A stretch of 60,000 bases of DNA from Bolinopsis microptera. Lineage: Eukaryota; Ctenophora; Tentaculata; Lobata; Bolinopsidae. The position numbers were made by a program, and so were the translations under genes. The notes beneath the pieces were generated by a model. The model was not told the origin of the DNA. It made no database searches and was given only the letters and a program-made list of their open reading frames with translations. Where the stretch lies: positions 9,169,983-9,229,982 of the forward strand of contig NC_087077.1 of the NCBI RefSeq assembly GCF_026151205.1. Direction: 5' to 3'. Positions within the stretch are counted from its first letter, which is position 1. Every line of letters begins with the position of its first letter. This document shows, piece after piece, positions 1 through 60,000 of the stretch.

Positions 1-3000
1 TCAGCTGCTATAATGATCTTTAACAACGATTTAACCGCTTTAACCACTTTAACCTACCATACTGTTAGCCGTACAATAAAATGACCACAAAAAATCGACA
101 CCTAACTTGAATGAATGGAAATAAAGACGTTAATGTTTCTGTAATCTCTAAGATTAAGTTAACAAAACCCAACACGTACTGATGACAAGTTGATCGAATT
201 AGCTACACTTATCAGTTCGTTACAATACATCATGTCAGCCACGTGGTATATAGTAATGTGGCGCCAACTCGTGCTCAGTGCAAAAAATATACCAATCTAG
301 ACATTAAGTATTATAAACTATTAAAAGAAGACAGATCACCAAACAGACGAAGCAAAACTAGAAGATAAGTGTTAAGATTAAGGATTTAATAAGCACACAC
401 ATACACACGGCGAACCATCACGTCTATTATCGTGCAGAGTTCCCGACAAGAGACTGAAGGAGACATCACCAGTAACCTTTAATAATCTGATCAGCTGAGA
501 AACCAAGTCGAGCCCTGGTCGCCCAACTGTCACGTGGTCGCTGGAGCGGTTGTGATTGGTGGGGATGTAGAATGGAGGGTTTTGATTGGTTGTAGAAGTT
601 AGGAAGCAGGCAATGAGGAACAGAAGCTTGAGAGTGGGTAGACAATCGGTATGCGGTTGTGAGGTGGCCGCGAGGAACCGAGCCTAATTCTTAAGAGTGA
701 TGGAGACAAAACCAAGCCCGTGTGATTTGTGGGAGGAAATTAACCAACTCTTTGGATTGCTGACAACGATTAACAAGCCTTTAACATTTTGAAAATTTTA
801 ATTTTTCCGTTTTAATCCTTAATTCTGACATAAAGTTTGTATGCGAGATTTATCCAATAACTTTGCATTAATAACACAATGGAATCATCAACATTTTCAG
901 TGAAATTTTAACGAGTTTTGGCGGAGAATTGTCTTAAAATTATTTAAAACCCTGGCCCCTCCCAAAAAAAGTAGTACCAGAGTAAAAAATATAGAATGAC
1001 GAAGACTTACGTGAATCAACTTCCTCCTGAAAATGAAACACGTTAGAGCAATGAAATAAATGACGAATTAGGTGAATATCCCAACTTTTAAAACAACAGC
1101 ACATCAAAATTGTTTTTTTAATCTAATCAAGATTTTTTTTTGACGAAAAAGCCTACAATTTTTACTTTTCACTTACACGTGAAGATTTGCTCCGTATAGA
1201 CCGCTTCTCTCCATACCTGGGCAGTGGAATGTTGGGAATGTTCACAATGACATGTTAAAATTTAATTGAAAAATCGGGGCACACCCTTGTCCCTTTTGTT
1301 TCGATTATAATGTTGAGTTGAATCTTGCAAAACAACAGGACGGCCATTTTAGCAACACGTTTTAAGAAAAACAGTGAAAGAGTGATCACTATATTCGTAA
1401 ATAGCAAAATTTTGGAAATCAAAGACTCTTGCAGGTAACAAAATACTCTTGCAGGTAATAATAAACTCATGCAGTTTCAGCTGTTTTCTTACTGTGGTAC
1501 CAACGTTTTAAATGGCGAAAGTCGTCGACCAAGTTTAAAGTTGTGCTGAGCTATGAAGGACGTGAAGACCATCCTCGCTATTTCTTTCGATAACTGAAAA
1601 TTATAAAAATTATTAGATACATAATTTGTTGACATTATATAATATAATTTCAACAAATTATACAGGGGGTGTATCTTATAACTTTCTTCGTTAGAAACTA
1701 TTTATAGTTTCTAATGAAGAAACTTCTAGTCTATCTAGATGCCATTAAATTCACGAAAGCATGTTAATATAAAAATAGCCATCCAGTGGCAAACTTTGGT
1801 CACTTCGGTGCAGTCATATTTAGAAAAACTATAATATCAAAATTCTCTTATCACACACAAAGTCATCAAATACCGAATTTGATTGGACCAAAATTTGCCA
1901 CTGATAGAATACTTGAAGTGTAACAATCGATAAGTATATATAATGATCACTGTGATACTTCCACTTATTGCTAAGACCTACAATCGTACCGCATTAACAT
2001 TGTGGTACACCACAAAGTTGCGTGATAACTACATACGTCTCAGCAACAGGGGAAAATCACCTTCACGTATCAACGATTATAAGAACGTTTAAAATCAATG
2101 TATAGTAATCATGAGATCAAGTGATTAAGAGGATAGACAATTACACCCTGCTTACATGCACAGCTTATCTCCCTTATCAAACAACTGTTATCTAAGTGAG
2201 TCAGGGGCAGTTTGTTAGTTACGATATAAAACTTCTTATCCCATATTCCTTATATCTGTTATCTCGTTTCTATATCTCCAAAACCTTTTATGTGCCTATC
2301 GACGCAAAATTTCTTCACTATTTCTATAATCGATGAATAACGGATCTAATTTTTGACTCACTCTAGAAATATATATTCGACAGAGTCAGGATGGAAAGTG
2401 TACTTCACATCGCTACGATGGTTGCGAGCGGTACTACTATTTTTAATTGAAATTCTTTAAATGGCTGACCTAAATTAACCCTTGATCAGATTTTTAGCTC
2501 TTTATTGAGGAAAGCAATAGCATAATTCGTAGATCACTTCAGCACACAGTACATATATATCACAACATCATAGAAATTCGCTTTAGCAGATGACTAGTTT
2601 ATTTAAACCACCGTCAGAAATCAATTTTCTCAATGTTTAGCTATACCTCTGTACAAATCCAAACTATTCCCATTGAAACTGAATTACAGAGAGAACCAAT
2701 AATGTACTGAAATAAATTTCAGATAAGCTTTAACTAATTGGTCAACATTAAAAAGAAAGTGATATCTTAAATTTGGAGGGTCCGTTGTCCGAGAATTTCT
2801 AAGTGTGCGAACTTGAGTGTATGATCATCTGGCGAATCTTAAAATTATTGAGTAATTAGTTAACTAGCTATAATGAGGAACAAAGTGATACGAAATGCAC
2901 ATTTTCTATGAGGGTCCGGCTGAAATGTTTTGTACAAACTGCCGCTGCCCGCTATATCTAAGAAATATTATTTTGATAAACAGAAGATTTGGAGGTGCCA

Positions 3001-3651
3001 TTGACGAATAATTCTTCAGGATTAGAGTTTATCAATAAAAACATTTTTAATAATTTAACCGTTAACGACGAAAAAAATTACAGGTACAGTATCGATCTGC
3101 ATGATAAAATATTATGGATTTCAAAATAATAATTGCGCGAGTATCACGGTGGAAAATTTGTAGATTCTATTCGTGCATAAAATAATAATCGACGATAAAT
3201 TGGTAAACGCGCGTTTACTGTTATACTGACGATATTCGTCGCGCGCGATAATCGTTTATATCAAATGATAATCGCAAATATGACAATTACCGCGCAATCA
3301 GACACCGATAACATGATAATTGGACGATAAAATTTGTTAAAATAATTTACACGTTTTCTAATTGATACCAATATTTCAAAGTTTTTTTAACGTGATTTTA
3401 TTGTTTTATAATGTAGTGCCGCGCATTTACGTGCCTATAATGCACGCTATAATGCAGCTCTAGACTCCCAATACCGCCATTATTTCAATTTAGCATTTTG
3501 TAACGTTGTTATGTTCCTGCTGTGACGTCATTTATATTTTGCTATCTACAACAACTACAAGCAGGCTGCATGCATGTTTCATAGATACAAATAGTGGATA
3601 ATACCATTTGTCATACATTCTCTGCTTAATTCTCTGCTTATTTGAAATTGA
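1..3651. other. Gene-poor flank with small inverted repeats
   Basis: I see no convincing coding exon here. Visible structure: a near-perfect hairpin at about 1684-1721 (arms with TTAGAAACTA), and a 120-bp inverted pair at 1784-1903 whose ends read CAGTGGCAAACTTTGG and, on the other strand, CAGTGGCAAATTTTGG, probably a small MITE. Two ATTGG boxes near 550-600 could be promoter elements, but no transcript start can be tied to them. A diverged dispersed repeat at 3110-3345 is listed separately. Confidence 0.5.
3110..3345. repeat. Diverged dispersed repeat rich in GCGCGATAATCG
   Basis: The stretch repeats the words GATAATCG, CGCGCGATAATCG and ACGATAAA, which are unusually CpG-rich for the surrounding DNA. 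Its reverse complement aligns loosely with 18850-19160; both copies contain TTTTCCACCGTG next to AGATTC/AAATCTGCG words. I read the two as old, oppositely oriented copies of one family. No coding capacity is apparent. Confidence 0.45.
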
Positions 3652-3654
3652 TTA

Positions 3655-3830
3655 GGGGTCGTTCACATATTACGTCATCAGCTGAGGGGGGGGGGGGGGG
3701 GGGTATCCAAATGATTACGCTAGTGTAATTTTGACACAATAGCTTGTGTAAAACTGATTACGGAGGGGGGGGGGGGGGGGGTGTAAAAATGTTCCGAAAA
3801 TGGATTACGTAATAATATGTGAACGACCCC
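3655..3830. mobile_element. MITE with G-tract arms and TTA flanks
   Basis: A 176-bp element with terminal inverted repeats beginning GGGGTCGTTCACATATTA on both strands. It is flanked on both sides by TTA (3652-3654 and 3831-3833), which fits the 3-bp target duplication of PIF/Harbinger-type transposons. Two long G tracts (about 3687-3702 and 3765-3781) lie inside. It is non-coding. Superfamily assignment rests only on the TTA duplication and a TIR starting with GGG. Confidence 0.6.
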
Positions 3831-4530
3831 TTACGTAATATTATGGGAATCTCTAAACTAATAAAGTGTAGGCATGTCACAAAGAATGAGAATGTTTGCG
3901 GGGCTAACTGTGACCCGGCAGCTGAAACCGCTCGGGGAGAGGAAGCAGCAATGGGAGTGAGTTAACTGCTATTTCATTAAAAATATTGTATGTATTCTTA
4001 AGTTAGTATATTGCTAAAATATACAGTTACCTTTGGGCTTAAACTGTGCGATTGTTTATTCAGTGTAAGATAACTGATTAATGCTTGTAGTAATAATGTT
4101 CTATCTAGGAAGTTTAGGGGGCGGAACCCATCACTGGTAAATGATAAGGAGATACGGGAGGCTGTCGGCAGGTTCTGCCATATAGAAGGTAAGATATCAT
4201 GGGTCCGTATATAGCCGATTTAGCAGATTTAATTACGGAAGCTAGCGGACACATATTGCACGCAAATTCGCCACGCAGCATTATTACCTAGCGGAAGCCA
4301 GCGAATACCTGGCGGAAGCTAGCAGAAACTAGCGGTGTACCATTTCAGTTAATAATTGAACTACAATCCATCTGGGTTACAATCAATCTAAACCAGATTA
4401 ATCCATGCCATGCATAGAATGATTAAGTCGCACATGATGTACATAAGTGATATTGTTTCATAAAATAAGCTCTTGAAACTAGGATAATAGTGGTTTGTAA
4501 CACAGAAACTTGATTTATATTCCTTTTCAG

Positions 4531-6270
4531 GGTCAGCAGTTACGGAGGACATGGTGCGGGAAGTGGGTCTGAGGTATAAGAAAATGAGGGCTGACCGCAA
4601 GCATAGACTTGGCAAGGCTAAAAGGACAGGAGGAATCACCGCTGATGTGGCTGTCCAGACAGAATCCCTGCACAGCTTAGAGTGCAAGGTAATAAACTGT
4701 AGGTTAATGAAATCCCACTGCTGAAGGATTTCCACTTCAATGGATGCCGGATCCAGCTGATGCTGTGTGCAGACACAAAAGCACTTTGGACAGTATTGGG
4801 TATGGGCTCCAACGGGACTTACCCATGCCCATTCTGCGAGATTAACAAAGATTGCATGCATATTCCAAGGAAGCAGCGAGTTCCAAGCAAAACAAGAACA
4901 TTTGCAGGAATAACAGAAAATTTCAACGACAACATGAGGTAGATGCAGTAGTCAAGTTGGGTAATTGTTTCATGGTATATTATGGATGTGTAATATTTAC
5001 TGTTTGATCAACATTAATGTTACAACTTAATTTATCAGGAAGACACAGTGTAACAGGAAACATCAGGCCCAGTTCATGAATGTCGCCTCACGACCCCTCA
5101 CTGTCTGTTATGGAGAGGAGAATAAAGACTTATTATCATGGGTCACAGTTCCATTCCTACACATTGTAAGATGAAATTTTTAGTGAACTATCACATTTCT
5201 TTTTCTTACACACTTTTACTATTATATGGAGATTTCAAAATCAATGCCTCAAACTGTAAGGTATCTGAGAAAATAATGTATTCTGCAGACTATAAAGGTT
5301 GGAACATACATATGGAAAGCTTACACCACGCTCTGTGAAGATGTGGACTTTGTTTATGCTTGTAATGTGGCTAATGGGGCCATACCCAACACTTACAGCA
5401 GTACAACAGACTTTGGTTCAATGATACACCAAATTGAGCAAGGGGAAGTGATAACTAAAAAGTCAAACAGTGGGCCCCTTTGCTCAAAGTATGACCAGTT
5501 TATGAGGAGCATTAAAGTGATTCCTGAAGCTTATCACGGGGTTTCACTAACGGGTGTACGCTCAGGATATTTCGTTAAAGCTAACCATGGACCATTTTGG
5601 CTGGAAAACTTCTATAAAAGCAGGTAATCAAATAGAATCATTCAAAAACTCACATCACTAGGTATAATTGTGCCCATCTGAAACATCATGCTACATATAT
5701 ATGACAACAGTTTCATATTCACAATTATTCAGACTGATAAATCCGCTAGACAAGCAGAAATTCCAACCTCGCTTGTTGGCCCTCGACCGAATGAGGTTGG
5801 CGTTCAAAGATGTGCTTCTCTCTGGAGGGAAGAATGCTAAGGTTGAAAATGCCAGTCAAATCGTATCCTTAAAGAATGCAAGGGACAAGTTTTTGCTAGA
5901 ATACCGGCAGTTATCCAAGACTACCTCTGTCAAAGCAGAAAATCAAAGTTGTTTTAATTTCCCGTATCTAATCAATGGCTTAATTTTAATTCATAATTAA
6001 ATAATAATTGGAACCATTCATGATATTAATCACTTGTTTTTGATAGGTCCACATTTTGGACCTGACCACTTTGTTGAACAGATACAGTTGTGGGGTATGT
6101 TCAGTGGATCTTGGAACGAGCAGGGTGGGGAGAGTACACACGCTCTCTTCAACAGACACGAACACATGACAAATCACTACCGAAACGACGAGGAAAGAGT
6201 GGTGAAAATTTGTGAACTTACTACACGAAAGTATCTTCTCAAGGTTAAATCAAAGCAAGATGACACCTAA
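4531..6270 (+). CDS. Transposase-like multi-exon gene (RNase-H/DDE type)
   Basis: Five exons join in phase with GT-AG introns: 4703-4938, 5039-5165, 5298-5623, 5733-5947 and 6047-6270, giving 375 codons plus stop. A possible preceding exon (4531-4688) is also in phase but is separated by only 14 nt. In order I see IQLMLCADTKAL (candidate second catalytic Asp), YPCPFCEINKD (CxxC of an inserted zinc site), VPFLHI, the block EAYHGVSLTG, and near the C-terminus WNEQGGESTHALFN, where the Glu of NEQ would be the third catalytic residue. This order resembles Transib/RAG1-like transposases and a widespread uncharacterised invertebrate family; I cannot choose between them. The first Asp lies upstream and was not found. 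It may be a spliced transposon gene, a domesticated copy, or a recent relic. A 34-bp minisatellite starts just after the stop. Confidence 0.55.
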
Positions 6271-6272
6271 GG

Positions 6273-7325
6273 TTGTATGAGGCTCTATCGTGAGCCCACA
6301 CTAAACTTGTATGAGGCTCTATCATGAGCCCACACTAAACTTGTTTGAGGCTCTATCTTGAACCCACACTAAACTTGTATGAGGCTCTATCATGAACCCA
6401 CACTAATCTTGTTTGAGGCTCTATCGTGAGCCCACACTAAACTTGTATGAGGCTCTATCATGAACCCACACTAAACTTGTATGAGGCTCTATCGTGAGCC
6501 CACACTAAACTTGAATGAGGCTCTATCGTGAGCCCACACTAAACTTGTATGAGGCTCTATCGTGAGCCCACACTAAACTTGTATGAGGCTCTATCATGAA
6601 CCCACACTAATCTTGTATGAGGCTCTATCTTGAACCCACACTAAACTTGTATGAGGCTCTATCATGAACCCACACTAAACTTGTATGAGGCTCTATCGTG
6701 AGCCCACACTAAACTTGAATGAGGCTCTATCGTGAGCCCACACTAAACTTGTATGAGGCTCTATCGTGAGCCCACACTAAACTTGTATGAGGCTCTATCG
6801 TGAGCCCACACTAAACTTGTTTGAGGCTCTATCATGAACCCACACTAAACTTGTATGAGGCTCTATCATGAACCCACACTAAACTTGTATGAGGCTCTAT
6901 CATGAACCCACACTAATCTTGTATGAGGCTCTATCGTGAGCCCACACTAAACTTGTATGAGGCTCTATCATGAACCCACACTAAACTTGTATGAGGCTCT
7001 ATCGTGAGCCCACACTAAACTTGAATGAGGCTCTATCGTGAGCCCACACTAAACTTGTATGAGGCTCTATCGTGAGCCCACACTAAACTTGTATGAGGCT
7101 CTATCATGAACCCACACTAAACTTGTATGAGGCTCTATCTTGAACCCACAATAAACTTGTATGAGGCTCTATCTTGAACCCACACTAAACTTGTATGAGG
7201 CTCCATCGTGAGCCCACACTAAACTTGTATGAGGCTCTATCTTGAACCCACACTAAACTTGTATGAGGCTCTATCTTGAACCCACACTAAACTTGTATGA
7301 GGCTCCATCGTGAGCCCACACTAAG
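6273..7325 (+). repeat. 34-bp minisatellite, about 31 copies
   Basis: The unit is TTGTATGAGGCTCTATCGTG followed by AGCCCACACTAAAC. 1053 bp divided by 34 gives 31 units. Units differ at a few positions: CGTGAGC, CATGAAC or CTTGAAC in the middle, and GTATG, GTTTG or GAATG at the start. The rare GAATG variant occurs at 6511, 6715 and 7021, spaced by exactly 6 and 9 units, with similar neighbouring variants, so blocks of several units have been duplicated together. The array begins two bases after the stop codon of the transposase-like gene. Confidence 0.95.
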
Positions 7326-8539
7326 CATATCGGTCGATCACTGACTGAATATACCACCTAATACTCATTCAAGTTGGCATTAAATTCATATATAATGACA
7401 TTAAACTGTCGTGGCAAAGCAGAATTTGTTGGAAATCACGAATGAGCAAAATTCTCACCTTTCGCACGTGCAAACTTTGAGCGGACGTTGCGTGCGCATC
7501 CAATATTGAATCGCCGTAAATTTTTTCATGTAATTGTTTTATATATAGCTTGATAAGCATGCAAAGTTTCAAAGTATTTCAAGAAGAACTGTAATCACAA
7601 CGGCACTCTAAAGTTGACAGAAAATGACGAAAACAGCAATTTTCAGTGATTTTAGCAATTTTCTATCAATTTGGGCGTGTCCCCACGTGTGCAACTTTTC
7701 GATTTTCAACTTCAAAACTAGCCTAATGCACAATTTATACCTATAGGAAGCAGAACTGAGCTCCTCAACTCAAGGCATGGCCCAACACCAGAGAATACTA
7801 AATCGCAAAATTGACGTTTTTATAAAATAATTCTTCAAAAAAGCACAAACTTCAATGACGAATATCTTTATGAAGGAGCAAGCTAGAAAAACTTTCCGGT
7901 AGATTTTCAGAATGCTTGAACAATTATCTAAGATGAAAATCTCCTCAGATTTTGAATAAAATTACTCCTTAATGGTTTAAAATTAATTTTAAAAGTTATT
8001 ACTTTGTCAAAAATCAAGTTTTAAAAACGGTTAACTTGATGACGTCATCAAGGGGTGTTTATGACGTCAAATAATTTTTTTATACAATCTTACTATATAT
8101 AAAGCGAGACGATATATATATATATATCTGTGCCATTTTACTGACACCACGGCATCAACTTTAACGCGACTTTCCGCAAAAACCGTAAAAGATATACAAC
8201 TGGAACTTTTTTGGCTGGGTCAAATGCTTTAATGGCCTTCAAATCGGCATGAAAAATTAAAAAATTGGCCAAGGAATAATGATTTTAGAGCCGAAAATTT
8301 GGGCCCCCAAGTGGTGTCAAAAACGCCGATTAAATAGGTAATAATTATTTTAGTATTTTGAGTCTTGACACCGTTTAGGGTTATATTATACGGGTTCCTG
8401 CTAGTGTAAACTAAAGTGTAAACAATTATTTGCAAGACCTGTGGTCGGAAATGGCTTTATCTTTTATACTTTTGAATCTATGGACAATTAAATACAGGCT
8501 ACAATTGACTGGCAAAGCGTCTATCCCTGAATATGTATG
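7326..8539. other. Non-coding interval, AT-rich with CRE-like palindrome
   Basis: No supported gene. A 14-bp perfect palindrome TGATGACGTCATCA at 8038-8051 is followed by a second TGACGTCA at about 8062. A TA dinucleotide run sits near 8114-8127. The section 7600-8400 has the look of old transposon sequence, but no ends or coding domain can be defined. Confidence 0.4.
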
Positions 8540-9303
8540 TATATATATATATACTAGTGTAACCCGGCCTACGGCCGGGATTTCACTGCCGCAGTTAAAA
8601 AGGGTAGGAGTAATTACCCGCTGAGTCAAAACCCGCATTAGGTGACCCAATAGTTTCTTAAACAATAATCTCATAATCAGTTATTTCTTGTGGATAATTA
8701 AGTCATTATTAGCCATGAGGCACCACACTCCATGATCATAAGGTCTGAACACCGAGTATTACACCTCATCACTCCCGTCTTGAACCGCTTTCTATTTTTA
8801 TTTAAATCGTTATAGAAATTAACCCTTGTTAACTCCGCACCACACCCGCATATTATATTTGAAAACACGCATAACATTGTCGTATGAACTCTCTCTCTCT
8901 CTCTCTCTCTCTCTGCAGTCCAAACAGACCCCAAACACTAACAGTCCCCCCTCCCCTAATAAGCTTAAGGTATAACATTACAGCGGATCTTCCGGGCTAA
9001 TCCAATTATGACGCTACTTAAATGCAGCTATAACATATTACACAGTAATGAGAGAGAGAGAGCAAGCCCCGTAACTCTTGCCGTTCTGCTCACGCAATTT
9101 TATGTAACATTTGTGGTACAAAACCATCAATTAAACCACTTACCATCGGCCGATTTTAAAAAAAATTTCCTATGGGCTTCATCAGAGTTTTGTCGACACT
9201 ATACCGAAAAAATCAGTCCCGTAACTCTTACCGTTTTTTTTGTATAACCGACCGGAAATTACACACGGACAGACAGACAGACAGACACACACACACACAC
9301 ACA
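8540..9303. repeat. Composite non-coding repeat bounded by microsatellites
   Basis: The block starts in a TA run and a 17-bp palindrome CCCGGCCTACGGCCGGG (8563-8579). It contains a CT run (about 8889-8914) and a GA run (about 9052-9063), and ends in a GACA run passing into a CA run (about 9268-9302). The phrase CCCGTAACTCTTGCCGTT recurs near 9215 as CCCGTAACTCTTACCGTT. It is probably one or more non-autonomous elements with simple-repeat ends. No TIR or target duplication could be established. Confidence 0.4.
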
Positions 9304-9659
9304 TTCTGGTGTTATTAAGGTGATATATCACGACAATCTGTCGTAAAACAGGGGTTCTAGAAAACCCATTTCCCGATACTCCTGAAACCTGAAACTTTTT
9401 TTGCAGTCGATTTGATCAACGTCTAGACGCCCTGAAAAATTTCAGATCTCTAACTCAATTTTAACATGGTTTTTAAGGCACCTGAATATGGCGATTTTGG
9501 GTTTTTTACCGAATTTCGTATAACAGTGCTGGCGAGTATTTTATGCAAATTTCTTAAAAATCTCAACATAACTATTTTTTATTCCTGTCATCTTTGACAT
9601 CAAATTAGAATGTTTTGAACTAAAAATAATTCTGCTTAACGACTTCCGATGAGTCTTAA

Positions 9660-9740
9660 TGCCTGGAAAACTCCTGCCGGAGGCGGCGGCCTTCGGCCGC
9701 CGCCCCCGGCCGGAGTGCACGCTTCGCGTGCACAAAAGAG
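9660..9740. other. GC-rich tandem hairpins with TTC loops
   Basis: Two perfect hairpins occur close together: GGCGGCGGCC-TTC-GGCCGCCGCC (9682-9704) and GTGCACGC-TTC-GCGTGCAC (9715-9733). Both use the same TTC loop, set in DNA that is otherwise AT-rich. They may be structural ends of a mobile element, but no element can be delimited. Confidence 0.7.
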
Positions 9741-9756
9741 GCTTGTAACGTGTACC

Positions 9757-9812
9757 AAAGGGGGTATAATAGTAAAGGGGGTATAATAGTAAAGGGGGTA
9801 TAATAGTAAATG
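9757..9812 (+). repeat. 17-bp tandem repeat AAAGGGGGTATAATAGT
   Basis: Three full copies of AAAGGGGGTATAATAGT plus a degenerate fourth. Overlapping minus-strand reading frames here are artefacts of the repeat. Confidence 0.85.
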
Positions 9813-10024
9813 GGGAACATAGTATACCCACAATAAATGCAACGGTCGTGCTTGCCAGCACTCAGAAGACGTTTCCCTGAAATGTGTATGCGATTTTGTA
9901 TGCGATTTGCGCGCCGCACGTACGTTAAAATAATTATATTTGTAGAATTTATGACGGTAACCCTTCAAAAGTCAAAAGAAACTGCTCGTATATTTATAGA
10001 CACTATGATATGAATAACTAAATA

Positions 10025-13000
10025 ACACCTTGAACCCAACTTGGAACCACATCCAAGGGCCGCACCGACCCCAGAAAAGCTATAATTCAAGTCAAAAATC
10101 TTTACTCGGCCCTGTATGTGATTTGTGTTCCGGGGTAGTGGACAGATGTTTTAATGGTTGAATAGCTAGTACCTATCCCAAACCATCATAAAAAACCAAG
10201 TTTTGTTCTCTCAACCCACTCAAGCCACTCCCAGGGGCCACACATAACACAAAATAGCTGAAATCCAGGTCAAATCCCATACATACAAATTCAGACTAAG
10301 AATCTTTACCCCCGTATGCCATTTATGTTCCGGGGTAGGTGGCCCATGTTTTAGTATAAAAATGGGTACTACCTATCCCAAACTATCATAAAAACCAATT
10401 TTCGACCTCTCAAACCACTCACGCCACTCCCAGGGGCCAAGCCCATCACAAAATAGCTGAAATCATGGTCAAATCCCATACAAATTCAGACTGAGAATCT
10501 TTACCCCCGTATGCGATTTATGTTCCGGGGTAGGTGGCCCATGTTTTAGTATAAAAATGGGTACTACCTATCCCAAACCATCATAAAAACCAATTTTCGA
10601 CCTCTCAAACCACTCACGCCACTCCCAGGGGCCAAGCCCATCACAAAATAGCTGAAATCATGGTCAAATCCCATACAAATTCAGACTGAGAATCTTTACC
10701 CCCGTATGCGATTTATGTTCCGGGGTAGGTGGCCCATGTTTCAGTATAAAAATGGATACTGCATATCCCAAACCATCATAAAAACCAAGTTTTAACCTCT
10801 CAAACCACTCAGGCCGCTCCCAGGTGCCACGCCCATCCCAAAATTGCTGAAATCCAGCTAAAATCCAGACTGAGAATCTTTACCCCCGTATGCGATTTAT
10901 GTTCCGGGGTAGGTGGCCCATGTTTCAGTATAAAAATGGCTACTGCCTATCCCAAACCATCATAAAAACCAAGTTTCGACCTCTCAACCCACTCAGGCCG
11001 CTCCCAGGGGCCACGCCCATCCCAAAATTGCTGAAATCCAGCTAAAATCCAGACTGAGAATCTTTACCCCCGTATGCGATTTATGTTCCGGGGTAGGTGG
11101 CCCATGTTTCAGTATAAAAATGGGTACTGCCTATCCCAAACCATCATAAAAACCAAGTTTCGACCTCTCAAACCACTCAGGCCACTCCCAGGAGCCACGC
11201 CCATCCCAAAATAGCTGAAATCAAGCTAAAATTCAGACTGAGAATCTTTACCCCCGTATGCGATTTATGTTCCGGGGTAGGTGGCCCATGTTTTAGTATA
11301 AAAATGGGTACTACCTATCCCAAACCATCATAAAAACCAATTTTCGACCTCTCAAACCACTCACGCCACTCCCAGGGGCCAAGCCCATCACAAAATAGCT
11401 GAAATCATGGTCAAATCCCATACAAATTCAGACTGAGAATCTTTACCCCCGTATGCGATTTATGTTCCGGGGTAGGTGGCCCATGTTTCAGTATAAAAAT
11501 GGGTACTGCATATCCCAAACCATCATAAAAACCAAGTTTCAACCTCTCAAACCACTCAGGCCGCTCCCAGGTGCCACGCCCATCCCAAAATTGCTGAAAT
11601 CATGGTCAAATCCCATACAAATTCAGACTGAGAATCTTTACCCCCGTATGCGATTTATGTTCCGGGGTAGGTGGCCCATGTTTCAGTATAAAAATGGGTA
11701 CTGCATATCCCAAACCATCATAAAAACCAAGTTTCAACCTCTCAAACCACTCAGGCCGCTCCCAGGTGCCACGCCCATCCCAAAATTGCTGAAATCCAGC
11801 TAAAATCCAGACTGAGAATCTTTACCCCCGTATGCGATTTATGTTCCGGGGTAGGTGGCCCATGTTTCAGTATCAAAATGGGTACTGCCTATCCCAAACC
11901 ATCATAAAAACCAAGTTTCGACCTCTCAACCCACTCAGGCCGCTCCCAGGGGCCACGCCCATCCCAAAATAGCTGAAATCAAGCTAAAATTCAGACTGAG
12001 AATCTTTACCCCCGTATGCGATTTATGTTCCGGGGTAGGTGGCCCATGTTTCAGTATAAAAATGGGTACTGCCTATCCCAAACCATCATAAAAACCAAGT
12101 TTCGACCTCTCAAACCACTCAGGCCGCTCCCAGGGGCCACGCCCATCCCAAAATTGCTGAAATCCAGCTAAAATCCAGACTGAGAATCTTTACCCCCGTA
12201 TGCGATTTATGTTCCGGGGTAGGTGGCCCATTTTTTAGTATAAAAATGGGTACTGCCTATCCCAAACCATCATAAAAACCAAGTTTCGACCTCTCAACCC
12301 ACTCAGGCCGCTCCCAGGGGCCACGCCCATCCCAAAATTGCTGAAATCCAGCTAAAATCCAGACTGAGAATCTTTACCCCCGTATGCGATTTATGTTCCG
12401 GGGTAGGTGGCCCATTTTTTAGTATAAAAATGGGTACTGCTTATCCCAAACCATCATAACAACGAAGTTTCAACCTCTCAAACCACTCAGGCCACTCCCA
12501 GGGGCCACGCTCATCCCAAAATAGCTGAAATCCTGGAAAAAATCAAGATTGAAAATCTTTACCCCCGTATGCAATTTATGTTCCGGGGTAGGTGGCCGAT
12601 GTTTTAGTATTAAAATGGGTACTACCTATCGCAAACCATCAAACAAACAAAGTTTCGACCTCTCAAACCACTCAGGCCACTCCCAGGGGCCACGCCCATC
12701 CCAAAATTACTGAAATCCAGCTAAAATCCAGACTTTAAAATCTTTACCCCCGTATGCGATTTATGTTCCGGGGTAGGTGGCCCATGTTTCAGTATAAAAA
12801 TGGGTACTGCCTATCCCAAACCATCATAAAAACCAAGTTTCGACCTCTCAAACCACTCAGGCCACTCCCAGGAGCCACGCCCATCCCAAAATAGCTGAAA
12901 TCAAGCTAAAATTCAGACTGAGAATCTTTACCCCCGTATGCGATTTATGTTCCGGGGTAGGTGGCCCATGTTTTAGTATAAAAATGGGTACTACCTATCC

Positions 13001-15040
13001 CAAACCATCATAAAAACCAATTTTCGACCTCTCAAACCACTCACGCCACTCCCAGGGGCCAAGCCCATCACAAAATAGCTGAAATCATGGTCAAATCCCA
13101 TACAAATTCAGACTGAGAATCTTTACCCCCGTATGCGATTTATGTTCCGGGGTAGGTGGCCCATGTTTCAGTATAAAAATGGGTACTGCATATCCCAAAC
13201 CATCATAAAAACCAAGTTTCAACCTCTCAAACCACTCAGGCCGCTCCCAGGTGCCACGCCCATCCCAAAATTGCTGAAATCATGGTCAAATCCCATACAA
13301 ATTCAGACTGAGAATCTTTACCCCCGTATGCGATTTATGTTCCGGGGTAGGTGGCCCATGTTTCAGTATAAAAATGGGTACTGCATATCCCAAACCATCA
13401 TAAAAACCAAGTTTCAACCTCTCAAACCACTCAGGCCGCTCCCAGGTGCCACGCCCATCCCAAAATTGCTAAAATCCAGCTAAAATCCAGACTGAGAATC
13501 TTTACCCCCGTATGCGATTTATGTTCCGGGGTAGGTGGCCCATGTTTCAGTATCAAAATGGGTACTGCCTATCCCAAACCATCATAAAAACCAAGTTTCG
13601 ACCTCTCAACCCACTCAGGCCGCTCCCAGGGGCCACGCCCATCCCAAAATTGCTGAAATCCAGCTAAAATTCAGACTGAGAATCTTTACCCCCGTATGCG
13701 ATTTATGTTCCGGGGTAGGTGGCCCATGTTTTAGTATAAAAATGGGTACTACCTATCCCAAACCATCATAAAAACCAATTTTCGACCTCTCAAACCACTC
13801 ACGCCACTCCCAGGGGCCAAGCCCATCACAAAATAGCTGAAATCATGGTCAAATCCCATACAAATTCAGACTGAGAATCTTTACCCCCGTATGCGATTTA
13901 TGTTCCGGGGTAGGTGGCCCATGTTTCAGTATAAAAATGGGTACTGCATATCCCAAACCATCATAAAAACCAAGTTTCAACCTCTCAAACCACTCAGGCC
14001 GCTCCCAGGTGCCACGCCCATCCCAAAATTGCTGAAATCATGGTCAAATCCCATACAAATTCAGACTGAGAATTTTTACCCCCGTATGCGATTTATGTTC
14101 CGGGGTAGGTGGCCCATGTTTCAGTATAAAAATGGGTACTGCATATCCCAAACCATCATAAAAACCAAGTTTCAACCTCTCAAACCACTCAGGCCGCTCC
14201 CAGGTGCCACGCCCATCCCAAAATTGCTGAAATCCAGCTAAAATCCAGACTGAGAATCTTTACCCCCGTATGCGATTTATGTTCCGGGGTAGGTGGCCCA
14301 TGTTTCAGTATCAAAATGGGTACTGCCTATCCCAAACCATCATAAAAACCAAGTTTCGACCTCTCAACCCACTCAGGCCGCTCCCAGGGGCCACGCCCAT
14401 CCCAAAATAGCTGAAATCAAGCTAAAATTGAGACTGAGAATCTTTACCCCCGTATGCGATTTATGTTCCGGGGTAGGTGGCCCATGTTTCAGTATAAAAA
14501 TGGGTACTGCCTATCCCAAACCATCATAAAAACCAAGTTTCGACCTCTCAAACCACTCAGGCCGCTCCCAGGGGCCACGCCCATCCCAAAATTGCTGAAA
14601 TCCAGCTAAAATCCAGACTGAGAATCTTTACCCCCGTATGCGATTTATGTTCCGGGGTAGGTGGCCCATGTTTTAGTATTAAAATGGGTACTACCTATCC
14701 CAAACCATCATAAAAACCAAGTTTCGACCTCTCAAACCACTCAGGCCACTCCCAGGGGCAACGCCCAACCCAAAATAGCTGAAATCCAGGTCAAATCAAG
14801 ACTGAGAATCTTTACCCCCGTATGCGATTTATGTTCCGGGGTCCGGTAGGTGGCCCATGTTTTAGTGTAAAAATGGGTACCTACTACCTATCCAAAACCA
14901 TCATAAAAACCAATTTTCGACCTCTCAACTCACTCAGGCCACTCCCAGAGGCTACGCCTATCCCAAAATAGCTGAAATTCAGGTCAAATCAAGAATGAGA
15001 ATCTTTACACCTGTAGGGGATTTAAGTTCCGGGGTATTCT
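10025..15040 (+). repeat. Satellite array, plus-orientation arm (184/195-bp units)
   Basis: About 26 units, each marked by CCCCCGTATGCGATTTATG then TTCCGGGGTAGGTGGCCC. Measuring between successive CGTATG sites (10313, 10508, 10703, 10887, 11071, 11255, 11450, 11645 and so on to 14819) gives spacings of 195 or 184 bp, rarely 185. The 195-bp form carries an 11-bp segment in TGGTCAAATCCCATACAAAT. From 12935 the order 195-195-184-184 repeats (758 bp), and a 1680-bp copy relation links 11255 to 12935. Units at both edges (from about 10025, and 14819-15040) are diverged, typical of array margins. Open frames inside the array repeat with it and are not genes. Confidence 0.95.
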
Positions 15041-15425
15041 TTTTGGTATGACTTACTATCACCACTCATTCGAGGAATATGTTAAATCAAAGAATATTCA
15101 TGTTCATTTTTTTCGAATGAAGGTTCATTATCGCATTTTTTAAATAGTTTTGATAATCAGATCGAGCCAAATTTTATAGGATTGTATTTGGCCATTCAAA
15201 TTACGTTCGATCTGAAAAAATGAGAGTTGTAGCTTCTCAGATGTCCGAGATACGAGGCATAACGAGTTTATTCATTACGTGTGATCAGGTGATTGGATTA
15301 CCTGTTCAGGTGATTAGATGGCCCCGTTAAATTGCAAGGGAACCCAATCAAGGTGTCCTATCACATAATCACCCAATCAATTTTGTTTTAACGAGATACA
15401 TTCAATGCGTCATTTCAACTCCGAG
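15041..15425. other. Spacer between convergent satellite arms
   Basis: 385 bp of non-satellite, AT-rich sequence lies at the symmetry centre. It contains repeated GTGATNNNNTGATTNGATT-like words around 15280-15330 (GTGATCAGGTGATTGGATTA, then CAGGTGATTAGATGG) and their inverse near 15355-15385. No coding region or TIR is evident. Confidence 0.7.
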
Positions 15426-18400
15426 TCTGGATTTGTATGGGATTTGACCTGGATTTCAGCTATTTTGGGATGGGCGTGGCCCCTGGGAGTGGCCTGAGTG
15501 GTTTGAGAGGTCGAAACTTGGTTTTTATGATGGTTTGGGATAGGCAGTACCCATTTTTATACTAAAACATGGGCCACCTACCCCGGAACATAAATCGCAT
15601 ACGGGGGTAAAGATTCTCAGTCTGGATTTGTATGGGATTTGACCTGGATTTCAGCTATTTTGGGATGGGCGTGGCCCCTGGGAGTGGCCTGAGTGGTTTG
15701 AGAGGTCGAAACTTGGTTTTTATGATGGTTTGGGATAGGCAGTACCCATTTTTATACTAAAACATGGGCCACCTACCCCGGAACATAAATCGCATACGGG
15801 GGTAAAGATTTTCAATCTTGATTTTACCTGGATTTCAGCTATTTTGGGATGGGCGTGGCCCCTGGGAGTGGCCTGAGTGGGTTGAGAGGTCGAAACTTGG
15901 TTTTTATGATGGTTTGGGATAGGCAGTACCCATTTTTATACTAAAACATGGGCCACCTACCCCGGAACATAAATCGCATACGGGGGTAAAGATTCTCAGT
16001 CTGGATTTGTATGGGATTTGACCTGGATTTCAGCTATTTTGGGATGGGCGTGGCCCCTGGGAGTGGCCTGAGTGGTTTGAGAGGTCGAAACTTGGTTTTT
16101 ATGATGGTTTGGGATAGGCAGTACCCATTTTTATACTAAAACATGGGCCACCTACCCCGGAACATAAATCGCATACGGGGGTAAAGATTCTCAGTCTGGA
16201 TTTGTATGGGATTTGACCTGGATTTCAGCTATTTTGGGATGGGCGTGGCCCCTGGGAGTGGCCTGAGTGGTTTGAGAGGTCAAAACTTGGTTTTTATGAT
16301 GGTTTGGGATAGGCAGTACCCATTTTTATACTAAAACATGGGCCACCTACCCCGGAACATAAATCGCATACGGGGGTAAAGATTTTCAATCTTGATTTTA
16401 CCTGGATTTCAGCTATTTTGGGATGGGCGTGGCCCCTGGGAGTGGCCTGAGTGGGTTGAGAGGTCGAAACTTGGTTTTTATGATGGTTTGGGATAGGCAG
16501 TACCCATTTTTATACTAAAACATGGGCCACCTACCCCGGAACATAAATCGCATACGGGGGTAAAGATTCTCAGTCTGGATTTGTATGGGATTTGACCTGG
16601 ATTTCAGCTATTTTGGGATGGGCGTGGCCCCTGGGAGTGGCCTGAGTGGTTTGAGAGGTCGAAACTTGGTTTTTATGATGGTTTGGGATAGGCAGTACCC
16701 ATTTTTATACTAAAACATGGGCCACCTACCCCGGAACATAAATCGCATACGGGGGTAAAGATTCTCAGTCTGGATTTGTATGGGATTTGACCTGGATTTC
16801 AGCTATTTTGGGATGGGCGTGGCCCCTGGGAGTGGCCTGAGTGGTTTGAGAGGTCGAAACTTGGTTTTTATGATGGTTTGGGATAGGCAGTACCCATTTT
16901 TATACTAAAACATGGGCCACCTACCCCGGAACATAAATCGCATACGGGGGTAAAGATTTTCAATCTTGATTTTACCTGGATTTCAGCTATTTTGGGATGG
17001 GCGTGGCCCCTGGGAGTGGCCTGAGTGGGTTGAGAGGTCGAAACTTGGTTTTTATGATGGTTTGGGATAGGCAGTACCCATTTTTATACTAAAACATGGG
17101 CCACCTACCCCGGAACATAAATCGCATACGGGGGTAAAGATTCTCAGTCTGGATTTGTATGGGATTTGACCTGGATTTCAGCTATTTTGGGATGGGCGTG
17201 GCCCCTGGGAGTGGCCTGAGTGGTTTGAGAGGTCGAAACTTGGTTTTTATGATGGTTTGGGATAGGCAGTACCCATTTTTATACTAAAACATGGGCCACC
17301 TACCCCGGAACATAAATCGCATACGGGGGTAAAGATTTTCAATCTTGATTTTACCTGGATTTCAGCTATTTTGGGATGGGCGTGGCCCCTGGGAGTGGCC
17401 TGAGTGGTTTGAGAGGTCGAAACTTGGTTTTTATGATGGTTTGGGATAGGCAGTACCCATTTTTATACTAAAACATGGGCCACCTACCCCGGAACATAAA
17501 TCGCATACGGGGGTAAAGATTCTCAGTCTGGATTTGTATGGGATTTGACCTGGATTTCAGCTATTTTGGGATGGGCGTGGCCCCTGGGAGTGGCCTGAGT
17601 GGTTTGAGAGGTCGAAACTTGGTTTTTATGATGGTTTGGGATAGGCAGTACCCATTTTTATACTAAAACATGGGCCACCTACCCCGGAACATAAATCGCA
17701 TACGGGGGTAAAGATTCTCAGTCTGGATTTGACCTGGATTTCAGCTATTTTGGGATGGGCGTGGCCCCTGGGAGTGGCCTGAGTGGTTTGAGAGGTCGAA
17801 ACTTGGTTTTTATGATGGTTTGGGATAGGCAGTACCCATTTTTATACTAAAACATGGGCCACCTACCCCGGAACATAAATCGCATACGGGGGTAAAGATT
17901 CTCAGTCTGGATTTGTATGGGATTTGACCTGGATTTCAGCTATTTTGGGATGGGCGTGGCCCCTGGGAGTGGCCTGAGTGGTTTGAGAGGTCGAAACTTG
18001 GTTTTTATGATGGTTTGGGATAGGCAGTACCCATTTTTATACTAAAACATGGGCCACCTACCCCGGAACATAAATCGCATACGGGGGTAAAGATTTTCAA
18101 TCTTGATTTTACCTGGATTTCAGCTATTTTGGGATGGGCGTGGCCCCTGGGAGTGGCCTGAGTGGGTTGAGAGGTCGAAACTTGGTTTTTATGATGGTTT
18201 GGGATAGGCAGTACCCATTTTTATACTAAAACATGGGCCACCTACCCCGGAACATAAATCGCATACGGGGGTAAAGATTTTCAATCTTGATTTTACCTGG
18301 ATTTCAGCTATTTTGGGATGGGCGTGGCCCCTGGGAGTGGCCTGAGTGGGTTGGGAGGTCGAAACTTGATTTTTATGATGGTTTGGGACAGGTACTAACT

Positions 18401-18450
18401 ATTTAAAACCCTAAACCTGTTCCAAATACCCCGGAACACAAATCGCATAC
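15426..18450 (-). repeat. Satellite array, minus-orientation arm (184/195-bp units)
   Basis: The same satellite as the left arm in reverse orientation, about 16 units. Successive CATACG sites (15598, 15793, 15977, 16172, 16367, 16551, 16746, 16941, 17125, 17320, 17504, 17699, 17883, 18078, 18262, 18446) are 195 or 184 bp apart. The order 195-195-184 (574 bp) repeats across 15977-17125. Units are nearly identical to each other, more so than in the left arm, which implies more recent homogenisation. The last unit, near 18380-18450, is diverged. Confidence 0.95.
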
Positions 18451-18454
18451 AGGG

Positions 18455-18520
18455 GTGAAATCGCATACAAATCGCATACACAAATCAAGGAAACGTGCTC
18501 TCCCAGCACTGTGATAGATC
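18455..18520 (-). repeat. Array-edge sequence, inverted copy of 9840-9905
   Basis: Just outside the right arm the sequence reads AAATCGCATACAAATCGCAT, then a stretch with GGAAACGTGCTCTCCCAGCAC. The reverse complement of 9840-9905, outside the left arm, reads AAATCGCATACAAAATCGCA, then GGGAAACGTCTTCTGAGTGC. The match extends beyond the satellite motif itself, so the outer edges of the two arms are also inverted copies of each other. Confidence 0.65.
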
Positions 18521-18849
18521 GGAATGCCTGCATCTGTCCTACTCCTAGCTGTTCTCCGTGTGGGTAAACCATGATAACGATATTCAATATGATCATAACC
18601 AATTAGTGTGTCAATTTCAACCATTTTATGGTGCATGCAGCGTGTTTGAGAACACCACAGAAGAAAAATGATCCATAGGAATGACCGGGTAACAGTAAAC
18701 ATTAGGTGCGCCAATTATTGTGTCCACATTACAGTGATCAGTAGATTCCTGTCATCATAAAGTATGAACAACCACACGCACCAACGTTATAATGTAAAGA
18801 GATTAGAATTCATACCATGTTATTTTATCACATTACCTGTACTAAAGGG

Positions 18850-19160
18850 GTTATTGTCATGTGTTTTCGATTATCGTGCGATATCAGTGCGACATAACAA
18901 TTATCGTGCGATGACAGTACGACATCACAATTATCGTGCGATAAAAAAACGATCCTGCGATAATCACGCGTTTATCGTCAAGTACCGCGATAATCGTGCA
19001 CCACAAACGATAATCGTCTCGCATGCGATAAACGCGCGATAATCGTTGCAAGATTAAAATCTGCGAAATGGTCAATATTTTCCACCGTGGTATATACAAA
19101 AATATCAAAACGCGCGCATATTTTGCGTAGATTTATGGGAAATTTTATATCCGCGCGTTC
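18850..19160. repeat. Dispersed repeat with TTATCGTGCGAT words
   Basis: Several copies of ATTATCGTGCGAT followed by CAGTRCGACATMACA lie in tandem at 18870-18945, then more scattered CGCGATAATCG words. It is related to the copy at 3110-3345 in the opposite orientation. It lies downstream of the last FERM exon seen in the window. Confidence 0.5.
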
Positions 19161-19198
19161 CAGACAAGGCATTCCAAAAATCTCAAAATTGAGCTTAC

Positions 19199-22100
19199 CA
19201 TTTCAAACGTGCTTGGTTTTTTGTTTTCGATCTCTAACCAGAGGAATTTACCGTCATGTTTCATGGTAACGATATTCACCCACCTGCAAGAATAACATAA
19301 ATTATTGGTATGCACAATATCGGGAAGTATCACGACCACTAAATATAACTCAACAATCAACTGCAACATGGACGATTCCTCTTAATAAGTTTATAAATAT
19401 GAGTAACTTTCGAAGCATCAATCTCGGAAATAATGTATAAATAATTTTCACTCCGCAAAACTTACTTGAAAAGTATGAGGTTATCTAATTTGTTGTGCTT
19501 TATAAATACCCCGTTGTGGCCTGCACCAATATTGAACGTTGACCCTGACTTGTCCTGAAAATGAATTTCAAACTCAATAAAAAAGTAATTTTTCTTACCC
19601 CAAATATTCATAGCAAGGCAACTCCGATAGACTAAAATTATGTCCTGTTATTATATACGTAGGACCTTTGTTATAGCTGTATGAGAAAGCGAGTGCGACT
19701 CTAGCTAAAATATCGTCACAGTAATCATTTATTTTACTACTCGCGTTTACTAAATTGTAGTAGCAGGAGCCATTGTAGCTGCCAGAAATAGATACAAGTT
19801 ACTCAACCTACGATTCTGTTGAGTTTTGACATTGACGTTATTATTCAAAACAATCTGCGCTTAGCTAGCTTTTGAATGAAGATTGAGGTCATTTGATCAT
19901 TAAACTGTCAAAAAGATTCTTTATTTGATAGAATACATCCTTCATATCATACACTGTGTTACAGCATTGCAATAAACAGGGTGTCCCAAAAAAGCCCCCA
20001 AGTGACTTTTGATAGAAACTCGCCTCAAATTTGACTTTATGATTTGAAACTTCTCAAATCATATGGCATAATTCTCTAAAACCGGTTTTTTCAAAATTTC
20101 ACGGCAAAATCCATCTGGAACCTGTTCATTTGGCCCATTAACTTTTGCCAGATTGGTACTGAGCCGCTGCTGATCACATTGTATTGTTGAAATCTAGTAC
20201 AAGGTGTCGAGAATCTGAAACAATCATTCAGGAGCTGTGATCCACCCTGTCAACTAACAGTGTTAACAGCTGCAGGATCAGCTCGCTAATCACCTTATTA
20301 ACTGATTAGGTGCCCGGTACTCAGCTGCATGCTGTCAGCAGCTTTGTTAAATGTTAAAGCCAATCAAGCACTCAATGAGCACATCAGCACATGACAATCG
20401 CAATAAATTGCTCATTACACGACTCCTGTGACCAAGCAAACGAGCTGGTGATACAAGATTGAAGATCAGCATCACATTATTTTCAATTTGGAACCAAGAT
20501 CAAGGCGATAGCATACAAAATTACCGAGATATCAGATAATTTTTTAAAAGCGTCATGATGCTGCCAGACCCCACTCGAATGAACTTGAGGTCTAAAAAAT
20601 GTTTTCTCCAACTCTGGAGGTCATACCCTACAGCCTCTCAAACGGCTCTTGAGTTATTAACACTGGGAGTTTTGTTTTTGGGACACCCTGTAGTCTGTAA
20701 CCGACTAAACATGCCATTAACCTACAGGAGCAGATTTATCTCCGTCCACTATTAGTCTCTGAAAGTTTAAGGTTTGACAAAAAGTTTGACAAAATATATT
20801 TAAAAAATATATACCATTCACCACCACATAAGGTATTAATTATTAAATTACCGAAAAATAAGGTATTATTTTTCGGTGAAATGAACCAGTTCACCGCTCA
20901 TAGTTTAAAATAAAAATCCCGTTAAATTAAAGTTTCCATAACACCTGAATTTAGTTTCCATTACATAACACCACCTTGCAACACTCTTGACTCCTGATCA
21001 CACAAACTCACAAATAAATTGTATTGCATTTCATTTCATCTCATTAACTAGATTAAGAAAATTCCTTGGAACATCTAGAATCGCAATTCGCATTACATTT
21101 CTGAACATTCCGCATTACGTAGGAAGTACTCTTAAAATCTAACTTCACACGTTACACAACATTTTCCGAATAATTAGGTATTTTCGAATATAATTGTAGG
21201 CTTGAATTTCAAATAAATGTCAGAAATACTGTCGACAGATAAAGGTCCATGCCCTCTTGAAAAAGCCAGATCTTAGTGCCAGCTGGTGCACAGAAAATAG
21301 TGCATATTGCAAATAGGACAAATTCTAACATCCAATAATGATAAATTAACTAATTAGATAATTAGTTGGTAAAATATTATTCAAAGACATACCTTGGTGG
21401 GATAGTAATCTACTCCGCAGTCGTGGAGACCCTGTGATCTATCCAGAAACTCTACTTGAGACTCAACTGATCGCATTCCTCTGAAACAAAAACAATCATA
21501 GAATATTAAGTTAAATTGTAACTGGACACTAGCAATAAACGAAAGTCAAAATATTCGTTAAATTATTGTTTTACTTCAGATGGATCGTGCTCGGACATTT
21601 CGCGGAATATCGGTCTCGATATAATGGATTGCACCAGCAGATGATTTTACAAACACTCACCATTCGCAAAATAAGGAAGTAAAAATGTGTCTTATACCAA
21701 CTAATTACGTTAAAGGCCTCAGAGTTTGGTATGTGCTACCAAAGTAATAAATAAGTTCATTTAACAAACTTACGATAACTTTTCATACTCCATGACTATA
21801 TTATCAATCATAGTGCTGTTGTTCTTCGAATATCTCTGCAGAGAAAATAGAGCATTAGTTAAAATGTCAGTACCAATGAAATGAACTTGTCTTTAAAAAA
21901 ATCCTTTACGAAGGACCTGAAAATAAAACACAAGGAGGCCTCATACAAAAGGGAGATCTCATACAAAACATGGCCTAGATCTTTATAATGCTCTTACGCT
22001 TGGTATGCAGTCTGCTTGTCTGATAAAGTCAGCATCATGTACCATTGGGTCATAGTTACCTCCATCAGCTGCAAATAAGGAGTTTAATAAATTGTTATGG

Positions 22101-25100
22101 AAAAGTATTGAGAAAATGGAAGATTTTCAGACCAGATATAAAAAAACCTTGTCACGTATTATTGGGTACCTTGTAGAATGAGCGCTGAGAGGGACACCGC
22201 GGTTGTGGGATCAGTCATTAGGTTACCCTTGATAACATCATCACGAATATGGGTGAAATACGAGTAGCTGCGGAATGTAAAACACACATTTAGTAAACCG
22301 TGATATTGTTTTTAGAACGTTCATTTTCGGTTAGATCTAGATGTCTATGTTTTAGTTACTACGTATGTGCACTGACTTTTGGCACCCCCTGTATAAGACA
22401 TGCCTATTATTATATCTGTTTGATTATACGAACCCATAATGTACTGACAATGCGAGGGAAACTTTTAAACTTTATCACAGTACTTACATTTATATCCGAT
22501 ACCTAACAATTTTCTAGTCCTAAGCAATGTAACATACCAAAGGAATTAAGATACAATATATGTAAGGAAGAAAAATGTGAACAGTAGGAATAATTAAATC
22601 ATTTAGAAAATAAGATTTCTCACATTCTAATAATGTTTGAGTATTTGGGAATTGGGCGTCCACATTTCACGATAGGAGGGGATATATGACGCTATAACAA
22701 TGACTACATATAAAACGTCATCAGCCTCTTCGGAGTCTTAAGCATATAAATTAAACAAAAGAATAACCAACTAAATTATCGTTTCAATATCATAATATTC
22801 TGCAGATTATGGAGAATATTTTGTGTAATTTCGTTAACATGACCTTAAATTAGTTTAGATCAAAGGAAAACTGGTTAAAAGGTATATTTATCAGTGCGTA
22901 GTATCAGATATAACTGATCGCTGAACCTACACAGAATAATGTAAAATATGTAATACTTACATGATATTATCATCTGATATCCTGGTCAGATCCGGAGGGA
23001 AGAATCTGATCTTGAAATCCAAAACTTTAACCACTTCTATCCACTTTTTGCCACACACCTGCCTGATTGTTTCCTCGTTTTCCATCCAGAAATTGCTTCC
23101 ATCTCGTTTAAGTCTCACTCCGAAATATGCTGGCTGAAATACCAGAAGTCAGGATACAGTGATGTCATAATGATAAGCTGATAAATGAAATAGCACGTAA
23201 GCAGCATCATAGAATATTGCGAAATATGGAGGGTGCACGATAGCTTCAGTATTCATTTCACATTTCAACAGGTGTGACTATCACAATAAATGTTACTATC
23301 AGAGTACCAGAATGCTCGGAGAGAGAGAGAGAGATCTCGTGACGTCATTTTGCATTATATATGCAGCTATAGTGACGTTAACTATTAATTGGGAGCTCCC
23401 CTCATCGAAGAGAAGAAGGTTCGCTCAACAGCTGTCTTATTGTCGCGGAGTAGGGATGGAACCTAATTATTCAGGTGGGTGATATACAATGTGACACACA
23501 AGGGCTAAGTAGAAGCTCCGTGTATCAGAACACACACTCTCTCTCCCCCCGAACAACTTAAACTTGGATACTTTCCAAAGAATCTCCGCTCAGCACTGCT
23601 TGAGCTTTGGACGTTAAACACTGGCATTTATTTGAACACTGTTAACCCTGGCACTTGTTTCCCGGTTAAAACCCTAAAAGTTTCAGTAAGTGTAAAACAG
23701 TAGCTCAAATCTAGATGGTAATTACGAACTGTATAATATATCGTGCTATTTTAAACATGATTTAACATCTTCTCACAGGATACAGGATACTATTAGGATA
23801 CTATCAAGCTAAATATATCCCTCATATATCAGAATATCAGACGTTATAGCACGCTGCAGACAAGTGACCTGTTAACATCATGACTTTTTTCAGCACAGTT
23901 TACGTGTTCCTCACACCAAGCCTGTCACGAATCACGCCTTAAAACACTTACTTCATCCGGTGAAAACATCCTATATTTGGATTTTGGAGAGATATAATGT
24001 GAATATTTTTAGGATATTACTGCGCTAATTTTGTGGACAAATTGTATGTGTCGACAAACCATGTGCATTTATATTATATATAATATGTAATATATAAAAT
24101 GTAAATATATAGATACCGGGATATACCGTTAGAAATTCTCCTAATTCCACGTCCGTACGAGACTAGCATAACTTTGAACTGCTTTTGTTAAACATTGCCG
24201 TCACTGAAGTAACATCGGTAACATCGGTATCTCATTAGTACCTGACATATTGTGATATCTGGGCGTCTCGCTATTCATAGAATCTAGAATATTTTATGTT
24301 CACATTGTAAATGCCATTCAAAATATAAATCTAAGAACTACAGACAGGATATTGGGTGTCCGGCCGTGTTTCGTGGGATCTGGGTAAACATATCTGGAAT
24401 TTCTGGATTTTAAGATGAGTAGTTAAAATACATGATTTTACAGGTTGGAGAAAGCGAGATGTATGCCGATCTCTGAGAAGGTTAAATGCCAACAGCCTGC
24501 TGAGCAAACTCATCAAATTCTTTGCATAGAATGATACATAACTCGACCATTTGAACAAAGTACAAGCAAATATGGTGTCTCCAGTTTCCGGTGAAGAAAA
24601 GCTTTTTATGGCCCAATAACCCATTACTTGCCTTCAGGCTGGGTATGCTTGCTTTAAATGAACTCTATTTTGGTCCTGAGTTTGGCAAGGAGTCTTTAAT
24701 GCAGTGCATGGTATAATCGCTCAGTTAAAAGCAATGTGTGGAGACGTGAGAGCTTATTTTGTGAAATGTAGATTTTAAGATTTTAGAATTATAATTCGTA
24801 TTTTCTGAACCTATCTGTATTTTCAGGAACCAGTAAGAAGCTTTGCTTCTTCTCATAAACAAGCCGCATATCAGAACTAAGGAGGCAAGCAAGGTTTTCC
24901 TAATGGTATGGCATTATGACCTCCAATCACGTGTTTTGGTGCCGTACGGGGGCCTGTACGTGCTTTTAGTCACTATACAATAAACATATTATTATCTATT
25001 CATACCTATTACCTTCCTGCGCCCTATTTTGTATAATAATATAATATACCCACATTGTTTCAGCTACTATTCAAACCTAAATTAGGTCAAGACCGGAAGG

Positions 25101-28057
25101 AAGAATCAGATTTTTGTAAAATACTTTGATAAACCAATGAAGCTCACTTCTCAGTAACCAAATATTAGGATTATATCCTATTATATTGACGACCCTGTTT
25201 TATTAACTAACACTTAATGTGACGCATTATTATTGTACCCTTGTTGTGTGAACATCTCTTGTTTACTTGGCCTACACTATACACATAACGTTAAACAAGT
25301 TACAAGCCATATTCAACAAGCTCAAGATATACATGATACAGTGTGCAGTGTAAAATGTAATGTAGTCTTGTTTATTAACACTCACTGGAACACCTGTTAC
25401 AATCATTATTGTCTTCTCTTCAAAAATAGGTTCGGTGGTAATTTTGGGGGTAGGATAAATGGCCTATTTTAATTATACTGCAAGTGATGATGTTTAATTT
25501 TCTGGCATACAGCCAGTAGCCATGCAATGACGTTGATTTATTACGTCAGCATCCATGTTAAACAAAGTTAATGTTAAACTTAGAAGTTTGTTCCCAAAAT
25601 GGGAGGAGGGGTCAGGTAAATAGTGGCGTACTAGAGGAATTGCTGAATACCGACACAAAGGGGGTGGATCTGGTGGGAGTTCAACATAGAAAACACGATC
25701 CTGTAATAATATGTGAACTATTGCCCATAAGGCATGATTGCAGATTGCGGAATGCTAGGTCCTCACAACTCCGCTATTCTAACAGAAGTCCAGTATCAAC
25801 TAGCAAATAATCTACAACGCAATACATATGATAATAACGTTATAATATAAACATCAAACATACATGTATGTATGTATGTAATTAAAGAATAGCCACTAGC
25901 CAGGTTGTTACTCACAAGAACAAGAACTGTTGTAGAACGAGTGAATAATAATGAAACTTTGACGGCTTTTATGAGCAAGCAGTACCAATGATGCGTTTCA
26001 AGAAAACAGTTTTTTCACTCTGTCACAAGCAAAGATGATGTTTCTTTTATTATCGAAGAGTTATATTACAGTGCTATATAATGTAGATAAGTGTTTGACT
26101 CTTTCCACATGATGGATTGATGGACTTGTGCTTGAACTTCTGGCTCCTGCCTTAAGTATTAATTTATTGTTTGTGTTTACGCACAGTTGCTACTAAAGAC
26201 CATCTCCTGAGGTTGTATCATCACCTTCTATTAGTTTAATGTCCTGAAGACTACGGACAAAGCCCTCTGTCATGTGATTTCTAACTCAATGTGGGAAGGA
26301 GGATCGTTGGGCGCCCGCTAAACGACGTTTAGCTCTGCCTATGCCGGTCGTGACTCCATTGCATTTGTAACACCAAAATGGAGGTAAGCCCGGGACCACA
26401 GTGCTAGTACATTACTGAAGAAGAAAAAAGAACCGAGATTACTGTGTCTCTTCGAGTTCCTACACTAGTATAGTCAAAGACTCTCTACTAAATGATGGAC
26501 AGCTCTGAACTACACATTTGTCTACTCAATATCATAAATGATAAATGAAACCTAAAGTTGGTGACATCACAGAGAACTTGTAACATAGTGGCTACCATGA
26601 AACTTCCTCAGCTAAGATTGCCAGACATTCTCGATCTTAATCTTGGTTTTAAAAACTTGCTATCGGATGAGGCAAATGCAAAGATGGCAGAATTGGAAAT
26701 ATGATATCACTAAATATGGCTAATTTGATATTACTTTGGTTATTTGTATGTACACTCTAGAACATTTCAAATGCAAATAACATGAGCGGTTGGAGATTAT
26801 TATCATGAATATCACATACGGACTACATATTTTATACAGCAGGTTTTGATTAATGTTCAAAACGAGTCCGGTTCTAGCGATAGTGATAGCAAATTTTCAT
26901 CCATTCTTTGTTCAATTAATCGTATAGCTTATGTCTTATGTAACGCAAGTATTGTGCAATGCACGTCTATCATCACTCATTTATTACCTTTGAAACACCC
27001 TTTATGTGGTTATTTTTCTTTCACCAGACACCCTTATAAAAGTTAAATGCGATTATTACAAAATGAAATCGTCACATAAAACCTCCTCGTATCAAATACA
27101 TACACATCCAGTATGACTTCCTGTTTAAACAGATATCATATCTTTTTTAAATCACTGATATCAACTACAGTATGCTTATAACAAGCATTTAATTAATTCG
27201 TGGATGATTTATGATAAGCATTATATTATATATGAGTTGAGTACTAAATGAACTATTAAGAGATTATTACATGTATGATACTCAGCTCCTTACGTCACTA
27301 CATGTATCAGAGGACTATGTGTACTTTAGTGGTGAGCCCGTATAATGCCCTGCTTCCGGGTAGGGTACATGATAGTACAATGTCCTTACCATCTGCTCCT
27401 TTAGAATAACTTCTTACTTACAATGTCCTTACCATCTGCTCTTTAGAACAAACCCTAGTTCAACACTGTACGTGTTGTGAAACAGACACTATAATCTCGT
27501 ATAATAGCAACAGTTGTAATGACACTGTTACAATAGCAACTGTTATAATGAAACTTACGCACACTGCCCCTTAAATCTTTTAAACAATGAATTCCAGACA
27601 AACAAGCTGAAGATTAAAAAGCAAAGAGAGCTTTGGCTTTTATTAAATTGTTACAATAATTAGAACAGAATAATCACAACGACGTACCTCTGGTAGTTTA
27701 AAGATATCACAGACATCCGAAATAATCTCCAGTCCTTTTGTATCCCCAGTTACCATAATCTCACATTTGTTGCGATATGTTGTGACTGTCACTCGACCTT
27801 TAAACACGAGGCGATTTAGAGAAACTGCTTTAATGTGTAACATTGTACCCTTCCAATAGCAGTATTAATGTAAATAGAAGGGTCCCAAATATTTCAACAG
27901 TACAGTTGCCTCCATGCTTAAGGTAATAAATCTAATAAATCTAAGCTTTTTAATTTCACACAGGTTTTCCAGGAAATATTTTCAATTATCAAACTAAAAT
28001 TCACTTACTAGATGGGCCCCTGTCAGCAGGGCCTCTGACACTCCTTTGCGGCATCAT
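19199..28057 (-). CDS. FERM-domain protein, 3' end missing
   Basis: Nine coding exons (plus-strand coordinates, read right to left: 28009-28057, 27688-27824, 22961-23133, 22170-22267, 21998-22068, 21774-21835, 21393-21480, 19466-19554, 19199-19283) have GT-AG junctions and sum to exactly 284 codons with no stop. Start ATG ATG at 28052-28057; a second possible ATG at 27841-27843 would begin the second exon. The product covers a FERM domain: ubiquitin-like lobe (RVTVTTYRNKCEIMV, then PAYFGVRLKRDGSNFWM and IRFFPPDL), acyl-CoA-binding-like lobe (TTAVSLSALILQADGGNYDP) and PH-like lobe (GVDYYPTKDKSGSTFNIGAG, then WVNIVTMKHDGKFLWLEI). FERM domains tether membrane proteins to actin or to signalling enzymes. 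The last F3 helix and any following domain are not visible: the exon ends in phase at a good donor and the 8-kb satellite lies next downstream. Subfamily not resolved. Confidence 0.85.
19977..20690. mobile_element. Non-autonomous Tc1/mariner-like element
   Basis: 714 bp with terminal inverted repeats CAGGGTGTCCCAAAAA at both ends. The right end is followed by TA as expected for a TA target duplication; on the left the expected TA is AA, probably mutated. No transposase reading frame is present. It sits in the intron between the 21393-21480 and 19466-19554 exons of the FERM gene. Confidence 0.75.
23134..27687. other. Large FERM-gene intron, no gene recognised
   Basis: 4.55 kb between the two exons of the ubiquitin-like lobe. 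Contents: a GA run near 23320, a strongly AT-rich stretch at 24047-24110, a TGTA run near 25864, and a 43-bp tandem duplication containing CAATGTCCTTACCATCTGCT (27378 and 27420). Short open frames here have no recognisable domain. Confidence 0.6.
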
Positions 28058-28250
28058 TGCAGAAAGTTCCAATCTACATGTTCCTAGGAAAAACAATAGG
28101 TTATGATTATCAATTCAGTCATGAAATTTATCACAAACAGTGCCCACTCTACTGTTGGTGGACCAGGGGGTGGGGGTTGTTTTCTCAAGAGATAAATTAA
28201 GCTGTGAGATTTAGAAGTTGACCCCAAGTTCAGATCCTTCACAGTACCTA

Positions 28251-28813
28251 GGGGGAAGGGGGGGTCCAAGGGGAACTTTGGGGAACTTTTTTTGGGGAAC
28301 TTCAGGAAACCTGGGGGACTTTCCCAAAGTTCCCCAAAATTCCCCAAAAGTTCCCCAAAAAAATTATCAGATTCTACCAATGAATGTAGGTATTGTTTTT
28401 TGTTCTTTTCGTTTATTTTATATATTTACATATCTATACGTGCTCTGCATAGCATTCTTACAAAATTGAGCAGTAAACATAACTATATTTGAATTGCACC
28501 GAGCAATGATAAATGATGATACAGGAGTTGAACCAAATGTAATGCAAAAAATCAGATAATAAGGCATAACTTACAGCTCTATTGAGTCATGCTGCAAGTA
28601 TCAACAAGTAAGTTAAGATTATACCTTAAATAATAACATACTGTATGTTAAAATTAATGGGTATTAATGTATATTTTGGGTATTAATGTAAATTTTGAAT
28701 AATTTTGGGGAACTTTGGGGAACTTTGGGGAGTTTTGGGGAACTTTTTTGGGGAACTTCAGAAATCTTGGGGGACTTTCCCAAAGTTCCCCAAAGTTCCC
28801 CTTGGACCCCCCC
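28251..28813. mobile_element. Foldback-type MITE with GGGGAACTTT arms
   Basis: 563 bp flanked by TACCTA on both sides (28245-28250 and 28814-28819). Arms of about 115 bp are inverted copies; each arm is itself built of GGGGAACTTT units followed by their complement AAAGTTCCCC, so each end can also fold on its own. The centre (about 28370-28690) is unrelated AT-rich DNA. It lies 190 bp upstream of the FERM start codon. Confidence 0.75.
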
Positions 28814-28870
28814 TACCTATAATATCAAATGTTGGAGTAGTTTGCTTTTTATTAGTCTCATGATGAAATA

Positions 28871-29144
28871 TTGATAATATCCGGTTGAAAGAGAGAACGA
28901 CAAATGAAACAGGAAGTTAGGAATGTGGGCAAATTTTCGGCATCAACGCCATCTTCAGGCTCGAATTATTTGTTATATATAGTAGTATTGAAAGTATTAA
29001 ACCACTACCATGTAATACTTTCAACACTACTTATACTATATAACAAATAATTTGAGCCTGAAGATGGCATTGACACCAAAAATTTGCCCACATTCCTAAC
29101 TTCCTGTTTCATTTGTTCTTGTCTCTTTCAACCTGATATTATCC
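28871..29144. mobile_element. Long palindromic MITE
   Basis: A 274-bp near-perfect palindrome, arms of about 125 bp around a 15-bp loop (about 28999-29012). Outer ends read GATAATATC plus GGTTGAAAGAG on both strands. Arms contain CCTGAAGATGGC and AATTTGCCCACATTCCTAAC. Non-coding; the open frame crossing its right arm is incidental. Confidence 0.8.
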
Positions 29145-29194
29145 AACTATCAGTAACTATAATAGTTACTCCAATTCGAAGGAAGCAATTATTG

Positions 29195-29620
29195 ATGTTT
29201 CCTCCTAATTGGAGTCCCTCAAGGTTCAATTTTAGGTCCAATTCTGTTTATAATTTACACAAAGGAGCTTAATCATATCGCAAAAAGCCATGGTTTTAAT
29301 ATGTGCGCAGACAACACCCAACTTTACATTGAGTTTAATCCACTATTTCGAGATCTGTCAACAATCCAAGAAAGAATAACACATTGTTTTCAAGATATTA
29401 AGAGCTGAATGACCCAAAAGAAACTCAAACTAGACCAAAGCAAAACAGAAGGCATCCCACTTTTTTCCCACAAGTTTAGTTATGTCCTCTTTGATCAATT
29501 CTTTACATTGGAAGATCAAGTCAATTCAATCATCAGTTGCATTGTTGCAACATCCATTTGACGAACCTTAGAGTTGTGGGCTCAAAGCTTAACCATGACC
29601 TAAAAAGCCCGCTCATTCAC
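29195..29620 (+). pseudogene. L2/CR1-like reverse transcriptase fragment
   Basis: Conceptual translation shows [17 protein letters not shown] at 29211, then [13 protein letters not shown] (the YADD box altered to CADN), then FQDIKS, a stop, and KLKLDQSKTEG. This is the palm and thumb region of a LINE RT, with the catalytic Asp pair damaged and frame breaks afterwards (a NLRVVGSKLNHDL-like block follows near 29565 in another frame). Clearly inactive. Confidence 0.85.
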
Positions 29621-29649
29621 TGTTTGATCCTTGCAATGGACTTACCTGA

Positions 29650-31690
29650 TTTTCTCAAAGACACTCCAGAAGGTACAAAATTCCTGTGTTAATTCAAATC
29701 AAATCAAAACATAATGATACATAAGATCATTACAAATATTCATAAAAATATCATAGGAAAACAAATTTTAGGGAAACAAATTTAAATTTTGGTATTTATT
29801 AATAACAATCAAAACATATCATATCATAAAAATAAGGCCGCGCGTTGGTTGACTGCCTCAGTAAGGTGAATAATATAAGCTTGAAGGTGCCCTGCGCATT
29901 TACAGAACCTCATGCGGCGATCACATGATCATGAGGACCTGTGAGCGCCAAATTTAATTTAAAGTTTCTAGAAATCATACATCACTACGAGTTACTCATG
30001 CTTTTTTAATTTTTATAGGAGTGTAGATTGTCTAGATTGTCAGGTATTTCATTCATTCATACTTAGTCGGTTTAAAGCTGTATATTTAGAACTCACTATT
30101 GTTTAAACTATGAAAGCAGAACGTAGGTAATGGACAATATACCGACGACAATACCAAGGACCCGAGTGCCACAATGACTTTTCCGGATCCGTTTTTACCG
30201 AGGGCTTATCCACCAGTTACACATGCTGCATGTATAGTCTGATAATATTTATTTGTTTTATTCTATAGCAGGCATTCTGTAAATTGGAGTGTCGTATTTA
30301 TTATAAAAGAGCCAGCCAACCTCCGCATTATAATCTTTTGTGTGCCAAGTTCGTTTATAAAATCTAATCATATAATAAAATTGATCCAATAATATAAGAT
30401 GAACGGTATATATCAGCTCATCGTTATTAAAATCCGAATGGATGAATTAATCAAGTTATGTTCCCTTTCAACACAACTAAACAACAAACAAATGCTTGCT
30501 CACCAGTGGTGACGCAATCGTAGGGGCATGCAGTTATTTCGGATAACTCTCACCCCGACGACAGCGTCGAAAAATAATCAAATTATGCATTTGCGCCATA
30601 CTGGACACATTTTATATTTAATATTCTACAGTTTGTAGAAATTAGTGTTATCTACAGTATAGCTTAACTGGCGAGCAAGCATCGTCCCACTCGGCCGGGA
30701 CGAAAATACCGAGTCCAATCACAGAAAGTTGACCATAAACTAAAGATAAATATAAGAGCTCGGACATCGACAAAAATCACACACTCCAGACGACGGGGGA
30801 ATAATTTAAATTTTAAATTATACCCAAGCGACCTAGTTCAGGTTAATAAACTTCTTCTTTGCTACATAGGGATGAAACCACAGATAATCATTATGTTTTA
30901 AACTTTTATTCTCCAGATTATTATCTCCTTCACCCCAAAAAGTGGGATTGCTCTTTCTTTAAACTGAATTACCGAAGTTCAGAAAGGAAGGTACATGATG
31001 AAAATGCAGTCTCAATAACATTACCTTTGAGATAATAATTTAGTTTTCTCACTTTCAGTCACTGGGCAGATCATAGAATCAAAGCACATCTGTCCCATGA
31101 CCCATCCCATCATACCACTGGGCTTTCGTGACCTCTAATTCTGAACTTTTTTATCGTGATATCAGACTAATCCTTGCATGGGTTAACTGCTTTAGTTATT
31201 GTACAAGGTCTGCATGTGCATTCACGGTGTCGACTATATAAAATGGGGACCTTCGAGCATGGAACTTATTTCCAGATTTAGCCTCAAATTGTTATAAGTA
31301 ATAATCAGCACCTGAAGCTACCTGAAAGAAGTCTGCACAGGTCCAGCTAGATTACTTGCAACTCTGCCAGTCAATATTTAGCAGTTACCAAATCTACCCG
31401 TGGGTGAAGTATGTAATGGCGTTGATGTCCTACTATACATCAAAGGACGTTTATAAACACGTGTGCTGTGAAACAGAAACTCAGAACCTACAGAAATTAA
31501 TTAAAGTCAAATCCAATGGACCACATTTCCTTTAAAAAAAAAAAAAAAATAAATATTGATTAGCCAAACGAATGGTATGTTTTTTTCTTTTTCAAGCTTG
31601 ATCTGGAAACCTCAAAACTTTTCGAGAGAAGTTAATTCCTTTTTGAAATAATATTTGGGCCTGAAACAAAGTGCTGCGAAGTAGCTTGAC
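29650..31690. other. Non-coding interval with short inverted repeat
   Basis: No supported gene. At 30493-30508 ATGCTTGCTCACCAGT is matched on the opposite strand at about 30665-30681 (ATGCTTGCTCGCCAGT), marking a possible 190-bp element. An A run lies at about 31535-31549. Other short open frames show no domain. Confidence 0.45.
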
Positions 31691-31747
31691 TTGTAGCGCG
31701 ATGCACTACTGGGTCGCGCGCGCATCAAATATGCTTCTCGCAACCAC
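31691..31747 (-). repeat. 57-bp copy of the CpG-rich 48-kb repeat
   Basis: The segment running from TTGTAGCGCGATGCACTACT to GCTTCTCGCAACCAC is the reverse complement of 48430-48486 with a single one-base difference in length. It lies just upstream of the intact LINE. Confidence 0.85.
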
Positions 31748-31977
31748 AGTAGTGGTAATTCCAACATTCGAACTGCCAAAAAAGTGGCAGTTCAACTCGT
31801 TAGATCGCGTATTAATTTTACTTCAATTTAGAGTCGAGCGCTACGTTCTAGCCTTATATGTAGATCGTTTCAGAACGAAAACTTCATTTCCTCAATTTGT
31901 CCGTTGATTACGTTGGTATTTGTATTGTGAATCGTGCATCTGAATTCTGTTTATTTATCTTCAATTTAATTAAATAG

Positions 31978-34900
31978 TTGCTTTCCGTAACTGGTACCAG
32001 TACACTAGTACGTTTTTCTTTATGTTATTCTTACACAAGAAAGAGTTTAAACTTCAATACTAAGTTTCATGGTAATATAGGTGGAATGACCAGTGATGAC
32101 GTCAGGCACATCAGCAGAAGCAGGGAGACACAGATTACCCCTGCTGCAGCATCTAACCCTCTACTCATCGTCCCTAAGTTGATCCCTCTCTCACTCATTC
32201 TAGCCCTTGCAACATTCAATGTTCGTGGGCTGAGCAAAGAAGTAGACCAACATATATTAGGACGTGACTGTACTCAATATAAATTAGACGTTATAGCCCT
32301 TCAAGAAACTAAAATCACTCAGCCATCTGAAGCAATGTTACCCTGTGGCAATAAGTTGATTATCATTGAACAAAAGGATGCCTGTTATGCAGGACTGGGG
32401 TTTGTGGTATCAAAGCGGCTAGTACCGTACATTGTTCAATATCATCGTGTTAGTGACCGTGTTGCGTGGATAGATTTCAGATTGCCTGTAAAGCACGGTG
32501 AACCCGTCATGTTTAGAGCCGTCAATGTGTACTGCCCAACCAACACCAAATCAGAACTCAGACCAGAAATTGTCAGGAAATTGTACAAGCAAGTCAGTTC
32601 AGCTATTGTCGTTCCTTCAAGACACGAGTTGTTTGTGATGGGAGATTTCAACGGTAGGCTGGGTAAGCTTGATGACTCAGACTATGTAAATGGTGTGTCA
32701 GATTATGTCGGCAGGCACGGTATGGGTAAAAGGAATCACAACGGTCACTACCTTCTCAACTTCATGTGTAGAAACGACTTGTTTGCTGCTAATACTGCCT
32801 TCCTTCACCGTGCGAGTCATCGGACCACTTACGAGGGTTTGGTTAATGTCAAAGGTCAGTCTGGTAAAAAGCATAAAGTGTTTACTCAGATAGATTATAT
32901 TCTTTGTAAAAGAAGAAGTAAATGTCTGCTCAGAGATGCTAGGTCGCACAACGGTATGGTGTTTAGTTCTGACCATAGGCTTGTAATATGTACGATTGAA
33001 TTGTCTAAACGCCCCCTGTTCTACGCTAAAGCTCCTAAACGTCCTAAAATGTTTGACACTCGCAGGCTCACATCAGACCCCGATTGTAAACGAATGTATG
33101 AACATGACATTGCTAGTAGACTTTCTACTGTAATACCCTCAGGTGATCCCAACAAGGACTTTGCAGTAGTACTGGGTGAAGTTCATAAGTCAGCTGCTGA
33201 GACCCTAGGCTACAGGAAGGCTAAGAATAAGTGCTTCTTCTCTAATGACCCTACTGTTGTTGCCCTAGTCGCAGAACGACACGATATACGCCTCGCCCTG
33301 GCAAGCACCAACAAGCCCTGTGATAGCTCTGTACTGCGAGGACGGAGAAATAAGCTCGGTAAAGACATCAAAAAGAGACTGAAGGAGCTAGAGTGTGCTA
33401 AGGCTGACCAGTTAGCTGAAGAAATTTCATCAACTGACGACACGCGTCAAATGTTCGAAGCTGTGAGATCCTTAGCTAAGACCAAAGAGACAAAGCCTAT
33501 AGTTGTCCACAATAAGGATGGGTACCCCATTGGTACAGACCTCGCTAAAGCTGAAGTACTCCGCGATTGGTATGAAGAACAGCTGACTGGAGATGAACCT
33601 GCCCTTGATCCGTTTGAAGGTCCCCCTTCTCCCCTCGACTGCCCTATCACAGAATATGAGGTAAAAACCGCTGCTAAACGCCTCAAGAACGGCAAAGCCA
33701 ATGGACCTGACAATACCCCCAATGAGCTCCTCAAGTATGGTGGGAGTGCGCTATGTGTCCATTACGCCAAAATCATCAACACCTGCTTTGAAGAGAACCT
33801 GTTCCTTGACGCTGTCGGAGAATGTTTCATCACCCCTCTTCAAAAGCCTGGCAAGACTCCTGGTGAACTGAAAAGCCTCAGACCCCTGACACTATGTAAC
33901 TGTGCTCGTAAGCTGCTATCCCTCATTACACTCAGGAGAATTGAAGCAAAGGTAGACGCTTACACAGGTCCATGGCAAGCTGCCTACAAGCAGAAGAGAA
34001 GCTGTGGAGACCTGGTATGGTGTCACCGTATGTTGATCAGCATCGTAAAAGAAAGAGAGTGGTCTTTCCACAAGATGGGCCTAGACATGTCCAGTGCCTT
34101 CGATACTATCAGTAGGCAGACTGTGCTCAACCTCCTAGACGACGCAGGGTGCACAAGAGATGAGATCAGACTAGTGAGATTCCTCCTGAGCAACACCAAG
34201 ATCAAGGTGCGAGTCAACAACGCTACCTCCCTTGAATTCATCAGCACCAATGGAGGACCCCAAGGTGATAGTGTTTCAGGCCTCTGTTTCACAATCACTC
34301 TAGCTGGTGCCTGCTACCACCTGCGTGCCGTGACGCTGCGCCCAACCCCTCCTATTAGTCCTAGCGGCATGCCTGAAGAAGATGCCTACTCTGATGACAT
34401 CGAATATCTTGGTGAAGACAAAGATGCTCTAGAAGCCCTCCTCCCTGTCGCTACTAAGGTGTTCAAAGAGTGGAATCTGAATATTAATGAATCAAAGACA
34501 GAGTTTGTACACGTCTACATAGCTGGGAAAGATGAGGTCATGGATGATGGTAAACCCCTTAGAATGAATGAAGAATGGTGCAGTAGCAAGTTGTTGGGTT
34601 CTCTGCTAGAAAGTAGGAAAGATGTCACCAGAAGAATCATGTTAGCCAATGTAGCATTCCAGAACTTCAAGAAGGTCTGGTGCCAGAGTAAGATCCCCCT
34701 ACAGAAGAAGCTGAAGGTCTATGAGGCCCAAGTAGTATCTATCCTCATGTATAACTCTAGTTGCTGGGGAATGCCTAAATCGTACTGGGACAAACTAGAT
34801 GCATGTCACCGTAACCACCTCAGAAAGATCATGAATGTCAGCTGGCCACGCAGTATGATGTCCAAAGATACCCTATACAAACAGAGTAACTCTACCCCTA

Positions 34901-35945
34901 TGTCTGAGCGTGCTGAGTTATCTAGGTGGAAGATGCTAGGACACATACTGAGGAGCGATGAAAGATCACCAGCTCAAGCTGCGCTGTGCTTTGCTGTCGA
35001 GATGTGTAGTGAAGTTGGTAGACTCGGGGCTCACAGACGTAACCTCCTACACCACCTGAAGGTTGACCTCTGGAAGCGTTTCATCTTGCTGGAGTCGTAT
35101 GATGATATTCTTCATTTGAGAGAACTTGCTAGTAACCGTGGTTATTGGAGTAAATTGTTCGACTTTATACTTGAGTACAAGTCAATTTGACTTTTGGGAC
35201 ATATAATCTTACAAAGGATCACGTTTAGGTTCTAAATTATTTTAGGATTGTTGACATTTGTAAGATTGACATGTTTGATAATAATAATAATAATGGTAAT
35301 ATAATCAAATATTTATTAACACCGATCATCGGTATATACCCATTATTGGTATCAAAGCCGTATGTTGAGCTGGATATCAAAAAATGTAAACCTGAAAGGC
35401 TGTAATTTTGTATTCGTTTAATTGTAGAACTAGGAACAACAACTTGATTGCTAGCAAGAGATTTGAGTAATTATGACCCTTTAAAGAATTTTAAAGAACC
35501 TTCCTAGTTGAGTAGTTGCTAATGCTTTGACTGAACAGTCGTGATCGCTGTATTAGAACTTGAAAAATTTGTTAAGTTTTGTAGTTTAGAACACGAGCTA
35601 AAATCTTTAGTGAAAGGGCTGATGACTTCAGTGAAAAGGCTGATGATTTCAGTGAAAAAGCTGGTGACCTAGTGAAAGTGCTGATGATAAACAGGGATTC
35701 CTTCGGGAGCATGTAAGATTATATCCAAAGTTTGTTGAGCTGGGGTGTGCCAATGGGGTGTGTCTGGGTGTCAAAAATCTTCAAGGTGGGTGCTACTTGT
35801 GATGAACTCTAGAAGGATGGGATGGTAATACTCGGTCTGGCCGATCTTCGCCACTTCAATAGATATTGGGTCGGCAATTTTGTGAGTGAGTGATTTTATA
35901 AAGACATGGATACAAGGATACACGGATACAAAGGATACAAAAGTG
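31978..35945 (+). mobile_element. APE-type non-LTR retrotransposon (LINE), near full length
   Basis: One long ORF followed by about 750 bp of 3' UTR that ends in a short tandem repeat of GGATACAA units (35907-35943), as in RTE-like elements with simple-repeat tails. The 5' limit is not determined; a TAG codon at 31975 precedes the open frame. An AAT run at 35278-35294 is an alternative 3' limit. No flanking target duplication was identified. Confidence 0.75.
32086..35190 (+). CDS. LINE endonuclease-reverse transcriptase, intact ORF
   Basis: The frame is open from 31978; the first ATG is at 32086, giving about 1034 aa. The N-terminal AP-endonuclease-like domain shows TFNVRGL, ALQETKI, MGDFNGRLG and SSDHRLVICT, supplying the expected Asn, Glu, Asp/Asn and Asp-His residues. 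RT follows with KNGKANGPDNTPNELLKY, RPLTLCN, GLDMSSAFDTI (first catalytic Asp), GGPQGDSVSGLCF and the catalytic box YSDDIEYL, in which Ser replaces the usual Ala of YADD. The C-terminal part contains VSILMYNSSCWG, LRKIMNVSWPRS and LGHILRSDE, typical of RTE-like and related LINEs. There is no frameshift or stop, so it may be young. It copies its own RNA at a nicked target. Clade assignment (RTE-like) is by motif memory only. Confidence 0.92.
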   Translation: MTSDDVRHISRSRETQITPAAASNPLLIVPKLIPLSLILALATFNVRGLSKEVDQHILGRDCTQYKLDVIALQETKITQPSEAMLPCGNKLIIIEQKDACYAGLGFVVSKRLVPYIVQYHRVSDRVAWIDFRLPVKHGEPVMFRAVNVYCPTNTKSELRPEIVRKLYKQVSSAIVVPSRHELFVMGDFNGRLGKLDDSDYVNGVSDYVGRHGMGKRNHNGHYLLNFMCRNDLFAANTAFLHRASHRTTYEGLVNVKGQSGKKHKVFTQIDYILCKRRSKCLLRDARSHNGMVFSSDHRLVICTIELSKRPLFYAKAPKRPKMFDTRRLTSDPDCKRMYEHDIASRLSTVIPSGDPNKDFAVVLGEVHKSAAETLGYRKAKNKCFFSNDPTVVALVAERHDIRLALASTNKPCDSSVLRGRRNKLGKDIKKRLKELECAKADQLAEEISSTDDTRQMFEAVRSLAKTKETKPIVVHNKDGYPIGTDLAKAEVLRDWYEEQLTGDEPALDPFEGPPSPLDCPITEYEVKTAAKRLKNGKANGPDNTPNELLKYGGSALCVHYAKIINTCFEENLFLDAVGECFITPLQKPGKTPGELKSLRPLTLCNCARKLLSLITLRRIEAKVDAYTGPWQAAYKQKRSCGDLVWCHRMLISIVKEREWSFHKMGLDMSSAFDTISRQTVLNLLDDAGCTRDEIRLVRFLLSNTKIKVRVNNATSLEFISTNGGPQGDSVSGLCFTITLAGACYHLRAVTLRPTPPISPSGMPEEDAYSDDIEYLGEDKDALEALLPVATKVFKEWNLNINESKTEFVHVYIAGKDEVMDDGKPLRMNEEWCSSKLLGSLLESRKDVTRRIMLANVAFQNFKKVWCQSKIPLQKKLKVYEAQVVSILMYNSSCWGMPKSYWDKLDACHRNHLRKIMNVSWPRSMMSKDTLYKQSNSTPMSERAELSRWKMLGHILRSDERSPAQAALCFAVEMCSEVGRLGAHRRNLLHHLKVDLWKRFILLESYDDILHLRELASNRGYWSKLFDFILEYKSI

Positions 35946-36059
35946 ATAATTACTTTCCTGAGTACACAATAGTTGTAATTATGAAATAATTTAAGTTACA
36001 CAAATCTAATTATTTACAAGTGTGTAGGGATAATTTAGAAATGTTATATAATGCTAGTT

Positions 36060-37245
36060 TTAGAAAAATAGATAAATCGAGTTTGTATGGTTCAATTTTA
36101 TTTTAAGGTCCTATAGCATTATGCACTTGCCAGTATTTGAGTGGAAGTCTGGGCTCTTATAATAGGCTGTATAATGTTTGTTCACAGAGAGAATTGAATG
36201 GATTGCTCTTGCTGTGGCAGTGAGTGTGGTAGGATCTAAAGTTTTGTTGGAGAGCAAACCGACTAGGTCAGCAATGTTTTGGGGATGGATATTGAATTTT
36301 TCCCTAACTGAGGAGTAGAGCAAACAGTCAATCAATACGTGACTTTCGTCCTCAATAGGCTTGAGCCCTTTGCTGAAAAAGCAGTAGGTGCACCAACGTT
36401 CTTCTCTTGGTACAAGGGGGGTTTCGTATCTGCCCCTTTCGATGTAGAGGTTGTGGCAGCTGATACGAAACCTTGTCAGACTTTTTCGAACATCAGGTAT
36501 TTTGATAATTCGTAGATATGCCTCTTTTTGACGTAGTCTAATACAGAGGGTGTCAAGAGCAGAGAAGGTCTTAGCAGTATAGTTTGGATATTTCTTGACA
36601 TAGGACGAATATGCAGGGCTAATATAATAACATACTAAAAATAGATCAAAATCAAGCTTAAAAAAGTTTTTGTCAAGTTTAACAACAATAATATCGTCAG
36701 ATTCACTACAAGGCACACAGGAAACACCTTTTCTTAAATCATTTTCAGCAAGAGTGCAGACCCCTCCTGAGCGAGAATTTTTGCGGTTGCTATTAAAGGA
36801 AAGGTATCCTTCGATTTTAACCTGCTTCTTAGTTTCTTGGAGACACAGAATGTTTGCTTGTTTGAGGATTGTCAGAAATTCGTTATTTTCAAATTTGTTA
36901 GATCCGTCTCCTGTACTGTCCTGAATGTTCCAGGACATTACAGCGACTTGATCTCGTGAGGCTTGTTTGTTTTTGAATTTGAGGGTTATTCTAGCGCTCT
37001 GTAGAGTGTAGAGGGCTGCATTCTATGGGATCTCATACCAAAGGCACGATAAAGGCCAAGTTTTATGTTGACACAAAGTTTTTTTAGACCGTACTCTGAG
37101 ACATGAAGTTGGTCTTCCTTCAGTGGGTTAGGAGAAACTTGGGATGACCTGGCAGCAGAGATGGCACGGGAAAAGTTTCCAGTGTTGTTTACAGTGAAGA
37201 GGCGCCGGTATAAGTCACTTAGTTCTCTTTTAGTGAACTTTTATA
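36060..37245 (-). mobile_element. Internally deleted LINE abutting the intact LINE
   Basis: On the minus strand a short upstream coding piece (about 37245 to 36985, containing NNTGNFSRAISAARSSQ and EYGLKKLCVNIKLGLYRAFG) ends at a stop and is followed by the 275-codon ORF at 36938-36111 and a short AT-rich tail. The upstream piece would be the end of ORF1. Its 3' end nearly touches the end of the plus-strand LINE (about 35945). Confidence 0.65.
36111..36938 (-). CDS. LINE ORF2 derivative: endonuclease fused to C-terminal domain, RT absent
   Basis: 275 aa. Residues 1 to about 115 are the first half of an endonuclease: MSWNIQ, ILCLQETKK and SGGVCTLAENDL fit the start of an APE domain, but the later GDFN and SDH boxes are missing. 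From about residue 150 the sequence jumps to a LINE C-terminal segment: LTRFRISCHNLYIERGRYET, then CTYCFFSKG with a His and a Cys about 15 residues on (HVLIDC), a CCHC-like finger. The whole RT is gone, yet the frame stays open across the junction. Either it is a recent deletion or a kept non-autonomous protein. It cannot reverse transcribe by itself. Confidence 0.8.
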   Translation of the reverse strand: MSWNIQDSTGDGSNKFENNEFLTILKQANILCLQETKKQVKIEGYLSFNSNRKNSRSGGVCTLAENDLRKGVSCVPCSESDDIIVVKLDKNFFKLDFDLFLVCYYISPAYSSYVKKYPNYTAKTFSALDTLCIRLRQKEAYLRIIKIPDVRKSLTRFRISCHNLYIERGRYETPLVPREERWCTYCFFSKGLKPIEDESHVLIDCLLYSSVREKFNIHPQNIADLVGLLSNKTLDPTTLTATARAIHSILSVNKHYTAYYKSPDFHSNTGKCIML

Positions 37246-37261
37246 AACGTTTCTTTCGTGT

Positions 37262-37335
37262 CTTACGTAATTACCAAGAATGTTGATTCACGATGTCAGG
37301 CCCAGTGGTGCATCTCGCTACAACCAAGAATGTGG
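37262..37335 (+). repeat. Short copy of the 48-kb repeat family
   Basis: TTGATTCACGATGTCA followed by CCCAGTGGTGCATCTCGC matches 48362-48418 with an internal deletion of the CCTTCGCAGCTCGG segment. Confidence 0.75.
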
Positions 37336-37345
37336 CTTGGAGATT

Positions 37346-39290
37346 GGCTAATTTGTCTTATGGTTATTTTTAGATTAACTAACTATACTAGCATGGATTA
37401 ACCTGAATTTGTGTGCTCGTTTACATTTTGTTGCGATTTGTACTTCCATTTTTATTGACACTGCAGCATGAGATTAGTGCTATAGTTTATAGTGTGTGTA
37501 ATCTACAATGTTGCCCACGTAAAACAACATACTGAAATAATATCCAAGGTTGATAGGACTTAATAACTGTACCACATTTACAGGAAGTATGGTAATACAT
37601 TCTTGTCAGCTGTCTGGGCAAATCTTCTCTCGCAGAATTGGATTACAATTGAATGTCTTTTATCTCTCACTTCTAACGATGTCGCAATCAGGCTAGACTG
37701 CAATTGTTAGGTAAGATTTGAAGTGATTATGAGATTCAATTAATGAATTTTAGATTGCAGCTTGATATTACTAAGTATGTACATTGTACACTGTAGCAAG
37801 GGTAGAACTTATGAGAATACTATCCTTGCACTATATTATTATGGGTTCATCAAAGTTCGTATCATGATTTTTCACAAAAACCTACCACTTGCACTCCCTC
37901 TTCCTTGATGAGAAGTAGATCCATCTGGAACAGTGAGCTACTTCTTCCCTACTATCCCGTACTAGCCTACTCAGCTCTCTCCAAAATGTTAACAACCACT
38001 CCAGGTGCTAGAACTTTAAACGCAAAATTATAACAGCACCATTCTTGCGCTTTAATCTCAGTCTGCTGTAAGACTGCTGTACAGGTAGAGTTTTTACTCG
38101 TATGATTCAGCAATCTGTTCTTTAGATGGTACCGTTACCTCTCGCCATAAGACAGTGCCGTCTTGGTGACCTTCAGAATATTATAAGGCCCGATATATGA
38201 CAACACTATCCAATCTCGAGACCCACTCAGGATCCCAAACCACGACTCCTTTCGGTCGTCTGTACCTGCTTTTTTCCTCCCAGCCTAGCAGGGACTTAGT
38301 CAATGAACTGTCTTCCATCGCTGGCCTTGTTTTTATAAGTGTTTTTATAAGTGTTTTTATAAGTGTTCACTCGGCGCTCACAAGATAACATGTTCAGAGA
38401 TCTGTTGCAGAACCTTGTCGTGCCGTCATTTATATACTCCTTGACTAAGAGCTACTTTACACCTACAGCTAAAATGTACTAAATGGTACCCATCCTCTCC
38501 TCACATTACTTGTACTTACCATCCTCATCTTCACCATAGAGGGGGTTAAAAGGGTGCCTAGCATGAACCCAATAAGTGAGTCTACAGGGCGTGTTGAACT
38601 ACATTGCGTGTACCCTTAATTGAGACAGAATTTTAATAAATCAACAAATTCTTAGAATTTAAAAAAGTAGATTTCAATAAATTCCATAGAATTTAATTCT
38701 ATGGCATTTAATGAAATTTACTTTTTAAAAGATGAGAATTGGTTTCAATTTCTAGAATATCACGAAAATGTTGACTCAAAACTGTTTCAGGAAGCTATCA
38801 AGTCTCAAGATATGACATAATTTGGCAGAATGATAGTACATTGAAGTCGAGTTCTCAATACAGGTATTATAATAAGGTTCTATTGACCGTTTTTGTAGTC
38901 TTAACTTATTTTTATTTGTTATTATACGATCAATTAAAACCTAGCAAACCAGACTTCTTTATGTGCTAAAAGTTACTTCAACCTTAATAATAGCAGCACT
39001 GTGGCAGATATCCAGTTACATTTTTTCCAGCCGTTAATCAATCCTTCTTTAGACACGGAGTCCTGTGTCGTAAAAGAGATATTTCATGATTTACTTTATT
39101 CCATGATATCGTAAAGTCTATTATTACAGAGATAATAATCTACCAATATAATTTGGTTCTAAGTCTATAACTGCTATGATCTTAAGCTCACAATTGGTTT
39201 TAAATCTTAAATCTTCTCGTGGTAGCTTGATCTAGGTTAGGCGGAACTGTCCGGCAGCCGACTAAGTCTATAGTTATACTTTGCAGTAGA
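37346..39290. other. Interval without supported gene
   Basis: Contains a 14-bp tandem repeat TTTTTATAAGTGTT, three copies (about 38332-38372). The minus strand at 38150-38300 gives a short, stop-interrupted translation with RRPKGVVVWDPEWVSRLDS that may be a relic of a mobile-element protein, but I cannot name it. Nothing else stands out. Confidence 0.4.
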
Positions 39291-39300
39291 GAGTCAGAGT

Positions 39301-39565
39301 ACTAAAAAGGGTAGAGTAGGTAGACACCAGTCGAACTTGCTTAAGACTATTAAATTTGATTTAGGTAGCAGGAACATTCCATTTGTTAATACAGACGATT
39401 TGTACAATTTAAGACTTTTAGCCTCTGATAGAGCGGGATGGAAGAAGTTGTTATAGCTTGTGTATCAGTATTTCTTTTTTTCTGGCTACTTATCAGATCT
39501 TTAAGATGTTCATTTATGTTCTATTTTTGATTTGAATAAAGTTATATAATAATAATAAATAACTG
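39301..39565 (+). pseudogene. 5'-truncated LINE tail (RT C-terminus plus 3' UTR)
   Basis: The frame 39301-39456 encodes KKGRVGRHQSNLLKTIKFDL ... LYNLRLLASDRAGWKKLL and stops. It aligns with the last 50 residues of the intact LINE at 35020-35187 (GRLGAHRRNLLHHLKVDL ... LHLRELASNRGYWSKLF), so it is a relative of that clade. The 3' UTR ends in AAT repeats near 39548-39561. Severe 5' truncation is usual for LINE insertions. Confidence 0.75.
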
Positions 39566-41196
39566 TGTAAACAGAAATATGTTTGACTAAATTTATCAGA
39601 TTTAATATTAAAACCCTGTTCGGCCCTTGTAAAATCTGAAGTTGGTTATTTAAATTTAGCCAGTTTATGACCGTTTTAAAATGTGGTGGATGGAAACGTG
39701 ATGCATCACTCAATGTATAGTAAACGTTTGCGGTGTTATCGTTTCAGGCTGGTTAGCCTTGATTGTCATATATAACAGGAACCATCGATCAAACCATCGG
39801 AAATGGTTTGAAGGAAGAGAATGGCGAAATCTATTATCTACCCTCAACCTCAGCACCAGTTTAAAGCGCCTAATTGCTTCTTCTTGCAGATCAAGCTATT
39901 AAGAACAAATACAGCTGATGTTCTGTGCACAATCAGGCTTTTCTAACTGGGCCCATCAGATCACAATTGAGACCGTCTTGCAATCCACTCAGGGGGCTGT
40001 TCTCTTAGGTCGATAAGCCCAGTAAGCCTTTACTGGGCCGGATATTTATACTCAATTTATCTTAGTTATAGTTGCAAGTAATATAACTCATTTTCTAAAC
40101 GTTTCGTAAACTTTAATCAATTACAGTGTGGCCTCTTTTTCACTGAAAAGACATCATCAGATTTCATTGCATTAATCTGGTGGGACCAATTTTGGTGTGA
40201 TTTAAAGTATCCTAATAATTGGTGTTTACTGTTTCGACTTTTGTAAAATTATTGTAATCTATACTAGTTTCAACCATAATAGTGAAATAGAGGGGGTGGC
40301 CAGTGTCCACACCCTCTGTAATTGATTAAAGTCTACGAAACTTTCAGAAAATCTTAGTTCGGCACAGATCTATCATTTCTGAAATTTGTGTGTAATTCGG
40401 AGATAAATTGAACAAGTTGATAAGCAATGGGTGTAAACGGAATGTTCTAGCAGACTGTATAATACATTTTCTTACACACACACACATAAGCTAATCTCTG
40501 GAATGTTGCTATGATATGGCAATGTTTTGATACTGTAGGTATATTATGCGTTACTAGCCGATCTCCCGATGGAGTTTTGGTTGCCATGGCGACACATCAT
40601 TATGATACAGAATTTGTTTACGCAGTCATAACTCAGTCGTGTACGGTACGGGCGGTGATTTTATGATAGGTAACATCTACTTTTTCGGCATTTGCGGTAT
40701 GACCAGTTCACACGTATATTTCTGCAGACACAAGTACAACTTAGCATAAAATTATGTCCAATTATTCTATAACCAATTATCTACACCGACTTATGTCTAA
40801 ATATGAATGAAATCGAGAAAACCAAATATTATGTGTTAAACCCCGAAGTGCTTAGTTCTCACGGCAGTATAATCATGATCCTGATAGATATTGAAGTCTC
40901 CTTAAATGATTGTCTCTGCTGCTTAATAGATCTGGATTGTCGTTGGGAGGCGATTTGTTTACTTTTAAGGGGAAGGTTCTGCTCAGTAGGAGAAAGATCT
41001 TAGTATTATGGAACACTTGCAACGCTTGTAACTCCTTGTTACCCCCATTTGAAGGTTTTATTCATTTTCTGAACGAAAGCTTTCAAATAACCTCAGATTG
41101 CCTTAGATTTAGAACCGAAGGATCAAAATATATGTTGCTTGTTGCTCGTCATAATGTAAAACATAAATTTTGAGTAAGAAGGAAGTGTTAGTGAGT
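39566..41196. other. Interval without supported gene
   Basis: AT-rich; a CA run lies near 40476-40487. Open frames at 40803-41173 have no recognisable domain and overlap each other in different frames. An acceptor-like site with a short open stretch occurs at about 39890, but no partner exon was found. Confidence 0.4.
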
Positions 41197-41204
41197 TCTG
41201 AGAC

Positions 41205-41998
41205 CAGTGATCGACATTTTGTCCCGGCCGGTACTGGGCCGGGATTACCTCCATCCCGGCTGGGACCGGGATGAAAATGAAAACCTGGCCGGGATCAGCG
41301 TCATACCGGCCGGTTACGGGAGCGGTACCGGGATTTTTCCAATATTTCTCCGTTACTTCTTTAGAATGACAAACTGAATTATGTTTAGAATGACAAACTG
41401 AATTATGTTTATATAAGTCAAAACTGACACAGAACTCATATTTGTGATCTGGTATTGGTTACTTTTAAGTTTAAAAACTAATTTAATTGAACATGGAGTT
41501 TGACGTTGGAGCTTTATACTTTACAGTTTAAATAACCTGACCTGAATAATTGAATAGGGTGAATACTGAATAGCATTTATTAATGCTTTATTTACCCGGA
41601 GAACTCTGTTTTACTTGTCCCTCGGTAACACAAGACCGTGAGCCATGACACTTAGTCACAATAATTAAGTCATGAGTCATATTTCTAGCATTAAAGTCAG
41701 AAAGAAGTCCATTATTCGTAAACGAAAATATAAAATCGACGTCATGAAACCCATGATTATTTTAAATCTAGATTGACTCCAGTCTCCATTGTTCAATGAT
41801 TTCGTCAAAATGTTTTAGGAAAATGTTAACAGATTTGCGAATTTTGGACTCAAATTTACGTTGAAAAAAAAACTGAATTTATTTTGGAAAAATCCCGGCT
41901 GAAATCCCGGCTAAAACCAAAATCCCGGCCGGTACCGGTACAAAATTGCCGAATACCGGCCAGTATTCCGGCTGCGCCGGTATCCTGGTCGAGCCCTG
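41205..41998. mobile_element. Non-autonomous hAT element with CCCGGCCGG ends
   Basis: 794 bp. The left end reads CAGTGATCGACATTTTGTCC; the right end, read on the minus strand, is CAGGGCTCGACCAGGATACC. Flanks TCTGAGAC (41197-41204) and TCTGACGC (41999-42006) form an 8-bp target duplication with two mismatches, as expected of an old hAT insertion. Subterminal sequence is packed with CCCGGC, CCGGCCGG and GGTACCGG words. No transposase is present. Confidence 0.8.
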
Positions 41999-42234
41999 TC
42001 TGACGCATAATTTTATCTATTTCTCGTGCAATTTTAGGTCAGACACAGTCATCAAAATGAGTTAATAAGAAGGTTTAAATTATAGCAATTACAAACAATT
42101 GGGACTATCATTGTTTATGAGTACATATTATACGACTATTAGGTGTTAATATAAGACACGTTAGTGTATTCCTGCATTGTACTCAATAATTTAACAAGTA
42201 ATATTATATAACAACCATATTTCTGTTTGTACAG

Positions 42235-42652
42235 GGAGCTGCTGGTAAACTACCGTCGCTATACATGGACTATGACTACAGTCTACAATCCTACTCTTTT
42301 AACAAATTACATACATATATTGAGAGGACTACTTCATCACAAGCAAAAAAATTGCCATCGGTAAATAAGGTAGGTTCATTTAACTGACTTCGTTAAATGA
42401 GTTACATATTTCCACACAAATTACGTGCAGTTGCTCGTGTGCGGTTACTTCTGAAAACTCTGTTTGGAGTTTTCACATAAGTAAATTTGCCGATAATACA
42501 ATTTTACTCATTCTGGGCATATTACCTATATTATCATAATACAAGTATTTTTCAGGTATTTCTTCTATAACCACGATGAAAAGAAAAGCTGGGCGAAAAC
42601 ATTTGAGACTGCAGAACTGGAACACTCTTTATTTGAAGACAGTGACTGCTGA
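42235..42652 (+). CDS. Possible last two exons of an unknown gene
   Basis: Exon 42235-42360 (acceptor TTTGTACAG, donor TCG|GTAAAT) and exon 42556-42652 (acceptor TATTTTTCAG) join in phase to encode ELLVNYRRYTWTMTTVYNPT ... HHKQKNCHR followed by YFFYNHDEKKSWAKTFETAE and LEHSLFEDSDC, then TGA. I do not recognise the family. Support is an uninterrupted frame across a 195-nt intron with consensus splice sites and a charged, non-repetitive composition. Against it, a second frame of the first exon is also open and no upstream exon could be identified, perhaps because the hAT element lies immediately upstream. Confidence 0.35.
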
Positions 42653-43141
42653 GCTGCATCAAATCTATTAGCATCATTGCAACTTCGATCAGGAACATAA
42701 TTTAAAAACTATGGCAACGGAAGTCAGCCGATGTCAGAGTAAAAGCCAGCCGAAGTCCCGGGGTTGTGAAGTTGGCATAAAGGGTAGGCAGCGGCAGCTC
42801 TCCTAGCATCCCCCCGCTTGTCTGGAGTCCTAAACTTCTCAATCAGGCTAGTAATTGAATATAGTCCATTTTAGATTCACATTTTACCTTATAACTTTAA
42901 ATTGTTATCATTGATCCATTCTCTCCCTCTGATCTTTATTGGTACTTAATTTACCCCCAGACAAGTTTAACTCTCTGCCCGTCTCTATTTTCAGGCCGTT
43001 ACATTCCATTTTACGGGGAATGTCTGATGACTGCTGCCTAGTACCCTGATTGCCATCCTGATCATTTGGTGTAACTTTGTCCATTGATGCAAGCTAACCC
43101 AACCCCACTTCTACCTACCTTCATCACTGAATTGCTTCTCA
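42653..43141. other. Interval without supported gene
   Basis: Probably the 5' part of the retroelement that follows, since its sequence (pyrimidine-rich from 42880) leads directly into the 43142 coding remnant. No domain is visible. Confidence 0.35.
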
Positions 43142-43907
43142 GTGCCTCCCAAGAGCAGAAAAAATCACATTCTCTCCCTCATTAATGACAATGAAGAAGA
43201 CTTCAAAGATGCCATTGAAATCCTTCTGGAAGATCATCCGACAGAGTCCCTTACCACTCCCTCTACAGAGTCCTTTCTCACTCCAAAACCTATATCACCG
43301 TCAACTTCTCCTGAGCCTAAGCATTTTTCGGATCTTGTGAAACACGTCTAGCTTGACCTTCCAGGGCCCCTGGTTGATGGGGTAATGAAAGAACTTATAA
43401 CGATGAAGACCGCACAACAGTAAGGAAAGTAAAGACCTTGTGGCTGAGTCCCCGCAATGATTCGTATAAGTATAGAAGGGTGGTCAACTAGCCCGAGCCG
43501 ATCAACGAGTTCTCCAAAATTGTCGAGCTGATGAACCTTGTTAACAGCAATAAGGCCACCTCTGGAAACATGACAGCCTGCGCCTGTCTTGTCAGCTGTA
43601 TGTCCTGTAAAGGAGCTAACCTGAACTACCATGACGACAACAAACCATTGATTGATCAGGACAGTGACATTTGTACGGTGTCGTTCGGTGCAGCAAGAAC
43701 ACTGGACTTTATAAGGAACGACAACAACCCTCCAGAATTATCTGTGCCAGCGACAGACCAGTCTCTCAATATCATGAAGGCTGGTTGTCAATCCAGACTA
43801 CTGCATAGAATTCCTCCGGGTGGTGTTAGAACAGATTCCAGATTTATATATTTTTTAAGTGATATTTAATAAATGATTAAAAGAACCAATTTTAAAGTTG
43901 CCATAGT

Positions 43908-46019
43908 GGGGGGGGGTGTCATGTCCGTCTATGTCCGCCTATGTCCTGTCCTTTTTGGATTCTATGAGACAACGGACATGTTTTTTGGGACATTGGCGGA
44001 CACGGACGGACATTGGCGGACTCGGACGGACATTGGCGGACTCGGACGGACATTGGCGGACTCGGACGGACATTGGCGGACCCGAACGGACATTGGCGGA
44101 CTTGGATGGACATTGGTGGACATTAGCGGACATTGGTGGACATTAGCGGACAAACATTTTGAGGACTGAACAGTACTGAAGAGTACTGAGGAGGATGGCT
44201 GAGAAGGATGGCTGAGGAGGATGGCTGAGGAGGATGACTGAGGAGGATGACTGAGGAGGATGACTGAGAGGGAGGAGAAGGATCAGGAAGACCCAGGAGG
44301 AGGAGGAGGAGGACCCAGAAGGAGGACCTAGGAGGAGGAGGAGGAGGAGAACTGAGGAGGATGACTGAGGAGGAGGAGGACTCAGGAGGAGGACTGAGGA
44401 GGACTGAGAAGGAGGAGGACTGAGGAGGATGGCTGAGGAGGATGGCTGAGGAGGATGACTGAGAGGGAGGAGGAGGAGGAAGAGGAGGAAGAGGACTGAG
44501 GAGGAGGAGAAGGACTGAGGAGGAGAAGAAGGACCCAGGAGGAGGAGGACCAAGGAGGAGGAGGACCCAGGAGGAGGACCCAGGAAAAGGCCCCAGGAGG
44601 AGGAGGAGGACTGGGGAGGAGGAGAACTGTTGAGGACTGATGAGGAGGACTGAGGACGAGGAGGAAGAGTAGGAGGAGGACTGAGGAGGGGAGGAGGAAG
44701 AGGACTGGGGAGGATCAGGAAGACCCAGGAGGACCCAGGAGGAGGAGGAGGAGGACCCAGGAGGAGGAGGAGGACTGAGGAGGATGACTGACGATGACTG
44801 AGAAGGAGGAGGACTGAGGAGTACTGAGGAGGATGGCTGAGGATGATGGCTGGGGAGGATGGCTGAGGAGGATGACTGAGGAGGATGACTGAGAGGGAGG
44901 AGGAGGAGGACTCAGGAGGAGGACTCAGGAGGAGGACTCAGAAGGAAGAGGAGGAGGACTCAGGAGGAGGACTCAGGAGGAGGACTCAGGAGGAGGACTT
45001 AGGAGAAATGAGAAGGAGGACTGAGGAGAACTGAGGAGGAGGAGGAGGACTGAATAGGAGGAGGAGAAGGAGGGGGACTGGGAGAGGACTGGGGAGGAGG
45101 AGGACTGGTGAGAAGGATGGGGAGGAGGACCCAGGAGGAGGAGGACTGAGGACCGAGGAGGAAGAGGAGGAGGATGAAGAGGAGGAGGAGGACCCAGGAG
45201 GAGGAGGACTGAGGAGGAGGACTGAGGAGGACTGAGGAGGACTGAGGAGGATGGCTGAGGAGGATGACTGAGAGGGAAGAGGAGGAGGAGGAGGAGGAGG
45301 AGGACTGAGGAGGACTGAGAAGGAGGAGGAGGAGGAGGAGGACTGAATAGGAGGAGGAGGAGGGGGACTGGGGGAGGACTGAGGAGGAGGATGGAGGACT
45401 GAGGAGAAGGATGAGGAGGAGGACTGAGGAGGACTGAGGACTGAGGAGGAAGAGGAGGAGGATGAAGAGGAGGAGGAGGACCCAGGAGGAGGACCCAGGA
45501 GGAGGACTCAGGAGGAGGAGGAGGACCCAGGAGGAGGAGGACTGTTGAGGACTGATGAGGAGGACTGAGGACGAGGAGGAGGAGTAGGAGGAGGACTGAG
45601 GAGGGGAGGAGTAAGAGGACTGAGGAAGATCAGGAAGACCCAGGGGGAGGAGGAAGAAGAGTAGGAGGATGAAGCATCTAAATGTTATTTCCATTTTTGT
45701 CCGTTTTTGTCCATTTTTGTCCGCTCTATTTTTTGTCCGTTTTGAAAATATAGGGTACCGAACGGACAAAAAACATGATCCCCCTATAACAGCAAAAATT
45801 GAACATTTTATTTAGCAATTTAGGTGTCCATTAATGTCCGCCTATGTCCGCCTATGTCCGCCTATGTCCGTCTATGTCCGCCTATGTCCGCCTATGTCCG
45901 CCTATGTCCGCCTATGTCCGTCTATATCCGCCTATGTCCGCCTATGTCCTGTCCTTTTTGGATTCTATGAGACAAGCGGACATAGACGGACGTGACACCC
46001 CCCCCCCCCCCCCCCCCCC
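43908..46019. mobile_element. 2.1-kb foldback-like element with G/C-tract ends
   Basis: Flanked by ATAGT duplications (43903-43907 and 46020-46024). Left end: a G tract then TGTCATGTCCGTCTATGTCC; right end on the minus strand: a G tract then TGTCACGTCCGTCTATGTCC. Inside the left end are 20-bp repeats GGACATTGGCGGACTCGGAC (43988-44152); inside the right end are 10-bp repeats CTATGTCCGC (45838-45955). Both contain the same hexamer, GCGGAC or its complement. A 36-bp segment beginning TGTCCTGTCCTTTTTGGATT occurs at 43944 and again at 45945 in the same orientation. The centre is a polypurine tract. No transposase is encoded; minus-strand S/P-rich frames are by-products of the tract. Confidence 0.85.
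44165..45675 (+). repeat. 1.5-kb polypurine tract (GGA/GACTGAGGAGGA)
   Basis: The plus strand is almost wholly G and A, built from GGA triplets and the word GGAGGACTGAGGAGGATGAC in irregular higher-order arrangement (for example GGATGGCTGAGGAGGATGAC recurs near 44214, 44429, 44838 and 45250). Such tracts can form triplex (H-DNA) or stall polymerases. Open frames on the opposite strand encode only Ser/Pro/Leu runs and are not genes. Confidence 0.95.
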
Positions 46020-47141
46020 ATAGTAAAGCCTTTAGGTCCAAAAATATACCCATTATGCTCACGTAAAAACAACTTTAAATCAGTAGGCTGTCACTCTATT
46101 AATGCACCACACCGCTTCCTCCACTGCACTAAAAGTTATACAATAAATTCTTCAATCCTAATTTTGTATCGTGATGGAGACCGGTGTCCATACAAAATTT
46201 TTACTAGGTTGCCGTTTGGTGTGAGCAATAGCGAACAGCACGAACACTCCTTTGCCCCGTCAACCTATATCTAATCTATTTAAAGAGTGACAACCATACT
46301 ACACATTGAATTAGGATTCCTTTAAATATCAAATTGATTTATTGTAAACTTGTTTACTCTGTAATAAATGGCATAAAATTGAATTTTTGTTTAACTGAAT
46401 TTTTGTTTAACTGAGATACAGTCTTTTTTTTAGGAACCTAACTGACCCACACCACTCCTACCTCTTCTCGTCCTTCTCCTCATCATCCTTCTACCCGTCC
46501 TCATCATCCTCCCCCTCCTAACACTGGCCTCCCGTTAGCCCCCCTAAGAAGAAGATCATACTCCTCGCTGGAGATACTTCGAGCGACTGGAAATATAAAA
46601 ACCCGCCAAGGGTAAACAGACAGTTTTCAAAGTCGCTATAAGTATAAAGGGTGGTCGCAAGATTGATGCTGTATTACACTTAATCGAGCAATTTGTGAGA
46701 AACCACCCTGATTTAGAGATTAAGAAACTGTTTGTGTGTGTAGGAACTAACGACATACGATACTGTCAGACTGGCATTATACACCTTAAAAGCCCTCTGC
46801 AGAACTTTATGTCCAAAATTAAATCCTTAGCTCCCTCAGCAAATATCTTTGTCCAGTCCCTTCTCCCTATACCTGCTAACGGTAACCCCAAAGGAGAACA
46901 AAATGTGGTCTCTATGAACAAATTACTCTTTAGTCTTTGTTCCAAATTTAAATTATTTTACCTTGATGTCTTTAGTAGTTTCCTTAGTTCATGGGGCGAC
47001 AGGAACTACCAGTTATTTCCTAAGTATAGTCTAGAATCGAAGAAGTGGGATATTCACGCCAATGCTAGGGGTATGGGTGTGTTAGCAAGACACTATATCT
47101 TTCTCATTTACTCAACATGGTTTAATCCGTTGGGTTACTGA

Positions 47142-48000
47142 GATCGGTATAAGTATGATTCACATTTTTTTAGATAAATTATTTAGATGTAATAAAAAGT
47201 AAATTCTGAGTGATAGATACACCTGGGTAAAACACGACCGTGACATTGCTACACATGGGAATAAAATTAAATGACCAGCAACACTGCATATGAACCGGGA
47301 AGTTAAATTCTGTTGCTCGAAAAGTTTGTGGTAAAAGAAAAGTCTGCTACGTGTCCGTGTTGTCCAAGTTATGTTCACCCATTGGATTATTTGTCAGTTC
47401 ACTAATTGTATATCTGTATATTTTGCTATTTCGTTGGATCTATCAACACGTGTGGATGCAGAAATTTCAACTCTAGATATCATACTAACCTACATAAGTT
47501 TAATTGTCTCGCAGTCTCGTGCGTAAACGAGGATTTGATTAGGAAAACTTATACGGAGGAGATATAGGTCATGAATTAATATGATTATGAATATATTACA
47601 CGCCCTTTCAATTTAGGTAACACGACATCTGTCTGACAGCACTATTTCCTTGTGTTTGAAGTGATATCTCAAATTTGGCACATAGAAACTCGCTCAAACT
47701 TACTATACACAGATTATCCGTCCTCAAACCACCAGTTTCAAGAAAATCGTACAGTAGGATACGAATAAACTATTGTCCGAATAACCTCTTTTCTGAGCCG
47801 GACAGATGTCGCCCAATCAGTTTAATGTGGTTACCGTCTCTAAAGTTGGCACGAGAGTTATTAATCTCCTATCTAATATCTATTCGAAGTCAATCCTGTA
47901 AACTGATACTCCTTTTTTAGTAATTTATACATGTGTTGTCTCCTTCTGATTTCCAGACTATTACCGGTCACGCTAAATTATAATGACATCAATGTGTCTA
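47142..48000. other. Interval downstream of SGNH remnant
   Basis: No clear gene. A frame around 47790-47890 reads SEPDRCRPISLMWLPSLKLA, which vaguely resembles the RPISL block of LINE reverse transcriptases and would fit an ORF2 after the SGNH-bearing ORF1, but no other RT motif is present. Confidence 0.3.
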
Positions 48001-48169
48001 AAGAAATCGGTGGTTCACCTAACCATGTGCTTTCGCGCCACTGCGGGCGCGCTTGTTTTACCGCCGTGAGGCGGGCGCGCGCTACTGCAAGCGCAAGGGC
48101 TCTGGATAGAGCAAATCGGTGGCATCACTCAGTAAACTGCGAGTTTTTAGCGCGTGTCTTGTTGGAATG

Positions 48170-48990
48170 CATCAATCCGTATGCAGATCGGCGAGATGCG
48201 AAGGATTGACATCGTGAATCAATAGCTTGACCATGGCCATTGTTAATGATCTGGCCCGGCGCGCGCTACTTCGTAGCACTTGCCGTCGGGCCCAACATTT
48301 CGAGAAGAAAGCGGCGCGCGCTACTTCGAAGAAATTTAGACGAGTAACATCCGTCAACTAAGTTGATTCACGATGTCAATCCTTCGCAGCTCGGTGAGGC
48401 ACAGTGGTGCATCTCGCCGATCTACCGAAGTGGTTGCGAGAAGCATTATTTGATGCGCGCGCGACCCAGTAGTGCATCGCGCTACAATCAACGAAGTAGC
48501 CCGCGCTGGGTAAGTTCATTGGTTATAATCCACGATGTCAATCCTTCGCAGCTCGGTGTTACTGGGCCGCGCTCAGCCTGTCATTCTGCCGAATCTCTAT
48601 TCATGATAGCCTGAGGTCCTCAAGGTAAAGCTCGGTGAGGCCCAGTTGTGCATCTCGTCCATCTACCGAAGGCGAGAAGAATTATTTGATGCGCGGCGTG
48701 GCTCAGTAGTGCATCGCGCTACATATAACAATAACAATGGCAAATTAAACACCATATTTAGACTTTTAAAAACTTTAATTTAAAATTTGGAAAAATTCCG
48801 TTAATTCAACAAATCTCTCGAGCGCGCGGGGCTAAAATAGTTTAGTTTACTAGACAAATTAATCCGTGTTGTTTGCGGTGCACTTTAATTCAATCTTTCT
48901 GAACGTGATTGAGAGTAGCGCGAGCAATTGACGGATTATAGCCGTCTAAATTTCTTCGAAGTAGCGCGCGCCGCTTTCTTTCCAAAATAT
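48170..48990. repeat. CpG-rich composite repeat with inverted ends
   Basis: A 38-bp perfect inverted pair (AAGAAAGCGGCGCGCGCTAC continuing TTCGAAGAAATTTAGACG) lies at 48305-48342 and, reversed, at about 48944-48981, with similarity continuing outward and inward for about 60 bp. Inside are repeated blocks CACGATGTCAATCCTTCGCA, GTGCATCTCGCC and GACCCAGTAGTGCATCGCGC at 48370, 48530 and 48630-48720; an inverted CACGATGTCAATCCTTCGCA block lies at about 48196-48216. Copies occur at 31691-31747 and 37262-37335. Non-coding. Confidence 0.75.
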
Positions 48991-49251
48991 TAGCCCGAGG
49001 CACGTAACACGTGCTATTAAGTTAAAAATAGCGGGCGCCGGGTTAGTCTATTAACAATGGACAATTAAGCTTTTAGCTTATAAAGCAATTAATCAACAAG
49101 CCAGTATAAGAATGGTTTTTTACTTTACATGTAGCTAATGGAATTTATAGCGAAAGTTTGACAAACGTTGGCGTTTCACATTCGCTATTAATTGTCGTTT
49201 CACTAGCGCGAGCGGGATATAAAAACATAAAAGTATTAATGTGTAGTAGAA

Positions 49252-50434
49252 GACCCCCGAAAATTGACCCCCGACAATAAAATTTAATACAATTAACCCT
49301 GACCATGACCCTGACCCTGACCCTGACCCTGACCCTGACCCTCGACCCTGACCCTGACCACTGACCCTGACCCTGACCCTGACCCTGACCCTGACCCTGA
49401 CCCTGACCCTGACCCTGACCCTGACCCTGACCCTGACCCTGACCCTGACTCAGGACCCTAACCATGACTCTGACGGCCTGACCCAGGACCAGGACCCTGA
49501 CCTTGACGCAGGACCCTGACTCTGACCCGATCAATTGACCCCAATGTAATACTAATTACATGGGGGTCAATCCCAGCAAACCCTACCGACTGGTGTATAT
49601 CTCCAAAAGTAAAATAAATAGAACCTTCCGGTTTTCAACATGACAACAAAATTTCCGTCTCGTAAATTTAAAGTTAGCTCCCCAGGAGCCAAATTTGGGA
49701 CAACTTAGGTTCTGAATTAAACCGAAAAGTTTGATTTTGGGCTAAATAAAAGATCACAGCTTTTAAACTTTGCAAAGTAATGTCGTTGTCATGACTACTA
49801 TGTTGTATGTACTAGGCTAAATGCAGCGTGCGAAAGGTAAACTTGACGTGACGCGCGACGACAAACGTGCTGTTGAAAATCTATCACCTCTAGCGAGCCC
49901 AGCAGGCGGTAAGATTTTCTGGGTAGGCGAGAGAGTTGAGAGTTCATAGTTCAGCTGCAGAAGAAAGCAGTAGGAAGGGGGGGGGGGTGGGGTGAGAAGG
50001 GGGGGGGGGGGGGAAGGTGCAGGGAGGTAGGGGGATGTTTTGCGATATAAGAATTATAATTTCGGCGGAAAATGTATGAAGTTTTAAAAGTCGATTTTGA
50101 GGGTGAAGATCGCGTTTTTACTTACCCATCTAGATCTCCTTTCATGTTGGCAAAATTCTCTACTTTCTTTTGATATTTTAAAATTGAAATTTGACTTGAT
50201 TGGTGGAGAGTTATAGTTTGTCAAAGTGAACGTTTTAAAATGAAAGCGCAAATTCTTTTAAACGCGCGTAGGTTCGGCCTGTCGGGGGGTCAATTGTCGG
50301 GGGGGGGGGGGGGGTCAATTGTCGTACTAAACCCTAGATTTCGCGACAATCGACCGCAGTGTAATAACATAGGGGATCAATTGTCGGGGGCTTAATTGTC
50401 GGGGGGTCAATTGTCGGGAGGTCAATTTTCGCGG
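49252..50434. mobile_element. Element with TCAATTGTCGGGGG terminal repeats
   Basis: The left end contains CGAAAATTGACCCCCGACAA; the right end on the minus strand contains CGAAAATTGACCTCCCGACA. Near the right end the word TCAATTGTCGGGGG is repeated about five times (50290-50430) and one copy runs into an 18-G tract. An internal inverted motif ATTGACCCC ... GGGGTCAAT lies at 49535-49572. The interior holds a CCCTGA array and two further G tracts (49977-50013). No coding region. Exact ends and duplication not established. Confidence 0.6.
49296..49450 (+). repeat. Telomere-like hexamer array (CCCTGA)n
   Basis: About 25 copies of CCCTGA (TCAGGG on the other strand, one base from the animal telomere repeat TTAGGG), with a few interruptions such as CTCGACCCTGA and CCACTGACC; degenerate copies continue to about 49530. 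It lies inside a mobile element, so it is not evidence of a chromosome end. Confidence 0.9.
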
Positions 50435-50769
50435 TACCTAATATAGAGATTCGGCGGAATGACAACCTAGGAGCGCCACCCAGTATAGTAATTAAAGCCC
50501 TAGCCGATGACAATGAAAAATGATATGACACTGTTTTTAAAAATTTAGGAAATCTGACTGATCCTTTATAAATTTAAAACAATCAATAACAATAAGGAGT
50601 CCGAATGCTATGAAATTGGATAAATGGAAAAATAAGAAATGAGTCGCGGTATCACTGTCTCAATATCAACAAATACAATGCTCAATAAATCCGCACAGTA
50701 TGGAATTATCGCAGCACATATGTAAGATCTGCCAGATAAGACGATATCATTTTCATTAATACAAATCAA
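50435..50769. other. 3' flank of the SRCR gene
   Basis: AT-rich and non-coding. On the minus strand it would be the 3' UTR; an AATAAA-like signal cannot be assigned with certainty. Confidence 0.4.
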
Positions 50770-52240
50770 TCAGTCTGAGTCCGTAATCAATGAATCCTGA
50801 TCGCCTGATACACCGAGACCACCATATCGGGATAAAGGCAAATAAGCTACAGATCTTGTCATATTTTCACGGTTCTTCTTTCGTTCGAAGATCAGTGACC
50901 ATGAGAGAACAAAACAAATGATTGCCAAAACCAGGATTACGCACACAAGAAGGACAGTTGTTATTCTCGACGATACGATTTCACAGTTTCCCTCATTGCC
51001 TGTACTCCATCTCCAGTTCTTTCCTAGATGACATTTGCAAGTGTCTCCTTGATCAACAACAGATCCCAGGGGACAGGCAAGGCATGTTAAAGCCCCCTTT
51101 TGACTAACAGTTCCTCGCGAACAATCTTGACATTTTGTGCTGTTCCAAAACGTGCCCGCCTCGCAAATACAATGTTGAGAACCAGTGGTCGAAGTAGTTC
51201 CAGCTGGACAACTCAGACAGGTTGCTGTTAGTTGGTTTTTGTAAGTTCCTGGTAAACATGGCAAACATGATCCACTATTTGGTGGGCCCCAGTTCCATGT
51301 CATACCAGAAGAACAGTTACAGGACCGTGCTCCAGTGATCACAGTAGAACCAGGGGAACATGTCTGACACTCTAATGCTCCCTCCTGGCTAACTGATCCT
51401 TCTGGACAATCCAAACAATCAGTCCCGTTCCAGAACAATCCAGCTGAACAGGAGCACGATACTGCTCCATAAGCAGAGGAGGCAGCAACAGGGCAGTTGA
51501 AACACGAGGTTAGAGTTCCTTCAACAGCTTTGTAAGTGTTTGAAGGGCAAGGTTTGCAGGTTCTATAATTCCGATACATTCCAGGTGGACAGGAAATGAT
51601 GGAACCTGTACATGTCACGATAACATCATTATTATGTGTACATTCATTGGACCCTGAATCGGTAGTATTGTAACTGCACGATGCCCAATATCGTTCTAAA
51701 CAATGGACATCAGCAAGTTTTATCTGATATTTATTCTGGAGTTCTGGCCAAAGTAACCCATACACCCAACCACCTCGTGCATCAAATCCCATCTCCCTAC
51801 AAATAGCGTAAACTTCGTCAGGACCTAAGTGCTCGCCGTCACAAACTGTTCCGCCTTCATAGAGTAGCAATCCTTGTTGCTCTTCTAGAATTATTTCACC
51901 GTGTTGGTCCACCAGACGGAAATCTGCAACTGGAATAAGGAGAATTTATTTGACTAAATAGTCTCATTCTTACTTCTTAGTTCTTAGTTGTAGTTGAAGG
52001 AAAGTAAAAATAATTGAAGCTGTTTTCAATTGTTCTTCGTAACGACTCAGATAAAATAGGCCCACTCAGTTCAGAAATTATCTCAGGAATAATAATTTCT
52101 TATGCTCACATTTTCACTGTAACATTGTGTCATATGCCTCATACCCATTACCCAAACAAACATAATCGTTGCTAAAGTTTACCTGAATATGAGCACTTCA
52201 ATGCAAAAAGTAAAACGATCAGTTCCTTGATAAGCCACAT
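50770..52240 (-). CDS. SRCR and cysteine-rich repeat single-pass membrane protein
   Basis: Two exons, 52183-52240 and 50770-51929, join in phase (TCA G|TT GCA) to 405 aa. Exon 1 encodes a signal peptide, MWLIKELIVLLFALKCSYS. The mature protein begins with a scavenger-receptor cysteine-rich domain (FRLVDQHGEI, GGTVCDGEHLG, VYAICREMGFDARGG), which seems short and degenerate. Then come five or six GCC2/GCC3 (ephrin-receptor-like) cysteine repeats of the form CPPGMYRN, CKPCPSNTYKAVEG, CDCxxGxxxWNxxxC and so on to about residue 330. A transmembrane helix (TTVLLVCVILVLAIICFVLS) is followed by ERKKNR and a cytoplasmic tail of about 40 residues. It is probably a cell-surface receptor or adhesion protein; the ligand is unknown. 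Family members are usually larger, so this may be a reduced paralogue. Confidence 0.9.
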
Positions 52241-52586
52241 CGCGTAAAAAAAAACAAGCAATAATATGCACTGATAAGAGTGCCTCAGCCGGGTGTAGTA
52301 CAGGGACAATATCAAGTTACTCTTTGCTTCACATTAATAATGAAGTACTGATAAAACTTATCACACTTTGTAACTTTTATGTTTTTATATCAAAATAATT
52401 AAATAACGCTTGCACGTTAATTTACTGAAATAAAAACTCGTGTGCTTGAAATTGTAAAATTGCAAATGTAAAAAAATTGTTAGACTTCACGTCTGTAGTT
52501 TGGATCAAAATATAAAACACTCAATTGGAGACAATGTACAAGATCTCATAGCAGAAAACAACTGCCAAGTCAATCCACAATCGCTG

Positions 52587-55500
52587 CTAAGATATAGATG
52601 AGCTACCACTGGAACTATCTGACAGTATATTTTCCTCATCTTCTCTGGGTTTCTCGGAAAATGAGGACAGAAGAGGATGGTTTTTACCCATGGGTAAGTC
52701 TACAGAAGTAGAACGATTATTATCACCCTCTAAACTATTTACAGTAACTGGACCTTCTAAATAGTTCGACTCTTCAAAACCACTTTCGGGAGAAACGAGC
52801 TTGCTGTGATTATTAATAAGGCATCTTGCAAGCCCAGATTCAAAGCGAGGTAGACTTATACTGCCGTCACCGCTCGAACCGGGGATAGTGTCAAGTTGTG
52901 CCAAATTGGAAGGACGGCGCTTTTTTGGCCGCTTTGAGCATTTGGAATCAGTTCGGTTAAAAGCACGTCTTTCAGTTTCACCCGATTGTTTGAGATATTT
53001 TTTAACGGTTGGCAGCTCACATTCTCGGACTAAGTTCGAAATTGATGTGTGCGTTGAATCGCGTGCAGCAGAACTCTGATCACTCTGATCATCACTTCCC
53101 TTCTGCTCTGGATTTCCTTCTATCAGAAAGGAGGTTTGTCTTGAAAGAGACGATCGTCTTGAAGAATTGTTTAAATTGGGTTGGGGTGAGGTATTCAAAG
53201 CTTGACTTGTACTTGAGAGTGATCTCTCTCGTCTCATATTTTCCAGTATTTTCCTCGTTCTATCTGACACGTGTTGTTCCAAGGAAGCCTGTTCGTTCAG
53301 CCGATCACTTAAGTTCCTCAACTTACTAGATCGAGACAGTTTTGTATCGTGCCCATTACTGGTTAGACCGTGTCCGTTACTGATAACACCATTCCCCGAG
53401 ACTGGCCGCTTTGGCGTGTGAAGTTCTTGTAAGGCCCTTAGTTTAGCCACGGCTTCCTCGTTTTCGTTAGTCTTAGCTATGATGCTGTTCTTTAGACAGC
53501 TTATCGTGGTTTCCAAACGATGGATTTTCTGTTTTGTAGCCTACAATAATGAGATTAGTGAAGCTTTCTGATAATAATTATCATTTTAAAGTATGACTAT
53601 TTCCGAAACTGCTTCGGTGATTACTGAGCAGTATACGTGAATCTAGAAAAAACGTTCAACTTTAAACAGAGGCACATATTAGGTGCGGTAAAAAATCGAA
53701 ATTATGCGGTACCGCACCCGACTATAAAGGTAAAATGTGCGGTAAGGTGCGGTAAATTTTTACCAATTATGCGGCAAATGTGCGACGATTTTTTCGAAAT
53801 TTGTGCGGGAATTGTGCGGTTTTCTTTTGCATTTTCTGAAGGACTTTGGAAATTCTAAACGTATAACCGCCGCTCTAATCAAAAATAGGTCTGTTTATGT
53901 GTTACTGAGGGTGTAGTTCTTTACTAAGACCATGATTGAACCTATATTGAGATTCAGTTATCTGAGAACAGTGACTTGATCTGGTAGAGATCAGGAGACA
54001 GTTATTTGAAGACGCCTCTTGAGTCTTGATAGAGTCGATCAGATCCGATGCCTGATCGCAAATATGTGACACGCTTGTTGGCATTGATCGTCAGTACTTG
54101 TAAACCATTTGATCCAAGATCCATTAAGCCCACTATAAAGCCAACGCTACAACGAATAGAGCTCATTACCCGATAAAAAGGGCTGCAGGTATGATCGAAG
54201 TACGGTAACGACGAGGGTTCCATAACGGCCTGGGTCACGGTCCCGAAAGGGCCTGGGTAACGGTCCCGAAAGGGCCTGGGTCATGGTCCCGAAAGGGCCT
54301 GGGTCACGTGGTAACCGGGTCACGTGGCCTATGCATGAGTTCCAAAAGGGCCTGGGTCACGGTCCCGAAAGGGCCTGGGTCAGGGTCCCGAAAGGGCCTG
54401 GGTCACGTGGTAACTGGGTCACGTGGCCTAGGTATGAGTTCCAAAAGGGCCTGGGTCACGGTCCCGAAAGGGCCTCAGTCACGGTCCTAAAAGGGCCTGA
54501 GTCACGGTCCTAAAAGGGCCCGACTTTTAACATATTTTGGTTTTTACACTCGAAAATCTTAACGCGAAAATTTCAAAATTATGCGAAATTACGCGGAAAA
54601 TGCTAGATTATGCGGAAATATGCAGAAAATTACAAAATGTGCGGGAGTGTGCGGAAATCAATAAATTATGCGGAAATGTGCGGAAAACGGTAAATTGTGC
54701 GATCCCGCACCCATCGCACCTAATATGTGCCCCTGACTTTAAACGTACCATGCTGTCGAAGCTTTTCAGTTCTTGAAGAACAGTCTTGAGTCCATCAAGT
54801 TGCCTGGATTGCAGTTGTTGCACTTGTTGCAAGTTTACTCTGCTGTCATTCCTGTTATCGCGGAAGCTATTACGGCCACCACTCATGTTGCTGCGTCTGT
54901 CACCATGATCAGAACTGAAAGTTTGTGCTTGTAGTAGGTACGGTTATATTACACTGGATAACTGTAGACATAAAGTTGAAGAAGATGGTACCTTTGGACT
55001 AAAGGGATTGGGAAGGGATAATACAAGGGGTTATACAATATGTTCTTCCGTTTCTCCTTCCCCTCTTTTTACAAATTATGTTTATCAGAAGCGACTCATT
55101 CTGAGTAAAAGTACCTTTCATGAACGAACCTGGTTTTATTGGGATCAACGTTTCCTCGGAGGGTTTTCTTGAGAAGGGAGTCAGAGCCGTTAGTTTTAAC
55201 TGAACCTGATGAGTTCTCCTTCAGAGCGGAGCTCATCTTCCTATTGGATGATATCCGGAGCTGAGCCTGATATTCCAGCTGCTTTCTAGCTTCTGGGTAA
55301 TCCACCAGTGCCTGTAATAATTAGTAACATAACATTAATTAAATAAAAATAACATTAATTAAATAAAAATAACATTAATTAAATAAAAATAACATTAATT
55401 TAATGAAAATAACATTAATTAAATAAAAATAACATTAATTAAATAAAAAATAACATTAATTAAATAAAAAACATTAATTGAATAGAAATAACATTGATAA

Positions 55501-58500
55501 AATAAAAATAACATTAGTTTAAAAAAAATAACATTAATTAAATAAAAATAACATTAATTAAATAAAAATAAGATTAAATAACATTAAATAAAATTAATTA
55601 GTCGTCAAGTCTCTTACATCGTATGTGAAAGGACCCTTCACATACGATGTAAGCACTTTTTAGCCATTTTGTAACTATTATCCCTGACTCTTTAAATCTC
55701 CACTAACCGACATAAGAGCCTTCTTTGATAGAACGAGAAGCTCAGAGTATCCAACAGATCTAACATCAGCTGTCCTCCTGTTGTTGCCCTCGAACGAAAG
55801 GAGAGCAATCTCTCCAAAATACTTCCCTTCAGTTAGAGTAGCGACTACTATCCGCTCCCCTGATTCTGTTGTCACGATACATTCTAGCTTTCCTGAGAGA
55901 CATCGAAAATCAGAAACAATACAATCAATACAATCAATGGGTAACATGATAGTGCTGTTTGAATAAACTGAGGGATTGTAAGCAACAGAATAAGCAAGTT
56001 AAGATAATAAACTTACACAAATTTAATAATTTAATAACTTAAATAAATAAATGATTTGACTCTCACCGTGATTAATTATATACATTTCCTTCCCGATTTC
56101 GTTGCGTCTACAAACATAGTCTCGAGGGGAGAATATCTGAGGTCTGAGTTTCAGGACCAGTTCACAGAGTAGACCCGTCTCACATTTCTCAAATATTGTT
56201 ACCTGGTGAGGTGGAATCATTCATTTTTCAGCTAATTAATTTATTTCTATCGGTAACCTGCCTATCATTTCTAGCAACAAATCATGGCCATGGCAGTGTT
56301 GATTAAATTTAATGAACACGATCATTTCTGGAGAACAAAGAAGAGACCAAATTAATCAAGTAAATACAAGTAGAATTGTTTTTTTCAAAGTTTCAATTCA
56401 CCTTTTTGAGAGTTTTGAGATGGATCTGTATCTGAATCCTGGCTCTCAATTTATCAGGAAGAGTTTCTAACAAGGAGGATTCATCAACACCGTGAGTTCG
56501 GCCCCAGGAGTAATCGAACCATTTCTTAACTCGTTTTTGTAAAGAGTCGGGAACTCTGTGGTGCACCATGTACCTAACGGAGTTAGTCAGTTTATTATTG
56601 GATTAATAAAGGAGTAAATTCGACAAAGAAGACCATGGAGAACGCCGAGAGACAGAAAACACGATGCTACAACGAGAGAATACTTAATGTAGAGCACGGG
56701 TCATTCGCTCCATTAATTTATTCAGTAACGGGTGGCATGGGACCTCAAGCCAGGACATTTGAGAAACTGCTTTGCAACAAACTTGCTTATAAGAAGAAGC
56801 AGAATTACAACGATATTATAAATTATTATCGGTGTAAATTATCATTTTTAATTAGGAAATTAATTTTATTGTGTATTAGAGGAGCAAGAAATACCTCAAA
56901 CAAAACTTACGAATTAACTAACATGGATGATTTACAATTTAACTCTTTCGAATTGAGAGTCAACTAATTTTTTCAGTCCCATGGACTGGGTTTTATTTTT
57001 GCAATGATGATGTTCATAATATATAACCTGTAATACTATTCTGTATATATCTAATTTCGTTTTCCAAAAAAAAAAGTAAATCAATAAGTTGATGGCCCTT
57101 GTCAACGCTGTATAAGACCAAAGCAATCAACACTGAACTGTTCAACACTTACAGAAAATGTCGGGAAAAATTGCTGCTGAATCCAACATACTCAAAAATT
57201 ATTTTTAATATAATAATAAAATGATCAAATAATAGATTACACAACGTTACCTTTTGATATCGTCCACTTTAGCCTGAAACTCAGTTCTAGCAGCGTTCAT
57301 ATTACTGATAACATCTCCAACATTACCAACCACAGCAGCGAACACGAACACTCCGTTAAAGAAGGTTAGACCGGTGAAGAGGTACTCGAGGTTGGTCTCA
57401 GGGTCCGAGCTTCCACCGATAGTTGTTAGAGTCAGGAAGGACCAGTAGAAACAGACTGTGTATTTCCTGAGAGAGACGTTATATTAATATTTATTTAACA
57501 TTATATTCATTACAAGCTACTTGTCTGGATACAAATACTCATAACTGTAACACAGGCCACAGCTTGGTGAGTTAGTGGGGACGCCACCTTAGATGGAAAT
57601 TATCAGCCAGAGTCGGCAATCATATTTATATCAGATAAAACGATCAGAGAAAGAGTTTTCATCTGATGATTAATTATAAATCATCAGGTGACATCTTTTT
57701 ATCTGATCGTAAATTCACAGACTGCTGCTTCAATATCTCAATAAATAACTGTGTTTATCTTTGAAATATGATGAGTTAGTAAGTGTAAAGTTAGAACTTT
57801 AGAACGATTATTGGCCGACAGCTGTAAGAAGCTGTTCACTGTGCTGTAACGCCCAAATCATATTACATCATTGATCATATTGTACATGAGACGACTAAGC
57901 CGGTAACTGGTGAGTGGTAGCGGTTATCAAATAAATCATTAAATAACTCCTCACGCTGTTATAGATGGCTTAGAGCCAACACCTGATATCTCGTCAATAG
58001 TAACTATTCTAATATAGGATATCATATCGATCCATCAGGCATATAACCAAAGCGAACAGTTATTTTAATAAACCTGATACCATGTGACCAGGTGACCAGG
58101 TGACCATGTCATACCTGAGGAACTTGTGATCGTCATCTCCCTCTTCAGTAGCAGGGTAGACCCAACTGTTCATACCAAACCCTTCAAACCAGGATATACA
58201 GTAGTACACACAGGCTATCCAGTGTATAATGAGTAGCAGGTACACAATCAGGTTAAACGCTCGGAATGTATCTGGAGCATTAGTTCGACTGGGAGAGGGG
58301 AGGGAGGATTAGTAAATCAGCTTATTAGAACTTGGATAGCTTCTGCCTTCTCAGAAGTGTCCTGAATACTAATACCATCAAGATATTATCTTTTTGTGCA
58401 TTTGATAGCGTTGGTAAGTTTCTCATCTGGAATTAATGACTTTGATACTGACGAAGTGGTGATCACCGATCAATCAAATTTGCCTAAACAAATTTTGCTC

Positions 58501-60000
58501 ACCTCCCATCATTATCCACGTCATTAATTTTAGATGAAAATCTTCTGAGAAACATAAATAATAAATATATTTTTAAAGTACCTAGGCCAGTTAACCTCAC
58601 AATTTACCTCTCCATACTGGCGAAAAACTCGGAGAGTGCCTTGTATTTAGCCAGTCTGGGCAACCGACAAAATCCTAGCAAGGTTATTTCTGATATAGGA
58701 ACTGTCATCCCGAAATCTTTGAGTCCTGAAATAAAAGATTGTCTATTTCTGCGAAAAAATACTACATTTCAACTTTTGATAGCAGAGACCTTTTTCGCTA
58801 ATCCTGCTACATTCAACCATCAAAACACATCACCAACAAACAGACTTACGAACAAACAAACTTACCAATAAGGTATCTGAATATCCAGTAGAGGAAACGT
58901 ATGACAAGAGTTGCATAAGGCAAGGGGAGGATCGCTACTGCATCGTATGTAAACCTTTTAGTTCGCATGTAATTCTCTTTCAACTGTTGTTTGTCCGTTA
59001 CCTGGCAAATTTTATTCAATTTTAGTCAAATTTTAGTCAATTTGAGACTTAAGTTAGGCATTTGCTTTTTTAAAGGCTCATGGTATTAGGCTGCCGCGCA
59101 CGTACCTATACTTATCTGAAAGCTAGCCACTCACTATGACCAAAAAAATAACAGTTAAGTTGAATATGTCGTCACTCACAAAAGCAGTAAGTTAAAAGTT
59201 ATCAAGTTAGTTTGGGGTTTAGTACGTAGTGAGGTAGTAGGAACTTACATAAATTCCATCATCGATGTAAGAGATGTTCATCTGAATAATCATATCGGTT
59301 GCGTATATTACGTCAGTAAGAATATCAGCTATCCAGAATAGCCATCGGTACTGAAAGAAAATTTAAAATTGATAAATGAAAAGCTGTATTTGTAATGAAC
59401 TGCCTTTATAGATCACTTTATGTCATTGCATATAAAAATAGAATTTATTAATTATTGATATCACAGAAACTATAAAATTATTTTTCCAATCGTGCGAAAT
59501 TCGTTTGGACAGTTAATGTTTCTGAGGAAAACTCACGGCCTCGAGCTGTTCGAAAGCAATCCTCATTATCGTGAAAATGATGTTGTAGAATACAGAAATA
59601 CCAACTATCCCCTGATCAGAGAATATTGTGATTATTTTCCAGTGTAGAAAAGAGTGTCAATTACCAGCGATATGGAAGTAAAGAAATCATGTAATAAATC
59701 ATCAGACTTCAAGCCGACAAAATGACAACCGAAACTTTTAAAATAATGATAAAACTATCCAAACAACCCCCAACCCCTCCCACTAACCTGCCAAGCATAG
59801 TAAAGATCCCCGGTCGGGTCCACTACAAAATCACTGAAAGGATGTTTCAGCATCTCATCCTCGGGATCCTCCTCCTCGTCATAGAAGCTCTCATCGGGGG
59901 ATCCCACTCGGAAGGGATGTGTTTCAGGTGCAACTGGTTTAGTAGGAGGTGGTCCTTCTCCTGGATCCAGGTGATTGGCTCTCTGAAGAAGTGTGAGGAC
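52587..60000 (-). CDS. Cyclic nucleotide-gated cation channel, N-terminus beyond window
   Basis: Thirteen exons on the minus strand (59788->60000, 59537-59611, 59249-59350, 58866-59001, 58608-58725, 58115-58288, 57251-57466, 56402-56573, 56067-56202, 55708-55892, 55115-55311, 54749-54914, 52587-53540) sum to 948 codons including the stop, all in phase. Order: acidic N-terminal region, [13 protein letters not shown] pre-S1, S1-S5, pore [20 protein letters not shown]6 ([18 protein letters not shown]), C-linker ([21 protein letters not shown]), cyclic-nucleotide-binding domain ([19 protein letters not shown] with the phosphate-binding Arg and the Thr linked to cGMP preference), then coiled coil ([20 protein letters not shown]) and a long Ser-rich tail. 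It conducts cations when cGMP or cAMP binds. The filter GGSSDP lacks the Glu of CNGA subunits and resembles CNGB, while S6 is CNGA-like. Confidence 0.96.
53667..54735. mobile_element. hAT-type non-autonomous element in CNG intron
   Basis: 1069 bp with ends CAGAGGCACATATTAGGTGC and, on the minus strand, CAGGGGCACATATTAGGTGC. A perfect 8-bp target duplication ACTTTAAA lies at 53659-53666 and 54736-54743. Subterminal regions are crowded with TGCGGTA, ATGCGGAAA and GTGCGG words in inverse orientation at the two ends. No transposase. The right duplication lies 6-13 nt inside the intron from the donor of the 54749-54914 exon. Confidence 0.92.
54215..54520 (+). repeat. VNTR of GGGTCACGGTCCCGAAAGGGCCT
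   Basis: About a dozen units of roughly 23 bp (GTCACGGTCCCGAAAGGGCC) with inserted variants GGGTCACGTGGTAACC and TATGAGTTCCAAAAGGGCCT in a two-fold higher-order block (54283-54400 and 54401-54480). It lies inside the hAT element; open frames through it are artefacts. Confidence 0.9.
55325..55600 (+). repeat. AT-rich 20-bp minisatellite in CNG intron
   Basis: About 13 units of ATAACATTAATTAAATAAAA with small length changes, located within the intron between the 55115-55311 and 55708-55892 exons. Non-coding. Confidence 0.9.

Follow-up and report, generated by a model that had tools for sequence, protein, structure and literature searches.

Background

Foldback transposons with tandem repeats in their arms are best compared through Tetris of Drosophila virilis, which is described as a non-coding element composed of a flanking domain, tandem units of about 220 bp in inverted arms and a middle domain (PMC4079207). 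Its target duplications measure 8-10 bp, a 37-bp stretch is common to the outer domain and the unit, and the number of units is variable (PMC4079207). Satellite arrays formed by expansion of Tetris units reach 66 copies and were placed inside Tetris insertions with fibre-FISH; from sequence and FISH the authors argue that the elements are where satellites expand and that movement may cease once arrays are large (PMC4079207). Galileo, a member of the P superfamily, has long inverted arms with tandem repeats (0.5-1.2 kb), and the site of the THAP domain of its transposase, documented by footprint and gel shift, lies near the end and is repeated in the tandem units (PMC3688188). Tm1 and Muta1 are reported as foldback elements of the Mutator/Phantom type, with target duplications of 8-10 bp (Tm1, in which the outermost bases are non-matching) and 8-9 bp (Muta1), and the inverted arms of both are composite, with a variable number of tandem motifs (PMC3169594, PMC5225508). 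As described there, these two families show that foldback-type arms accompany Mutator-type transposases too.

The locus reported here lies in a window of 60 kb, the whole stretch of Bolinopsis microptera DNA that was analysed, to which all positions refer. To judge by its sequence, the block at 9863-18502 (8,640 bp) is very probably a single non-autonomous cut-and-paste foldback DNA transposon with satellite arms. A foldback-type transposon was among the explanations offered by a sequence-only reading of the block; in its favour are a terminal inverted repeat, a flanking duplication of 8 bp, a shared motif oriented by arm and paired outermost units.

Arms and spacer

The block has the long inverted arms holding tandem repeats that mark the foldback class. 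An array with a 184-bp period was found by TRF at 10287-15036 (25.3 copies, 93% matches), and an array with a 195-bp period, and with a period of 379 bp as well, at 15424-18456 (15.9 copies of 195 bp, 94% matches). When cut at a shared anchor, the plus-strand arm yielded 26 full units (10115-15013) and the minus-strand arm 16 units (15424-18449); the cut was anchored on the conserved block of the unit, automatic cutting placing 24 plus and 15 minus anchors, and the divergent anchors were placed by hand. The TRF result and the anchored cut both bear out the earlier count of about 26 plus-strand and about 16 minus-strand units of a 184/195-bp repeat. Among the 42 units the lengths were 184 bp (21 units), 195 bp (16), 185 bp (two), 200 bp, 193 bp and 178 bp (one each), the 178-bp unit being the innermost one of the minus arm, which is cut off.

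The left arm is about 5.2 kb long and the right arm about 3.1 kb. Inside the left end (9909-10114, plus strand), outer-arm alignment and sequence reading found about 115 bp with no clear counterpart in the right arm, followed from about 10025 by a degenerate partial unit. The left-arm array proper (10115-15036, plus strand) consists of 26 units, of which the outermost, P00, begins at 10115, and is closed by a partial unit from 15014 to 15036. The right-arm array (15424-18450, minus strand) has 16 units, arranged mostly as 195/184 dimers and 195/195/184 trimers (574 bp). The greater homogeneity of the minus arm, remarked on in the sequence-only reading, was confirmed: mean pairwise unit identity was 98.7% in the minus arm vs 93.9% in the plus arm and 95.0% between arms, and distinct unit rows numbered 6 in 15 units of the minus arm (one row being the cut-off unit) and 18 in 25 units of the plus arm (the outermost unit of each arm was left out of these figures).

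Between the opposed arms lies the middle domain or spacer (15037-15423), which was searched for frames, folding and second copies. A separating spacer had been described earlier and was found, although its length is 387 bp and not 385 bp. It holds no long reading frame, the longest stop-to-stop frame wholly inside it being 57 codons, and its fold is close to that of shuffled sequence (z-score -1.39, with 6 of 100 shuffles folding equally well). Of diagnostic value for the block are its outer ends and not the spacer, which had been suggested earlier as a probe for other loci.

Ends of the element

Beyond the arrays, positions 9869-9908 align with the reverse complement of 18458-18496, giving the inverted repeat at the ends that is expected of a foldback element (identity in 36 of the 40 columns, with a score of 58). 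The largest score in 300 letter shuffles of one side was 28; among up to 500 random window pairs the best two scored 52 and 60, for which further inverted repeats in the window may account, so that a score of 58 is by itself not unique. The left terminal inverted repeat is placed at 9863-9908 (plus strand) and the right one at 18451-18502 (minus strand).

Immediately outside these ends the 8-bp sequence CCAGCACT occurs as an exact direct repeat (8/8), at 9855-9862 on the left and 18503-18510 on the right; it is the longest exact match between the outer flanks and falls within the about 8-10 bp of foldback target-site duplications. Exactly 6 bp separate each copy from the aligned terminal repeat. 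In 200,000 draws of random points, an 8-mer repeat lying within 0-8 bp of both edges arose with a probability of 0.0025. Since random flank-sized pieces had an exact 8- or 9-bp match in 22 of 200 draws, the argument for a duplication rests on its position. Between the two ends, only 3 of the outermost 6 bases match, which makes the exact ends and the length of the duplication uncertain (8 bp, or 9 bp with one mismatch when CCAGCACT is extended by one base); with this uncertainty the insertion is taken as 9863-18502, or 8,640 bp. A hairpin-like GTGCT...AGCAC pair present at both ends was considered as part of the terminal repeat and is read by preference as the CCAGCACT copies adjoining GTGCT-bearing sequence; in view of this pair it is possible that the element ends a few bases further out.

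In the sequence-only reading the array limits were correct to within a few bases, but the block extends beyond them, to 9863 and 18502. The inverted repeat outside the arrays and the adjoining 8-bp direct repeat had both been missed in that reading.

Motif common to ends and units

The ends and the tandem units have the motif GTATGCGATTT in common, a feature expected of a Tetris-like satellite donor. The 60-kb window contains 43 exact copies of it, against 0.03 expected, and all 43 lie inside the element (9886-18479), the 25 copies of the left half all on the plus strand and the 18 copies of the right half all on the minus strand. Two head-to-tail copies are carried by each terminal repeat, 12 bp apart on the left (9886-9896 and 9898-9908) and 11 bp apart on the right (18458-18468 and 18469-18479). 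Within the arrays the motif is present once per unit in 39 of 42 units (23 of 26 plus and 16 of 16 minus).

Variation along the unit is lowest over the 40 bp of TTTACCCCCGTATGCGATTTATGTTCCGGGGTAGGTGGCC, in which 1 of 40 columns is variable vs 40 of 184 overall, the variable column lying inside GTATGCGATTT (the outer or partial rows P00, P25, M00 and M15 were dropped from this count). Permutation gave p values of 0.0085 for a conserved block of 40 bp, 0.10 for 50 bp, 0.04 for 60 bp and 0.048 for 70 bp, which are uncorrected for the four sizes and come from units that are not independent. From its repetition and position, and by analogy with Galileo, the GTATGCGATTT region is a putative transposase binding site.

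Outermost units

Measured against the consensus of the 40 internal units, the outermost unit of the left arm, P00 (10115), differs at 29 of 184 columns and that of the right arm, M00 (18449), at 24. The two have 11 departing columns in common (hypergeometric probability 0.00015) and carry the same state at nine of them, and six of these states are absent from all 40 internal units; nine shared states were reached in none of 100,000 random placements, a model that ignores mutation bias. A maximum-likelihood tree of all 42 units likewise set P00 and M00 apart from the other 40 (bootstrap 88, SH-aLRT 93), on long end branches and at a fork that is not starred. P00 and M00 are read, from their sequences, as probable old partners at the two ends, the internal units having probably been amplified later.

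Growth of the arms and alternative explanations

The arms grew separately by block duplication. In the plus arm a four-unit block of 758 bp is present three times, at 11257, 12937 and 13695, with copies differing at 3 of 758 and 5 of 758 bases, and the copies at 11257 and 13695 differ at 2 of 948 bases when compared over the longer stretch; the same arm holds an exact direct duplication of 732 bp at a distance of 1,680 bp. Exact repeats in the minus arm measure 766 bp (distance 1,148 bp) and 573 bp (distance 574 bp). No unit sequence is identical between the arms and no exact inverted match of at least 100 bp was found between them, which indicates that recent growth and homogenisation took place within each arm. 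The tree needs three arm-label changes vs a mean of 11 in shuffles. A regular long period was considered for the minus arm and rejected: offsets of 953 and 1,148 bp give at least 143 mismatches over the full length, whereas 379 and 574 bp give 1, so that the higher-order blocks are local.

Some unit forms are nevertheless common to both arms. The 195-bp form occurs in each, as does a 184-bp form ending in a ATCAAGATTGAAAATC run, which is represented by P12 (185 bp there) and by M00, M01, M05, M07, M10 and M13; some variants thus predate the separation of the arms or were exchanged once. The presence in both arms of the 184- and 195-bp forms, one 184-bp form even sharing its end across arms, would suit a satellite array split by local inversion, in which part of a head-to-tail array was turned round and the spacer is breakpoint filler. 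This explanation, which the sequence-only reading had offered as a satellite seeded by inversion, is improbable: it predicts no outer inverted repeat, no flanking direct repeat and no kinship between outermost units 8 kb apart, all three of which were found, and it sits poorly with arms that have no identical unit in common; the mirrored orientation of GTATGCGATTT is also left unexplained by it.

Less probable still is an artefact of assembly or library preparation, by which a read was folded back on itself or two contigs were joined head to head. Arrays of this kind are hard to assemble, but a folded read would give identical arms, in conflict with the absence of any shared unit and of any exact inverted match of at least 100 bp between them, and neither the flanking 8-bp repeat nor the paired ends would be expected.

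Satellites carried by Helitrons or Helentrons are reportedly known from oysters. Helitrons are not known to produce a target-site duplication and have non-inverted ends. Elements of this group are said to carry central arrays of satellite-like repeats often (PMC12628747), and in this respect the block resembles them. Its arms are inverted, however, and an 8-bp direct repeat is present, so that a Helitron- or Helentron-carried satellite is highly improbable here. Equally remote is a centromeric or other structural block, in which the convergent arms would have a chromosomal role: the 195/184 dimers and 574-bp trimers do form local higher-order repeats, which are typical of many centromeric satellites, but the block is only 8.6 kb long and is bounded by an apparent target-site duplication, the window also contains LINE and gene-like frames, and the centromere-like interpretation put forward earlier finds no support among the sequence findings in the 60-kb window.

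Proposed origin of the satellite arms

For a non-autonomous foldback transposon the following course may be proposed. A transposase supplied by another copy would bind GTATGCGATTT at the ends, and unequal exchange or replication slippage would have multiplied the GTATGCGATTT-bearing units within the arms. At first this amplification may have been an advantage, through a larger number of binding sites, or a neutral by-product; the amplified units would then have run on as satellite. Because homogenisation would run head to tail within each arm, the arms would stop exchanging sequence with each other. A stronger version is offered tentatively and is rather doubtful: the arms may be an amplified array of transposase binding sites, selection for more terminal sites having driven the formation of two mirror-image satellites with local higher-order repeats while the ends and the target duplication stayed intact. 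If this were so, satellite birth, the formation of higher-order repeats and dispersal would all take place within one mobile unit.

No transposase domain was found in the 10 frames scanned among the 27 of at least 110 codons in the window, a selection that omitted the frames of the repeat arrays and some others. Scans of the window with Rfam (gathering thresholds) and with ARAGORN for tRNAs (bacterial code) returned nothing. Exact and degenerate patterns of the unit had 0 matches in viral contigs and in bacterial and archaeal genomes, where none are expected for eukaryotic DNA.

Surroundings

The window holds an unbroken LINE-type frame with endonuclease and reverse transcriptase, and another of its frames encodes SRCR and ephrin-receptor-like domains; both frames point to a eukaryotic, probably animal, host. 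The LINE protein had no confirmed relative in viral contigs. The same 60 kb also contain two smaller stretches that resemble foldback elements, with inverted arms that hold short tandem repeats. At an E value of 0.01 nothing else in the window matches the unit, the ends or the spacer of the present element, so that these two stretches are taken as separate families; their presence suggests that the process could be studied to advantage in this genome.

Comparison with known foldback elements

Among the matches listed in a search of open-access titles and abstract openings, none described a complete foldback element whose arms measure 5 and 3 kb and consist of units of about 190 bp, and none of the open papers whose text was searched for six pieces of the unit contains any of the six. 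The foldback element at this locus appears to be complete: its ends and target duplication are preserved, and its arms have already become satellite arrays containing local higher-order blocks. It offers a single expanded element that is open to reading at base resolution. Since the terminal motif is present in 39 of 42 units, a direct test can be made of whether arm repeats act as sites for the transposase, and with it of the proposed route to satellite birth; the element is unusually large and clean, and its kind is already known.

Compared by structure, the present element matches Tetris as published in its plan, in the size of its target duplication and in having a stretch shared by end and unit. 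Arms of structurally complete Tetris copies are described as reaching 1,735 bp, and the single left arm given in detail has three or four units (PMC4079207); the present arms, at about 5.2 kb (26 units) and 3.1 kb (16 units), are longer and contain local higher-order blocks. The outer domain, by contrast, is about 46-52 bp in the present element vs up to 866 bp in Tetris (PMC4079207). The composite tandem arms and the size of the duplication are also like those reported for Tm1 and Muta1, and the non-matching outermost bases are like those of Tm1; the tandem motifs of these two families are 12-15 bp vs 184-195 bp here, and both families have transposase-coding members. Likeness to the published Galileo lies in inverted arms with tandem repeats and in a site near the end that recurs in the units, with the differences that the arms of Galileo are shorter and that the binding site of the present element is deduced from repetition and position. 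On the evidence of its sequence, the element shares its plan with the foldback transposons Tetris and Galileo.

Other features in the window

Outside the main foldback-type transposon candidate, the second stretch that is foldback-like (i.e., with inverted arms built from tandem repeats) lies at 43901-46024. Its ends read GGGGGGGGGTGTC.../...GACACCCCCCCCC and are identical in 30 of 31 columns; the inverted arms consist of 10/20-bp repeats (ATGTCCGCCT) and the core of about 1.4 kb is GAG-rich. The 7-bp motif CCATAGT, found at 43901 and 46018, is a candidate flanking repeat of this stretch, with an edge that is uncertain because of a C run. In the third such stretch (28245-28819), the ends are G-rich and are followed by GTCCAAGGGGAACTTTGGGGAAC in inverted arms made of short tandem repeats, with a 6-bp match, TACCTA, at 28245 and 28814.

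The inverted repeat at 28864-29152 (arms of 116 bp, 89% complementary, separated by 57 bp) is perhaps a MITE. Dispersed inverted copies of another repeat were seen at 31686-31747 and 48430-48491, with an identity of 97% across a 63-column match, and a weaker copy at 48672-48723. A highly regular 34-bp minisatellite occupies 6273-7324 (30.9 copies, 94% matches); the two frames directly before it (5277-5627 and 5668-6000) yielded no match to Pfam families at E 0.01.

The LINE-type frame at 31978-35190 runs for 1,070 codons without a break, contains endonuclease and reverse transcriptase domains, and perhaps represents a recently active element. At 46599-47141, a frame of 180 codons is GDSL-hydrolase-like, a kind that occurs in some LINE proteins.
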